A DNA stretch of 64,000 bases, taken from Prorocentrum cordatum (Eukaryota > Sar > Dinophyceae > Prorocentrales > Prorocentraceae). Positions 1-64,000 of the stretch are shown here, piece by piece (within the stretch, counting starts at the first letter, position 1; each line of letters opens with the position of its first letter). A program made the position numbers and the translations under genes. Location: positions 430,504-494,503 of the forward strand of contig CAUYUJ010016471.1 of NCBI GenBank assembly GCA_963575745.1, read 5' to 3'. The notes beneath the pieces are model-generated. The model did no database searches, was not told the DNA's origin, and was given only the letters and a program-made list of their open reading frames with translations.

Positions 1-2
1 CA

Positions 3-3000
3 CGCGGCGAAGGAGAGCGTGCCGTCGCTCGTGCCGAGCTCGCGGAAGGGATGGCCGATCGCGCCTACTTCCGACGCGTGCGCGAGGCCGCCAGTCGAGA
101 GGCCGCGGGCTTGCCGCGCACTGCTCCCGTCCAGCTGGGTCGGGATTGGCGCAAGACCTTGCGCGCCGTCCTGCACAACGCTGAGGTCTCGACGGGCCTC
201 GCCATCGCAGAACGTGCCGCTCGTGCTGGGGACGCACCCGCGTCGTCCACTGGCCGCTCCTTGGCCGAGGTGGAGGCTGAGGACCCGCGCGCCTTGGCAA
301 GGCCCGCCGACGACCCTGCGTCCAGCTTCAGCCGTCGTGAGCGGCGCGCGGTCCGCGCCCGCCTGGGCCCGCGGGATGAAGCGGTCGAGGACCAGCCCAA
401 CCGCGGTGGTCACGCGCCGCACTCCGCCTCGCGCACGGGCGCCGCGCGCACCAGGCGCGCCGCCAGGCAGCGGCGGGCTTCGATGGCGGCGCTCCCCGCC
501 CCTGAGGGGGGGGCCGCCACGGCGCCTGGCCGCAGGGCGCGTCGCACTGCCAATGCGCGCCGCTGGGCAGGCGCGGCACGCCCCAGCTCCGCCGCGGGAG
601 TGGGCTCCCCACCGCGGAGCCGCAGCCCTGCCCGCAGCCGTACGCGGTCTCCAAACCCGTACGGGACCGACCGCACCTCTCCCTCGGGGGGCTGCTCGTC
701 GCCTCCCGTCGACGGCCCGATCTCGCCCGAGGAGCCGTCGGAGCCGCCTGCGGGGGAGGCATCGGAGGGCCCGCACACTCCTGACGGGTCCCCGCCCGCG
801 AGCGTTCGCAGCCGCTCGAGAGCGGAGCCCGCGTGCGACGAGGACTCTCCGACGGAGCTCGAGGACGTCGTGCTGAGTGCCCTCGCAGACTCCTCGATGG
901 ACCTCGAGCGCGTCGTGGCGGGCCTGAACCCCGAGGTCCTCCGCCGCCTGCAGGCGGCTTTCCCTCGCCGCTCGGGGGCCTCTCCGCCCGCCGCTCGGGC
1001 CTCGGCTCGCAGTCGCTCTCGGGGCCGCGGCACGCGTCTAGGCTCCGAGACTCCGCGGCCCGTGCCCCCGCCGCCGCCGCCGCCCCCTCACCACTCTGGT
1101 GGGCGTGCGGCGTCGCGATCCCGCGCGTCGACCGCAGGCCAGGGGCTTAGTCGGGCCGTCGCGCGCGGCTCCTCTCGCGCGCCTTCGCGTCAGGCGACGT
1201 CGCCTCGGCGTCGCGAGGTGCGCTCCCCTCGAGTCGCTCCGAAGCGGCGCCCGAGCCCCGCTACTGCGCAGCGGCCAGCCACGTCCCGCCATGATGCGAG
1301 CTCGGGCGACGCCCACGCAGGCAGCTCCCGCGCGGACTCCGCTGCTCAGGCCCCTCCGTCTTCGGTAGGCACGCGCTCCTCCAGCGATGCTGTTGCGGCC
1401 CCGCAGGGCGGAGGGCGTGCCGCCGAGGAAAGGGGGTCTTCGAGCGGCCCCGCGCCTGGCCGAGATTCAGGGCACGAGCTGCATCCCAGCGGCTCCCACA
1501 GCGGCGACGCTGGGAGCGCCGCGGCTGCAGCCTTCGCAGCGCGGCGCACGGCCTCCGCGGCCGTTGAGCAGCCCTTGCCTCCAGGGGCCGCCACCGCCCT
1601 AGCGTGGCGTCTCAACCTCGGCGGTGAGAAGGTCACAGTGGTGAGGTGGGGACCCGCCTGGCAAGCTGCCTTCCAGAGCGCGGCGTCGTGGCTGAGGTCT
1701 TTCGCACCCGCAGGGGCCGCCGAGCCCGAAGGCAGAGATGACCTGCACTGCCTCCTGCAGGCCTTGCACGCCTATAAGCGCCTGTTTCAGACAGGCGGCG
1801 CCGAGCCGATCGACGAAGCCTCGTGGTTGCATCCTTACGTGGCCGCCGTCGAGCCCGAGGCTATCCCCGCGGGCGCTGACCTCCAAGCCATGGGGGCGGG
1901 CGCCATCCGTGGCATCGGGCTCGGCTCAAAGATCGAGCACAGGAGGCGCGCGGGCAAGTTGGCCTGCCTTTTCGACCTTCTGTACCACGTGCAGGACGGT
2001 CACGGCGCCATCCCAGCAGCGCTGTGGGGATCTCATTCCCCTCCGTCCGAGATCCTCGACGCGTTCGCGGAGGTGGTGCCCGTTCCACATCATTCGGGCC
2101 TCACGTCCTCGGCAGCTCGTTCCGAGCTCGCCGAATCGGCCGCAGCTGCGCGCGCCGAGCCGCGCCCGCCCTTTGACTGGGCGACCCTCGAGGGAGGGGG
2201 CGCTCTGCCCGCCGACATCGAAGCAGGGGCTCGCCGTGCTCACCGTAACATGGGCGGATCCTTCACCTCGGCGCGGGCGAGGCTGGCGGAGGCGTCGGGG
2301 TTCGAGACCGACGGGCGGGACACCCTCGTTCCGCCCTTCTACGCGTCCAGGAGCAGGAGGGCCGCCACGCTGATCAGCTCTCCCAGCCCTGGCCGCCCTG
2401 CGCTCATCCTGTTGTGCGTCTGCGGCCTCTGCATCTCTCTGGGAGCCGCGGCGCCGACCGCAGGCCAAGGGCTTAGTCGGGCTGCGCCTTCCGCGCCCGC
2501 TCGCCCTCCGCGCACTCCCTTCGTGCTCGATTCTCACCTCACCTCCGCGTATCTCGATCGTCGCTCGAGATCGATTGATGCGTTCGAACTGTGGTTAGCA
2601 GAACACACTGGCGTGCCGCCCGCCACTCTTTACCGTAGCGGGCTACTTCTCGCCCGCTTCCTCGCGACCTTCGGCGCGTGGCTTCATGATGCAGGTTTCC
2701 CTCATTATATTCTGGTTCATGCCATCTTGGGAATCCAGAGCGCTCATCCGCATTGGAAAGCCTTTCTAACAGAAGCTTGGGACGTAGCGAGACAATGGAA
2801 GCTCGCGGAGCCGCCAAAGCTCCGCCCGCCCTTACCTCGCGCTCTGCTGCGCGCTATGGTCGGTCTCTGTTTCGCCTGGGACTGGCCTGTGATGGCGGCC
2901 TTGCTGCTCATGGGCTTCACGATGTTCCTCAGGCCTGGCGAGCTGCTGGCGCCACGCCGCTGTGACTTGTCGCTTCCTTGCGACCGCCTCGAAGTTGAAG

Positions 3001-3116
3001 GGGATGCTTTTCTCTCGATTCTTGTTCCAAAGACCAGGAGAACGTACCCGACGCAGCATGCTCGCTGCTCCGATCGGGGCACGGTGAAGATTCTGAATCA
3101 AGTGTTTGGGCGGTAG
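3..3116 (+). CDS. Tyrosine-recombinase-like protein, 5' partial, main part
   Basis: The frame is already open at the window edge; the first Met in view is at 51, and residues below are counted from it. Residues 1-800 are low-complexity Arg/Ser/Pro/Ala sequence with RSRS-type runs and a polyproline stretch. From about residue 820 the sequence becomes folded-domain-like and resembles phage-integrase-type tyrosine recombinases: a helical SAM-like segment, then the first catalytic Arg in the block FLRPGELL (R961, nt 2931) and a catalytic-Lys candidate in PKTRR (K994, nt 3030). The frame stops at TAG 3114-3116, before the second Arg and the nucleophilic Tyr, which follow in the same frame. Family role: DNA strand exchange through a 3'-phosphotyrosine; here it probably belongs to a Crypton- or DIRS-type mobile element. 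The motif AGQGLSR occurs twice. Family call good; function inferred. Confidence 0.72.
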   Translation, partial: RGEGERAVARAELAEGMADRAYFRRVREAASREAAGLPRTAPVQLGRDWRKTLRAVLHNAEVSTGLAIAERAARAGDAPASSTGRSLAEVEAEDPRALARPADDPASSFSRRERRAVRARLGPRDEAVEDQPNRGGHAPHSASRTGAARTRRAARQRRASMAALPAPEGGAATAPGRRARRTANARRWAGAARPSSAAGVGSPPRSRSPARSRTRSPNPYGTDRTSPSGGCSSPPVDGPISPEEPSEPPAGEASEGPHTPDGSPPASVRSRSRAEPACDEDSPTELEDVVLSALADSSMDLERVVAGLNPEVLRRLQAAFPRRSGASPPAARASARSRSRGRGTRLGSETPRPVPPPPPPPPHHSGGRAASRSRASTAGQGLSRAVARGSSRAPSRQATSPRRREVRSPRVAPKRRPSPATAQRPATSRHDASSGDAHAGSSRADSAAQAPPSSVGTRSSSDAVAAPQGGGRAAEERGSSSGPAPGRDSGHELHPSGSHSGDAGSAAAAAFAARRTASAAVEQPLPPGAATALAWRLNLGGEKVTVVRWGPAWQAAFQSAASWLRSFAPAGAAEPEGRDDLHCLLQALHAYKRLFQTGGAEPIDEASWLHPYVAAVEPEAIPAGADLQAMGAGAIRGIGLGSKIEHRRRAGKLACLFDLLYHVQDGHGAIPAALWGSHSPPSEILDAFAEVVPVPHHSGLTSSAARSELAESAAAARAEPRPPFDWATLEGGGALPADIEAGARRAHRNMGGSFTSARARLAEASGFETDGRDTLVPPFYASRSRRAATLISSPSPGRPALILLCVCGLCISLGAAAPTAGQGLSRAAPSAPARPPRTPFVLDSHLTSAYLDRRSRSIDAFELWLAEHTGVPPATLYRSGLLLARFLATFGAWLHDAGFPHYILVHAILGIQSAHPHWKAFLTEAWDVARQWKLAEPPKLRPPLPRALLRAMVGLCFAWDWPVMAALLLMGFTMFLRPGELLAPRRCDLSLPCDRLEVEGDAFLSILVPKTRRTYPTQHARCSDRGTVKILNQVFGR

Positions 3117-3527
3117 GCTTCCACCGATCCTCTCGCCCCTTTCGGTGCGAGCGGCTTCCGTACTCGGTGGAATCATTTGCTTTCGGCCCTGGGCGTCCCT
3201 CTTGCCAAAGCGGGTCAGGGGCTCAACCTGACGCCCGCATGTCTGCGGGGCTCTGGCGCAACAGACTTATATATCGCTACGGAAGACGTCCCTCGCGTCT
3301 TCTGGCGGGGGCGTTGGCGTCAGGCTTCCAGTGCTGAGCGCTACCTGCAAGCCGCCGCCGCTTCCACAGTTCTTGCTGCGCTGCCCGAGCCCGCGCGGGC
3401 GCGGATCCTGTTCTTCGCCACCGCCAGCGACCGCCTTGTCGCTTCATTTCTCCAAGTCGGCCCCGCCGCTTGGCCTGCCCTACTTGCGGCCGCCCGCCGA
3501 AACCTTGTCACTTTGCAAGGTCCTTGA
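3117..3527 (+). pseudogene. C-terminal half of the tyrosine recombinase, after an in-frame TAG
   Basis: This continues frame 3 directly after the TAG. The sequence immediately after the stop still looks coding (FRTRWNHLL), so a nonsense mutation is more likely than an intron. Catalytic-box candidates are the second Arg in TPACLRGSGAT (codon 3246), WRGRW in the His/Trp box, and the nucleophile in ERYLQ (Tyr codon 3342). The His of the usual HxxR motif is Ala here. The frame ends at TGA 3525-3527 after a helical Leu/Ala-rich tail. It could be a separate product only by internal initiation at 3177, stop readthrough or stop reassignment; I favour a recently broken gene. Confidence 0.68.
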
Positions 3528-3538
3528 GCACGGGTATG

Positions 3539-3696
3539 GCTGCCTCGCCGTCGTCGGCGAGCAGGCGGTCTCCCCCGCCTGACGCGCGGCGCCCCGGCAC
3601 GAGCGCGCGGGACGGGCCTGCCCTTTTTGGGCCGCCCCGCGCGCGCGAGCCGCGGCCGCGCTCGGAGACAGCTCGCTAGCGCGCGAGCGGGAGAAT
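3539..3696. repeat. 158-bp direct repeat, copy 1
   Basis: This block starts about 12 bases after the recombinase stop and is nearly identical to 3785-3942; the clear difference is a T/A in the CCCTTTTTGGG versus CCCATTTTGGG stretch. It contains GCTCGCTAGCGCGCGAGC, a near-perfect palindrome. It could be a 3' terminal repeat of the recombinase element, or a simple local duplication. Confidence 0.9.
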
Positions 3697-3784
3697 GCCT
3701 CTTCTATTCTCTGTGAGCAAGCTCCTGCTGTCTCCGCAACTTCTCTGCCCCCCTCCCTCCTCTCCCAATCTAAGGCTGATGGGC

Positions 3785-3942
3785 GCTGCCTCGCCGTCGT
3801 CGGCGAGCAGGCGGTCTCCCCCGCCTGACGCGCGGCGCCCCGGCACGAGCGCGCGGGACGGGCCTGCCCATTTTGGGCCGCCCCGCGCGCGCGAGCCGCG
3901 GCCGCGCTCGGAGACAGCTCGCTAGCGCGCGAGCGGGAGAAT
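3785..3942. repeat. 158-bp direct repeat, copy 2
   Basis: Second copy, offset 246 bp from the first. The 88 bases between copies are pyrimidine-rich and unrelated. Confidence 0.9.
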
Positions 3943-4345
3943 CCTCCTCCTCGTCCTCCTCCTCGTCGTCGTCCTCCTCCTCCTCCTTCTCCCCCTCCTC
4001 CTCCTCTTCTGATTCTTAGTGTTAGTATTGCTAGTATTTCTCGTGTTATTATTCTTCGTTTTAGTCATAGTAATATTATTGTTGTTCCCGACCTAGGCTC
4101 TGCCTAAAAGGGTTCTTACTATTAGGCTTCAAGGGCCGGGCAGTGGGGCACGCCCCGGGCGGTTCCCCCGGCATCCGCCTCGCGGTTCCCCCAGTGGCGT
4201 TCCCTTAGCTTCGCGTTGCTTATATCATCTTAGCCTAACTTATTTCATCTTATCTTAGCTTAGCTTCATCTTACCTCAGTTTTATATTAGCTTAGCTTAC
4301 CTTCATCTTAGTTTCGCTGAGCTTTAGCATTAGCATGGGTGCAAT
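3943..4345. repeat. CCT/CGT microsatellite, then TTAGCTTAGC-type repeats
   Basis: Positions 3943-4010 are CCTCCTCGTC-type triplets. 4020-4130 is AT-richer. 4200-4340 is a loose repeat of CTTAGCTTAGC and TTCATCTTA words. A CCTAGG(C/T)TCTGCCTA block occurs near 4091 and again near 4351. No coding signal seen. Confidence 0.75.
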
Positions 4346-4371
4346 TCCCTACCTAGGTTCTGCCTAGAGGG

Positions 4372-4665
4372 TTAGCTTAGCATAGCGCAGCGCTGCATTA
4401 GCATAGCATATCATAACATAGCCAATCATAGCATAGCATAGCATAGCGCAGCATAGCGCAGCATATCATAGCATAGCATAGCATAGCGCAGCTAAGCATA
4501 TCATATCATAGCTTAGCATAGCACAGCGCAGCATGACATAGCATATATTAGCACATCATAGCATATCATAGGATAGCATAGCGCAGCATAGTATAGCATA
4601 GCATAGCATAGCATAGCGCAGCATAACATGGCATAGCATAGCATAGCATAGCATAGCAACTAATG
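4372..4665. repeat. AGCAT/AGCGC pentanucleotide microsatellite
   Basis: About 290 bp of the 5-bp word AGCAT with frequent AGCGC variants, which gives GCATAGCATAGC and GCGCAGCATAGC strings. Confidence 0.92.
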
Positions 4666-4805
4666 CTGCTTTGCTAAGGGCTCCAACTTCTAGGTAGGGT
4701 CGCACTGCGGTAATTGTTGTTCTTATTAGCATTCTTATTACCTATACGACCACCCTTCGGGTGATAAGGAGTTTGTGGGGGGGGAGAGGGAGGGGGGGGA
4801 ACCAA

Positions 4806-5165
4806 CATGTGACTCAATCGATCTCACTATCGATCTCACTCAACGGGACACCACGGGACACCACGGGACACTTGTCGATCTCATTGTCGATCTCAGTATC
4901 GATCTCACTCAACGGGACACCGCGGGACATTTCTCTATCTCACTATCGATTTCACTATCGATCTCACTATTAATCTCACTATCGATCTCACTCAAAGAGA
5001 CACCATAGGACAGCACGGGACACCTCGGGACACCACATCGATCTCACTATCGATCGCACTATCGATCTCACTATCGATCTTACTCAACGGGACCACGGGA
5101 CATCACGGGACACCTGTCGATCTCGCTATCGATCTCACTATCGATCTCACTCAATGGGACACCAC
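4806..5165. repeat. Interspersed ATCGATCTCACT and CACGGGACAC array
   Basis: Two short words alternate: TATCGATCTCAC (12 bp) and ACACCACGGGAC (12 bp). ATCGAT makes every first-type unit locally palindromic. The small open frames across it are repeat translations. Confidence 0.9.
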
Positions 5166-5345
5166 GGGACACCAGCGGGACACCGCGGGCCACCGGCCGC
5201 CGGGGGGGAATAATTTGGTCCGGCCGCGGCCCAGCCACAGGAGCATTTCGGGACACCAGCGGGCCACCGGCGGGACACCGCGGGCCACCGGCCGCCGGAG
5301 GAGGAACATTTGGTCCGGCCGCGGCCCAGCCACAGGAGGATTTCC
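5165..5345. repeat. 95-bp tandem duplication
   Basis: TTTGGTCCGGCCGCGGCCCA and its flanks occur at 5214 and again at 5309, an offset of 95 bp, each preceded by GGGACACC words that continue the upstream array. Confidence 0.85.
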
Positions 5346-5464
5346 TCTCGCCCGCCCACGCAGCTTCGCCTCGCCCGCACACACGCACGCACAGCACGCA
5401 CGACACGAACCCGAATCCGAAATCGATTCCCCGGTAGGGGGGGTCTTCGTTTCACGTCGGATTC

Positions 5465-5935
5465 ACCCCCCCAACCTCCGATTGAGAATAATACTAATAA
5501 TAAGAGCAAGGTTTGTATTGTTATCACGGATTGTAGTACTCAGAAGAAGAAGACGAATGACAATCACACTAACAACAGTATTAATGATATGAATAACACG
5601 AACAATGATATGTATCAAACTAAGAAAAATAGTCATGATAGTAAGAATACCAAGAATACGAATGCGAAGGCTAAGAACAATCAACACAATACTGATACTA
5701 ATAATTTGTAAACAGCACAATAACAATATTACGCAACATAATGATACGAATAAGAAGAATAATACCAATAATAATAAACAACGAAAGCGGAACATAATAC
5801 TGATAATAGGAACCATGCGAATGCATAAAGACGAAAACTACAAAGGAATAGTCATCAGGAACGGACCAATAATAATTACAATAATAAGAATCATGTAATA
5901 ATAAAATATGAAAATAAGTAATAATAACATTGATA
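5465..5935. other. AT-rich island without a convincing gene
   Basis: An abrupt switch to AT-rich sequence dominated by AATAATAAT and AACAATAC words inside GC-rich surroundings. Asn/Thr/Ile-rich frames are composition artefacts. It ends where the G-run hairpin array begins. Confidence 0.7.
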
Positions 5936-5959
5936 CAGCGAGCCCGCAGAGCCAGAAAT

Positions 5960-6310
5960 AAGGGAAGGGGGGGCCAAGCTTCAAGCTGCCCCCCCGCCTC
6001 CCTTACACAAGGGGGGGGAGCTTCCGAAGCTACCCCCCCCCTCCCTTCTGTAAGGGTTTCTAAACAAGGGGGGGCCCTAGCTAAAGGGGGGGGGGCTTCG
6101 AAGCTATCCCCCCCTTCCCTCCTTTTTTCCGGAGCAGAAGGTGGGCCCGGGCTTTCCTTTCAAAGGGGGGCGGGCTTCGGAAGCTACCCCCCCCTCTCCT
6201 TGTTTGGTCTGGGCACAGGGGGGCTGCTTCAAGCAATCCCCCTCCACCCTCCTTTGCAAGGGAGGGGGGGGGGCTTCCGAAGCTACCCCCCCCTCCCTCC
6301 CAAACAGGTG
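5960..6310. repeat. G-run / AGCTTCCGAAGCT / C-run hairpin array
   Basis: Six or seven units, each with a run of 6-10 G, a near-palindrome of the AGCTTCCGAAGCT type, and a run of 6-9 C. Each unit can fold into a hairpin whose stem is G-run against C-run. Related arrays lie at 8575-9085 and 10080-10420. Confidence 0.88.
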
Positions 6311-6349
6311 CGCACCGCAGCGCTAGAGAACGCATAGGAGAATAACGAC

Positions 6350-8361
6350 GACCTCTGGTTCGTTTTCGTGTTGTCTTGTTTTCTCGGCCCCTGGTTCGTA
6401 GTCTCGTTCTCGGGCCCTGATTCCTTTTTACCGTTTTCTCGTTTTCTCGGCCCCTGGTTCGTTTTCTTGTTTTCTCGTTTTTTCGGCCCCTGGGTCGCGG
6501 TCTCGTTTTCTCTGACCCTGGTTCGTTTTCTCGTTTCTCGGCCCCTGGGTCGTGGTCTCGTTTTCTTGGACCCTGGGTCGTGGTTTTGTTTTCTCGGACG
6601 CTGGTTCGTATTCCCGTTTTCTCGTTGTCTCGGCCCCCGGGTGGTGGTCTCGTTTTCTCTGACCCTGTTTTGTTTTCTCGTTTCCTCGTTTTCTCGGCTC
6701 TTGGGTCGTGGTCTCGTTTTCTCGAGCCAAGCGTTTTCTGGTGATCTCGGCCCCTGGGTCGTGGTTTCGTCGAACCCTGGTTCGTTTTCTCGTTTTCTTG
6801 TTTTCTCGGCCCCTGGGTCGTGGGTCGTTTTCGCGTTTTCTCGTTTCCTCGGCCCCTGGGTCGCGGTCTCGTTTTCTCGGCCCCATGGGTCGTTGCCTAA
6901 TGTTTTCTAGTTTTCTCGGCCCCTGGTTCGTAGTCTCGTTTGTCTCGGACCCTGGTTTGTTTTCGCGTTTTCTGCGCCCTTGGGTCGTGTTCTCGTTTGC
7001 TTGGACTTTGGTTCGTTTTCTCGATTTCTAGTGTACTCGGCCCCTGAGTCGTGGTCTCGTTTTCTCGGACCCTGGTTCGTTGTCTCGTTTTCTCGGCTTC
7101 TGGGTGCTTGTGTCGTTTTCTCGGGCCCTGGTTCGTTTTCGCGTTTTCTTGTTTTCTCGGCCCTGGGTCGTGGTCTCATGTGTCCTTGGACCCTGGTTAG
7201 TTTTCTCGTCTTCTCGTTTTCTCGGCCCATGGGTCGTTGCCTAATGTTTTCTAGTTTTCTCTGACCCTGGTTCGTTTCACGTTTTCTGGTGTTCTCGGCC
7301 CCTGGGTCGTTTTCTCGTGTTCTCGGCCCCTGTTGTTTGTCTCGTTTTCCCAGGCGCTGGTTCGTTGTCTTGTTTCCTCGTTTTCTCGGCCCTTGGGTCG
7401 TGGTCCAGTTTTCTCGGACCCCGTTTCGTTTTCTCGTTTTCTTATTTTGTCGGCCCCTGGGTCGTGGTCAAGTTTTCTCGGACCCTGGTTTGCTTGTTCG
7501 TTTTCGCGTTTTCTCTGCCCATTTGGCCGTGGTCTCGTTTTCTCGGACCCCGTTTCGTTTTCTCGTTTTCTCGGTTTCTCTGCCCTTTGGTCGCGGTTAT
7601 GTTTTCTCTGACCTTGGTTTGTTTTCTCTTTTTCTCGGCCCCTGGGTCGTGGTTATGTTTTCTTGGACCCTGGTTCGTGTTCTCGTTTCTTGTTTTGTCG
7701 GCCCCTGGGTCGTGGTCCAGTTTTGTCGGACCCTGTTTAGTGTTCTCGTTTTCTTGTTTTTCCGGCCCTTTGGTCGTGGTCGCGTTTTCTCGGACGTTGG
7801 TTTGTTTTCTCGTTTTCTCGGCCCTTGGGTCGTAGTCTCGTTTTCTCGAACCCTGGTTCGTTTTCTCGTTTTCTCGGCCCCTGTGTCGTGGTCTCGTTTT
7901 CTCGGACCGATGCTTGCGTTTTCTCGCCCTGGTTCGTGGTCTCGTTTGCTCGGACCTTGGTTCGTTTTCTCGTTTTCTCGTGTTCTCGGCCCCTGGATCG
8001 TTATCTTGTTTTCTCGGACCCTGGTTCATTGTTTCGTTTTCTCGTTTTCTCGGCTTTGGGTTTTGTTTCGTTTTGATCGTGGTTTCGTTTTCTCGGGCAC
8101 TGATTTGTTTTCCCGTTGACTCGTTTTGTCGGACCCTGGGTCGTGGTCTCGTTGTCTCGGACCCTAGTTCGTTTTCGCGTTTTCTCTGCCCCTCGGTCGT
8201 GGTCTTGTTTTCTCGGCCCCTGGATCGTTTTTTCTGACCCTGCTTCACTTTCTCGTTTTCTCAGCCCCTGGGCCGTGGTCTCGTTTTCTCTGACCCTGGG
8301 TCGTGGTCTCGTTTTCTCTGACCCTGGGTCGTGGTCTCGTTTTCTCTGACCCTGGGTCGTC
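6350..8361. repeat. 2-kb TTTTCTCGGCCCCTGGGTCG minisatellite
   Basis: Degenerate repeats of roughly 28 and 56 bp built from TCGTTTTCTCGG followed by CCCTGGGTCG or CCCTGGTTCG. The last copies, 8281-8361, are nearly identical 28-bp units, so the array is youngest at its right end before it dissolves into GTC repeats. The long Arg/Lys/Glu/Asn-rich frame on the minus strand is a translation of the array. Confidence 0.93.
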
Positions 8362-8400
8362 GTCGTGGTCGGTCGTCAGTCGTGCGTCGTCCGTTGTCCG

Positions 8401-8465
8401 TCGCTGTCTTCGTATGACCTCGTCCTCGTCGTAACGACCACGACGAGGTCATACGAAGACGGCGA
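8401..8465. repeat. 23-bp inverted repeat with 19-nt loop
   Basis: Arms 8401-8423 and 8443-8465 are complementary at 22 of 23 positions around GTCTTCGTATGACCTCGT. The loop can fold further. It sits at the junction of the 2-kb minisatellite and a CGA/CGG triplet tract. Confidence 0.85.
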
Positions 8466-8574
8466 CAATGACGGCGACGGCGGCGGCGACGACGACGACG
8501 AGGACGACGACGGCGTCGTACGAAGACGTCGAGCGACGGCGACGGCAACGACGACGGCGACGGGTGAGGATCGT

Positions 8575-9085
8575 CCGGCAGTGGGAGTTCAAGGGAGGGG
8601 GGTGGTAGCTAAGCCGCCCCTCGCCTTTTGGAAAAGGAGAGGAGGGGGGGGGGGCAGCTTCCGGCAGGGGGGAGGAAAAATTGAGGGAGGGGGCGGGGGC
8701 TTCCGGCAGAGGGGGGTCAAAGGGGGGGGGTAGTTGAGCTCCCCTCCCCTTTCGTAAGGCGGGGAGGGGGGGTGTAGCTTTCCGGGTGCCGAAGGGAGGG
8801 GAGGGGGAAGGGACTGCTAAGCCCTCCCCTTTTGGAACCAAAGGGGGAAGGGGGGGTAGCTTCCGGCAGAGGAGGGTCAAGTGGAGGGGGGGGTTAGCTA
8901 AGCCCCCCCTCCCTGTGGAAAGGGGGTGAGGGGGGGATAGCTTCGGAGTGGCGAAAGGGGGGGGAGGGGGGGTTAGCTTCAGGGGGGAGGCGAAAAAGGG
9001 GTGGAGGGGGGGGGAGCTTCCAGCAGGGGAGGTGGAAAGGAGGAGGGTAGCTATGGGGGGGCCCCCCTCCTTTGCTCCGGCGCTG
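8575..9085. repeat. Second G-run / TAGCTTCCGG hairpin array
   Basis: Seven or more G-runs, each followed by (T)AGCTTCCGG or TAGCTAAGCC and often by a C-run. This is a degraded relative of the 5960-6310 array. Confidence 0.82.
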
Positions 9086-9094
9086 TGGGCGCGC

Positions 9095-9300
9095 TCTCTC
9101 TAGTAATAATAATACGAATGCGAATAATAATACGAATCATCATCATGATACTCATCATAAGAATGGTAACAATGCACATAATGATACTAATAATAGCAAT
9201 AATAATATTATTATTGTAAGACGGATAATTATAGTAATATTACTATGAACAATAATGGTAGTAATATTAACACTACCACTACTAATAATAATCACAAGAA
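9095..9300. other. AT-rich island 2
   Basis: AATAATAATACG-type sequence with ATCATCATGATAC words, matching the 5465-5935 island in style and again lying next to a G-run hairpin array. No gene seen. Confidence 0.65.
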
Positions 9301-9465
9301 GAGGGGGGGAGGAGGAGGAGGAGGAGGAAGAGGACGAGGAGGAGGAGAAGGAGGAGGAGAAGGATGAGGAAGAGGAGGAGGAGGATGAGACGGAGGAGGA
9401 GGAGGAGGAGAGGGAGAAGAGGAGAGGGAGGAGGAAGAAAAGGAGGAGGAGGAGGTGCCGCAGGA
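9301..9465. repeat. GAG/GAGGA purine microsatellite
   Basis: Almost pure purine GAGGAGGAG sequence on the plus strand. The Glu-rich and Leu/Ser-rich frames over it are artefacts. Confidence 0.9.
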
Positions 9466-9690
9466 AGAGGCTCCCCGCCGTGCGCGTCAGCAAGCGCCAC
9501 CGCGACTCGCTCGCCATGGCGGAGCCCCTGTTTGGCCACGCCGCCGGCGCCGCCGCGGGGACGGCGCCGGCGGACGTTTGCGCTGACGGCAACGGCGAGC
9601 ACGGCCCGCGCCGCCGCTGTTCGTCGTCGCCGTCGTCGGCCGGCTTCGGCCTCGGTCTCGGTCGGGGTCTCGCTTTCGGCGCCGTCGTCT
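9466..9690. other. GC-rich stretch between microsatellites, open in several frames
   Basis: Complex sequence that is open in several frames. The plus-strand frame reads RVSKRHRDSLAMAEPLFGHA and runs straight into the CGTCGTCCT repeat. It could be a small exon, but nothing here matches a family I recognise. Confidence 0.2.
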
Positions 9691-9845
9691 TCGTCGTTCT
9701 CGTCGTCCTCGTCCTCGTCGTCCTCGTCGTCCTTGTCTTCGTCGTCCTCGTCGTCCTCGTCGTCCTCGTCGTCGTCGTCGTCCTCGTCGTCGTCGTCGTC
9801 CTCCTCCTCCTCGTCCTCGTCGTGCTCGTCGTCCTTCGTCGGTCG
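9690..9845. repeat. CGTCGTCCT minisatellite
   Basis: Triplet-based 9-bp unit, with Val/Leu-, Ser- or Asp/Glu-rich translations depending on frame. Confidence 0.92.
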
Positions 9846-10079
9846 GTCGGTCGTTGTCGCTCGTTCGTAATTGTCGCCGTCGTCGTTCGCCGCCCGCGCC
9901 CCGCCGTCGGTTGCCGGCGACGTCGTCACTGCCGCAGAGGCTTCGAGGGCAGGGGCGTGGGGCTGTTTTTGGGCGCTCGGATGCCTCGTGGGCGACGCCC
10001 GAAGACCCGACGACTGTAATACCCTACGCCCTGAGACTTGGAGACCCACAGGGCGGCAGCAAAGCGGGGTACACGTCGA

Positions 10080-10420
10080 GCCACCCTCTCTGGACCCCCC
10101 CCCCGCCGGAAGCCCCCCCTCTTACCCCATCTTGTCGCCCCATGGCCCACCGAAGCTCCCGCCCGCCCCCTCCGCCCGACGCCCTTTCTCGCCATCCTTT
10201 CTGTTTCGCCCCGCGGAAGCTGCCCCCCCCGCCCCCGTGAAGACGGGGGGGTGGGCAGCTTCCGTGGCGCGAAGGCAAAGGGAAAGGGTCTTCGGGTTAG
10301 GGAGGTCCAAAGGGAGGGGGATAGGAGCTTCCGTGGGGGGAGAAGGAGCAGGGGGCCAGAGGGGCCCCCCTCCTTTTGGACCTCCCCGGCTCGAAGACCC
10401 CTCCTCTCCTTTGTCGGCTC
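10080..10420. repeat. Third G-run/C-run GGAAGC array
   Basis: C-runs with GGAAGCTCCC or GGAAGCTGCC and G-runs with GGCAGCTTCC or AGGAGCTTCC. The polarity flips in the middle near 10240, so the whole block is a large imperfect inverted repeat of hairpin units. Confidence 0.78.
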
Positions 10421-10614
10421 ATGGAAGCAGCCTCCGTCCTTAGATTCCGAGGCCATGCGACTCGAAGCCCCTGGGTCCCGAGACCCTAAAAACTCGAACA
10501 CCTAAGACTTCAAGGCCCCAAGGCGTGAAGACCCTCAGGCCCTGGGGCCCAAGACCCTAACACCCTGAAGCTCTATGGCTCAGCATCGCCTGTTCTCACG
10601 ATTCTGGGAGTCGT

Positions 10615-10646
10615 TCGTATGACAAGGATGAGTCCTTGTGATACGA
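10615..10646. repeat. 14-bp stem, 4-nt loop hairpin
   Basis: TCGTATGACAAGGA and TCCTTGTGATACGA pair at 13 of 14 positions around TGAG. A second perfect 7-bp hairpin, CCTGGCA/TGCCAGG with a 6-nt loop, lies at 10694-10713. Confidence 0.8.
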
Positions 10647-10783
10647 GAGGGTCGTTCGTACGGTAAGGTGGGCTGTTCTTCCAGGCCATATACCCTGGCA
10701 ACGTTCTGCCAGGCCGTACTAACATCAAGCATGCGTCTCGCGAGGCGGTAATAGCAAACAGAAGCGCTCTCAGAGACTGTAAT

Positions 10784-10872
10784 ACCCAAACAATGCGCCC
10801 TGCGAGGGGGAACACTACAACAAATGCGCCCTGCGAATGCAACACGTACAACAAATGCGCCCTGCGGGGCAA
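10784..10872. repeat. AATGCGCCCTGCG triple repeat
   Basis: The word AATGCGCCCTGCG occurs three times at intervals of about 30-35 bp, twice preceded by ACAACA. The last copy continues as GGGGCAAACAAC. Confidence 0.8.
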
Positions 10873-11109
10873 ACAACAGTGACAACGCAATGGACACACA
10901 TGTACCAACAGCAAGGACCATGAACAACAGCACAAGTAAACTCTATGACACAACAATGGGCTCAATCGTGACAGCAGTAACACTTTGCAACAACACGTTA
11001 ACAGGTACGTATGACCAACGATTGATCACCAATAGACATATCCATGTTTCCTACCAAGCAACCTGGGCCAGCACGGAAACGGAAAGAGCGCCGCAGGAAC
11101 TGGCCCGAG

Positions 11110-11310
11110 AGGGCTCATGGCACCCTGCGCCCTTGGGAGCTTTGGTGTGAAGAGCTTGTCACGTCGCCGCTCTCCGTTGGGAACCCTGGTGTTCAGAGAT
11201 TGTTACGTTGCCGCTCGCTCTTGGGAGCCTTGGTGTCACGAGCTGTGTATGTCACCCCGCGCTCTGCGGAGCCTTGGTGTCAAGAGCTTGTTACGTCACG
11301 GGCAATTCTG
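11110..11310. repeat. About 57-bp tandem repeat, 3-4 copies
   Basis: Each copy contains GGAGCCTTGGTGTCAAGAGC or a variant, followed by TTGTTACGTCRC and a CGCTCT word. Confidence 0.85.
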
Positions 11311-11760
11311 GTCCGTCTTGGGGCCCTTTGGGGCCGTCTAGGGGCGTCTCTGGGGCTTGGGGAGCCTTTTTGGGCCTCTTGGGGCTCTCTTGGGGCCGTC
11401 TTGGGGCTCTCTTGGGGCCATCTGGGGCTGTTTGGGGGCCCTCTTGGGCTGGCTGGGGGCCCTCTTATCCAGTTTTCCGCCTCTTTGGGGGGCCTCGGGG
11501 GCTGTCTTCGGACGAGCTTTGGAACCTCATGGGCCGTGTTGGGCCTGTCTGGGCCCGAAAAGGCGAGAACCCGAAAAATTGTTAAAAACCGTATGGAAAT
11601 CAATATTTTCGGCCTCGGGAGGCCCTCTCGAGGGCCATCTGGAGGGTCTCTGGAGCCGTCTCGAAGCTCTCTTGGACCGTCTGGAGGCCATCCGGAGCTC
11701 TTTTGGGGCCGTCTTTGGATCGTTTTGGTGCCCTCTTGGGCCGTCTTGGGGCCCTTGAGC
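11311..11760 (+). repeat. GGGGCCGTCTTGG degenerate array with AT-rich core, copy A
   Basis: Dozens of GGGCC(G/C)TCTTGGGG words flank a short AT-rich core at about 11558-11612 that contains GAAAAGGCGAGAAC and GAAAAATTG. The same arrangement recurs at 54480-54990 and 60720-61170 on the plus strand and at 12600-12960 reversed. Confidence 0.85.
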
Positions 11761-12055
11761 CGCTTAATTAAAAAAAAAAATACGTGGAAACGGGCTGTGG
11801 ATGGCGCCGGCCCCCCGGCGGCTGTTAACACTCAAACACGCGGCCCTCGCCCCCCTGGACCCCTCCCTAGAGGGCTTCGCCCCACCAGAACGTCATCACT
11901 CGTACCTCGCTCTTTCCGTTGTACGGGAATAAGCAGATGAGCGTCACGTAATGCGGCACCTTCTTGTGAGTTCTGGACGACCTCGGGACAGCTCCGAGTA
12001 CCCGAAAACACAGCCAGGACGGGTCACGACCAGGAGCCTGTTTTTTTAGTTCGGG
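11761..12055. other. Unassigned stretch
   Basis: Holds an A10 run near 11771 and otherwise non-repetitive sequence. No gene or RNA recognised. Confidence 0.4.
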
Positions 12056-12583
12056 CGATAACGCTCGTGATCGCCCCCGCCCCTCCCCCCCGATCACGTC
12101 ACGCTGTTTTCCCCGCATGGCTCCCCCTTTTCCTCGAGGGGAGACAGGGAGGATGGGGAGAGCTACTCGAGGAGGAGGAGCAGGAGGAGGAGGAGGAGGA
12201 GGAGGAGGATGACGAGAACGAGGAGGAGGAGGGGGGCGACGACAACTCCCACGACTCCGATTGGACGACGACGATGCCAAGGACGACCACGACGACGAAC
12301 ATTCCGACGATGACGACGACTTCGACGACGATGACGATTCCGATGACACTCGAAGCCCCCGATTGGGGGGACACGTGAAGGATGGGGAGGGGGAGGCCTC
12401 TGGGATCCTCCTGATCCTCCTCCTCGGGCTCGGGGGTCCGTCTCCTCTGCTCCCTCTCCCTCCTCCTTCTCTTCCTCCTCCCGAGGGCCTGGGGGCTCGA
12501 GAAAGGCCTGGGAGGCCGAAGCCCGCCGTGATGTGATCGGGGGGGGAGCACCCCCCCCCTCGCCCCGATCACGCCCGTCATCG
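12056..12583. mobile_element. Candidate TIR (MITE-like) element carrying a GAG/GAC minisatellite
   Basis: Left end 12056-12103 and right end 12527-12583 are inverted copies. Both contain GTGATCG...CGATCAC hairpins separated by C/G runs, and both end in CG(A/T)TAACG- or CGTCATCG-like sequence. Between them lie GAGGAGGAG, GACGACGAC and TCCTCCTCC triplet tracts. No transposase, so non-autonomous if mobile. Confidence 0.6.
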
Positions 12584-12599
12584 CGGAGAGTGTAAGACA

Positions 12600-12965
12600 C
12601 GGGCCCCAGCCCCGGAAGGCTTCCAAGAGGTCTGAGAGGGCTCCAGGAGCGCGCCGAGAGAGCCCAAGACCGCCCAAAAGCGTTCCAGTACGACTTATGA
12701 TGGCGTCGAAGTTGTCCAAGACGGACCCAAGACAGCCTTCGAGGCCTAGAGGCCCTCCAGGTGGCTTTCAAGAGGGCTTCACAGGGCCACAAACATTGTT
12801 CTTGTCAATGTGTTTTTGCCGGTTTTCACGGTTCTCACTTCAGGCTCCCCACGGCCCAAGACGATCTAAGAGGCCGAATCTTCTGAAAACAGTCGACAAG
12901 GCCGCCAAGAGCGCCCCAAGACGGCCCGAGAGGGCCCCAAGACGGGCCGACAAGGCCCCTTCGTC
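12600..12965 (-). repeat. GGGGCCGTCTTGG array with core, copy C (reversed)
   Basis: Reads CCAAGACGGCCC on the plus strand. The core at about 12800-12850 gives, on the minus strand, AAGTGAGAACCGTGAAAA, matching the cores of copies A and B. Confidence 0.75.
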
Positions 12966-13140
12966 GCCGTCGCCGTCGCCCTGCCGTCCCCGAGGCGAAC
13001 GCCCCCACGAACGCGCGGCGGCGGCCGCGGCGGTGTCCCACACCGCCAGGCCCGCGCCGTGATTGGAGGCGGGGGGGCCGCCGCGGCCAGCGCTCTCCGC
13101 CGGCGGGGGCTCCGCCCGGCTCCGGGGGGCCCCGGTCAGC
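12966..13140. other. GC-rich stretch
   Basis: CGCCGTCGCCGTCG triplets followed by GCGGCGGCCGCGGCG. No gene recognised. Confidence 0.4.
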
Positions 13141-13300
13141 CACGCGTTCTGGAGGTAGGGAAGGGGCATGGCAGAAAGGGGTGTGGTGCTAACTTCACGC
13201 AAAGGGGAAGCTGGCGAAGTTGTTGCAGATATCATCGCCATTCAATTGGCACCATACCCCTTTATGCCACACCCCTTTCCGACCTCCAAACGCGTAGAAC
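13141..13300. repeat. 160-bp fold-back element
   Basis: The left arm (CACGCGTTCTGGAGGTAGGG, continuing to about 13190) pairs with the right arm (about 13245-13300, ending GACCTCCAAACGCGTAGAAC). Arms are roughly 50 bp and pair over most positions, with a loop of about 50 nt. It could be a MITE or a small-RNA-precursor-like hairpin. Confidence 0.75.
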
Positions 13301-13781
13301 TGGGCAGGTCTGCGGGAACGCGCGGCACACCCGAGGACACCCGGCAATTTGGGGGTCTGGACCCCTCGAGGGCCCCGTTGAGCCGGAGCAACGGTGTCGC
13401 CAGGAGGTTTGAGGACCCGACCCTGAGAGAGCGAAGGAGGGAGAGTCTCGACCCACGGCTGCAGCATTCTCCGGCGTGCCCGTGCCCTGGTTTATCCACG
13501 ACCCCGTTGAGCTGGGGCCCCGGACCCTCCATTCTCAGCGTTCCAAGACTGAGGGCCCTGAGGGCTCGATGTTAAAAGCACTTGAGGACATTCCAACTCG
13601 TGCCTCGGGGTATGGTGGCGGGTTCTCCTGAAACCGAAAGGCTCCAACCGCTACAGGATGGCAGAGCACTGACGAACTACAACGTAACGTTATTGTTTCC
13701 TGTTCACGACACGCCACTGCAATGACGGTCATGCTTCGGCGCAGTGGTGGCTAGACGAATACGGGGCGTACCGACATAGCA
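13301..13781. other. Unassigned stretch
   Basis: Mixed-composition sequence with GAGGGCCC and GACCC words related to those at 58.6-59.5 kb. No gene seen. Confidence 0.4.
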
Positions 13782-14186
13782 TTACAATTGGCGATCTAGC
13801 AGAACGTCAAGCACATATAGCACACAAGTGACGCAGACGACCAGCGCGAGGAACATAACCAACGACAGGAGTACAGTACATGAAGACGTCGCGAAATGAC
13901 TGACCAGCAAAGCCTCCAGTTCAGGCGTACTAGCGACCACAAAGATGCCGAGAATGCCGACGAACACTGCAGCGGCCGAACATGCCGAAGTGAACGCTGC
14001 TGCCGACGCAGCTCCTGCTGCCGCCTGCCAGCGCTGCTGCTCGGATCCTCGCTTGTGCGGCTGTCTGCCCGCTCGGCGCTCCGCGCGTCCCCCCTCTCCG
14101 GGTGCTGCTGGAGGCGTCCCCCGCGGTCTCTGGCCAGAGGTGCCCCCGGGACTTCCTGGGAGGCCCAGGCGGCCTCCAGAGCACAC
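13782..14186 (-). CDS. Hypothetical protein or exon with two predicted membrane segments
   Basis: A 134-residue open frame from an ATG at 14186 to a stop at 13782. The N-terminal two thirds are Arg/Gly/Ala-rich. The last 60 or so residues change character: a hydrophobic helix (AAVFVGILGIFVVA), an acidic/polar link, then VLLSLVMFLALVVCVTCVLY, a second strongly hydrophobic helix ending in DRQL. This looks less like repeat translation than anything else in the region and could be the last exon of a membrane protein. No family is recognised, and on the plus strand an AAG|GTAAGT donor-like site at 14271-14280 argues for the other strand. Confidence 0.27.
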   Translation of the reverse strand: MCSGGRLGLPGSPGGTSGQRPRGTPPAAPGEGGRAERRAGRQPHKRGSEQQRWQAAAGAASAAAFTSACSAAAVFVGILGIFVVASTPELEALLVSHFATSSCTVLLSLVMFLALVVCVTCVLYVLDVLLDRQL

Positions 14187-14657
14187 CCCTCACGAGGCCC
14201 CGAGGGCCCCCAGAGTGGCGCGAAGGAGTCCACCTGGGGCGAGGGACACCTCTGGCCACGCCCGACCCACCGAAGGTAAGTCCTCCCGCCGAGCTGGACG
14301 GCTCCATCGGGCACCCTGGCCCCTGTCGGCAGAAACGTAGGCTCTTCGCTATCTTCGTGTTGGTTGAACGAGTCTGTAACTTCTGCCCGCCTGCTCACGT
14401 GGAGCAGGTCCTGTGAATTGTGTTCGAATTCATGCTGTCTCGCTTTGACCAGTTACAAGCTGCATGCAATGTCCCCGCTGGGTCCGCGTCTGCGGCGAAA
14501 AGCTGCGGCTACGGCACCCCACTTTTTGGGCCGCGTTTTGCCGTTCTCTCCTGTGCCCCTGCGCTACAAGCCAGCGCTACTCCACCCTCACGCGCAGACC
14601 ACACTGTCGTAGTGCGTAGGGCGGACGGGGCTAGGACGAGGATAAATCCGTTCCAGG
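14187..14657. other. Unassigned stretch
   Basis: Complex sequence with several short open frames on both strands and a donor-like AAGGTAAGT near 14272. Nothing recognisable. Confidence 0.3.
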
Positions 14658-14692
14658 GCGTTCTGGAACGCTCTCAGAGCGTTCCAGAACGC
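14658..14692. repeat. 35-nt perfect palindrome in a tandem GTTCCAGAACGCTCT tract
   Basis: 16 bp of CGTTCTGGAACGCTCT, one central C and its exact complement, extended by one further G-C pair. It lies at the start of a dispersed repeat whose second copy is at 16373-16470. Confidence 0.9.
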
Positions 14693-15161
14693 TCTGAGAA
14701 AGGCCGCGGCGCCCGAGACATCCTCCATGGCCGCCAGATCTCAGAGAATCTCGATTCGCCATCACCCGAATTTACCCTCGCCCAGGCTTCGTCTCAGCAG
14801 GTTGCTCTGCCCTGTCCCCGACTCCTCCGATGGCATTGTTCGGCGCTCGTGTCTCGCCGTCTCGGCAATCGCAGGGCAGCAACCGGCATCGCTTGTGTGC
14901 GTGCGCGCCGCCTTGCCGTCTTCGTACGCCTCCGCGCCAACCCTGTCGGGCCTGCATGAGCTGTGCAGGCAGGCCGCGTGGAGGAGGGGCGGTGCAGGGT
15001 CGGGGGAGGGCAGGGAGGAGCCGGAGGGCGGAGAGCAGGGGCGGCAGCTGCTTTGCTCTTGCACCCGCGACACTCCGCGACCCGGCATTTGTCGCGCAGC
15101 TAGTCCTCCGACCCTTTCGACGGGGGCGCCCAGGAGGGGGGTAAGGACCAGGAGTCACCGA
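14693..15161. other. Unassigned stretch after the palindrome
   Basis: The first 100 bases (GCCGCGGCGCCC, ATCCTCCA, AGATCT words) match the DNA after the related palindrome at 16378. The rest is GC-rich without a recognised gene. Confidence 0.4.
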
Positions 15162-15301
15162 GCGCGTTCCTCTACTCGCAAAGTGCGTACCCGCAAACGT
15201 CCGAAAGGGCACAGGCCTGCCCCGATGTGATGCATCACAGATCCCCCATGGCGGACCCAGGCCACTTTGCGAGCAGTTGCTTTGCGAGTGGTGGAACGCG
15301 C
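15162..15301. mobile_element. MITE family A, copy 1 (140 bp)
   Basis: Terminal inverted repeats of about 22 bp: GCGCGTTCCTCTACTCGCAAAG at the left is matched by CTTTGCGAGTGG...GCGC at the right. Full-length relative at 47273-47410, truncated relative near 57152-57257. Confidence 0.75.
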
Positions 15302-15459
15302 TTGTCTAGGGGGAGGGGTGGACATCACGGCCCCTTCCTCTCTCCGCGCGTCCCCTGGCCCCTCGGGCCACGATGCGCGGAACCTCCTCCTGGAGGGGAG
15401 GCACCGGCCCCCACCTCGCCCACTCATCACGAAGCGTGGCCCGGGCCCCGCCCAGGCAC

Positions 15460-15545
15460 GTGCGTTTCGGCGATGTACCGCCGATTCCAGGTCACTGGTC
15501 CCCCCCCCCCCTGAGCCAGTCTCCCCCCCCCCGCCGTTCCCCCTC
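15460..15545. repeat. Dispersed family B, copy 1
   Basis: Contains CGATGTACCGCCGATTCCAG followed by a C-run. Longer copies at 46905-47100 and 51757-51925 share CGATGTATCGCCGATTC and the C-rich tail. Confidence 0.75.
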
Positions 15546-16240
15546 GGCGCTCCCTCTCCTCTTGATCTCGGCCGCGCTCGGATTCGCCGACGGTGCCCGG
15601 GCAGCGCGCGCCTTCGCCTTCCGTGGGGCCGGGGCGGCGCGGGTCGTCTCGACCGCCTCTGGGGGCGGGGGGAGGGGACGCCGACTGGACAGCTGGCGCG
15701 AGGGTCAAGCGCAGCCCCAGTTCTGGAGGGGTCCCTCTTGGGTAGTTGAAATGAGGTACCTGGGGATCCCAAGATTCCAACCTACTCTGGGCGCCTTCCT
15801 GCTGCAGTCTTCGAGTGGTCCTCCATTGTCATTCCTCTGTATGGGGCGGGCGGGAAGCAATCTTCTTTCTCAACGCCTTCCTGCCTCATGCTTCTACCCG
15901 CACTTCTTCCGATCGATGAATGCAGTCAAGACGCCTAGATCACCTGCGGGGGCGCGAAGATCAGCATGCTTCTTGCGTCGTGGCCCAGGCCAGAGCGACT
16001 GCTGCTCTCCAGCGGGGGGAAGGGGCGGCGCCAGCATGCGAGGGCGCAAAGATGACCGCGCATCGCGGTGCCTGGCGCGCAAAGTTGGGTGACCTGCAGG
16101 CGCTGATGGGGCCGTCTCAGGCTCAGGAGGGGCTCCCGTTTCCGGACCGCTCCTCAGGGCTTCGGGGCGGGGGGCCCGCTCGTTGGGCCGAGGCTCGCCG
16201 TGGCCAAAAAGGCCCCCTTAGGGGTCGGTTTTCGGAGCCT
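15546..16240. other. Unassigned stretch
   Basis: GC-rich, with several open frames that have no recognisable domain. 15750-16090 has more even base use but no convincing protein. Confidence 0.3.
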
Positions 16241-16357
16241 CGGCGGGCGGTGGATATGGACATATTCGGGCCCCCAGGGGCCGAAATGTATCCATATCCA
16301 CCGCCCGCTGGGGCACCAGGACGTCGGTTCCCAGGTGGTGGATATGGATAAGTCCCC
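16241..16357. repeat. Near-perfect 70-bp palindrome plus a third half-copy
   Basis: GGCGGGCGGTGGATATGGA at the left (from 16241) is mirrored by TCCATATCCACCGCCCGC at the right (to 16310), with GGGCCCCCAGGGGCC at the centre. GGTGGATATGGATA recurs at 16336-16350. Confidence 0.85.
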
Positions 16358-16372
16358 GCCTCGCAAGGACGG

Positions 16373-16470
16373 GGAGAAATCAGTTCCAGAGCGTTCCGGA
16401 GTGCTCTCAGAGCATTCCGTAGCGCTTTGGAACGGCCGCGGCGCCCAGTAGATCCTCCAAAGCCGTTAGA
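16373..16470. repeat. Second copy of the GTTCCAGAACGCTCT repeat
   Basis: GTTCCAGAGCGTTCC...GCTCTCAGAGC followed by GGAACGGCCGCGGCGCCC and ATCCTCCA matches 14650-14740 with decay. Confidence 0.75.
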
Positions 16471-16633
16471 TCTTGCAGGTCCCCGATTTCTCCCGATTCG
16501 ATCTAGTCCCGGTTCTGGTTTCGTCTTACTCTCCGTCTCTTGTCCGGCGTTCCTCATAGTAGGGCGACGATTTGCACCCATCTTCTCCCATCTCGGACTC
16601 TCCACATTGGAGATCTCTCCGTTCGGAGCACCG

Positions 16634-16655
16634 CCATGGGCCCGCGGGCCCATGG
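16634..16655. repeat. 22-bp perfect palindrome
   Basis: Exact palindrome whose left half is CCATGGGCCCG, centred at 16644/16645. Confidence 0.95.
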
Positions 16656-16708
16656 GGACGGGGCTCGTGTGCTTGACCCGCTTTCTTGCAGCCATGCTTC
16701 GACTGTGT

Positions 16709-16843
16709 GCGGGCCCCAAGAGTATACACCACCACCACTTCCTTTCCACCTCCCTCCTCCACCATCCTTTTCCCCTCCTCTTTCCTGAGCGAGGGAGGGG
16801 GTGAGGGAGGTGGTGGTGGTGGTGTACATTCTTGGGCCCCGTG
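16709..16843. repeat. Fold-back element, about 135 bp
   Basis: GGGCCCCAAGAGTATACACC and CACCACCAC at the left mirror GTGGTGGTGGTGTACATTCT and TGGGCCCC at the right, with pyrimidine/purine tracts pairing in between. Confidence 0.8.
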
Positions 16844-16869
16844 CTGTGTTCCTCCAGAGGCCCCAAGAC

Positions 16870-17065
16870 CTCTGGGAGCGGAGGCTCGACGTCAGCTTCT
16901 CGGAGCTCCCGTTCCTCTCCCTCCCTCCTGGAGGGCGGCTCCTCCGGCGTGGAGGCCTCGCCGGAAAGGCGAGGGGTCCTCCAGGAGGGAAGCAGGGAGC
17001 CCTCCAGGAGGCCTCGCCAGGAGGGCGAGGAGTCCTCCAGGAAGGAGCGGAGGAGGGGCCCCGAG
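16870..17065. repeat. CTCCAGGAGG-type short palindromic repeats
   Basis: Several CTCCAGGAGG, CTCCTGGAGG and CCTCGCCAGGAGGGCGAGG words in a row, all locally palindromic. Confidence 0.65.
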
Positions 17066-17300
17066 GGAAACGGTCCCCAGGAACCAGGGCCTCCCCCAGG
17101 AGCAGCTCTCCCTCGCCAGCCGTCTCCTCGGGGGCCCAGGGCCGTGGAGGGCCCGAGGTCGACCCAGGAACCCGGGGCCCCTTGGCCTCCGGGACCTGTT
17201 TCCTTCGGGCCGAAGGCCCCCTGGAGGCCTCGCGATGCCGAGGTGCGCGGCCGGCGCCCCCCCCCCCCGGGTCGTGCTGGAGGGCGGCAGCTAGACGCCT

Positions 17301-17426
17301 GCACCGATCCTGGCCAGGCTCGCCTCGGGCCGGGGGTTGGCTCGTGCGCCGTCCTTCCCCGGCCAGGCCAGGGTCGCGGCATGCGCCGGCCCTGGGCCCA
17401 GGATCGGCCTGGGCAGGATCGGTGCG
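17301..17426. mobile_element. Family C palindromic element with 19-bp TIRs
   Basis: GCACCGATCCTGGCCAGGC (17301-17319) and GCCTGGGCAGGATCGGTGC (17408-17426) are inverted with one mismatch. Shorter relatives lie at 51415-51460 and about 62026-62075. Confidence 0.7.
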
Positions 17427-17479
17427 CTCAGAGAATCAAACAACGGCGCAATGGCGCAGAAACTTTCGGATGTTCCACA

Positions 17480-17575
17480 AAGTGTATGTGCACACGCGCA
17501 CACACATCTACACACAACACATGTGTATATATATATGCACTATATATACACACTTGTATATATGTATATGTATAT
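17480..17575. repeat. CA / TA dinucleotide tract
   Basis: CACACGCGCACACACA followed by GTATATATATATG and TATACACAC; AT-rich and strongly self-complementary. Confidence 0.85.
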
Positions 17576-18180
17576 GGATCGTTGGTTGTTTCTATGGGCA
17601 GGATGGCTGCAGGTGCACAGCTGGCGCTCTCCAACACTGGTCGCGCGGCTACTCCGTGTGTTGCCGCGAGGGCGGCAGCGCGCGCACGCGCGGCTCGGCG
17701 CCGACGGCCCTCGACGCCCCCCTCGGGCCCCCCTCCCCGCCTCGCCGCCCCTCCCCCCCCCTCGGCCTCGGCGACAGGGAGGAAGGCGAGGAAGATTACG
17801 GCGCCGGCTGCAGGCTTAAAAGGGTACGTACCCAAACCGGACAGTCGGACCGGGGTATAGGATCGAGGCCGGTTTGGGGAGGGTACCCCCATGGTGTTCT
17901 TCGTGCTTGTTGGACGTTTTGGTGCATCTCGGGGAGGGTACCCTCGGATGTTCTGTTTGTTTGGGCCGACGGAGGGTCCCATGTTCTTGAGGGATGTTCT
18001 TATGGCCTGGGTCTGACTGTATCTGAGGACGAGGCGGCCGTCGGAGAAATATGGGAGGCTAGCCTGGGAAATGCAGGAGATAGAGCTCTTCAACATCATC
18101 AGAAAAGCCACGTCTTCGTCAACACAATGTCTGCCAGTTGTCTTGAATTTCTGTGGTCGGGCACTTCCTCACCACCACCC
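17576..18180. other. Unassigned stretch with a 57-bp duplication
   Basis: GGGGAGGGTACCC recurs near 17876 and 17933 with similar flanks (GGTGTTCT and GGATGTTCT). A Ser/Pro-rich 227-residue minus-strand open frame (18111 to 17428) is probably incidental. Confidence 0.4.
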
Positions 18181-18405
18181 TCATCAGCGCCATCGCATCA
18201 CCGTGGTGATCGCCATCGTCATTCGCCCTCGTTTGTCGCCATCAGCAGCAAATCAGTGTCGTCGCCGACGCATGGACATCGTCATCGTCATCGTCGTCAC
18301 CAGCATCGGCGCCATCATTGCCCTTGCCGTTGTCATGGCCATTATCGCCACAACCATCGCTACTCTCATCATCGTTGTCGCCGTTGTCGGCGTCATCATG
18401 ATACC
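18181..18405. repeat. CATCGTC / CATCACC triplet tract
   Basis: Loose CATCGTCATCGTC repetition, His/Arg-, Ile/Val- or Asp/Met-rich depending on frame. Confidence 0.75.
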
Positions 18406-19165
18406 GCGCCCGCCCGAACCACCGACCCGCACTGAAGTGCCCGCGCGCCAACGCGGCATTTGAGACGCGTCGGGAAGTTCCAATCGGCAAGAACCAGCGC
18501 GACTGCATCAGTTGTGCCACACCATCTGGTTGCTCCGCGCGCGAGCGTTCGCCGCGGTCGCAAAGTCGCGCTTCCAAGTGCCAATCGGCAACCGCAATTG
18601 TGGCCGTATGGGTTTTGCCAACCATGTTGCGGGTTAGAGGGTGGGATGATTGCGCGAGCTGTGGACTTGGCAATTCATGAGTTGACAAAAACAAGTTGTA
18701 CCGCCTAGCGTGCCCTCCACGCAGCTTGCGCATTCCCAACGCAAAAATTGTGAGTATAGTACACGCTGGCGAACGTTTTCTTGCATTGAGGCGGTGTGAA
18801 CCCGTTCCCGAGGGGGGAGAACGGAGTTTGGACGAGATGCAACGTCAAATCAAACTCACCCAGAAGGCGACACGCCGGAATGCGTCCGCTGTTGCCTGGC
18901 AAATTCTCCGTGGACGCGCTGCAGCACATCCTTCGAGTGTATTGCGATCGGGCATGGCTGCATTGCGCAAATCTGTACGTCGGGGTGTTCCGTCGTCTCT
19001 TGCTGTCTCCCATGCGCCCGCGCGTCACAGACTTGAGTGAGCGCGTGTACATGAACTTGCGCAGCAGTTTGAGGGTGCGGGCCCAGACCACTCGGCCACG
19101 CGCAGAGGGGGGCGGGAGGAGGGCGGAAGGCTTCTAAGAGGCCTTCCCCCCTCCCCCATACCCCC
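18406..19165. other. Unassigned stretch
   Basis: CCAATCGGCAA occurs twice (about 18480 and 18578). Composition is more balanced than nearby and there are open frames of 110-190 residues on both strands, but none shows a recognisable domain. Confidence 0.3.
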
Positions 19166-19189
19166 TTGTGCGCGCCGCCGAACCACAGG

Positions 19190-19335
19190 CGGAATGTGCT
19201 GTTTTTGTTCGACCGGGGCGTTTGGGGCCGGTCGGGTGGCATTTTGAGGGCTCTCGGGCCATCTTCGGCAGTCTCGGCCTGTGGCCTCTGCGGCCCATCT
19301 TGGGGGCGCTTTGGGGCCATATCCTTAAGGGCTTG
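19190..19335. repeat. Short GGGGCCGTCTTGG-family fragment
   Basis: GTTTGGGGCC, CTCTCGGGCCATCTTCGGCA and TTGGGGGCGCTTTGGGGCCA words preceded by a T-rich segment that resembles the AT core of the larger arrays. Confidence 0.55.
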
Positions 19336-19369
19336 TGGACTTTTCGCCAATCGACTTGTGGGGATCGAG

Positions 19370-19465
19370 CCAGATAAATCCAGGTAAATGCAGATAAGTC
19401 GAAGTAAATTCAGGTATATCCAAGTCAATCGAGATAAATCCGGGTAAATCTAAGTAAATTCAGAG
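19370..19465. repeat. 12-bp GATAAATCCAGG-type tandem repeat
   Basis: About seven degenerate 12-bp units such as GATAAATCCAGG, TAAATGCAGATA and GTAAATTCAGG. Confidence 0.8.
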
Positions 19466-19499
19466 ATCTCCAGGGAAAGTTGGAGCAATTCGCGGCCGC

Positions 19500-20736
19500 T
19501 CTAGCGCGAGTCGAAAGACGGCAGAAGTTGTTAAGCCTTTAACGACCATAGTGGGGGTCTGTTGGACCATGCTGGACGATTTGGGCGGCATCGCGGGGCC
19601 TTTGGAGGTCATCTCAGTGCTGTCAAAACTGGGACTCTGGAGGGCAGTCCTGAAACGACCTTGGGATATCTTTGAAAAAGCGTGGGACAGGGGAGAAACA
19701 TTGAGACGCGCAGTTTTTGTCCACGTTGTGCCCTCTCGGGGGCGTCTCGGGATGATCCTGGACGCATCTTGAGGCTATCGTCGGCCGTCTTGGGCTCTTG
19801 AAGCCCTCTTCGGGGGGCGTCTTCGAGGCCTCTTGGGCCGTCCTGGCCGTGGGATGGCGTCCTGTGGAAATGTCAGGGCAGCATGGACCGGCCAGGAATT
19901 GAAGGGATCCCCTCCGATGTTTGCTCGACGGCCTGAGCTCCCCGGAAGACAGTAGAAGGGAGACAGCATCGGAGGCACAAGGCAAGCGCAAAAGATATCA
20001 CGAAGAACACAAGACATCAGCAGTCCGGCAGGGAGCTTCACAGCCCGGCGCCCGCAGCGTTGCCGGCAGATCTTTGAGCCCGCGGGCTGGACAGAAAAGA
20101 CGTCGATTGGAGATCTGGGGGTACATTCCCAACGTCAGTGTTTTTCTGCACGGCCTCCGCATGCAGCCGCGCTTTGCTCATGTGTGTCGCAGTGCGCGCG
20201 CGTCTGTCAAAGGAAGCATTGGTGAGTGATTTGCTTAGCGCGGTGCGGTTGCGATCCTTCATTGCACGTTGCGCGTGCCACGGACATTTCGACATGCATA
20301 TTGGTAGGGAATGCGCTGGGGCCTTCTCCCTCAACTCTTGCTGTATTCCATTCGCTGACCTTTTTGCATGCTTGCGGTGCCCAAATGTGGCCCGTGAGTC
20401 TAACGTTTTGCAAAGGACGCGACTGACAGTAATAGTCTGAAGTATCTAGGCTTTCGTACGGACAATGCCATGCCGAGGGCGGCTAAGTAGGACGATCTCC
20501 TGGGGAAGGGGGATTTACATGTGTCAATGTGCCAACGCGTAAATGGCGATGGTGATTCCGATGATTTGTTGATGATGGGGATGTTTCTAAATGGCGACAA
20601 CAACAGCCATGATGATGGGTGCTGAGGGTTGATAGGCAGCCACTATGACGATTGAGTGTTGTCGATGACGGTGGCTGTGATGCGTAGTAAACGGGCGGGA
20701 GGCACATGAATCGAGGCGACGAACCCAACTAGACAT
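19500..20736. other. Unassigned stretch
   Basis: Mixed sequence with fragments of the GGGGCCGTCTTGG family near 19755-19850 and GATGATG triplets near 20550-20690. No gene recognised. Confidence 0.35.
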
Positions 20737-21057
20737 TTGATGATGTTTGATGGTGGCTTACGCGGAGTGACGATGGTGACTACAGGCCATGGTATGATCG
20801 GCCGCCGAGTGCGCAACTTGTGGCGCCATCCCTACGCAGACCGTTTCATTCTCGGGCGCCGAGTGCGCAACTTTTGTCGCCACCCGGTAGCACGCCGTTT
20901 TGTTTTCGGCCACCGAGTGCTCCGCGTGCGCGACCTGTGGCGCAACCAAGTGCGCAACTTACGGCGCAACCCATGTATCGGGCAATCAATGGGCAATTTG
21001 CGGCGCGCCCCGTGGAGATGGCGAAGCCTGAAGCGCGACCAATGGCGCAACTCATAG
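20737..21057 (+). CDS. Arg-rich repeat ORF (hypothetical)
   Basis: A 106-residue open frame dominated by a repeated motif VRNLWRHP / VRNFCRHP / VRDLWRNQ / VRNLRRNP. The DNA repeats GAGTGCGCAACTTGTGGCGC-like words about every 54 bp and then at a shorter spacing. It has 20 or more arginines, no cysteine/histidine pattern and no signal peptide. Because the DNA period is a multiple of three, the open frame may be an accident of repeat expansion; alternatively it is a small basic nucleic-acid-binding protein. I favour the former. It lies about 0.75 kb upstream of the LTR element and is not part of it. Confidence 0.2.
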   Translation: MMMFDGGLRGVTMVTTGHGMIGRRVRNLWRHPYADRFILGRRVRNFCRHPVARRFVFGHRVLRVRDLWRNQVRNLRRNPCIGQSMGNLRRAPWRWRSLKRDQWRNS

Positions 21058-21534
21058 ATGGTGCACCTTATGATGAAACCCGCGGGTGGGCAACCAACAG
21101 CGAAGCTTCGGTGCCCGCGTCTGCGATCTTGCGATGTGACCAGGGATGGGGACGCACCAAATCTGTTGCTGGTTGCAGACATGTTTCCATGGAAGCCTCG
21201 ATGTGGCTGTGCCTAGGTTATGCTCGCTGTTTGGACTGGCGGCGAGGCCCAAGCGGCGAGTTGTCGTGTGATTGTGTTGATGTTGGAGGAGGAGCAGGAG
21301 GAGGAGGAGAGGAGGAGTTGAGTAAACCCATAATGCACCTACGATGCTAACCCACATCCTCATGTCCCAAGTTCCCTCCGCATCAGTCGCTACAACCACT
21401 ACGTTTGATGACTTGAAGTATCCGCGCGGAAGATGACCGCCCCATGCGCTTATCATTCAGCGAGAGCCGTGCTTTGGAAAGGAAATCCCACCCGTGTAAC
21501 AACTAATGTCAGCTAGCGTTGACTCCAAATAGAT
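21058..21534. other. Unassigned stretch upstream of the retroelement
   Basis: A short GGAGGAGGAGCAGGAGG tract near 21285-21320, otherwise unique-looking sequence without a recognised gene. Confidence 0.35.
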
Positions 21535-21780
21535 AGGGGGACAGGAGGAGGACGAGAGGAGGATGGGAGAAGGACGAAAGGAGGACGGGATCAGGACGGG
21601 AGGAGGACGGAAGGAGCAAAATCAAGCAAGCGCAAGCAAGCAAGCGGAAGCAAGCAATCGCAAGCGAGCAATAACAAGCAAGCAAGAACCAGCGATCAAG
21701 TGCAAGCAAGCAAGGGCAAACAAGATCAAGCAAGCGATAGCAAGCACGCAAGAGCAAGCAAGTAAGCGCCACTGGATAGA
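21535..21780. repeat. Purine tract and AAGC microsatellite next to the 5' LTR
   Basis: GGAGGACGGGA-type repeats followed by about 150 bp of CAAGCAAGCAAG with interruptions. Confidence 0.85.
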
Positions 21781-21812
21781 GAGGGGGGGGCCATTGGAAA
21801 AAGGGGGGGGGC

Positions 21813-22090
21813 TCTGAAGGAGGCTGGGGCAAGGGCGAGAGATAGCGAGCGTTTGTCCGCGGCCGTTTGTGCTCAAGCGGCCGACCGCCAATATATGACT
21901 GCGCCTCATCTTGAGACACACTACTTGCCACTGGGACCGCAGACATCTTCGCTTGACATGGACCGTCGCTCCCGCGACGATCTCCTACTTTTGGGACGAC
22001 CGCTACTACGGTACAAAGTTGGATATGATATGGGCCTCGCCTTAGGCGACGCTTCTGGTTGGGCCTCCCAGCCCCTTTCAAACTTGGTGG
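21813..22090 (+). repeat. 5' LTR of the copia element
   Basis: Aligns with 45341-45612 almost without gaps. In the best 87 bases (from AGGCTGGGG) I count 7 differences; later parts differ more. It contains a 22-nt segment (21856-21877) resembling the dinoflagellate spliced leader, then CCGCCAATATATGACTG. Exact ends are uncertain. Confidence 0.8.
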
Positions 22091-22096
22091 CGGAGC
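22085..22096 (+). promoter_or_regulatory. Candidate primer-binding site
   Basis: TGGTGGCGGAGC directly at the end of the 5' LTR matches 9 of 12 bases of TGGTATCAGAGC, the initiator-Met-tRNA complement used by many copia elements. Confidence 0.4.
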
Positions 22097-22673
22097 TGGA
22101 TATAGGTGGTCAGCTCTAGCTCTACTCCTCACCATCCACGGCACTCTCTGGTGGACCACTGACATGGTGGAACATCAGGATGCAGTGGGTTTGTTCGGAG
22201 GAATGTACATACTTACGCACAACCGCAAGGACACTTGCAGCGCTACCTCCGTTCTCGCGTAGGCCTCTTACATGAGTCCCAATTCCCTGCGCCACTGCAC
22301 TCCTGAAGTCCACCTTCCTACCCCACTTGGAAACTTTTTTAAATATACAAATCATGGTAACATGCGATATGACCTTGTGCCGCCTCCACCCCCACGCAGG
22401 TTAACCACAACACATCACAACCCCCAGCCGCGAACATCCGACCATGACCAAGGGGCCATTGGATTGGTATTACCATATTTGGCCTCCAGTGGGTCGCTGT
22501 CGGGCGTGCCGTGGGGCGCATGCAGCGTGGCGGAGACGACGCACGCACTACGGGCCCCCACTGGGACCCTGCCGGCAATGTTTCTTTCCGCGAATTCGTT
22601 CGCGAGGTACACACCTGGATCGACGTGGCCACAGGCACCGTGACCCCATCCCAATAGGCCGCAGCACTACAGC
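22097..22673 (+). other. Element leader / 5' Gag region, frame not resolved
   Basis: Between the 5' LTR and the first recognisable Gag block. It contains short open frames in several registers, consistent with a decayed Gag N-terminus. I could not follow a single protein through it. Confidence 0.4.
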
Positions 22674-23166
22674 GTGGTCTGGGAGGGTTCGCGAGGACCA
22701 TAGCCATGAGAGTACCTTCTGGAATCATCAACTTTGGCGTAACATTGGTGGTCGCCACGCTGACGGCGCCACCTACATCATGTTCCTCCTCAACAGTAAA
22801 TTCGAACATCTAGAGGAGGAGCGCCGATTGAATTCATCTCATCGAGTTTCGCGTCCAAGCGGGAGAGCGGATCGACCAGACGTTGGCGCGCTTTGAGATA
22901 GCACGCTTCGAGGCCGAGACCGGGGGCTTCAATATCCCTTCCAGATCCTAACAGTCATCCTGTTCAGGGCTTTGGGTGTGGTTACGCCGCGTGCACCACA
23001 ACTACTACAACCACTCAACCACCAAGTGCCAAGGACCCAGCAACATTTTGACTCTTTACTCGAACGCATGAAGTCTTATGCTCACATTGCTGAGTGAACC
23101 CCTGGCAACATTGGTGATATATTTAGCCGCGGTCATCGTACCGAAACCTTTCACACTGATACTAAT
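22674..23166 (+). pseudogene. Gag capsid-like domain, split over three frames
   Basis: Three consecutive blocks resemble the UBN2/copia Gag capsid region but lie in different frames: LGGFARTIAMRVPSGIINFG (from about 22676), ATYIMFLLNSKFEHLEEERR (about 22770-22830), and ERIDQTLARFEIARFEAETG (about 22862-22920). Then VILFRALGVVTPRAPQLLQP follows from 22964 and runs to TGA at about 23095. The order and the FEHLEEERR, ERID and LLQP motifs match what I expect of dinoflagellate copia Gag. At least three indels have broken the gene. Confidence 0.7.
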
Positions 23167-24175
23167 GCAGGGCAACCTGCCACCAGCGTCTGGAACGATG
23201 CTCCACAACCAACAAAAGCTACAACCGCATTAGCTCAACATGGTGGCCAGCCTACGGGGTCGCAAGACTCCTGGGTTCGATATCAGGGACCGTCGGCAAC
23301 GGCGGTCCCTGCCCAAACCACTTCCCTTGCAGGCTCGGCGGGTCTGAATTTGACTCTGGTACCGACACCGACACTTCATCAGATGAAAGAACTGGTGCTT
23401 AGATTGTTCCGACATGCCAACGTATCTGACAGAAGAGCAACAGGTCCAGTGGTTATGTCTAGGATACTGGAAACACAATCGCCGTTGGAGACGCTTATTA
23501 AGAAAACACTTCGCGAGGTGCGACGCACTATCCGGCGGGAGTTCAGAGCAAAGGGTCAGGGTAGAGGCAAGGGTGAAGGCAAACGACGGCGACTACATGG
23601 CAGAGGTATATTGGCATTCTTGGCATCCCTCACTGGACCACGATGCGAAGACTTGTTCCGGGGGACATGTGGAGCCCGCAGGCGCACTTCAGGACACGGC
23701 AAGGGGCGTCGGGGTAACCCGAAAGATGCCCATGGGAAAACCATGGAATGTGAGATCTGCCCTAGCACGCAACAATTCCGTCGTGAATGCCCCCGAGGCG
23801 ATGGGAGAGGCAGGGGCCCGTCGATACATGTGGCACAAACCGATTCGGACATCCAGTATGTCGACTGGGAGACGCTATTAGACACCCCCATTGCCGCCGC
23901 CCTTTTTATGGCCGCCAGGCATCTTAGCCCCAGCGTGTCTCTCGAGAGATATGCCGACGAGCTCTTCGAGGAGATCTACGTTGGCCACGACGAGATCAAC
24001 CTGGCGGACTGGTTGGGCATCCCCATCGCGGGGCAACCTGCACAAATTGAGTTCGTTAAGGGTTGCCACGTGCTCACCGATTCGGACCGCGAGATGGCGG
24101 GGGCACCTGCGGACTCCGATGCTACAATGCCAGCAGCAGAGGAGGAGCTACAATTGATACTCCAGCCGCAGGTCA
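23167..24175 (+). pseudogene. Gag C-terminal region with altered CCHC zinc knuckle
   Basis: One frame is open from upstream of 23350 to 24753. It is Lys/Arg/Gly-rich (GQGRGKGEGKRR, GKGRRGNPKDAHGK) and ends in a retroviral-type knuckle at 23749-23790: C-X2-C-X4-Q-X4-C. The third ligand, normally His, is Gln (CAA), which should weaken zinc and RNA binding. A parallel frame at 23414-23530 (YLTEEQQVQWLCLGYWKHNR) is a better match for the segment just before, so a frameshift lies near 23520. Downstream are acidic segments (ERYADELFEEIYVGHDE) and two in-frame hairpin units at 24028 and 24097. Confidence 0.75.
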
Positions 24176-25399
24176 TTGGTAATCCTATATGCGGAGAACC
24201 ATGCGACGACGACCGTTGGCGGGGAAGCCCGCGCGATGCTGGTGACATGTCCCAACGTAGCCAATATGAACTTGGACGTAACGAAGGCCCTCACTTCACG
24301 TTCGCAGTGCACGCCCGGCCTGCGAACCGCCCAGTTTGGAGGCGCGCGCGTCGTAAAGATGACGACGAGGACGAATGGGGGACTGAGAGTCATCGCCCGC
24401 AGCGTCATGGTCGGAGTCATTCGCGCAGGCGCTCGCGCGCCCGTTCTAGTGGCGCACAGCGCCCGCGTTCCCCTGACGCGAGGAGCCGAAGGACTCCACC
24501 TAGAAGGGGGCGCTCGCGGGGAAACCCGCCTCAGGACGAGGGCCGGCCAGGCGAATCCGACGGCCCAGGCCTGCGGCATCTCGTCAGCAACGAAGATCAT
24601 GGGCTGGTTCGCCATTATTTCAGCACCAACCACGCAGCGCTGGCTCGACGACGGCTGGGCCGAGCACGACATCCGCCGCTGGCACTCACTCCGCAATGTC
24701 ACGCGGGGCGCCGACGGCAAGATCGCCCGTGCCAACAGAGGTTTTGGTATTGAGTCGACCCCCGCGCTTGCCAAGAGGAACGCAAAAAGGGTCACTGTCA
24801 AGGATCGAGAAGAATGCCAGTGCCAGGTCTGCAGCTGCGGAAATCCTGCGGACCGCAGACCAGAATGTCCGATGGAGCGTCCTTCAAGAAGCCCCAACTT
24901 TGAGAAGACACCGTGGGTCTGGTCCTATGGAGATGGTTTGGGTCGCAAGGTGGATCCCACTAACCCTTCCCCTAGACTATGCATGGCCAAAGCTGATGAC
25001 CAGCCGATCGCCGACAACGAGGCAAAACTCACTGAGCAAAGGTGGAAGAACCCCGACACAAATCACCGCCCCAAGCGATGCATTCGAGGATATCATGAAA
25101 TCATGGTTGAGGCATCACCTGCGGGGCAACCCGCCTCCTCTTCTCATGAAGGCGCTGATCCTCCGAAGGGCGATAAAAGGGATGACGACCCTGTCCAAGC
25201 TAAGGCAGTTGACCCGACTGCCGCTGCACATGGTTCAGAATACGAATACACTTACGCAGCGGACAGCAGCGAGTCGCGCACTGCTGATTTGGTCATGCCC
25301 AACCAGCGACGGAGGACGTGGACTTGGCGCCTGGCACAATGGTGTCGTATCATTCCAGAGAAGTTGGATGGCCAGTCGCCAAAATACTGTGCAAGCTGA
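24176..25399 (+). pseudogene. Copia polyprotein linker region, 407-residue frame
   Basis: A continuous frame between Gag and the Tudor-like segment. No domain is recognised. It includes a Cys cluster (CQCQVCSCGNPADRRPEC) that could be a degenerate knuckle, and WSYGDGLGRKVDPTNP. The hairpin unit at 25121 is read in frame as AGQPA, whereas those at 24219 and 24516 are in frame 3, showing that the ancestral frame differed in the first part. It overlaps the next fragment by 82 bp. Confidence 0.5.
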
Positions 25400-25992
25400 A
25401 CGATGGACACTATAAGTTGGCCATCAAAAGCAAGGCTCAGATCAAGAACATGCCACTTTGCATGTCATCATCGAGAGATGCGGGGGAACCTGCGGCGTCT
25501 TCAAATGCGGGGGCCCCCGCTGAGGAACCGCCCAAGGTTCCGAATTCTCAGAAGAAGCGATCTGAGAAGGACGTCGATATATCTCCATCACCAAGTACAC
25601 CAACGTCACCAATTCCAGCATCATCTAAACAAAGGATGAGGACCGGCCCAGCAGGGGCCGACCTTGGAAGCAACGCGCCACACAGGTCTGCGGGGGAACC
25701 TGCTTGCAGACAGCACTCCAGGGGGCCCGCAGCGGCTGCGGCAGCATCGGCGTTCCGAGGCAGCAGTGCCCCCGCGCCGAAGGAACCTGTATACATGCGC
25801 GGACCAACTCCTGGCAGGCTCCACAGGGGAGCTGGCTGGGCCCCGCCATTGAAATGCGCAGCCATGGGGCCCTCCTCGCAGCGAGATGAGGTTGAGATGG
25901 CGCTGCAGACTACATTAAAAAAAACCAGGAGCTGCTCCGAAGATCGCCAGATGCCAGTGCCACGACATCCGCGAAAGGAAGAACCCATCTGA
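25318..25992 (+). pseudogene. Tudor-like domain and low-complexity linker
   Basis: Opens with LAPGTMVSYHSREVGWPVAK and then ILCKLNDGHYKLAIKSKAQI, which has the layout of a small Tudor-like beta-barrel: a G-x-x-V-x-Y-x-S strand, a W-x-x-A strand and a G-x-Y-x-L strand. The rest is Ser/Pro/Ala-rich with three hairpin units (25480, 25507, 25690) read as AGEPA, AGAPA and AGEPA. The Tudor-like call rests on pattern only. Its role in a retroelement is unknown; binding modified chromatin to guide insertion is a guess. Confidence 0.5.
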
Positions 25993-26026
25993 GAGTGCAA
26001 GCTCATCTGCAGCGCCAGCTGCGGCA

Positions 26027-26826
26027 GTGACCCCTGCGGGGGCAGCCGCTGAACCATCCTCTGCGTCTGCGGGGCAACCTGCTGCTACCCTTGAATTGGC
26101 AGAGGGAAGCAGGCGATTCTGGGAAACCTTGGGAAACCTGCACCATATGAAGGTCAACCCAGCCTACGGGCCCTCTGCCGCTGACGGCTCTGACCGATAC
26201 AGAGTGGTACAATGCAATGTAGAATGCACCGCCACACACGCTGATAACGATGCTCTTGGCCGCCAGCGCGTCCGCAACATCTTGCGGAAAGAGCCTGATC
26301 GTTGCTTCAATTCCGAGGAGGAATACTTAGCGCAGATACTGCGCCAGGAGCATATCAGCACGAAGCTCCCGAGTGAGCACGATAAGCGTTGTTGCTCGGA
26401 GTGGCTCGCTACAGCCACTCGGCGCAGGCCATTTCGCAGCGACCGGCTCTCTCCCATCGGTTCATCGTCTGTGTCACCTCGCTCGACGAGTTCGGCGGCA
26501 GGGTGGGCCTCCGAGACCTGCTGGAGAATTGGCCGCCGGAGAACCACGAGCATTTGCATATTCATCACCTGAAAGTCACCAAGAAATGCCTCCGAGGCCG
26601 GCACTGGGCACATCAAGCACAGGCTGTGCTCGACCTCTGCGGGATGTTCGACAACGACCCCGGCAAGCAGGCGAATCGATTTCAGGTGGATAAGTTAAGT
26701 TTTGCGGGGAAGCCCGCCCGACGTACTTTTCGCGCCCCTGCATTGGACAGCAATCCAGGCATCGGGCGCCCACAATCTCTGTGCTCGCGGGTAGCAGACC
26801 TGAGCGAACCGGGAGCGCCATGCTAA
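26027..26826 (+). pseudogene. Copia polyprotein fragments (frames 2 then 1), unknown domain
   Basis: The 26027-26572 frame begins PAGAAAEPSS and carries AGQPA at 26069, then a plausible helical segment (EGSRRFWETLGNLHHMKVNP, then Asn/Arg/Glu-rich sequence). It overlaps a frame from 26389 (SLDEFGGRVGLRDLLENWPP, HLHIHHLKVTKKCLRG) that carries AGKPA at 26704. The two look like one ancestral protein split by an indel at about 26400-26450. No family recognised. Confidence 0.45.
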
Positions 26827-26881
26827 TTCATCCACGGCGCGCAATGGATAACGCCCCGAACATAATACACTTCGGTCTGTC

Positions 26882-27730
26882 TTGCCGCGGCGAGGGCAAT
26901 CCCAGAGGGGAGGGCAGGCAGTGGCTTCGCGGATGCCCATAGATGGGCGGATCCAGTCAGGCCTGCGGGTGGAATCCGACGCTCTGATCAGGGTGTGCCT
27001 CAAGAACCTACTTCGCGACAACATCCCGGTCTGGCGGTCTGCCAACGACATCATCATGACGTCGGGCATCCAAGGCAGAATTTTGCCAAGCCACATTGTT
27101 CAACTTATTGGTATCATGCCTTATTGTGCTCAATGCAAATATGATCGAGTTGGGCAGGTTTGGGTCAACGAATTGCATCTTGAAGACAACGAGCGGGGCA
27201 ACCTGCACGGTCCCACTCCTGTGCCAAGGGAATGCGATGAGTACCCACGCGATGCTTCGACATTGAAAGCATGGATTGCGCCTGGGACTCCCTGTAATCT
27301 CAAGGCACCTATTTTCGACACCTTCGGCGGAGGTAGAACATGCCTTTATTCACGATGCAAGAGGCGTATCCAGCGGGGGCGCCTGCGGGAAGCTCGGATC
27401 GGTCACGGATCCAAGCTCAGAGCGCTGACTGACCTGTCTGGCACGACATCCAGCGGAGTCTCGCTGAACGACGAACTGCGCGCGAGCGACCCCTGGCGTA
27501 ATCAGGCGCAGGAGTTGCTTGCACCTGCGGGGCCACCCGCCGAATTCGCACCCATGAACAGGGCCGCGACCCCGTTCGGCGCCCCGCGGAGCGCTGAGAG
27601 CACCGACAGTTTGCAGACCAGACTCCACAGCATCAGAACGGACCCTCAGCACTACCAAGCCTTGCAGGCTACATCGCCATCTGCATCTCCGCGTGCTGTT
27701 GCGGGGCAACCAGCTATTACAGACCAGTAG
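26882..27730 (+). pseudogene. Copia polyprotein fragment, 282-residue frame, unknown domain
   Basis: Open to TAG at 27728-27730. It includes SDALIRVCLKNLLRDNIPVW and PYCAQCKYDRVGQVWVNELH, then Ala/Ser-rich sequence with in-frame hairpin units at 27527 (AGPPA) and 27701 (AGQPA). Units at 27193 and 27373 are in another frame, so 27180-27400 is displaced relative to the ends. I considered a tRNA 2'-phosphotransferase-like fold but the match is too weak. Confidence 0.4.
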
Positions 27731-27754
27731 TCTGCCCAGAGGGCCGAGAGCCTA

Positions 27755-28951
27755 TTGGGGCAGCAGCAGTGGATGCACAGGCAGATGCGTGAGGCTATGG
27801 AGAAGATGAGGCGGGGCGGCATCGACCTCCCGAGCGCCAGCTGGACTCCGCCCTGGGAATACGTTCCAGACGCGAATCCATCACCTGATCATCCTGATAG
27901 ATATGGATACATACCAGCATTCTTCAGCCATCCGGCGTGCGATCCGGCGGCTGCTGAGAGGCCTTTTGCACCGCCTATGGATGCGCCTATGTTTTCTGGT
28001 TACTATGGTCAGGCGACTGGTATTCCTGGGGTGGGCATTCAACCCGAAAGCCCGTGCTTTCGGGCGACTGCCGATGATTTCTATCGGTCCCAGCTGACGC
28101 GGGGAGCCGGATACGAATCCGGTATTCCAGGCCAGGTGCCCCGCTACGGGTACCTGGCAGCTCACATGGACCAGGAGGTTAATCAACGCGGCCCAGAGTT
28201 GCGTCCCGAGATATTGGCCATCCACGAGGCGCAGCAGGCCAACCTCTCATTGCAACTGACTCGCCACCAACGCAATCAGGAGCGACAGCTACGCCGCATG
28301 ATGAATCGCGCGGGGGCACCCGCTGCTCCTACAGCTGCGGGGCAACCCGCCATGAGTCTGTCAGCAGCGGTTGCGATGATATCAATGTCCGCGGGGCTAC
28401 CAATGGCACCCGCAATCTCACCGAGCTGGTGTGAGATGGGAGAATCCACGCTTGATCGACAGACGGGCGTCAGGCCATCTGCCGCGCCACCGATTATAAG
28501 TAACGGTGATTTCACCAAATGCGCCATCTGCCTTGAAGAGTTTGTACACCACGACAAGGTGTGGAGGCTTCAGTGATGTCATATGTTTCGTGCGCAGTGC
28601 TGGGATCGCGTAGCACACGCGCACGTGGAACGACAGCTGGAAGGCGCACCAAGTGAAGCACCATGCGCTTTTTGCAGAGATGTAGGCCCCATCACAGCTG
28701 AGTTTCAGTGTGCCCATGCTGGGGGGCATAACGCAGCGGATCGACATGAAGCAATACTCCGCGGGGCAAATGAACTCAGAGACCTCCGTGAAGAGCTGAA
28801 CCGCATCGCGGCGATGATGACAGGCACTACAGCTGCTGCAGAGCCAACAGCTGCATCTGCGGGGCAACCTGCTGCACCTTCTGATGCGCGGCAGAACCCA
28901 ACGGCCGCAATGCCAGCCACAGAAGTGCAAATGCCTCTGGTAGCCAGGTAG
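27755..28951 (+). pseudogene. RING-finger segment of the copia polyprotein, cut by an in-frame TGA
   Basis: The frame runs to TGA 28574-28576 and continues in the same frame to 28951. A RING-H2-type finger spans 28520-28675: CAICLEEF, a 10-residue spacer, then RLQ-stop-CHMFRAQCW, then 27 residues and CAFC. Aligned to the usual RL-x-C-x-H-x-FH-x-x-C spacing, the TGA sits exactly at the third zinc-ligand Cys and the fifth ligand His is Arg, so two point mutations explain the decay. Upstream are AGAPA (28310), AGQPA (28337) and a coiled-coil-prone EAQQANLSLQLTRHQRNQER stretch; downstream are a second helical stretch and AGQPA (28859). RING fingers usually bind E2 enzymes. Confidence 0.68.
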
Positions 28952-28992
28952 CCGAATCAGCAGCTACACCTGCCGCAACGACGCCAGCAGGG

Positions 28993-30102
28993 TTGCCTGC
29001 CAATGAGGCGAGGCTGAGGCGTATAGAGAGATCCACTGAGGCAAGCGTGCACTGGATTCGCACGCCATATAGCAGTGCGCGGGGAAACCCGCTACGCACG
29101 CGCAGAACCGAGAGCCCAGCGAGTGCGCGCAGGGGTGCCAGTGCCATGTCTGAGCGAGACATGCTACACGCCTTGCTGCTGGTCAATACAGATGGGCAGA
29201 CAGCCGTGCGTGCCGACGAGGACACTTTGAAGAACATTCCATTTGCTGAACAGCATCCCTATAGGTATGACGAGTACCCTTCTTCATGGATCTCCCAGAA
29301 GCATCCTATCACAGAAGAAGAGGCCGGGGAGTACATGAACGTCTTTACGTCGATGACAAGGGATCAGTGGGTGTTGGGTCAAAGGTGCCGCAAAGGCATG
29401 CACGGCACGACGCTGTCCGCTGTGCCGGGCATATTCGGTGAACGACGCGAGTTAGCCCTGGCAGCGAACAGTGGAACCATGGTGGATGAAACGCTGACTA
29501 TCTTGTTGGACATTGGCAGCAATATCAACATTATTGGCTTGAGCTGCGCAGACATTCGAGCGAGTTTCGCGCTCCCATGGCCCCGGCATCAAGAAGCTGG
29601 ATATGACAAAGATGCCGTCTGTGTCTGGAGTGGGGCATGGAGCCGCCGTTTGCGACAAGTCGACGCATTGCAAGATTGCAATCAAAGGGGCGACTCCGCA
29701 GGGGCACTCGCTCTTGCCAGTTTAGACACCTCAGCCAGCGTGGCAGAGGGATCTGGCGAGAATCGACATGCAACCCTGGGGTTAAGGCGCACGTCAAAAA
29801 TGCGCGCCATCTTGATCCTTGAGCAGGAACATGAGAAGATGGTCATCCCAGGTACAGACATGCACAGGCCCCCCCTTGGTAAAGGCGCCAGGGCGCTGTA
29901 CCTGATAAAAGACACCATCAGGACACTTGGCGATTATGGTCGGCGAGTACGGGGTCGCAACAGAGGCCAATGGCTCGACGGCGCTTACTGCCATGGCCAA
30001 CCCTCAGCGCGAGGAAACACCCGCACTCATCAAGGAGGTCGCAGATTCGGAGCCGATGGCGGGGCAACCTGCATGCAGCAGCGCGGGGGCGCCCGCTCCT
30101 AA
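28993..30102 (+). pseudogene. Retropepsin-like aspartic protease of the copia element
   Basis: LTILLDIGSNINIIG at 29497-29541 is the protease active-site strand: LLD-x-GS with catalytic Asp at codon 29509 and NIIG after it. The true continuation lies in another frame (LDMTKMPSVSGVGHGAAVCD, from about 29600, to TAG at about 29730) and then returns to this frame as LRRTSKMRAILILEQEHEKM followed by VIPG. The middle of the protease is thus displaced by paired indels between about 29590 and 29730. Upstream SARGNPLRTRR is the out-of-frame reading of the hairpin unit at 29079. The protein would process the polyprotein if intact. Confidence 0.7.
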
Positions 30103-30534
30103 CGACACCCACGCGTACATGATGTCCCAGGACACCAGGGGCCTCAGTCACTCCATCAACGAGGAGACGCTTCCTTACGCGATTCAGTCTACGGTGAACA
30201 ACACCTCAAGACCTGGCATCGCAGGAATACGGTGCATGGGCGCAGCCCCACGCCTGCCGATCAGGACTTCGCCTTGCGGAACTTACAGGCGAAGGTCCAT
30301 CAAGCTATCTATGAGGAGGGCAGCAAGCGGGCGCCGCCCGACAACGATGCGGGGCAACCTGCTGCAGTGAGCGACACTGCCGAGAAGTATGACATCTTGA
30401 CATCGAGCAGTGGTTCAGGGGCCCATGGCACGGGCGTCTGGACGCCACCATCGCTTGAAAATGAGCGACGGGGGCAGGCGCGTGCCACGGCCTTTCGCGC
30501 TTGCCCAGACATGCCGCGCACTGAGGTATACTGA
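29927..30534 (+). pseudogene. Linker after the protease (two overlapping frames)
   Basis: The frame from 29927 to 30370 contains AGQPA (30059) and AGAPA (30083). The frame from 30232 to 30534 contains AGQPA (30349). Each frame owns its hairpin unit, so the coding line shifts between 30100 and 30340. No domain recognised. Confidence 0.45.
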
Positions 30535-30671
30535 GGAGCTGTCTTCAGGCTCGGGGACACCAGCATGCTTTTCCCAGGCGGCTGCTGTGCGCGCCAGGGG
30601 CGGCGGCGGACCCGGCTGCGCGGCTGCCGAAGAACAATAACGCTCATCTCATCATTGTCACTCTCGCGCCC

Positions 30672-31724
30672 TTGTCATTGAAGATATACGAGCAGCTTGC
30701 GCGGAAGTCCGAGCTCGAGGATACATGTGTGATTGTATTACACGAGGAGGTTATGACCTCTACTGGTACACAGTACTTGGGTGGCTCACTACCAGGGGAT
30801 TACCAACTACTGTTGGCGGCAACGCCCGCTGACTGCCATGCGCGATTGTCTGGGAAGCGGGCGGGGCCACATTGCCAGCGCATCCAAAATCTTATGACCA
30901 AATCTCAGGCTCTACGTATGTCTATTGTCCTTGTGGGACCTCCAGGACACTTCTGGAAATTAGGTCCTATACGCGATACTATTGAGGACTTATGCTCGCA
31001 GGTCCTTCATATGCGGTGTGGCCACTTCTGTCTGAAGTAGGACTGTTCAATTCGTTTACCGAGCGGTTCGTCCCTGCAGGTGGCAACCACCTACACGCGC
31101 ATCCCGACCAATCTGTGGAAATGCGCATGCCAAACAGCAGGGCCTGCAGGGAAACCCGCGCAACACGCAGAACACGAGTTAGATCGGTACTGCCAAAGCT
31201 CCCTGAGGGCGGAATGGCGAAACAAAACACTTGCCATCAAGACTGCAAGGCTAATTGATGAAATAGATTTTCGTGAAGCAAAGAGAAATCATACAAGTGC
31301 TGCACACCTCACCGTACACGCACGAGTGGACACAGGAGCTCGGACTTACGTCCAGTCTCCTAAGAATGGCCCTCAATGGGATCATGTGGCACGCTGGGTG
31401 ACGCTGATCCTCGGCGACAGTATTTTAATACAGGACATTCAGGTTCAAAATCAACCGATCGGGTACAATGTACCACTACCAAATGGTGCGACGAACATCC
31501 GTACTCGATTGCACTGGGAGTTTCCGGCGCCAATCGTACTTGGAAGCGAGGGACAGCGACCAAACCCAAGGCGGGTTACGACCGTCGATGACGATCGTCT
31601 CCCCCCCCCTTCGATTGAGCGCGGCCGCGCGCTACCCCCTATTTCCGAATTTCCGACACTTACTTCACCCGATACTGAACAACAACAGACAGCACTACCA
31701 ACTGATGCCTGGATGAAGCAAAAC
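30672..31724 (+). pseudogene. Copia segment upstream of the nested insertion
   Basis: Frame 30672-31040 (LKIYEQLARKSELEDTCVIV, SIVLVGPPGHFWKLGPIRDT) and frame 31080-31724 (YTRIPTNLWKCACQTAGPAG with a hairpin unit at 31146, LSSLRAEWRNKTLAIKTARL) resemble a segment of unknown function that I associate with dinoflagellate copia polyproteins ahead of the integrase. The protein reads into the CCT microsatellite only because of the insertion at about 31725. Confidence 0.45.
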
Positions 31725-31845
31725 GATTATAGCCGGAGTGAAGTATCCCCAAACAGGTTTTTTAAACCCACTGCGGTTTCCAAGGTCGATTGCGTGCCCG
31801 TCCAGTGCGGGCTGGCATGGCATGGTAAAACATGCCTCCTCCTTT

Positions 31846-31955
31846 TCCTCCTCCTCCTCCTCCTGCTCCCCCTCCTGCTCCTCCTCCTCCTCCTCCTCCT
31901 CCTCCTCCTCCTCCTCCTCCTCCTCCTCCTCCTCCTCCTCCACCTCCTCTTCATC
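31846..31955. repeat. CCT microsatellite 1
   Basis: Nearly pure (CCT)n, first of three; the others are at about 34613-34705 and 38440-38610. Confidence 0.95.
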
Positions 31956-32256
31956 CCGAACGGCATCTCGGAGCCCAGAGTTGCGAGGATGTCTCCAGCG
32001 TAACGGGCTGGACCACCTCGCGCGCGGCATATCGGACCCCAGAGTTGCGACGATGTCTCGGGCGACACGTGCTGCAAGGAAGTCTCAGGCGAAACGGGCC
32101 GGACCACCACGAGCGCGGCGTCTCAGAGCTCCGAGTTGCGGGGGCCTCTTGTGGCCTCCTGGACCCCACCTGGGGCTTCCTGAAGCCTCTTGGGGCTCCC
32201 AGGGGGGGATATCTAACATGTGGCCGTCGGGGCCTCCCAAAATGAGGGGGGGGGCC

Positions 32257-32317
32257 ACAAGAGCAGGAAGACTCAACGAATCGGCACCGGGTGTGTATTA
32301 ACTTGACGTGCTGATAG
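32257..32317. repeat. Conserved ~62-bp block, copy 1 of 6
   Basis: Starts ACAAGAGCAGGAA, contains CAACGAATCG and GTGTATTAAC, ends CTGATAG. Other copies: 35072-35134, 35773-35835, 36440-36502, 37049-37111, 39053-39115. It is always preceded by a GGCC(C/T)CCCAAAA and G-run segment and followed by GGGGGC(C/T)TCCTGGGG. Confidence 0.9.
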
Positions 32318-32939
32318 GGAGCTTCCTGGGGCCTCCTGGGAGCCTCCTGGGAATCTCCTGCGGACCCCTGGGGCCTGTCCTGGGCGTCTTGCGGCCTCCT
32401 GAAGCTCTCTGGGGCCTCCTGGGGCTCCCAGGGGGGATGTGTAACATGTGGTTTTCTGGGCCCCCAGGCTGGACCACCTCTTGCGCGGCATCTGGGAGCT
32501 CAGTCAGAATTGCCAGAATGTCTCAAGCGAAACGGGCCGGACCACCTTGCGCATGGCATCTCAGAGCTCAGAGTTGCGAGGATGTCTCAGGCGCAACGGG
32601 CCGGACCACCCCGCGCAGGGCATCTCGGAGCCCAGAGTTGCGAGGATGTCTCCAGCGTAACGGGCTGGACCACCTCGCGCGCGGCATATCGGACTCCAGA
32701 GTTGCGACGATGTCTCTTGCGAAACGTGCTGCGAGGAAGTCTCAGGCGAAACGGGCCGGACCACCACGAGCGCGGCGTCTCAGAGCTCCGAGTTGCAGGG
32801 CCTGTCCTGGGCGTCCTGCGGCCTCCTGGAGCTCTCTGGGGCCTCCTGGGGCTCCTAAGGTCCCAGGGGAGATATGTAAGAGATGGTCTTCTGGGCCCCC
32901 AGGCTGGACCACCTCTTGCGCGGCATCTGGGAGCTCAGA

Positions 32940-33545
32940 GTTAGGAGAATGTCTTGTGCGAAACGGGCCGGACCACCTTGCGCACGGCATCTCAGAGCTC
33001 AGAAATGCGAGGATGTCTCAGGCGAGACGGGCCGGACCACCTCGCGCAGGGCATCTCAGCTCAGAGTTGCGAGGATGTCTCAGTCGAAACGGGCCGGACC
33101 ACCTCTTGCGCTGCACCTCGGGGCCCAGAGTTGCGAGGATGTCTCAGGCGAAACGGGCCGGACCACCTCGCAAGCGGCATCTCGGAGCCCAGAGTTGCGA
33201 GGATGTCTCAGGCGCAACGGGCCGGACCACCTCTCGCACGGCATCTCGGGGCTCAGAGTTTCGAGGATGTCTCAGGCGAAACGGGCCGAACCACCTCGCA
33301 ATCGTCATCTCGGAGCCTGGAGTTGCGAGGATGTCTTAGGCGAAACGGGCCGGACCACCTCTCGCACGGCACCTCGGAGCTCAGAGTTTCGAGGATGTCT
33401 CAAGCGAAACGGCCCGGACCACCTCTCGCGCGGCGTCCCGGAGCGTAACTTTTCGAGGGTGTCTCAGGCGAAACGGCCACCCCGGCCAACTCAGAAACGA
33501 GAGTTGTGAGGATGGCTCAAGCGAAACGGCCCGGACCATCAGATT
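32940..33545. repeat. 64-bp tandem array
   Basis: About nine consecutive units. Measured spacing between successive GAGGATGTCT starts at 33135, 33199 and 33263 is exactly 64 bp. Because 64 is not a multiple of three, all three frames translate into the same rotating peptides. Confidence 0.93.
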
Positions 33546-33654
33546 TTTTTGAGGATGTCTCTGCTCCCCTTTCCCTCGGCCAGAGTTAGCTTCTATCACA
33601 ACAGCACCACGTTCAGCAAGCTGTTTGGGGAACAAACATCTGGACGTCGGATGT

Positions 33655-34250
33655 CTGGGGATGGCGGAAGGCAAGGCGCGCATGGCCGATGTTGAGGCGG
33701 CAAAATGACGGAGACGGCGACGGGGAGGCGGAGGCAGAGGCACAGCAGCGAAAGGCGAGAGGCGTGAGGAGGAAGGAGGGAAGGGGAGGCAGGCGGGAGG
33801 CAAGGGGAGGGAGGTGGGGGGAATGAGAGAGGTTTCATGCAGAACGGGGCACACCATCTCGTGCGCAGCATCTCGAAGAACCCTGACGAAGAACCAGTCC
33901 CGGGGACGAGATCGAGAGGTCCGCGGGCGCACGTCTCGAAACAAAAATCGTGACGTCGGATGTCTGCGGAGGGCGGAAGGCAGGGCGCGCATGGCGGCAT
34001 CTCGGAGCTTCGCATTGTGAGGATGGCTCGGGAGAAACGGGCTGGACCACCTCGCGTGCGGCATCTCGGAGCTCAGTATTGGAAGGATGCCCCAAGCGAA
34101 ACGGGCCGTTCTACCTCTCGCTTCCCGTTGAGCCCTCTCATGCAACTCCATTCCTCATCCCTCCTCCTCCTCCTGCCTGCTCCCTCCTCCTCCTGCCTGC
34201 TCCCTCCTCCTCCTCCTCCTCCTCCAACTCCTCCTCCGGCACGTTTTGAG
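33655..34250. other. Unique-looking spacer in the nested block
   Basis: G/A-rich sequence with GGCGGAGGCAGAGGC words and a repeat of ACGTCGGATGTCTG (about 33646 and 33951), then CTCCTCCTCCTGCC tracts. 38010-38190 is a second copy of the first part. Confidence 0.55.
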
Positions 34251-34502
34251 ACGTCGCTAAAATGAGTATAAAAATCCTGTTTGGGGAACCCTGTCTCGAA
34301 GCCCAGAGTTGCGAGGATGTCCCAGGTCGCACCTGGTCGACGAGTAAGCTGTCGGGTCGGCACTGTGAGAGGCTCCACCGCCATGCTGTGAACTCAGAAG
34401 CAGCTTTAAGAGGAAGCGGGGGAGGGCGCGGAAGCGGGGGGGCATGTCGTTATGGTTCCCCCGGGGATGATACCGAGAGGTACGCGGGCGCACGTCTCAA
34501 AA

Positions 34503-34900
34503 GATTATAGCCGGAGTGCAGTATCCCCAAACAGGTTTTTAGACCCACTGCGGTTTCCAAGGTCGATTGCGTGCCCGTCCAGTGCGGGCTGGCATGGCAT
34601 GTTAAAACATGCCTCCTCCTCCTCCTCCTCCTCCTCCTCCTCCTCCTCCTGCTCCTCTTCCTGCTCCTCCTCCTCCTCCTCCTCCTCCTCCTCCTCCTCC
34701 ACCTCCTCTTCATCCCGAACGGCATCTCGGAGCCCAGAGTTGCGAGGATGTCTCCAGCGTAACGGGCTGGACCACCTCGCGCGCGGCATTTCGGACCCCA
34801 GAGTTGCGACGATGTCTCGGGCGACACGTGCTGCGAGGAAGTCTCAGGCGAAACGGGCCGGACCACCTCGAGCGCGGCGTCTCAGAGCTCCGAGTTGCCG
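34503..34900. repeat. Large duplication of the left end of the nested block
   Basis: GATTATAGCCGGAGTG through the (CCT)n tract and two 64-bp-like units repeats 31725-32135 with small differences; offset about 2778 bp at the left end. Confidence 0.9.
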
Positions 34901-34999
34901 GGGCCCTCTGGGGCCTCCTGGGAACTCTTGGTGACCTCCTAGGGCTTTCTCCTGGGCCTCCTGTGGCCTCCTGGACCCCACCTGGGGCTTCCTGAAGCC

Positions 35000-37115
35000 T
35001 CTTGGGGCTCCCAGGGGGATATCTAACATGTGGCCGTCGGGGCCCCCCAAAAAGGGGGGGTGGGGTGGGCCACAAGAGCAGGAAAAATCAACGAATCGAC
35101 ACCGGATGTGTATTAACTGGACACGTTCTGATAGTGTGCCTCCTGGGGCCTCCTGGGAGCCTCCTGGGAATATCCTGCGGACCCCCGGGGCCTGTCCTGG
35201 GCGTCCTGCGGCCTCCTGAAGCTCTCTGGGGCCTCCTGGGGCTTCCAGGGTCCCAGGGAGGATATGTAACATGTGGTCTTCTGGACCCCCAGGCTGGACC
35301 ACCTCTTGCGCAGCGTCTGAGAGCTCAGAGTTGCGAGAATGTCTTGTGCGAAACGGGCCGGACCACCTTGCGCACGGCATCTCAGAGCTCAGAGTTGCGA
35401 GGATGTCTCAGGCGAGATGGGCCGGACCACCTCGCGCAGGGCATCTCGGAGCCCAGAGTTGCGCACGGCATCTCAGAGCTCAGAGTTGCAAGGATGTCTC
35501 AGGCGAGACGGGCCGGTGTCTCGGGCGAAACGTGTTGCGAGGAAGTCTCAGGCGAAAAGGGCCGGACAACCTCGAGCGCGGCGTCTCAGACTTCCGAGTT
35601 GCGGGGGCCTCCTGGGGCCTCCTGGCGCCTCCTGGGGACCTCCTGGGGCTTCCTCCTGGGCCTCCTGTGGCCTCCTGAACTCCACCTGGGGCTTCCTGAA
35701 GCCTCTTGGGGCTCCCAGGGGAGGATATCTAACATGTGGGCCGTCGGGGCCCCCCAAAATGGGGAGGGGGCCACAAGAGCAGGAAAAATCAACGAATCGA
35801 CACCGGATGTGTATTAACTGGACACGTTCTGATAGGGGGCCTCCTGGGAGCCTCTTGGGAATCTCCTGCGGACCCCTGGGGCCTGTCCTGGGCGTCCTGC
35901 GGCCTCCTGGAGCTCTCTTGGGCCTCCTGGGGCTCCCAGGGTCCCAGGGGGGATAGGTAACATGTGGTCTTCTGGGCCCCCAGGCTGGACCACCTCTTGC
36001 GCAGCATCTGAGAGCTCAGAGTTGCGAGAATGTCTTGTGCGAAACGGGCCGGACCACCTTGCGCACGGCATCTCAGAGCTCAGAGTTGCGAGGATGTCTC
36101 AGGCGAGATGGGCCGGACCACCTCGCGCAGGGCATCTCGGAGCCCAGAGTTGCGAGGATGTCTCCAACGTGACGGGCTGGACCACCTCGCGCGCGGCATC
36201 TCGGACCCCAGAGTTGCGACGATGTCTCGGGCGAAACGTGCTGCGAGGAAGTCTCAGGCGAAACGGGCCGGACCACCTCGAGCGCGGCGTCTCAGAGCTC
36301 CGAGTTGTTGGGGCCTCCTGGGGCCTCCTGGTGACCTCCTGGTGCTTCCTCCTGAGCCTCCTGTGGCCTCCTGGACCCCACCTGGGGCTTCCTGAAGTAA
36401 CATGTGGCCGTCGGGGCCCCCCAAAATGGGGAGGGGGCCACAAGAGCAGGAAAAATCAACGAATCGACACCGGATGTGCATTAACTGGACACGTTCTGAT
36501 AGGGGGCTTCCTGGGGCCTCCTGGGAGCCTCCTGGGAATCTCCTGCGGACCCCTGGGGCCTGTCCTGGGCGTCCTGCGGCTTCCTGAAGCTCTCTGGGGC
36601 CTCCTGGGGCTCCCAGGGTCCCAGGGAGAACATGTAACATGTGGTCTTCTGGGCCCCCAGGCTGGACCACCTCTTGCGCGGCATCTGGGAGCTCCAAATT
36701 GCGAGAATGTCTTGTGCGAAACGGGCCAGACCAACTTGCGCACGGCATCTCAGAGCTCAGAGTTGCAAGGATGTCTCAGGCGAGACGGGCCGGTGTCTCG
36801 GGCGAAACGTGTTGCGAGGAAGTCTCAGGCGAAACGGGCCGGACCACCTCGAGCGCGGCGTCTCAGAGCTCCGAGTTGCGGGGGCCTCCTGGGGCCTCCT
36901 GGCGCCTTCTGGGGACCTCCTGGGGCTTCCTCCTGGGCCTCCTGTGGCCTCCTGAACTCCACCTGGGGCTTCCTGAAGCCTCTTGGGGCTCCCAGGGGAG
37001 GATATCTAACATGTGGGCCGTCGGGGCCTCCCAAAATGGGAGGGGGCCACAAGAGCAGGAAAAATCAACGAATCGACACCGGATGTGTATTAACTGGACA
37101 CGTTCTGATAGGGGG
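35000..37115. repeat. Higher-order tandem modules of about 0.6-0.7 kb
   Basis: Four modules, each with a conserved 62-bp block, a GGGCCTCCTGGGG minisatellite, a GATATGTAACATGTGG junction and two to four 64-bp units. Block starts at 35072, 35773, 36440 and 37049 give spacings of 701, 667 and 609 bp. Confidence 0.88.
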
Positions 37116-39803
37116 CCTCCTGGGGCCTCCTGGGAGCCTCCTGGGAATCTCCTGCGGACCCTGGGGCCTGTCCTGGGCGTCCTGCGGCCTCCTGGAGCTC
37201 TCTTGGGCCTCCTGGGGCTCCCAGGGTCCCAGGGAGGATATGTAACATTTGGTTTTCTGGGCCCCCAGGCTGGACCACCTCTTGCGCGGCGTCTTGGAGC
37301 TCAGAGTTGCGAGAATGTCTTGTGCGAAACAGGCCGGACCACCTTGCGCACGGCATCTCAGAGCTCAGAGTTGCGAGGATGTCTCAGGCGAGATGGGCCG
37401 GACCACCTCGCGCAGGGCATCTCAGACCTCAGAAGTTCGAGGATGTCTCAGGCGGGCTCCCAGGGTCCCAGGGAGGATATGTAACATGTGATCTTCTGGG
37501 CCCCCAGGCTGGACCACCTCTTGCGCGGCATCTGGGAGCTCAGAGTTGCGAGAATGTCTTGTGCGAAACAGGCCGGACCACCTTGCGCACGGCATCTCAG
37601 AGCTCAGAGTTGCGAGGATGTCTCAGGCGAGATGGGCCGGACCACCTCGCGCAGGGCATCTCAGAGCTCAGAGTTTCGAGGATGTCTCAGGCGAAACGGG
37701 CCAGACCACCTCTCGCGCGGCACCTCGGGGCTCAGAGTTTCGAGGATGTCTCAAGCGAAACGGGCCGGACCACCTCTTGCGCGGTGTCCCGGAGCGCAAT
37801 TTTTCGAGGATGTCTCAGGCGAAACGGCCAATCCCGGCCACTTCAGAAACGAGAGTTGTGAGGATGTCTGAAGCGAAACGGCCCGGAGCATCAATTTTTG
37901 TGAGGATGTCTCTGCTCCGACTTCCTCGGCCAGAGTTAGCTTCTATCACAACAGCACCCCGTTCCGCAAGCTGTTTGGTGAAAAAATCGTGACGTCGGAT
38001 GTCTGGGGAGGGCGGAAGGCCGTGCGCACATGACGGATGCTGAGGCGGCAGAAACGACGACGGCGGGGACGGGGAGGCGGAGGCAAAGGCGCAGCAGCGG
38101 GAGGCGGGGGGCGGGAGGAGGGAGGAGGGAAGAGGAGCCAGGCGGGAAGTGGGAAGAGGGAGGCGGGAGAAGGAATGAGAGAGGTTGTGATTGGAGCCCC
38201 TGTGCTACGAAACGTCTCAGGCAGAACGGGCCAGACCATCTCGCGCGCAACATCTTCGAGCCTTGCATTGCGAGGATGGCTCAATCGAAACGGGCCGGAC
38301 CACCTCGCGAGCGACATCTTGGAGCTCAGTATTGGAAGGATGTCTCAAAAGAAACGGGCCGGACAATCTCTCGCACACGTTCTGACAAGTCCACGTCGCA
38401 CTCGCTTCCCGTTAGGTCCTCTCCTACAACTCCTTTCCTTCTCCCTCCTCCTCCTCGTCCTCCTCGTCCTCCTCCTTCTCCTCCTCTTCCTCCTCCTCCT
38501 CCTCCCCCTCCTCCTGCCTGCTCCCTCATGCACATCATCCGCCTCCTCCTTCTCCCTTCCATCTCCTTCTCCTCCTCCTCCTCCTCCTCCTCCTCCTCCT
38601 CCACCTCCACTTCATCCCGAACGGCATCTCGGAGCCCAGAGTTGCGAGGATGTCTCCAGCGTAACGGGCTGGACCACCTCGCGCGCGGCATCTCGGACCC
38701 CAGAGTTGCGACGATGTCTCGGGCGAAACGTGCTGCGAGGAAGTCTCAGGCGAAACGGGCCGGACCACCTCGAGCGCGACGTCTCAGAGCTCCGAGTTGC
38801 GGGTGCCTCCGGGGGCCTCCTGGTGACCTCCTGGGGCTTCCTCCTGGGACTCCTGTGGCCTCCTGAACTCCACCTGGGGTTTCCTGAAGCCCCTTGGGGC
38901 TCCCAGGGGGGATATCTAACGTGTGGCCGCTTGGGCCCCTCAAAATGGAGCCTCCTGGACCTCACCTGGGTCTTCCTGAAGCCTCTTGGGGCTCCCAGGG
39001 GGGATATCTAACATGTGGCCGTCGGGGCCTCCCAAAATGAGGGGGGGGGGCCACAAGAGCAGGAAGACCCAACGAATCGGCACCGGGTGTGTATTAACTT
39101 GACACGTTCTGATAGGGGGCCTCCTGGGGCCCCCTGGGAGCCTCCTGGGAATCTCCTGCGGACCCCTGGGGCCTGTCCTGGGCGTCCTGCGGCCTCCTGG
39201 AGCTCTCTGGGGCCTCCTGGAGCTCCCAGGGTCCCAGGGAGGAGATGTAACATGTGGTCTTCTGGGCCCCCAGGCTGGACCACCTCTTGCGCGGCATCTG
39301 GGAGCTCAGAGTTGCGAGAATGTCTTGTGCGAAACAAGCCGGACCACCTTGCGGACGGCATCTCAGAGCTCAGAGTTGCGAGGATGTCTCAGGCGAGACG
39401 GGCCGAACCATCTCGCGCAGGGCATCTCAAAGCTCAGAAGTTCGAGGGTGTCTCATGCGAAACGGGCCGGACCACCTCTCGCGCGGCATCTCAGAGCTCA
39501 GAGTTGCGAGGATGTCTCAGGCGAAACGGGCCGGACCACCTCGCGCAACGCATCTCAGAGCTCAGAGTTTCGAGGATGTCTCAGGCGAAACGGCCCGGAC
39601 CACCTCTCGCACGGCACCTCGGGGCTCAGAGTTTCGAGGATGTCTCAAGCGAAACGGCCCGGACCACCTCTCGCGCGGCGTCCCGGAACGCAACTTCCCG
39701 AGGATGTCTCAGGCGAAACGGCCAATCCCGGCCAATTCAGAAACGAGAGTTGTGAGGATGTCTCAAGCGAAACGGCCCAGACCATCAAATTTGTGTGAGG
39801 ATG

Positions 39804-39878
39804 TCTCTGCTCCGACTTCCTTCGGCCGGAGTTAGCTTTTATCACAACAGCACCCCGTTCAGCAAACTGTTTAGGGAA
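39804..39878. repeat. Right boundary segment of the nested block
   Basis: GTTAGCTT(C/T)TATCACAAC and CGTTC(A/C)GCAA(A/G)CTGTTT also occur at about 33585 and 37934, so this segment belongs to the block. The copia coding sequence resumes after it. Confidence 0.65.
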
Positions 39879-40602
39879 AAAGCAGAAAGTTGACGAAGAA
39901 GCCGACATCAGACCACGCAAGATACCCAAGGTAGTCGAAGACGGCAACGACGACTGCGGTGAGGACCTGAAGGGCCTCGAGTGTGGTGCCTACTACACCG
40001 ACATTCCCATAGACACCGACAGCGACGACGATGAGGAAACCTTCATCACACTACCAGCGGGGTTACCTGCGGATGCACATGCTGATGTGGTTTCCATAAT
40101 CCGAACTTTGTGTTACGGACGACATAACAAGGTAGACGCGCTGGAATTATGTGTGAGTAATGGGGGAATGTCGCAATTAGCCTTCAGCCGAGGTTTATCC
40201 TCAGGGGGAAACCTCGACAAACGTTCCTATGTTGACCTTAAAACCAAGGACGTCCAGGACGCAGTTATGCGCTACTTGGATGTGTACTTCGTCAACGTTA
40301 TATACTACAACCCCAACTGCAGAACAACTGGACGGTCGTCCTATTTCAATTCGAAGGTCAACTGCGACACGTGGCATGAACACCGCAAGGAAGACCTTCC
40401 ACACATCAAGTTCTGTGGAAGGGCTGCCGTGCGTCACAATGACCTCCAACGGTTGTACTTACGAGAACAACCAGTGGGTACTTGGGTGGATGAAATACCA
40501 CCATGGATTACATTGGCCAAACGCGAGGGCACTTGCAAAACTAACATGGACCAATATACCACAGGTCTACGCGAATCCCATGGGGTTACGCAAAGCTATT
40601 GA
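39879..40602 (+). pseudogene. Copia segment resuming after the insertion
   Basis: Frame 1 is open from about 39879 to a stop at 40602. An acidic stretch (DTDSDDDEETF) is followed by AGLPA from the hairpin unit at 40057 and then YFVNVIYYNPNCRTTGRSSY. From about 40440 the better-looking protein is in frame 2 (NNQWVLGWMKYHHGLHWPNA), so an indel lies near 40440-40480. Function unknown. Confidence 0.5.
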
Positions 40603-41875
40603 GATAATGGGCAACCGCCGTCTCTTGCTGACACCCTTCGAGAGAGAACGGTGCACGGGCCATCGTCAGCATGCCTCGGTTTGTGACGAGGAACTGGCCA
40701 GGGCAGCCCAATATACACCGAAGATGCAGTTCCTCTTCGTAGAAGCAGTGCAAATTGCACATGGCATGTTCCTAATGAATCGCGATCCCTTTCATGATAA
40801 TCCTCTTTCGTCTTCCGTTCCCGTCACGAACGTGCGAAGATGCGACCTGGATGGCCCAACTGTCCGTGGACGCCCCGACGGGTCGATCATGGGACCACCC
40901 TCAGGGGGGTGGAGATGTCCAGCATGTGCGGATAACGTCAACATGTATTCCCCTTTACACGACAGGAGCCCTAAATACTGTAGGTGGTACGATAAGGAGG
41001 ATTACTACTTGGAGTGCCCAAGCTGCAAGAGGAACTACGCTCAGGCTAAACATGGGCACTTGCGCGCGCCTGGCATTTGTAAATTTGCCAAACCGTGGAA
41101 GCTGCCTGACAACCGCGGACAGGAGCTTCCGGCCCCTGCCGAACTGGCAGCACCACCACCTGCGACGGCAGCAGCACCCGAGGCACGAGCCGCCCAGCAA
41201 ATTGCGCGGCTACGAGCCTCGAGGCCTGGTTCCAGAGCCGGGCCAACAGCAGGCGCCAGCAGCCGCGACATCACATTAGGCAGACATGCCGTTGAACCAG
41301 CTGCGGGGCAACCTGCTTCGAGTGGAGCTGGCAGCTCAGGCGATCACAGACGGCTACCACAATTAGTAGCCAGACGAGGTCGACAGCAAGAAGAGCATCC
41401 ACCTCCACCATCACCTGCGGTTGACCCTGCTGCTCGCCCGAGACTTCCAGACTGGTCAAGGTTAGTTGTGCAGGTTTATATGCAGAACCTACGCAGCCTT
41501 GGTCCAAGCGTGGTAACACGCGAGTTGCGAAAGCTGCCTTTGCGGTGGTTCCACGCCAAACAGCCTAAGATGAGGTTCGTCTTAATAACCAAGGCTGGTC
41601 TGGACAACGTCAGGCTGAACCTGATCAAGGGCGTCTGTGATACATGTCGGGTGTGCAGGGCTCGGGGCAAGCTAGGGCATGCCGTTATGCCGTCTACTGC
41701 GCTACCTGGCAAGTTCAGCGAAGAAGTCGACTGCGATCTGATGTCTTACAAACATGAACACAATAGATTTCATATAATTGATCGTTGCGTTCGATATGGC
41801 GCTGGAAGCGAGATACCAGATAAAAATATGACCAGCATCTTAGATGCGTATCATCAGTGCTGGATGCAATTCTGA
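40440..41875 (+). pseudogene. Zinc ribbon and integrase N-terminal half
   Basis: The frame-2 ORF (nominally 40229-41875). WRCPACADNVN at 40912 and YLECPSCKRNYAQAKHGH form a CxxC...CxxC zinc ribbon with following His residues. After an Ala/Pro/Arg linker with AGQPA (41303) come an integrase zinc-binding motif remnant (GVCDTCRVCRARGKLGHAV, about 41632) and the start of the rve core: FSEEVDCDLMSYKHEHNRFH. The first catalytic Asp candidate is in CDLM (about 41734). Then IIDRCVRYGAGSEIP and the helix SILDAYHQCWMQF before TGA 41873-41875. Integrase would join the cDNA ends to host DNA. Confidence 0.7.
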
Positions 41876-42720
41876 CCTTCCAAAGTACTCGTACTCCGAC
41901 CGAGAGGGCAGGCGCGCTTAACAACGACACCGCAAAGGCAGTCCTTTAGGCAAAAGGCACTGAGCTGAGGACGCGTGTGCGTGGACAACGCGCTACGACA
42001 ATTGAGGCCAGAAGCGGCTTATAACTTAACAGGTTAGACATGCCTCTTGTGTTCACACGCCTACTGCATGAAGCCTTATTCGCCGCCAACGCGCTCATCT
42101 TTCATGCAAAGCATTGTTTGGACGGCAACCAGCGATGCTACCCGACCTGCGTGTTCTGGACCATGAACAGCAGACAGAAACATCCGACCACTCCAGAGAA
42201 CCGACTTTCCGCCCGGTAAGCATTGAGACCATTACTCAAACCACTGCAGCAGCCAAAACCAATCGTGCTTTACGGACCAAGACCACTATCACTGGTCAGC
42301 ATTATTATGACAAGGGGAATCTGGTTGACCATCAGTGCCCCGCTACTACACAGGACGACTGGGGCGGCTGGAACGGCCCTTCCCCCGTCGCGCGAAGAGA
42401 TCCCGACAGGGGCCAAGTCATCATCAAAGTGGGGGGGCCGCGATGTGCAAGTCCAATATGGCGACGCACGACATTCACTGTTCATCGAGGTTTTGATTGC
42501 TCGAGAAATTGGCTCTGACAATACAGCACTACGGACTGCGTTGACGTTCGTGGCCAGTTTACCCGCGGGGCGACCTGCTATGACAATTGGTTGCATTCCG
42601 ACCAGACAGGGAATGCTGCAGATGACAAGTGCGAGCCGATTATCTCCTAAAGTACACTTAGCTCTTGAATACCTCATCAGGAACTTCTTTCGCATCGAGA
42701 ACGTAGTTTCCGTCACGTGA
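41876..42720 (+). pseudogene. Integrase C-terminal half and post-integrase domain, broken
   Basis: The integrase continues in three frames. SDREG near 41896 supplies the second Asp, AGALNNDTAKAVL follows in another frame, and RATTIEARSGL near 41997 supplies the Glu. FGRQPAMLPDLRVLDHEQQ at 42117 is the usual end of the copia integrase, followed by QHYYDKGNLVDHQ and DDWGGWNGPSPVARRDPDRG (42356-42415), a post-integrase barrel-like block. The frame then shifts to QYGDARHSLFIEVLIAREIG and carries AGRPA (42565). At least four indels. Confidence 0.7.
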
Positions 42721-43247
42721 GGTAGAAGTATTCACGGGCAACCTCCGGTGGCTCATGCTGACAGTTGTGCGCTGGTGCGCTATGACGACGACGTGAATCC
42801 AGGCTTCCATTATTACGGAGCCGAAGGCACGGCCCTAAACATATACGATATAACTGCATCAGCAAATTCGAAGATCACCCATTGCCTGAGGCCCACGGAA
42901 CCGCAAGCGGGCTTCGACCAAGACATGACGAAGTCTGAACAACTGGCTGGCGCACGGGCACCAGACAATGACGCCAGAGATGCTCCAGAAGCCGAACCGC
43001 CGCAGGAAGACGGACGGCTTCCTATCATTTTTTGTGGAATCAGAAGCGGACCTCGAGGCATATAGCATGGGCGCGCGTTGCGCAGAATTGCAGGAAGAGA
43101 ACAACTGGAGGCAACTCCAATAGACGACCTCTACGCTGCACACACACAGATGATCGCCGACAACAGTGCGCTGGTCACAGTAGCTGAAGAACAGCGGGGG
43201 AACCTTCCTACGCGGGGTAATCCACATGATATAGATGCAACGGAGAC
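42721..43247 (+). pseudogene. Linker between integrase and reverse transcriptase
   Basis: Open frames 42748-43065 and 43078-43356 with Pro/Asp/Glu-rich sequence and degenerate hairpin units near 43194 and 43213. This is the usual variable region of copia polyproteins. Confidence 0.45.
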
Positions 43248-43806
43248 ATGTCATGCCCCACTGTGCTCTACGGACGAAGACGACGCTTATGGATTGGACG
43301 TCGACGATCATGGGCAATATTTAGTTTCTGTTTTACTGCAGACATGTCAAAGGTAGTCCTATCCGACCAACAACACAGGATACTAAACTTCGACCGCGTG
43401 ACCACTACGCGAGTATATGTGACCGCTGCAGCAAAACGAGCGGCAGTCGTCAAGGATGACGACCTCCTCGCGAAGGCCGACATCCAGGCGAATCCAGTCA
43501 AGGTATCTAAAGCCCGCTGTACTGAACTCAAGACATGGTTTGACAGCGAGTGTTTCGAAATGCCAGATATTCCACCGGCGTCAAACATTATGACTTCGAG
43601 ATACGTATATAAGTGGAAATTCGTCAAAAACGGAGAGGGCGAGATGCAGCGCACCGTCAGACTACGCCCGGTACTTCGGGGGTTCATGAACCCCGAAGCC
43701 TTCGACGTGGAAACTTCCCCAGGAACGGCGCGGAAGTCGAGTCAGAGGTTTATTCGCGAGCACGGCAGCGTGCAAGAAGCAATGGATCATTGCTTCCCTG
43801 AACATC
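43248..43806 (+). pseudogene. Copia reverse transcriptase (RVT_2), fingers part
   Basis: Frame 3. ASNIMTSRYVYKWKFVKNGEGE, about 43578-43640, is the conserved start of RVT_2 (the S-R-x-V-x-K-W-K strand). Then LRPVLRGFMNPEAFDVETSPGTA follows the R-x-V-x-RGF pattern. It ends near 43800, where the coding line moves to frame 1. RT copies the element RNA into cDNA. Confidence 0.75.
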
Positions 43807-44193
43807 AACATGGATTTCCTGCAGGGACTTGCCTATCAGGAACTTGCTGGGGCAATCGGTGAAAAGGGCCGCGCGGCGCACTTTACATTGCCGCCTGGAT
43901 CAGCATCCGTGCTTACATCCTTCCCAATATTAGAGCGCTACGATGAGTCGAAGCATTGCCTACAGCGTCTCAAACCAGGCACCGGCACCAAGGGCGCACC
44001 AAGAGCCTTCTCGCTGAAGCTCAGAAAGACCACAAGGGGGCATGCTTTCAGAGCTACGTCCTACGACGAGGAGTTCGAAACGAACCCCAACCTTCTTCCA
44101 GCAAGGCACGTGGATGACATCAATATGGCTGGCACTGAGGACACTACCGACAGGTGCGTCAAGTGCGTTGAGGATAATTTTTGGCAAGTGTAA
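43790..44193 (+). pseudogene. Copia reverse transcriptase, palm part, catalytic Asp lost
   Basis: Frame 1. The first catalytic motif, normally D-x-x-x-AFLQG, reads N-I-N-M-DFLQGLAYQELA (about 43805): the Asp is Asn (AAC) and the Ala is Asp. The second motif HVDDINMAG, at about 44107, keeps the Asp-Asp pair. Between them is the ERYDESKHCLQRLKPGTGTK / GAPRAF block typical of copia RT. The frame ends at TAA 44191-44193 inside FGK(C/V); the protein continues in frame 2 and then frame 3. The loss of the first Asp should abolish polymerase activity. Confidence 0.78.
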
Positions 44194-44513
44194 ACTCAAC
44201 AAACACACATATGCCAATTGTGTTGCGAGGTACAAAGGATGGGGGCGGCAACGTTACATTTGATCAAGACGAATACATAAAACAGCTCCGTCCTACACGA
44301 CATCCTGAACTCACTGGTGCAGACGCTGACGCGAAGGCATCAAAGATGGTTACCGACATTTTTGTCAGCCTCAGAGGCGCCTTGGCGGACGCCAGCATCA
44401 CACAGGTGCGGCACATGGTGCATGATGAATCCCCTATAAGGTGTCCAAGAACCGACCAACATGCAAGTGCGACGACGAAGCCCGATTGCCAGAAAGCTGC
44501 AGGCTTGCCCTAA
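44181..44513 (+). pseudogene. Reverse transcriptase thumb/connection
   Basis: Frame 3. VTFDQDEYIKQLRPTRHPEL, LTGADADAKASK and VSLRGALADASITQV match the segment of copia polymerases between the YVDD box and RNase H (the Q-x-x-YI-x-x-L and LRGALAY-x-x-x-T blocks). It ends in TAA after KAAGLP. Confidence 0.72.
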
Positions 44514-45068
44514 GAAGATCGTCTATCAACCGATGACTCCAACGGGTGAGGTCGGCCTGCGCAGCGACTCTGGTTACCGGCGTCTTAGCGGAGATGCCGA
44601 GGACGAGGTCAAATGCAATGGTATTCGCGTGGCAAACCTGCTGCGACGTGGCAACGCGCCCGCTGGTAAGCCCGTCGCCCATCTTATCGACGCACTGCAA
44701 GTCTCACCGCTTGCAGGCCCGCTCGAACTATTCAGCTGAAACACCAGCAGCAGCCCGCAACTTGAAGGTCTGCTACCCCACGATGGTCACTCTGCACGAA
44801 CTCCACGCATGGCAGATGACACCCATTCAGTTGAAAGGTCTATTTGAGATGTGTGACCTGAGCATTAAAGTCACTTCGACCATCGATGCGGAATCGGTTT
44901 TCGAGTCCTCGTCAAGCAAGGACCTGAAGAAAACGACCTGCGTGTACGCTTTTGGGACACATCAGTTGGATACGACAGATGATGGAGCGAGGTGTCGTGC
45001 ATAGCGTGCAGTGGCGTGACACTCGCGACATGACCGCGGACGGCCACACCGAAGGGAGCATCGACTGA
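44461..45068 (+). pseudogene. RNase H domain, three frames
   Basis: Frame 1 (44461-44739): GLRSDSGYRRLSGDAED holds the first acidic residue candidate (SDSGY). Frame 2 (to 45004): NYSAETPAAARNLK has the SAE motif, then VTLHELHAWQMTPIQLKGLF and TIDAESVFESSSSKDLKK (the DA-x-S-x-x-x-S block). Frame 3 (45003-45068): SVQWRDTRDMTADGHTEGSI, ending in TGA, is the classic W-x-DTRDM-x-ADGLTK end of copia polyproteins, here with Glu in place of the usual Lys. RNase H removes the RNA strand from the RNA-cDNA hybrid. Confidence 0.78.
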
Positions 45069-45340
45069 GATATGCTTCTACAGGTCACTGGAGGAACGCA
45101 ATCGTTCAAACACGGTTTAAAACGACAAACTCCATAGAGGGCTGGCCAGACAAGATCATCTGAGCCGCCTGAGGAGCAATCGCTTGCAGGGTGGCTTGCC
45201 AGCGAGGCAATTTGCTTGCAAGGGCACTTGCGCGCGGGCCAACCTTCCTTCTTGAACGCGCCTGCTGCTGCCTACTTCGTGCATGTAATGTTCTACCGTC
45301 TGGCGGGCGGCGGGCTCACGCTTCGTCTCCTCCCCCCCCG
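45069..45340 (+). other. Element 3' untranslated region
   Basis: Between the RNase H stop and the 3' LTR. It holds GCTTGCAGGGTGGCTTGCC and a TCTCCTCCCCCCCCG tract just before the LTR. No clear polypurine tract on the plus strand. Confidence 0.5.
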
Positions 45341-45612
45341 ACTCAAGGAGGCTGGGACAAAGGCGAGAGATTGCGAGCGTTTGTCCGCGGCCATTTGTGC
45401 TCAAGCGGCCGGCCGCCAACATATGACTGTGCCTCGTGAAACACAGTACTTGCCACTGAGACCGAGAACCTTTTCGTTTGACATGGCCCGTCGCTCCCGC
45501 GACGATCTCCTACTTTGGGGACCATCGTTACTACGGTACAACAGAGTTGAATACGGGCTTCGCCTTAAGCGAAGCTTCTGGTTGGGCCTCCCAACCTCCT
45601 TCGAACTGGGGG
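45341..45612 (+). repeat. 3' LTR of the copia element
   Basis: Direct repeat of 21813-22090. The spliced-leader-like segment is at 45384-45405 and is closer to the leader than the 5' copy. It ends in a G13-14 run. Confidence 0.8.
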
Positions 45613-46904
45613 GGGGGGGGGCGCATTGGAAAAAAGGGGTGGGGGAGGGTCGTAAAGACCAATGAGTTGTGATGAGCTAGGACTCCTATAGGGCAAGGCT
45701 ATTTGAAGAAAAGTGTCAGGATGTAGGACGCCGAAACGTCAAGGAACTGTCGAACGGGAGCCTAATTTTGAAAAAGAGCCGCCGTCCATTATTGCAGCAG
45801 GTTGGGCAGTGAAAAACATCGAGATCCATTATGACGTTTCTGTCATCCCCTGGGGACGCCCTCCTAGGCCATCGCGGCGGCTGTTCTTTTTCCGCGTGTT
45901 CATCCTCTGGGGGCCGCGCCCTAGCCTCAGGACCGTCAAAAACGGATTCGGGACGGAGAAGCGACCCTGGGGACGGGGTCGGGGCTCGAGTAACGGGGGT
46001 CAATACAAACGGGAGTCAGCCAGAGCGCTGGATCTTGCGGGGTCCTGAAGGGCCTTGGGTGCACTAACCTGGGCGTGCGTGCAGGATCGTGCAGGGTCTT
46101 GCAGGATCCTTCGAAGCCTGACGGACCCGGGCCTGGATTGACCCGGGTCAGGAAATCGTCGGCTGCATTGAAAGAAAACATGCCGTCGTTTGGACGGAAA
46201 GGTCTCCTTGCCCAGACGACCACGACGACGACGCCCAGACGACGACGGGGCACTCAGGAGGGCTCGTGGGACTGGTCTCGGAGCTGGGTTTGGAGTTGGG
46301 ACGCGGCGGGGGGAGCACCGATCTGAGAAAGCCGGCCTGCCTGTCAGAGGCCCTTCTGCTCCTGCGGGAAGATTTGTTTTGGGAGCCTGCTGGACGAGGC
46401 AGGATCCAAGTTTGTGGCTAACTAGTTCGATCTGATCGGTCCGACCCGACATTTGTTCCCGCCGGCCTGGTCCGATCCGGTTCCGACAGTCCGAGGTGGC
46501 TTGATGCCTGTATGACGCTATTGTGCATCCCGGCGCAGCCGATCCGATTCTATTCTGACCCCGTGCCGACGCGGCCAGATCCGACGCATGTTCGGATCCG
46601 ATCCGGCTTCCCCGATCCGATGCTGACTGATCCCGCCCTTCTGTGCAGACCCCTGTCGTCTCAGGAGGACGAACCAGTGCTTGTGCTGTCACGCCACCTG
46701 TGAGGTGGCAGGGAGGAAAGAGAGGAGGGAAGAAAATAGGGATGTGAGACGGGCATGCCTGGCCCGATCCACCTCGCTCGGCCGCTTCCTGCCCCCGCGA
46801 ACCTTCCTCGCTGAGGCGAAGGCCTCGAGCTGCCACGGCGCCGCCCCCCCCTCCCCTTGTCAGGGGCAATGATCAGGGGAGATCGGCATAGGGGGAGGGG
46901 TTTG
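45613..46904. other. Unassigned stretch with short GATCC repeats
   Basis: 46020-46140 repeats GCAGGATC(G/C)TGCAGGG words, and 46430-46640 repeats GATCCGATTC/GATCCGG words. Several open frames on both strands have no recognisable domain. Confidence 0.4.
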
Positions 46905-47100
46905 CATCGACCCCCGATCGCCCATGGATCGCCGATAAGGGTCTGCTAGCCCCACCCCGCCCAGGAACGTGCGGATTTGCTATCGGGGGCTTCTCGCCGA
47001 TCTATCGGCGATGTATCGCCGATTCCAGATCGATGTTCCCCCCCTGTGCCAGCCCCCCCCCTATCGTTGCCCCTCACCTTGTGTGCCGCCAGCCTTGGCC
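46905..47100. repeat. Dispersed family B, copy 2
   Basis: CATCGACCCCCGATCGCCCA through CGATGTATCGCCGATTCCAG and a C-run matches 51757-51925 along most of its length. Confidence 0.8.
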
Positions 47101-47272
47101 CGCGCGCTCCCTGCCATTGCGCCTCCAGCCGAGGAGGGGCCCCGTGCGGGGTACCCCCTTCGAGCGCCGGACCAGAAATTGAACGAGCGGCCGCGCTCCC
47201 CCCCGGCAGCGTCTCGGGCTGAGCGCCAGCTTGAAGCTCCCCAGGGGGTGGGTGCTCGCCATGGGTCACCGG

Positions 47273-47410
47273 GCGCGTTCCACTACTCGCAAAGTTCCTA
47301 CTCGCAAACGTTCGAAAAACACAGGTCTGCATCGATGTAATGTATCGTAAATCTCCCACGGCGGATCCAGGCCATTTGCGAGCAGCTGCTTTGCGAGTAG
47401 TGGAGCGCGC
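47273..47410. mobile_element. MITE family A, copy 2 (138 bp)
   Basis: GCGCGTTCCACTACTCGCAA at the left and TTTGCGAGTAGTGGAGCGCG at the right are terminal inverted repeats with one or two mismatches. Internal sequence matches 15162-15301. Confidence 0.8.
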
Positions 47411-47555
47411 TCGTCGAATGGGGAAGCGGGTTCGGAGGATTTTCGCCGTTCTCGGGCTCCCTGTGGGTCCTCCACGGGCCACGGGGCCTTCGGAAAGCGA
47501 CTCGGCATTGTCGTCCTATGGGGGGAGACCCGCAGGACCCGCCGTTCGTGCGATG

Positions 47556-47738
47556 ACATGCAGATGTTTTTTTGTGTCGTTTTTGTTGGTTGCCTACCTG
47601 CATCGTTTGTCGCACATGTCACATCTTGCCAGCGTAGATTCGCCACAGCCAGATGTTATTTGCAGTGTTTTTGGGTTGCCTACCTGCATCGTTTGTTGCA
47701 CATGTCACATCTTGCAAGCGTAGATTTGCCACGGCGCT
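47556..47738. repeat. 88-bp tandem duplication
   Basis: GTTGCCTACCTGCATCGTTT and the following 38 bases (CACATGTCACATCTTGC...) occur at 47588 and 47676, offset 88 bp. Confidence 0.92.
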
Positions 47739-50700
47739 GTCACGGAAATCTCCATATGCAAAAGCAGTTGCTGGAAATCCCCATCAATGTGTTACCCATT
47801 TACAAATTGATTTTGATTATAACGGATTTCCAGAGGCGGTGCCGTGGGGCCACGGAAGTTTGCCAGGAAGACAGGCAAAACGCGAACAAGCATGTGTTTT
47901 CACATGGGAAAACAGAACAAATTGAAACAAAAGCTAGGACAACTTGTGATTGTCGCTTTTTTATGTTGCAGAGAACTACAGTTATAGTCCTTTTGCAACA
48001 GCTTTCACAAAATGATTCCTTCTGTGGCGACCTTACAGGATTTTAAGTGTGGACGATATGCAGTGGCCTCCACAATCCGAATCCTTGTGTAGCAGCCTGT
48101 ACAAAGGAATTCCTTTTGTGGCTGCCTGACAAAAGGGTTTGCATTGTGGGGGCTCGCTAAATTCCATTGGATTAAACACAATTTGAAAAGCCACGCGACC
48201 GAATTCAATTGTCAAATCCGTGCAGTCAAAATCAATTTGACGATCCCCACAATCAAATTCAATATCCAAATCACCACACATGGAATCAAACTGTAAGCAA
48301 TTTATAGAATTATGTTGATTGTAATGGATTTCCAGAAGCGGCGCCGTGGGGCCGCAGAAGCTTACCAGGAAAACAAGAACAATATGAACAATAGGAATAA
48401 ACTTGTGTCGTCGCGGAGGAAAGCATTGAACATCTGGAACAACTAAGGAACATTTGTGATTGATAGCATTTTTTGTTGTGCAGCAAAGACGCTGACAGTC
48501 ACAGTGTTTCTTCCGTGTCTTACTTTCCAGGTGAGAGACATGTTTGTTCCATGTGTTTCTTGTTTTTCTTGTTTTCCTGTTAAGCTTCCGCGGGCCCACG
48601 GCGCCGATTTTGGAAGTCCACTACAATCCAAATCAACCGGTTAATGTATTACAACATGATTTTCTCTTGATGAGGTTTACACCTTGAATTTCATTGCGTA
48701 TATTCTCGAAATGATTTTGATTGTATTGTTTTCACGCCAATTTTGAGTATGTGGCTTTTCAAGATGTGTTTAAGTGTAGTAAATCCTAGTGGCGGCGCCG
48801 TGGGCCCGCGGAAGCTTACCAGGAAAACAGGACAAACAGTAAAAAGCCGTGTGTTTCCAAAGAGGAAAATATATGAACAATTGGCGAACAACTGTGTTTG
48901 TCAGCGCTGTGATTGGCGCAACAAATATAAACACGAACGGACAAGCTTACCCTCAGCTTTGTCATACTTTTCTTGTTTCTTTTCCATGCGAGAAACAGGC
49001 TGTTGTTCAACTGTGTTTCCTGTTGTTCCTGTTTTCCTGGTAAGCTTCCGCGGCCCCACGGCGCCGCCTTTGGAAATTCGTTACAATCAAAATCGATGTG
49101 TAAATCAATTACACATCGGTTTCATTTAGGGGATGTACACATTCAATTTGATTGTGGGCATTTTCACATCGATTTTGATTGTACGGGCTTGCAAGTTGAA
49201 TTCGATTGCGTGGCTTTTCAAATTGTTTGTAAGGCCGCCACATAAGGAATTCCTGTGTTGTACAGGCTGCTACAACAGGATTCTAAGTGTGGAGACCACT
49301 GCATACCTTCTATAAGTTAAATCCTGTTATAAGGTCGCCACACAACGAATCCTTATATAAAGGCCGCTACACAATGATTTGAAATGCAGATCATCTGCAT
49401 CATAAAAACGCTGACAAGCATAGTTATTCTTCAGTTTTGTTTCATCCTTCCATGTGGAAACACATGCGTTTTCCTGTTGTTCCTGTTTTGCCTTGTTTTC
49501 CAGGTAAGTTTCCGCGGGCCCACCGCCGCCATTACGATTCTTTACAGTTAAAGAAAATTGAAAAGCCATACAATCATATTCAATTTGAAAACCGTGCACG
49601 CAAAATCAATTCGAAAATCCACACAATCATTCAACCCTAAATGAAATCAATTTGCAATCCTACACATTCATTATGATTGTAATGGATTTCCTGTGGCGGT
49701 GCCGTGGGGCCGCGGAAGTTTACCAGGAAAGCAGGAAAAACATGACAAACATGAAACAGCCGGTTCTTTCACATAGAGGAACAGGAACATTGAGAAAAAG
49801 CAGAGGAACATCTACGCCTGTTAGTGTTTTCATTTGTTGCACCAATAAACAGCGCTGACAATTACAGTTGTTCCTCCTTGTTTCTTGTTTTCCCATGTGA
49901 ACACAACAGTTTTTTTCTATTGTTCTTGTTTTTATTGTTTGCCTGGTAGGCTTCCGCGGGCCCACGGCGCCGCCACTAGGATGCACTATAATTAAAAAAA
50001 CAGTTTAAAACTACACTAACATTTAATTTGAAAACCGTACAGTAAAAATCAATCCTAACATCCACACAACCAAATTCAATGTGCAAATCTCCTCACAGGA
50101 AATCTATTGTGTAATCCATGTATTACTTGATGTTGATTGTAATGGATTTCCAAAAACGGTGCCGTCGACCCGCGGAAGCTTAACAGGAAATCAGGAAAAA
50201 CAGGAAACACATGAAACAATTTGATTTCACACGGGAAGTACTGAAAATCTAAGGAACAAATTGTGATTGACGTCGATGTTGTTGTACAACAAATAAACAT
50301 ACTAACACTCATTGGTTTGCCTTGGCTTTTTTGCTGCTGTTTGTTTTGTTTTTTCGTAATGAAAACACGTGTTTTCCTGTTGTTCCGGTTTTTCTTAGTT
50401 TCCTGGTAAGCTTCCGTGGCCCCACGGCACCGCCTCTGGAAATCCATTACAAACGAAATCAATGTGTTACAACTTGATTTCATTTGTGGGGATTGACGAA
50501 TGAAGTTTGAATGTGGAATTTTCAAATTGATTTTGATTGTTTGGTTTGCAAATTGAATTTTATGGTGTGGTTTTTCAAATAGTTCTTCGTTGTAGGGAAG
50601 TGTATGGGTCCCCGACAATTAAAACCCGGTTGTAAGGCCGCCACAAAAGGAATTTCTTTGTATAGGTTGCGACACAAGGATTTTATGTGTGGGTGCCATT

Positions 50701-51110
50701 GCATATCCTCCACACTTAAGGTCCTGTGGTAAGGTCGCCACAAAAGGAATCATTTTTGTAAAGGCCGTTACAACAGGATTCTAAGTGTAGATCTTATGCA
50801 TTACAGACAGCAGCGGCAGTCGCATGTTTTCCTAGCTTTGTCTTGTTTTTCCTGGTCCAAAAAGAACATGTTTGTTGTTTTTTCCTGTTGTTCCTGTTGT
50901 CCTATCTAGCTTTCTTGGGCTCAAGGTGCCCCCATGGCAGATTCCTCATACGTAAAACCTTTTTGTAAGGCCGCCACAGAAGGAATCCCTTGTACATGCT
51001 GCTACAAAAGGATTCTAAGTGTGGAGGCCACTGCAGAAGTTTCACATGTAATCATTTTTGTAAGGTTGCCACACAAGGAATCCTTGTGCAAAGGCGTTAC
51101 AGAAAGACTT
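47739..51110. repeat. AT-richer block of alternating fold-back units
   Basis: A GC-rich box of about 35 bp (GGCGGCGCCGTGGGCCCGCG followed by GAAGCTTACCAGGAAAAC) occurs 11 times. Forward: about 47835, 48338, 48791, 49694, 50156. Reverse: about 48571, 49031, 49494, 49939, 50395, 50905. Four forward/reverse pairs enclose 269-281 bp, each with CAGGAAAAACA arms and a TTGTTG(T/C)GCAAC-like centre. Spacers are also repetitive (AAGGCCGCCACA, AAGGAATTCC, GATTTTGATTGTAATGG). No coding signal. Confidence 0.85.
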
Positions 51111-51756
51111 CGGGAGAAAAAGAAGAAGCGGGGGAGATGAAGAAGAACGAAGACGGCGCACATGCATGATGAGTAAACAGATGATTTATAGCGTTTCAAT
51201 CGCTAGGACATCTATCAAACATGCCGTGTTGTAATCCTACAAACAGCGGGTCGGACGGGGGAGACCCTAGGACCCAGGACGCGTTTCCCTCAGTACCTGT
51301 TTCCCCCGTTTTGAGGTGCGGGTTGACTTCGGCAAGCCCCGTGGGCAGTTCGACGGGCACCTCGCGCCCTGGGGTCTGGGCTTGGAGGGCACTAGCTAAT
51401 ACACCCACAACCCAAACCGATCCTGGCCAGGCCGATCTTGGACCCTGGATCGGTGTAGGCGGATGCTTGGCGCCCTCCTATGGGTGTCCAGATCCCCGCA
51501 AGGTCGCTCGCGCACCGCAGCATGCAGATGCACAGTCAACACGCGCTGAAACGGGGACCACTCTGGGCCTAGGGGGGGGGGGCTCTGGTTTCCTGGACGC
51601 TCCATGGATTTGGGAAGTGGAGCCCAAATATTTGCGGCCGAGGCTCGCAGTGGCCAGCCAAGTAGATAATCGTTTCTGATTCGGCGTTCCTCATGGTGGC
51701 ACGATGGCTGAAAATATCAGGGGCAACGTTAGAGGGAGGTGGGCTCAGGAGAGGAT
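51111..51756. other. Unassigned stretch with a family C fragment
   Basis: 51415-51460 (ACCGATCCTGGCCAGGC...GGATCGGTG) is a compact relative of 17301-17426. The rest is not recognised. Confidence 0.45.
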
Positions 51757-51925
51757 GCATCGACCCCCAATCGCCCATTCATCGCCGATAAGCCCGATAG
51801 CCCACTACGCCTAGGAACTTGTGGATTCGCTATCGGGGGCCTATCGCCCATCTATCTGCAATGTATCGCCGATTCGAAATCAATTTCCCCCCTGGAGCCG
51901 GTCCCCCCGCATCGTTGCCCTTCAT
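51757..51925. repeat. Dispersed family B, copy 3
   Basis: CATCGACCCCCAATCGCCCA through AATGTATCGCCGATTCG and a C-rich tail. Confidence 0.8.
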
Positions 51926-52089
51926 GAAATGATGCTGTCTCGTGTAACCCCACACCACAGAGGTTTGCAGAACGCATCTTGCGAGTCCGCGCTGGTGGCG
52001 TTCCTCCCGCTCGACTTGGCCCCTTCGTCTTGGACGTGCACGTCTCCGCGCGCCGGGGCCGCCCCACGGACAGTCCAGGAGACGCCACA

Positions 52090-52255
52090 GGGGCGTGGAT
52101 CAGGGACGGGTCCCGGTTACGACGGAATCGGCGCCATCCGCCGCTGAAGGAGTCGGCATTGTCTTCGTGTTTCGGGGGGTGATTTTCCCTTCCCCGGTCC
52201 GTGGATCTGGCGCCCGCGCGCCAGGTCCACGGATCCGCAATCCATGTTGGCGTGT
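52090..52255. mobile_element. Family D palindromic element, copy 1
   Basis: GGCGTGGATCAGGGACGGGTCCC, then about 80 bp, then a palindrome GGTCCGTGGATCTGGCGCC / GCGCCAGGTCCACGGATCC (about 52197-52236) and GCAATCCATG. Relatives: 54108-54255, 55158-55222, 62828-63010. Confidence 0.75.
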
Positions 52256-52486
52256 GCCCGAGACCAGTGCGCGAGGTGTTGCAGACACGTTCTGCCCATG
52301 TCTCTGCCGCGGCCATCGGCTGCCGTGGTCGACGACGCATGCGGCGAACCGCCGCCGCCCCCCTGCCTCTGGGAAGCGCTTGCGTGGCCAAGCGTTGAGC
52401 CGAGGCTCTTGGCCAGGTTGTTGGACTATGTGTTCGCCCAGCCCTTGTGGCAACTGGGGGGATTCCCCGAGAGAGGAAAAGTGAGA

Positions 52487-52532
52487 TGAGGTGGAGGAGG
52501 AGGAGGAGGAGCAGGAGGAGGAGGAGGAGGTT
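52487..52532. repeat. GAG microsatellite
   Basis: GGAGGAGGAGGAGGAGCAGG tract. Confidence 0.9.
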
Positions 52533-53200
52533 CCCAACGTCTACGCCACAAGCCGTCTTCCCGCCCTCACACCATAGAGTAGCACCAGAGACCGAGCACA
52601 AGTAGAGGTCGCCATTCTGAACAGCCATCGCGAACCAATGCAGAGGCCAGGGGTGTGACGTCCACGAGGACGCGTGCCAGGTGCGCCGCGGGCACCAGGT
52701 GCGCTAAGTGACCAGGGGGGGTAGCATGTCGACCTCCCCCCACCGCCATCCTTGTCAAAAGCCATGCAAAACGGGGGCAGGGTGGTCAGCACGGTGTACA
52801 GCGCGCGCACCCGCGGTGGGTTCAGATGTGTTTTTGACAGGGGTTGTGGGGCAGAGCACAGCGGACAATGACGATTACACCCCCAGCCCTCCCTGCACAA
52901 AAACATGCATAGTGGTCGCGCAGTGCCCGCTCATGATCCAGATTTTGCCGCCACGTACGTCTTTTTGTATTTTCACAGGCGTGGTGGTGGGGCTTCTGGT
53001 TCTTCGTTGGCGGCCCGTCGAGTGGGGGAGGGCGTGTTTAGTGTGCAATGGTGAACTCCCCCCGAAGGGGAAGAGGGGGTGTGAAGAGGAAGCGTTCAAC
53101 CGCACACGCCCAGAAGGCTGACGCGACTCCACCTCCCTCCCGCCCCCTGCCTCACCGCGTCTCGCCCACACTCTCCCGAACGGCTTGCAGGGCTCCCTGT
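52533..53200. other. Unassigned stretch
   Basis: Mixed sequence with several short frames; nothing recognisable. Confidence 0.3.
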
Positions 53201-53860
53201 GGCAAGACCTCCAGCGTCCCCCAGCCCGGCGCGCCTCCGCGCGGCGCCCCTCGCGGAGGGGCGCCGGCGGCCCGTCGCGGCGATCGCCCCAGCAGGGGCC
53301 GGCGGGGAGCGCGGAGGGAGCGGGACGGAGAGCGCCCGGGGAGCTCTTCTCCTCTCGCTGGCCTCGCTCCGGCCGCCGGGGCCCGCCCGCCGTGGCCCGA
53401 GGCTGCCGAGGCCCCGGCGGCGGCGGCGCGCCCACCCGCGATGGCTGACGCCCTGGGCCCGCCCGGCAGCGCCGGCGGCCGCGGCGGGCCCGCGCCGTGC
53501 GCGGCAAGCCGCTTCGCGGTCGCCTACGGCGACGCGGCGGCGCAGTGCCGGCCCCCCCGCCGCTGCGCCGCGCGGCGGCGGGGCGGCCCGGCCCGTGGCC
53601 GGCGGGCGGCCCGGCTGCCCCGCTGCCGCTGATGGCGGCCCGGCGCGGGCTGCCGGCGCAGGGCCCGCAGGCGCCTCCGCCGCCGCCCGCCCAGCCCCCG
53701 CCCAGCCCCGCCGCGGCGGGCGCGCTGTGGTGCCCGGTGCTCTCGGGCGGCGCGGAAGCGCCGTCTGCGCCCCCGCGGCTAAGCCCGCCGTCGCCGCCGC
53801 CGTCGCTGCCATGCTCGCCGCGGACGCCGCTCAGCGCGCGGAGCCAGCCGCCGGCCTGGG
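53201..53860. other. Extremely GC-rich stretch
   Basis: GCGGCGGGCCCGCG-type sequence that is open in nearly every frame (284 residues plus, 343 minus). Ala/Arg/Pro/Gly composition in every frame argues that none is a real protein. A CpG-island-like function is possible. Confidence 0.4.
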
Positions 53861-53934
53861 CGGGAGAGGTCCGCCTGGACATCTGCAAGGACAGCGTCGG
53901 CGGCAAGCCAAGGCAGGAAGTGAGAGGGGGCAGG

Positions 53935-54060
53935 CCTCCTCAGGAGGCGACGGAGCTTCTCAGAAGCCCTCGCGCCTTCTGGGAAGCAGTCTGTGTCGTC
54001 TGAGAAGGCTTAGAAAGCTCCTCAGGTGGCCCGAGGCCGTTAGAGCCTTCTGAAAAGGCC
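53935..54060. repeat. CTTCTCAGAAGCCCTCGCGC fragment
   Basis: Shares CTTCTCAGAAGCCCTCGCGC and CCTTCTG with 59955-60060 and, reversed, with 57770-57800. Confidence 0.75.
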
Positions 54061-54107
54061 CGCCCCCTCGGCAAAGCCTGCACGAGCTCTGCGATCGCTT
54101 GCGAAGC

Positions 54108-54255
54108 CTACATACGCCAGGAGACGAAGACAGGATAAGGCGCGTGGATAAGTGGCGGGTCCCGCTTCTGTGCAGAATCGGCGCGCGTCGTCGCCAAATC
54201 AGGTGTCACTGGCTTCATGTTTCGGCGGATACTTTCCCGATCCGTGGATTCCTCT
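54108..54255. mobile_element. Family D element, copy 2
   Basis: TACGCCAGGAGACGAAGACA, GGCGCGTGGATAAGTGGCGG, TTCATGTTTCGGCGGATACT and GATCCGTGGATTC in order. The palindromic end is shortened. Confidence 0.65.
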
Positions 54256-54479
54256 CGCTCTGTGGGGTGAACGTCCAGAATGGGTACAGTCGACCCGCAT
54301 AGTAAAGATAGGCATCCCTCCCAAGGGTACCCTTGCATCCTTGCCTCCTGGGTCCATCCTTGGACACTTTCTTTGGCCGCGCCCCGCTCGAAACGCTTCG
54401 AAATGGGCGTCCAAGGTCCTTGCATCCTTATCGCGCATCCTTACTATCCGGTGTGACTGTAGAGAATGTGCGTTTGGGC

Positions 54480-54990
54480 TCTCGATGACTCTTGGAGCCT
54501 CTTGGGGACATCTTGGGGTTGCTTGGGGGCTTGTTGGGTTCTTGGGGGCGTCTTCGGCCGGCTTTGGGCGCTCTTGGGCCGTCTGGCGCCTTCTGGCCGT
54601 CTTGGGGGCCTCTCTGGGCCGTCTCGGGGCCTCCAAGGGCTGTGTTAGGGGGTCTCTTGGGCCGTCTCGGGGCCGTTTGGGCCGCCTGGGTGCTGTCTTG
54701 GGGGTCTCTTGGGCCACCTTGGGGCCCTCTTGGGCCGTGCTGGGGCCCTCTTGGGGGCTTCTTGGGCCGTCTTGGGGCCATCTTGGCGGCCTCTGGGGCT
54801 GTTTGGGGGTGTCCGTCCGAAGCGCGAGACTGCGAGAGCGCTGAAATTTGCTTGTGGAGGCTCTATTCGGGGTCCTCTTGAAGCCCTCCTGGGTGGTCCT
54901 GAGGGCCTGTTGGGCCGTCTTGGGGGCCTCTTCGGGACCATCTTGGGCCGTCTTGGAGCTGTCTTGGGCCATCTGGAGACCCTCCAGTCC
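54480..54990 (+). repeat. GGGGCCGTCTTGG array with core, copy D
   Basis: Dense CTCTTGGGCCGTCTTGGGG words. The core at about 54810-54870 contains GAAGCGCGAGACTGCGAGAG and GCTGAAATTTG, aligning with the cores at 11558 and 60948. Confidence 0.85.
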
Positions 54991-55157
54991 CTCTTCGACC
55001 GTTGAGAAGCCCAAGAAGCCGAGTATCCTCAGCCAGAAAACGTTCCACCACGTTTGCTCCGTGGATGGGGCGTAGCTCCTGTGGGGGGTGAGGGGGGGTA
55101 GGGGGCACGCACGGGATGTTTTAGATTCCAGCCTTCGCAGACTTGCTTCTGGCAACT

Positions 55158-55222
55158 TTTTCCTTCTGGACGTGGATTTGGCGCCCACCCGCCAGATCCA
55201 CGGATCCGCAATCCATGTTACC
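55158..55222. mobile_element. Family D palindrome, copy 3
   Basis: GACGTGGATTTGGCGCC and CGCCAGATCCACGGATCC form the palindrome, followed by GCAATCCATG. Confidence 0.75.
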
Positions 55223-55955
55223 GCGCGCCCGACCTACCCCTACGGGTCCAATCGCCGCTGGGAGTGTCGGGTACCCCCGCTGGGGTTCATCTGGCTGCAG
55301 GCATCCTTCAAATGCCGAGCCCCAGCAGTTTTTGTTCCGAATCCTGACATGCGGGGATAGGGATCATGTGAGCGACGACATTGGTGCGTAAGCTTCCCTC
55401 ATAAGCTCGCGCATGAGCGCCTTCCTCTCCGATGTAGCGTGCCGCGCTGGCGGTCCGGGTAAGCCACCCCGTAAGGTCGCTATGCCATCTCGCGTAAGGC
55501 CTGTTGTTGATCGTCGCTCATGTGTAGCTGCCAACGAGCACAATAGCTTTGGATTCGGAGGTCTATGCGCAACTCCTGGGCCAGCACAGGACCCCGCTTA
55601 TATACCCCCCCACACCCCTGGCGGCGCCTCCGGGCGGCCCCGGCGCGCTCCGTGCGCCAGAGAACAGGGCGCGGGGATCCCCGAGCGCGGTTCATTTCTC
55701 GCTAATTCTAAGAAGAACAAACTGCATAAGCATAAATTCTTTACGCTTCGCGTATCCCCACCAGCCCATGTCACAACAGCAACTCATGCGAAGCATGCCG
55801 ACAGTCGTGTTTTTCAGGCGTGTGTCCGTTTGGCCCCGCATATCTCCCCTGTTCCTCCTTCCTCCCGCCTCCTTGTACATCCTCCTTGTGGGGGGAGCGG
55901 GAGAAGGACGAGGCGGAGGAGGAGGGAGAGAAAGCGCTCCTCGTGATTTGAGTCG
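55223..55955. other. Unassigned stretch
   Basis: Several open frames without recognisable domains; 55690-55760 is locally AT-richer. Confidence 0.3.
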
Positions 55956-56345
55956 TTTGGGGTTTCTCGTCCTGGTGTGAGTCGTTCGGGCCCTTCTTCC
56001 TGGTGTGAGTCGTTCGGGCTCTTCGTGGTGTGAGTCGTTCGGGCTCTTCGTCCTGGTGTGAGTCGTTCGGGCTTCTCGTGGTGTGAGTTGTTCGGGCCCC
56101 TCATCCTGGTGTGAGTCGTTCGGGCCCCTCCTCCTGGTGTGACTCGTTCGGGCTCCTCGTGGTGTGAGTCGTTCGGGGCCCGCGTCGTGGTGTGAGTCGT
56201 TCGGGCTCCTCGTGGTGTGAGTCGTTCGGGCGCCTCGTCCTGGTGTGAGTCGTTCGGGCCCCTCCTTGTGGTGTGAGTCGTTCGGGCTCTTCGTGGTGTG
56301 AGTCGTTCGGGCCCCTCGTCCTGGTGTGAGTCGTTCGGGCTCCTC
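55956..56345. repeat. GTGTGAGTCGTTCGGGC tandem repeat, about 14 copies
   Basis: Two unit lengths alternate (about 25 and 28 bp) depending on whether the linker is CTCTTCGTG or CTCCTCGTCCTG. Confidence 0.93.
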
Positions 56346-56580
56346 GTGGGGCCTCTTGGGGGCCTCTTGGAGCCTCTTGGGGCCTCTTGGGGGCCTCTTG
56401 GGGGCCTCTTGGGGGCCTCTTGGGGGCCTCCTGGGGCCTCTGGGGGCCTCTTGGGGGCCTCTTGGGGGCCTCTTGGGGGCCTCTTGGGGCCTCTTGGGGG
56501 CCTCTTTGGGGCCTCTTGGAAGCCTCTTGGGAGGCTCCTGGTGGCCTCTTGGGGCCATCTTGGGGCCTCTTGCGACCTCC
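56346..56580. repeat. GGGGGCCTCTT tandem repeat
   Basis: About 18-20 copies of an 11-12-bp unit, GGGGGCCTCTTG, directly following the previous array. Confidence 0.93.
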
Positions 56581-57151
56581 TCAGAAGCGCAAAGAAGCGC
56601 TGCCCCCTGAGAAGGACAAAATGAGCCCAAAACCTTCGTAAAATCAATGATTTTGCTATGAAGGAAGATGAGCGCGGCCCCCTCGGGAGGCCAAAATGGG
56701 GCCAAAACCCTCGTAAAAGCAAGGATTTTGGCTTCACAGAAGAGGAGAGGGTCCCAAGTGCGTCCCCCCGTCGGGGCCAGAATCCTCGTGAGGGTCGTCG
56801 CTTTTTGGCCCTCCCAGGAGTCGAAAAAGACCCCTCCAACCACCCGCGGCCCGCCCTCTCCAGACCCAGGGGGAGGGGGTAGGGGGAGGGGTAAACCCCT
56901 CCCCGAAGGGGAAGAAGGGGGGTTGAGGACAGAGGGGGCTCGCTAAACCACTCACGCCCTAAAGGGCTGGTGGGATTTTCGGCGCTCCACTGCCGCTCCA
57001 CGCGGATTTCTTGGATCCGCGCCGGGCCCCCCTGGCGGCGCCTCCAGCGCCGCCCTTGGCGCGTTCCGCGCGCCAGGGAGGGGGGTCAGCGCAGATCCAA
57101 GACATCCGCGCGGAGCGCCAAAAGTCTATTTTTGTGTCGTTTTTACTTCTT
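56581..57151. other. Unassigned stretch with a CGCGGAT inverted pair
   Basis: CACGCGGATTTCTTGGATCC (about 56998) and GATCCAAGACATCCGCGCGG (about 57095) are inverted around a GC-rich centre, suggesting another fold-back element of about 120 bp. Confidence 0.55.
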
Positions 57152-57257
57152 CTACGAATGCTCGCTTCGATGCAATGGATCTTGAATCCCCCGCGGCGGA
57201 TCCGGGTCCACTGCTAGTACTTGCTGCGCTAGTGGTGGAGCGCGCTTGTCTGGGGGA
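57152..57257. mobile_element. MITE family A, truncated copy 3
   Basis: The right half, GCGGCGGATCC...AGTGGTGGAGCGCGCTTGTC, matches copies 1 and 2. The left inverted repeat is missing. Confidence 0.65.
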
Positions 57258-57281
57258 GGGTGGCCAAGCGTCGACCCCGAA

Positions 57282-57575
57282 CCCTGAGATCCGACGTTGC
57301 GAAAACAGATTGCAGCATCGCGAGACATCCTGACGCGAGCCCCAGACCCCCTCTTTCTGCGGCATGTGTCGAGCCGCGTCGACCTGTGCTGTGATGGTCA
57401 ACGCCAGCCCAGCTCGAGCTGGGCAAGGCCAACGCCGGCCCAGATCGACCGAATCCCTGAGGTCCGACGTTGCGACAAAATTGGAGCATCGCGGGCAATC
57501 CCGAATCAGGCCTGAACCCCCTCTTTCTGCGGCATGTGTCGAGCCGCACCGACCTGTGCTGTGATGGTCCCGGGG
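57282..57575. repeat. 173-bp tandem duplication in the left arm
   Basis: CCTGAGATCCGACGTTGCG...CTTTCTGCGGCATGTGTCG...CCTGTGCTGTGATGGTC occurs from 57282 and again from 57455. Confidence 0.88.
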
Positions 57576-57800
57576 GCCGCCACTTGGCGCAAAACGCCCT
57601 GTGCCGCAAGATTGCGACGCCCGGGTCTCCGGGAAGAGGTCGCGGCGCGGACCTCCGAAAGCCTGTGCCGTTGCCGCTCTCTCTCTCTCTCTCTCTCTCT
57701 CTCGCTTTGGGGTTCCTCAGCCTTCCGAGCAGCCCTCGATGTGCCTTCTCCGAAGACAGAGACGGCTCCCTCAGAAGGCGCGAGCGCGAGGGCCTCTGAG
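57401..57800 (+). repeat. Left arm of a large inverted repeat
   Basis: Matches 59945-60414 in reverse orientation along most of its length: CAGCTCGAGCTGGGCAAGGC, CCGACGTTGCGACAAAAT, CATCGCGGGCAATCCCGAA, GCGGACCTCCGAAAG, the CT tract, and CGCTTTGGGGTTCCTCAGCC. Confidence 0.85.
57677..57708. repeat. CT dinucleotide tract
   Basis: About 15 CT units. In the right arm of the inverted repeat the corresponding GA tract is interrupted. Confidence 0.95.
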
Positions 57801-58350
57801 CAGCCCCGCCGCCTTTCCAGAAGGCCCGCCCTCTCCCACTTCCCCCATGGGCTCGCCGCCGACGTCCTCTCTGGCTTTCTGGCCGGGGGGCTGCTGAGAA
57901 GCTGCCCCCAGCCGCTCGCTCCACCTCGGAGCCCGTGGGCCCTCTGGGCCTCGTGAGGGATGCCCGGGAGGCCACGGGGGGCCTCCTCGGAAGTCCTGGG
58001 GGCAGCTTGGGCCACAGGCACTTCTGGCAAGGGGGGGAAGCGGCAGAGGGGAACGAGGGGGAGGCGTTGACAGATGAACGCGGCATGAGTGTTCGCTATT
58101 TTGTTCCAAGGCTTGAATCACCTCGGCCCTCATCATTGTCGTTTCCGAGAAACGTCCCTGAGCGTTTTTCCCAAGCAGTCCTGCCCGCTCCGATTCCTTC
58201 TCTGGCTGTGCGCTTACTGAGCGGCTTCACCTGCGGGGGTGCTGATTCCCCAACCAGAGCTTGCCTCTGTAGGGGTCCTAGCGGATTCATATGGTTAGGT
58301 TAGTTGCGTCGCCGATTTTGGCGGCCCGCCCAGGTGCCCGGGTGCCCTAT
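57801..58350. other. Interior of the inverted-repeat structure, part 1
   Basis: GC-rich then mixed sequence. No transposase or other recognised protein. Confidence 0.35.
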
Positions 58351-58432
58351 AGCCCAACAGCCCAACAGCCCTCTAGCCCTATAGCACTACAGCCCCATTG
58401 CCCTGTAGCCCCATAGCCCCATAGCCCCAAAA
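58351..58432. repeat. ATAGCCCCA minisatellite
   Basis: About nine degenerate 8-10-bp units of the type CCTATAGCC, CAACAGCC and CATAGCCC. Confidence 0.88.
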
Positions 58433-58609
58433 AGATTATGATTGGGGCTGCTCTCCGGTATCATTCTGAGGGTATTGGGGCTCCGGAGGAGCCGCTCGGC
58501 GGCACGCTGCCCGTGGCCGAGCTCACGCCCAGGATACCCCCCCCGCCGGCCCTGGCCCCGCCGCTGGGCGCCAGCCCGCCCGGCGCCCAGAAGCGGCACC
58601 ACGAGGAGC

Positions 58610-59500
58610 CGAGCGGCTCAGAGGTGGGTCCTCGAGGGACGGGGGCCCGGAGGGCGAGTGGAGCGACGCAGGAAGACGGGGCCCAGAGGAGGAGAAAGTT
58701 CCGCTACCGCTGCCTTTCGCCCGTTCTCCCATGTGGGCCTCCTGGGGGGCCCTCGTCGCCACCGCCGCATTCGCCTCGAAATCCTGGCCACGCACCGAAG
58801 GAGAGGTCTGGGGAGTAAGGTATCGGGTATCGGTACCTTTTGGTTTCCCTAGGGGTCGTAAGCGCTCCCTCCTCCACGTGGTGCGCCTGGAATTCGCACC
58901 GCGGGGAGGAGGGCGGCTCAGAGGTGGGGCCCCGAGGGACGGGGGCCCAGAGGACGAGTGGCCTCGGACAGTGGACGTGCCGCTTGGGATCCTTCTCCCG
59001 TCCTCAGGGCCTCATCCGTCAGGGGCCATGAGGGCCGAGGCCCGCAGGGACGGGGCCCTGAGGGACGGGACAGATTGGTGGCGGATGTGGACCGGGCGCG
59101 AGATCCAGCCCCGGGCCCTGGGCCCGGATGAAGGGGGCAGTAAGGCCAAGGAGGACGAGTTGAGCGACGCAGGAAACGGGGTCATTTCCACGGACCTTGG
59201 CGCGTAAGCTAGGTCGCGAGGAGCTGGCGGCTCAAAGATTGGGCCCCTTGAGGACCCAGACAAGTTCGCGCTGAGGAAAAAATGCGACGGGAGGTTTTTG
59301 ACCTTTTTCGGCTTGTGGGGGCCCTCGCTGGGCCTCGGGACCGCCGTCAAGAAACGACTCGGGATGAAAACCGGCCCCGGGGAAAGGGTCGGGACGTCCA
59401 GGGGGCCGCGTATGGAAGAGTCAGGACGCTTCATGTCTGGGGAAGACGAGCGGCCTCAAGCAGTGAAGGTTCCACCTGGGATCCCTCGACGCTACCTTCG
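58610..59500. repeat. Dispersed GGCTCAGAGGTGGG / GAGGGACGGGG repeats
   Basis: GCGGCTCAGAGGTGGG...GAGGGACGGGGGCCC occurs near 58615 and 58915. GAGCGACGCAGGAA occurs near 58660 and 59163. GACGAG(T/C)GGCCTC occurs near 58957 and 59446. A third GCTCAAAGATTGGGCCCC is near 59232. Confidence 0.75.
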
Positions 59501-59944
59501 GGCCGCCAGCGGATTGATGGACAAAATCCTGCACCACCCGCGCGACCAGGGTGCCTGCGCAAACTTCCCGCGCCCCCCTGCCCACGATTCAATGTTGGTT
59601 GGCACTGCCAGCGGGGCGCAAGGTTTCGACCAGTCGGCAGATCGACAAATCGCGGTGCAGCCCGCCAGGATCACACTGGGGGCGCGGGGGGTGCTTGCAC
59701 AAGTCAACACCAAAGGTTCGGGAGTGCGTCCATCAACCGTCCCTCTATGGGCCCCCATCGATGTAACTAACGCCGAGAGGAGCCAGACGGGGACGCTGCT
59801 GGCGGGTCCGCCGCCGCCGAGCGCGAGGGCGAGGACACCGCGGAGTTCCCGTCGGGCGCGCGGCTTGCCGCGGACAGGACTCCCCCGCCTGGGTCCACTA
59901 CGATCCGTGAGATCTGGGGAGTGTGAGGTGGCGGGCCTTCTCAG

Positions 59945-60414
59945 AAGGCGGTGGGGCTTCTCAGAAGCCCTCGCGCCTTCTGAGGAACCGAATCTGTGTT
60001 TGGAGGAGGCGCATAGACATGGGGCTTCTCAGAAGCCCTCGCGCCTTCTGAGGAGCCGAATCTGTGTTTGGAGAAGGCACGTAGACAGCTACTCGGAAGG
60101 CTGAGGAACCCCAAAGCGAGAGAGAGAGAGGGGCAGAGAGAGTGGCAGAGGCACAGCCTTTCGGAGGTGCGCACCGCGACTTTTTCCCTAAGACCTGGGC
60201 TCTGCAATCGCATCTTTCCACGCCGGGCGTTTTCGCTCGTTGTCGGGCCCCGAGACCAGCACGGACCGATCTGGCTCGACGAATGCCCCAGAGAGAGGGG
60301 GTCCAGGCTTGGTTCGGGATTGCCCGCGATGTTCCGATTTTGTCGCAACGTCGGACCTCAGGGACTCGGTCGATCTGGGCCAGCGTTGGCCTTGCCCAGC
60401 TCGAGCTGGCTCGG
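59945..60414 (-). repeat. Right arm of the large inverted repeat
   Basis: Inverted partner of 57401-57800. It contains its own 70-bp tandem duplication (GGGGCTTCTCAGAAGCCCTC at 59951 and 60020) and a GA tract at 60118-60150. Confidence 0.85.
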
Positions 60415-60719
60415 CTTCGGTGTTCCGGCGATCTGGTGTGGCCCGCTGTTCGCACGGCGCTGTTGGCGCGGTCGATTCGATTGGATTTCGACTCCATCTC
60501 TGTTCTTCCGGAGTCGATGCACATCCAGGTGCCTGCGGCAAGGCTGGCTGCCGTGCCAGCCCCGCACTCTGGGTGGCGACAGTTCAGCGCACAGGAAGCC
60601 CCGGCGTGAGACAGCTCGTGTCCCGAGGCTCTGGAGTGGCGTGATATGTTGCACACTCTTCCGCATGGTGTCCGGGTGTCTCTCCTTGTGTTCGTCGTCG
60701 TCTTCTTCCCTCCTCTCTT
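60415..60719. other. Unassigned stretch
   Basis: Mixed composition, short frames only, nothing recognised. Confidence 0.3.
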
Positions 60720-61170
60720 AGAGCTTCTTCTCCTGGGGACTCCTTGGGCAGTCTCTCAGGTGCTGTCGGAGCATTTCGGAGTTTGTTTTTGGGGCCTCTC
60801 TGGGTCACCTTGTTGGGCCGTCTTCGCGTCCTGGCGCCTCCGTGGGCCGTTTTCGAGGCCTCTTGGGCAGTCCTGAGAGCACCTTGGGCCGTCTTGGGAA
60901 CCCCTTGGGGCAATCTTGGAGGTCTCGTTGGCCGTCTTGGGCTGACGGAAGCCCGAGAAGGTGAGAACGCGAAAATTGATCAAGTTTTAACGGGGAAACA
61001 ATTCTTCAAACCTCTTCGGGCCCTGCTAGGAGCCCTCTTGGACCGTCTCGGGTGCTTGTTAGGCTGTCTTGACGCAATCTTGAGCCGTCGTGGGGCGATC
61101 TCGGATTGTCTTAGATGCATATCTGGCCATCTTGGCGGCCTTAGTGGCCTGCCAGGGCCGTCTTGGAAGT
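60720..61170 (+). repeat. GGGGCCGTCTTGG array with core, copy B
   Basis: The core at about 60945-61015 contains CCCGAGAAGGTGAGAACGCG and AAAATTGATCAAGTTTTAAC, flanked on both sides by GGGCCGTCTTGGG words. Confidence 0.85.
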
Positions 61171-61540
61171 CATCTCAGACATCGTGCACGTCTTGGAGAG
61201 CGCCAGGGAAGCATCGGGGCGCCTGTGAACTCGTGGGAGGAGGGGGGGTATGCACGCCCCGAGCGTGATGACAAGGGGGTGGCTCCCTGGAAGATTTGCA
61301 GGCACCCTATCAGGCAGCACTGGTCACTCTGCCACGCCTCAGTGTGCCGGGAAGAGGGCGCGGTGGCGGATTCCGCTCCGACCCAATCTCGCGATTCGAC
61401 ATTGGCTACTCCTGCCGCCTCGGGGAAGTGGTCTGAAACCCAGGGCCCTTGGGGGCAGTGGGCATGGCCAGGTTGGGGCGTGGGGGTGGGAGGAGAGTCG
61501 AGGCCGCCCAGCTGTGGTCCCAGCAGACGAGGTGTGAGGA
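61171..61540. other. Unassigned stretch
   Basis: No repeats obvious by eye and no recognised coding sequence. Confidence 0.3.
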
Positions 61541-61680
61541 TCGCGCCGCGTCGCGCCGCGTCGCCGCTGTGTCGGCGATGCGGCTCGATGCGGAGCCCAA
61601 TCTCTCCACGCCGACGGCGCCGATGCATCGCCAACGTCGCCGTTGCATCGCCGATGCATCGGCCATGCATTGGCGATGTG
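61541..61680. repeat. CGCCGCGT and CGATGCATCGCC short repeats
   Basis: GCGCCGCGTC in tandem, then several GATGCATCGCC words with embedded ATGCAT palindromes. Confidence 0.75.
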
Positions 61681-62827
61681 GTGCGATCCTCCGACCTCAT
61701 CAACTGGGACCCGCTTTGGGAGGCCTCCTAGAGAGAGGTCATGCATCCCTCGGTTCTGGAGGCGATGGATACTTTCTAGACTCCAGCCCCGAAAGGACTC
61801 CTGTCGCTCAGCGCGTCAGCGTCGAGTCCAAGGCTTCCGTATCGGAGAGGTCGGAGGGCGCCCACCGTGCCCATGCCCCGGTGGATTGGTTTCTCCAGTC
61901 CCGGCGTTTGATTTTGTCTTCGGCATCAGTGGGCCGCTGGGACCAGGAGAAGTGGAGCCGGGACGGTCGAGAGCTCGGGGGTCCGCGGACCGACGAGAGT
62001 CAATCCGTCGGAGGCTTGGGTGGTTGATACACCGACGCCGACCCTTGCCGGGCCGATCCTGGGCCCCAAAGGCGGGAATGGCGTGCGCGTGCGCGCTCCT
62101 CTCTTGGCCATTCCAGGAGATCGTACGCGCGGGTCCGGGGCCCGTGAGGTCGGTTTGGGATCCTCTGGAGTTGGTGTATTTGTCGGCGCCCTCCCAAAGA
62201 AGGGGCTCCACGGACAGCAGCCAGCCACGGAGGCAGAACCTCCGGGTCTCGAAGGTGGGGGTCGGGCGAACGGGGGCATTGGCACACGTGCGGGGGGGGG
62301 GGGACACGGCAGCTGCCGCGTGCGGTTGGTTGCAGCTCCGCCGCTCTGCGCCGGGAGGCGCTGGGGTGAGTGACTGCATGCGGCGGGCTCCCGACGCCAG
62401 ACGTCTTGTGCCTCGGTCTTCTCAAGACGGGATCCCCGCAGGTCCAGGCCCTCTTCCAGCCTCTCATCCTGGGCAGTCTTGCTGTTTTCCTGGGGCCTCG
62501 AAGAGGCGCCCAGAGACTGATGATGGCGAGAACAAACACGTCCTCACTTTTCCAAGGCGTTGGATGTTTGCCCCCCCCCCCCCCCATCCACTGTGCTACA
62601 GACGTTTTCGACAAAAAAACATCATCCAATCTGCGCCATGCCCCCGTGTTAGTATGGACGGAGCGAGGGGAGGGAAGGCAGTGGCCGCTTCTGGGAAGAA
62701 GTGGTCTTGTATTCTCTTGGCTCGAGCTGGTTCCTCCCCCTATAGGGGAGTTTGGCGCGCGAGCGCAGTCTTATCCACATGTTCGTTTCTCGTTGGGACT
62801 GGGGCATAGGGGACCCCCTCCCTGCAT
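61681..62827. other. Unassigned stretch, with family C fragment and C-run
   Basis: GCCGGGCCGATCCTGGGCCCC near 62045 relates to family C. A run of about 15 C lies at 62570-62585. Long frames have no recognisable domain. Confidence 0.4.
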
Positions 62828-63010
62828 ACGCCAGGCGATCGCAAACATGGATCAAGGGGGCGTGGATTAGCGACGGGTCCGGTTTCCATGGGACATTGCG
62901 GATTTCCGCAGCCGAACGAGGCGACACCGGCCGCATTATGGGCAGGGCACCTCCCCCGATCCATGGATTTGGCGACCGCGCGCCGAATCAATGGATCGCT
63001 AATCCATGCT
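62828..63010. mobile_element. Family D element, copy 4
   Basis: TACGCCAGGCGATCGCAAAC, GGGGCGTGGATTAGCGACGG, then about 75 bp and the diverged palindrome GATCCATGGATTTGGCG / CGCCGAATCAATGGATC with TAATCCATG. Confidence 0.7.
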
Positions 63011-63059
63011 TGCGTGCCCCCGGTTGCATACGATGGTATACGATGCCGCCGAAGGGCGG

Positions 63060-63335
63060 TGGCGGACGCCGCAGTGTCTCCCGGCCGGCCCGCGGCTGCG
63101 GGCCCGCGGCGCGGCCGTGGGAGGGCAGGCGGTCGGCCGTCCCCCGCACGGGCTGCCCCGCCCGCGGGAGCCTCCGCGCGCGGCCGCGGGCCCGCAGGCG
63201 GTCGGGCGTCCCCAAGGCGGGGCGCCCCCCCCCCCGGCTGGGGCCTGCCCGCGCGGGCGCCGCCGGAGGGGCGCGCCCCGCCGGACCCGCCCCGCACGGC
63301 TGCGGCCGGGAGGGCCCCGGCGGGCTCCTTGCAAG
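63060..63335. repeat. GC-rich imperfect direct repeats
   Basis: GCGGGCCCGC(G/A)GGCG and GGCGGTCGG(C/G)CGTCCCC recur with a period of about 75 bp. All frames are Arg/Pro/Ala/Gly-rich. Confidence 0.65.
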
Positions 63336-63709
63336 GAGCCTGGCGCCGAGGACTACAGACCACCTCAAAGAGTACGGCCCCGACGAAATCATCGAGGTTC
63401 GCGCTTGCCGACGCCGAAGACTACGACCACCCGATACAAAGCGGCACCGACGACGTCATCGAGGTTTGCGCTTGGGGCGGGTCGCTTCGGAGTGGAAAAG
63501 GCCAGGAGACGGGCCCATTCGCTCTGTCTCTGAAGCCTCTTGGAAGTCTGCCTCGGGCACCGCCACCCGACGAGTACGGCTTCTCTGGGAGGGTTACTTG
63601 CTGGGGACGTTCAAGGAGAGTTTCAGCAAGGTGCTCACCAGGGAATTCAGCAAGACGGAGATTCAGGGTGCGTGAATTCCTGCTGTTGTGACATGCCGGA
63701 GGTAGGCCC
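63336..63709. other. Possible exon-like stretch with a short duplication
   Basis: GACGAAATCATCGAGGTTCG (63384) and GACGACGTCATCGAGGTTTG (63449) are direct repeats followed by CGCTTG. They encode DEIIEVRAC and DDVIEVCAW but in different frames, so a single protein would need a frame change or an intron between them. Confidence 0.3.
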
Positions 63710-63880
63710 ATGCAGAGAAATGGGGCTCCAGGCAGGTCTACCATCGGAGAGTGGCGGCACCGGGACGACAACAACAACGGCAAGGATTGTTTCAGCATCA
63801 GCCTCTCCGATGGGTTCGGGATCTTTGTGCACGAGTGTGAGCCCCGCGTCCCAAGCCCAGATGCTCGGGGGGGCGCGTGA
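63710..63880 (+). CDS. Small hypothetical ORF or exon
   Basis: 57 residues from ATG 63710 to TGA 63878-63880, with DDNNNGKDCFSISLSDGFGI followed by FVHECEP. Composition is balanced and unlike nearby GC-driven frames, which makes it a mild exon candidate. No family recognised and no clear splice sites. Confidence 0.22.
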   Translation: MQRNGAPGRSTIGEWRHRDDNNNGKDCFSISLSDGFGIFVHECEPRVPSPDARGGA

Positions 63881-64000
63881 AGCTAACCCTGCACGGGGCG
63901 CGGGGCTGGCGAACCAGCATGGCGGGGCCCCCTGCTCGACGAGCCAGGCCGCGCCGAGATGGGCGCCCCTCCTCCTGGGAGCTTGGGCGCCGGACGAGAG

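Follow-up and report, generated by a model that had tools for sequence, protein, structure and literature searches.

The window analysed here, a 64,000-nt stretch of Prorocentrum cordatum DNA, holds a retrotransposon along which a 14-nt hairpin sequence recurs. The question raised by this locus is whether that sequence is kept as a peptide, as mobile DNA or as an RNA structure, and what would read it. No description of such units was found in the open-access literature searched.

The hairpin unit

The original prediction listed 24 hairpins of the form GCGGG-NNNN-CC(C/T)GC. The sequence is present at all 24 starts and 23 of them follow that consensus, the exception being the unit at 23167. Every one of the 24 loops begins with G. 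The consensus of the unit is GCRGGG-NNN-CCYGC (14 nt); allowing GCR adds the units at 28987 and 31146, which gives 26 sense copies in the window element (21814-45616). A related element on contig C1 has 27. The pattern GCGGGNNNNCCYGC has 35 matches on both strands of the window when palindromic sites are counted once per strand; in 100 dinucleotide shuffles the count averaged 1.12 and never exceeded 5. A loop length of 4 gives 24 matches on the + strand of the window, and other lengths from 0 to 15 give 0-4 each. The signal ends sharply at 14 nt, and dispersed units have almost no flanking sequence in common. The units of the window are the following:

23167..23180, +, hairpin unit GCAGGGCAACCTGC; GCAGG in place of GCGGG
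24028..24041, +, hairpin unit GCGGGGCAACCTGC
24097..24110, +, hairpin unit GCGGGGGCACCTGC
24219..24232, +, hairpin unit GCGGGGAAGCCCGC; other frames open
24516..24529, +, hairpin unit GCGGGGAAACCCGC
25121..25134, +, hairpin unit GCGGGGCAACCCGC
25480..25493, +, hairpin unit GCGGGGGAACCTGC
25507..25520, +, hairpin unit GCGGGGGCCCCCGC; palindromic
25690..25703, +, hairpin unit GCGGGGGAACCTGC
26069..26082, +, hairpin unit GCGGGGCAACCTGC
26704..26717, +, hairpin unit GCGGGGAAGCCCGC
27193..27206, +, hairpin unit GCGGGGCAACCTGC; open frame reads RGN
27373..27386, +, hairpin unit GCGGGGGCGCCTGC; other frame open
27527..27540, +, hairpin unit GCGGGGCCACCCGC
28310..28323, +, hairpin unit GCGGGGGCACCCGC
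28337..28350, +, hairpin unit GCGGGGCAACCCGC
28859..28872, +, hairpin unit GCGGGGCAACCTGC
28987..29000, +, hairpin unit GCAGGGTTGCCTGC; absent from the original list
29079..29092, +, hairpin unit GCGGGGAAACCCGC; open frame reads RGN
30059..30072, +, hairpin unit GCGGGGCAACCTGC
30083..30096, +, hairpin unit GCGGGGGCGCCCGC
30349..30362, +, hairpin unit GCGGGGCAACCTGC
31146..31159, +, hairpin unit GCAGGGAAACCCGC; sole A-C pair among window units
40057..40070, +, hairpin unit GCGGGGTTACCTGC; site common to the C1 element
41303..41316, +, hairpin unit GCGGGGCAACCTGC
42565..42578, +, hairpin unit GCGGGGCGACCTGC; site common to the C1 element

Several of the loops had been described as of GNRA type. 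Such loops do occur in the C1 element (3/27), but GNCA accounts for 23/27 there, which rules out a GNRA-only loop, and the form common to the units is GNNR. Favourite loops differ by family: CCA/TCA in A, CAA/GCA/ACA in B and AAA in D.

The host retrotransposon

The stretch 21814-45616 is an old Ty1/Copia-type LTR retrotransposon with gag-like and Copia-type reverse transcriptase regions, and the units lie inside it, as had been proposed. Its features are:

21814..22093, +, 5' LTR of the host retrotransposon; 83.7% identity to 45342-45616
22457..24231, +, gag-like region; tblastn, query the C1 816-aa ORF
26458..27196, +, RNA 2'-phosphotransferase (Tpt1/KptA)-like region; tblastn to C1 ORF residues 846-1097
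31850..39829, no strand, repeat-rich insertion splitting the element; gap between tblastn matches, no units
43320..45167, +, Copia-type reverse transcriptase / RNase H region; tblastn match to the RVT_2-bearing ORF of C1
45342..45616, +, 3' LTR of the host retrotransposon; pairs with 21814..22093, 83.7%

The LTRs of the window element are about 280 bp long, and neither hairpin unit nor Ala-Gly-x-Pro-Ala (AGxPA) peptide was found in 31851-39829. The relative on contig C1 is near-intact, with LTRs of 289 bp that are 99.0% identical. In C1 only, and read by eye, a 5-bp target duplication (GGGAG) is present at both ends and TGGTAGCGGAGC follows the LTR as a candidate tRNA primer site, which we take to resemble that for initiator-Met tRNA. 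The translated C1 gag ORF contains CHTCGSTEHLRDQC, presumably a CCHC zinc knuckle. Pfam matches in C1 ORFs are PF01885 at residues 846-1097 (E 7.6e-15) and PF07727 (RVT_2; E 2.5e-11), the latter homologous to the window region by tblastn; ten window ORFs gave no Pfam match. An integrase was sought upstream of the reverse transcriptase, where the C1 1264-aa ORF had no Pfam match; the position and motifs of this ORF make it a candidate. The host lineage comprises very large Ty1/Copia-type LTR retrotransposons of roughly 16 kb. They share LTRs, an RVT_2 reverse transcriptase and a gag with a CCHC motif with Ty1/Copia elements, and differ from them in their size, their Tpt1/KptA and RING domains and their hairpin units, of which there are 12-31 copies per cluster.

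Nucleotide or peptide constraint

By longest open frame, 18 of the 26 window units read as AGxPA, close to the 19 of 24 first reported by another way of counting, and the other two frames take 6 and 2; in C1 the AGxPA frame takes 23/27 and other frames 4/27. This commonest reading would suit a peptide-level linker or protease site with strong codon bias, as would AGKPA at one conserved site in two outgroup proteins and the eight AG[QNH]PA of outgroup protein P0014. Such an explanation is nevertheless scarcely credible, as synonymous positions are fixed, all three frames hold units, and family D mostly reads the unit as RGNPP (at its locus L057, 4/5 units are in another frame, three as RGNPP and one as QGNLP). 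The synonymous shuffling suggested by the original prediction left its claim of a nucleotide-level element, and not only a peptide, standing: 23 of the 25 AGxPA peptides of C1 are exact units, with the same codons, against 0-5 exact units in each of 20,000 synonymous redraws. The constraint is on the nucleotides, and the hairpin itself rather than the peptide appears to be kept. For the A and D families, a peptide linker is ruled out by synonymous positions and frame use. As for the outgroup proteins, no DNA of P0001 or P0014 was found in viral contigs, and a search for further relatives of P0014 returned only P0014 itself among 8000 candidates scored.

Evidence of pairing in the sense RNA

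In 236 comparisons across eight related, aligned copies, the fixed stem bases and the initial loop base (unit positions 1, 2, 4, 5, 6, 10, 11, 13 and 14) show differences in 3-11% of cases, against 30-33% (about 31%) for the flanks and 32-50% for the loop, in line with the predicted conserved stem and variable loop. Genome counts at stem pair 3-12, with a reversed-pattern control in brackets, are G-C 30,980 (3,390), G-T 14,238 (1,509), A-T 13,618 (734) and A-C 2,951 (938); they include repeated near-identical copies, so that matches are not independent. Covariation is seen at this pair only, the T-A change at pair 2-13 being at background level (602 matches vs 770 in the control, genome count). 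At pair 3-12 the window has 13 G-T and 1 A-C (p 0.0018), and seven clusters on contigs C1-C3 have 36 G-U and 0 A-C. The frequency of G·U and the near absence of A·C suggest that pairing takes place in the sense RNA. Strand use is equally one-sided: the sense strand carries the 26 window and 27 C1 units, and the other strand 1 (the palindromic unit at 25507) and 0. On contigs C1-C3, where units of G-C, G-T and A-T type with loops ending in A were counted, 124 of 136 matches lie in the seven clusters, all 124 on one strand per cluster, and 12 are scattered.

Folding of the 14-mer gives -9.3 (G-C), -7.8 (A-U), -7.1 (G-U) and -3.2 (A-C) kcal/mol; for a G-U unit, the antisense strand reaches -1.6 kcal/mol. 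Mean stem probability is 0.42 in the window and 0.44 in C1 for the sense strand, and 0.21 and 0.31 for the antisense. Shuffled flanks give 0.39 in the window and 0.75 in C1; the natural context is thus neutral or worse for the hairpin. Immediately beyond the stem, positions -1 and 15 can pair less often than expected: in 2/26 window units (expected 9.4, p 0.0005), in 9/42 units of other B-type stretches (expected 15.9, p 0.01) and, as a weak effect, in 7/27 units of C1 (expected 10.3, p 0.10).

Change in copy number

Two copies of a single family differ by units with their spacers, gained or lost in steps of 24 and 30 nt; the B family shows one 24-nt unit-to-unit difference, and one 12-nt difference among the compared copies is ambiguous. 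These indels, together with the covariation at pair 3-12, are the changes sought by the original prediction, although its insertions of 14-15 or 18 bp with target duplication did not appear. No flank duplication was found around four sets of units at lengths 1-6 and 9 (the smallest p of 28 tests was 0.044, for length 3 in the window), and no clean empty site exists among the eight aligned copies.

Proposed function and alternatives

The proposed model, to which we give somewhat better than even credence, is that the sense-RNA hairpin offers the element's own Gag many weak sites for packaging or assembly. A 5-bp stem with a 4-nt loop (GCRGG-GNNR-CCYGC) would form in the sense RNA, with its nucleotides under selection. 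Its reader would require the bases of the stem, a G at loop position 1 and, for the most part, a purine at the last loop position, and the recognised stem would stop at 5 bp, most clearly in the window; these three steps are supported by the data above. The likeliest reader would be the element's zinc-knuckle Gag, because each cluster spreads 12-31 copies over the length of the RNA and does so in different frames, and Gag may use them to select, condense and package the long genomic RNA. Copy number would rise when a unit and its spacer are duplicated in tandem and in frame, and fall when they are lost, as seen at two sites. Against the model stand the lack of any folding advantage in the local context, the restriction of covariation to pair 3-12, the non-independence of the genome counts and the weak outside-pair effect in C1. 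A bolder version is rather doubtful, namely that the hairpins form a repeated code for assembly, an RNA signal which invaded coding sequence in every frame and whose family-specific loops let Gag tell its own RNA from that of rivals.

The same hairpin might instead be read by a host RNA-binding protein, with a role in export or stability, in pausing translation between domains, or as a sponge that titrates a silencing factor. The RNA-level evidence fits this equally, and a high copy number would also agree with a sponge or with export or stability signals whose effects add up; on the other hand, the units are concentrated in element clusters rather than scattered (124 vs 12 on C1-C3), and a host reader is a possibility to which we lend distinctly less belief. 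Neutral minisatellite-like sequence, spread by slippage and gene conversion and tolerated as an in-frame linker, would account for the 24- and 30-nt steps, the 24-nt B-family difference and the favourite loops per family, yet it is unlikely: dispersed units lack common flanks, stems are kept at shared sites whose flanks are ~31% different, and neither the G-T/A-C asymmetry nor the avoided outside pair is expected from it.

A DNA-level hairpin or tiny insertion with its own mobility is very improbable. Sharp 14-nt edges and many unrelated sites speak for it, and against it stand the single orientation and the want of flank duplication and of a clean empty site in the eight aligned copies; moreover, at the window units 28987 and 29079 relatives hold other sequence of about equal length. 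Rickettsia palindromic elements are likewise short palindromes read in frame inside genes, but are longer than 14 nt and occur in many unrelated genes. The present units are concentrated in one retrotransposon lineage (contigs C1-C3), and no pair of homologous sites differing by an exact insertion was found among the copies compared.

For packaging by Gag, a close parallel is offered by RNA viruses of MS2 type, in which, according to PMC6281560, many stem-loops with a common recognition motif are dispersed along the RNA. The likeness lies in the many hairpin copies per RNA (26 in the window, 27 in C1) and in pairing kept in the sense strand (covariation at pair 3-12; G-U/A-C asymmetry); Gag binding of the units is putative. 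The viral sites vary around their motif, whereas the retrotransposon copies have a near-identical stem and a fixed 14-nt boundary. Ty1 and Ty3 are also LTR retrotransposons whose RNA is handled with Gag, and one CCHC zinc finger is required for packaging in Ty3, as stated in PMC4974528. The same paper places the needed cis signals near the RNA ends, most internal sequence being dispensable, which counts against a packaging role of internal units; the hairpins, unlike such signals, run through ORFs.

Coding sequence is usually thought to hold few overlapping RNA signals at most. The giant polyprotein genes described above contain tens of copies of a nearly exact RNA signal of 14 nt, in several frames and with covariation that can be measured. 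Should this signal be a packaging code, it would be a natural, sequence-exact case for the idea of multi-site packaging, and the loop variants of the families would make that idea directly testable.

Genomic spread

The unit is also a ready marker for the host retrotransposon lineage. Three of the seven clusters on C1-C3 were read wholly or partly as element DNA (the one on C1, and those at 1.09 Mb (L046) and 1.70 Mb (L055, L056) of C2), and the remaining four are probably element DNA as well. Among 14 stretches beside B-type copies (L041-L054), five have no unit (L043, L049, L052-L054) and two have one each (L045, L047); these seven were excluded from the eight-copy alignment, and the fixed offset perhaps missed their unit-rich part. 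An array on contig C19 (L059) may be an exception to the element-clustered pattern.

The unit and its host element

Hairpin sequence is present at each of the 24 starts listed in the original prediction; the GCGGG arm specified there fails only at 23167, which has GCAGG instead. A tighter consensus, GCRGGG-NNN-CCYGC, with a loop that is mostly G-N-N-R, describes 26 units on the forward strand of the Ty1/Copia-type element (21814-45616), and they keep one orientation, the palindromic unit at 25507 being the sole match on the opposite strand. The predicted pattern occurs 35 times in the window, against a mean of 1.12 in dinucleotide shuffles, and among loop lengths of 0-15 length 4 alone is conspicuous. 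The one match that the window has outside the element (63922, loop GCCC) is probably a chance occurrence.

The window (59.8% G+C) was compared with a relative on contig C1 of the same genome:

C1 2045383-2061818: near-intact related element, LTRs 99.0% alike
Window, about 31850-39829: repeat-rich insertion in the window element

The C1 element has a 5-bp repeat at its flanks and a primer site (both seen by eye), and its ORFs harbor a CCHC motif (also by eye), RING fingers, a PF07727 reverse transcriptase and PF01885 (Tpt1/KptA; E 7.6e-15). The window copy is homologous to it over the full length, with broken reading frames and LTRs that are 83.7% alike. When the C1 reverse-transcriptase ORF was used as query, 43 among 15,543 first-look candidates were scored, namely the C1 copy and 42 more at 99%, and a conserved pattern near this ORF gave 876 matches against 0 for its reversed control. 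Two Prorocentrum cordatum proteins matched a C1-element query at 86-89% identity over 14-15% of its length.

Dispersed repeats make up the insertion, and RNGPDHL/SELRGCL turns up repeatedly in their translations, in several frames. Among the domains of the retrotransposon are an RNA 2'-phosphotransferase (Tpt1/KptA, PF01885) and RING fingers (window 26458-27196; L008, C1 element); among open-access papers naming Tpt1, KptA and retrotransposon, no title concerned such a capture. The 3' LTR is preceded by a pyrimidine tract, CTCCTCCCCC, and not by a purine tract, both in the window (45317-45341) and in the C1 element (L009 7505-7529; C1 2061505-2061529).

Constraint on nucleotides

The constraint acts on nucleotides, not on the peptide. 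The 27 units of the C1 element are read 23 times as Ala-Gly-x-Pro-Ala (AGxPA) and 1 and 3 times in the other two frames, and exact units lie behind 23 of the 25 AGxPA peptides in its ORFs, while 20,000 synonymous redraws of these codons gave 0 to 5; outside units, 17.5% of Gly codons are GGG and 14.9% of Pro codons are CCC. The final Ala codon has an unconstrained third base, which falls directly outside the unit, and beyond the 14 nt information is about zero except for slight biases, mainly at positions -1 and 16-17 (C1) and -15 and -1 (window). The longest open frame at the window units is AGxPA in 18 of 26, and another frame in 6 and 2. In a further family, D, units with loop GAAA mostly use another frame than AGxPA; the five units at one D locus (L057) read RGNPP three times, QGNLP once and AGQPA once. 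Protease-like residues seen by eye suggest that family D shares a lineage with the others.

The stem appears to stop at five pairs. Pairing between -1 and 15, both of which are third codon bases where the unit is read as AGxPA, is avoided: 2 of 26 units in the window pair there against 9.4 expected (p 0.0005), 9 of 42 against 15.9 in other stretches of the window's family, B (p 0.01; some of these units are mutually orthologous), and 7 of 27 against 10.3 in C1 (p 0.10). This avoidance was spotted post hoc among three offsets, and offsets 2 and 3 outside the stem showed no clear avoidance (lowest p 0.06).

Sense-strand pairing

Pair 3-12 is the one pair at which covariation is seen, and it shows a wobble asymmetry. 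A single transition at a CpG turns G-C into either G-T or A-C, and the two should therefore be equally frequent under strand-symmetric mutation; the window has 13 G-T and 1 A-C units (p 0.0018), besides 10 G-C and 2 A-T. Unlike A-C, G-U forms a pair in RNA, the folded 14-mers giving -7.1 (G-U) vs -3.2 (A-C) kcal/mol. Genome-wide, for loops ending in A on both strands, matches vs reversed-pattern controls were 30,980 vs 3,390 (G-C), 14,238 vs 1,509 (G-T), 13,618 vs 734 (A-T) and 2,951 vs 938 (A-C); these counts contain many near-identical copies, and separate sites within one element are the cleaner test.

The matches listed on contigs C1-C3 form seven clusters of 13-31 plus 15 scattered ones. 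The clusters contain 68 G-C, 36 G-T and 20 A-T matches, and within a cluster these all share a strand; the 3 A-C matches in the clusters lie opposite to it and, read on the sense strand, are G-T with a T-N-N-C loop. These three (C2:1090373, C2:1609506, C3:542854) read GCGGG-TNNC-CCTGC in sense, a recurring T..C-loop variant. At two family D sites 81 nt apart, C15 and C26 have G-C and C56 and C107 have A-T, which looks like a compensatory double change, with orthology taken from spacing alone. T-A at pair 2-13 stays at background level (602 vs 770 in the control), and therefore sequence counts as well as pairing.

Conservation among B-family copies

Eight B-family stretches were aligned (the window, L041, L042, L044, L046, L048, L050 and L051; L043, L045, L047, L049 and L052-L054, seven stretches, were left out), with identities of 64-87% in the pairs compared. 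When 40 unit instances served in turn as the reference, 236 ungapped comparisons gave differences of 3-11% at the fixed bases of the stem and the first base of the loop, 24% at position 3, 17% at position 12, 32-50% in the loop and 30-33% in the flanks. In a four-row overlapping set (86 comparisons), the fixed bases differ in 4-13%, and positions 3 (36%) and 12 (35%) vary as much as the flanks (35-37%). A number of units are unshared: relatives have other sequence opposite window units 28987 and 29079, and units at further sites are decayed in at least one aligned copy.

Possible function

We infer that the units are read by a binding protein, and that this protein is Gag. Multi-site packaging, a model outlined in PMC6281560, suits an element with many unit copies, a very long RNA and a Gag of the CCHC type; a point against it here is that the required signals of Ty1 and Ty3 lie towards the RNA ends, according to PMC4974528. 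The main rival to reading by Gag is that a host factor reads the unit. Folding counts against the structure: in their native context the units gained nothing over shuffled flanks, and in C1 they did worse, perhaps because neighbouring units are able to pair together.

Gain, loss and origin of units

The original prediction had suggested a tiny propagating insertion as one possibility; among the copies compared, no 14-nt insertion in an otherwise identical site was seen. A second copy of the C1 element's family (A), on C2, differs from C1 by a 30-nt array that is one unit longer and a 24-nt array that is two units longer. Where the 24-nt array has its homologous site, C1, the window, L046, L048 and L050 have two unit positions at a spacing of 24 nt, some of the units in the last four being decayed, and 24 nt are missing in L041, L042, L044 and L051, so that loss through mispairing between units is likely. 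Protein alignment placed 15 of 28 C1 units (the 27 and one with another first loop base) on the window: for 7 the window has a unit at the corresponding site, for 7 it has none, one of these facing the predicted imperfect unit at 27701, and one lies 30 nt off a window unit already used.

Thirteen protein relatives of the 1264-aa ORF contain 0-3 AGxPA apiece, five altogether, two of which read AGKPA where the window has its 42565 unit. This AGKPA, a possible source of the unit, lies at residue 1290 of the outgroup protein P0001 and residue 1119 of P0004, the sites being aligned by eye and neither protein having another AGxPA. The relative P0014, which is 35% identical and has Tpt1 and RING, contains 8 AG[QNH]PA, and therefore the unit, or the peptide read from it, may occur beyond the studied elements. 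A 33-nt tandem array coding AGLPAATASPG (L059, C19:65450-65750), which contains units with GCTA and GTTA loops, one stem of A-T type and a related stem in which a T-A pair occurs, may represent a different kind of gene.
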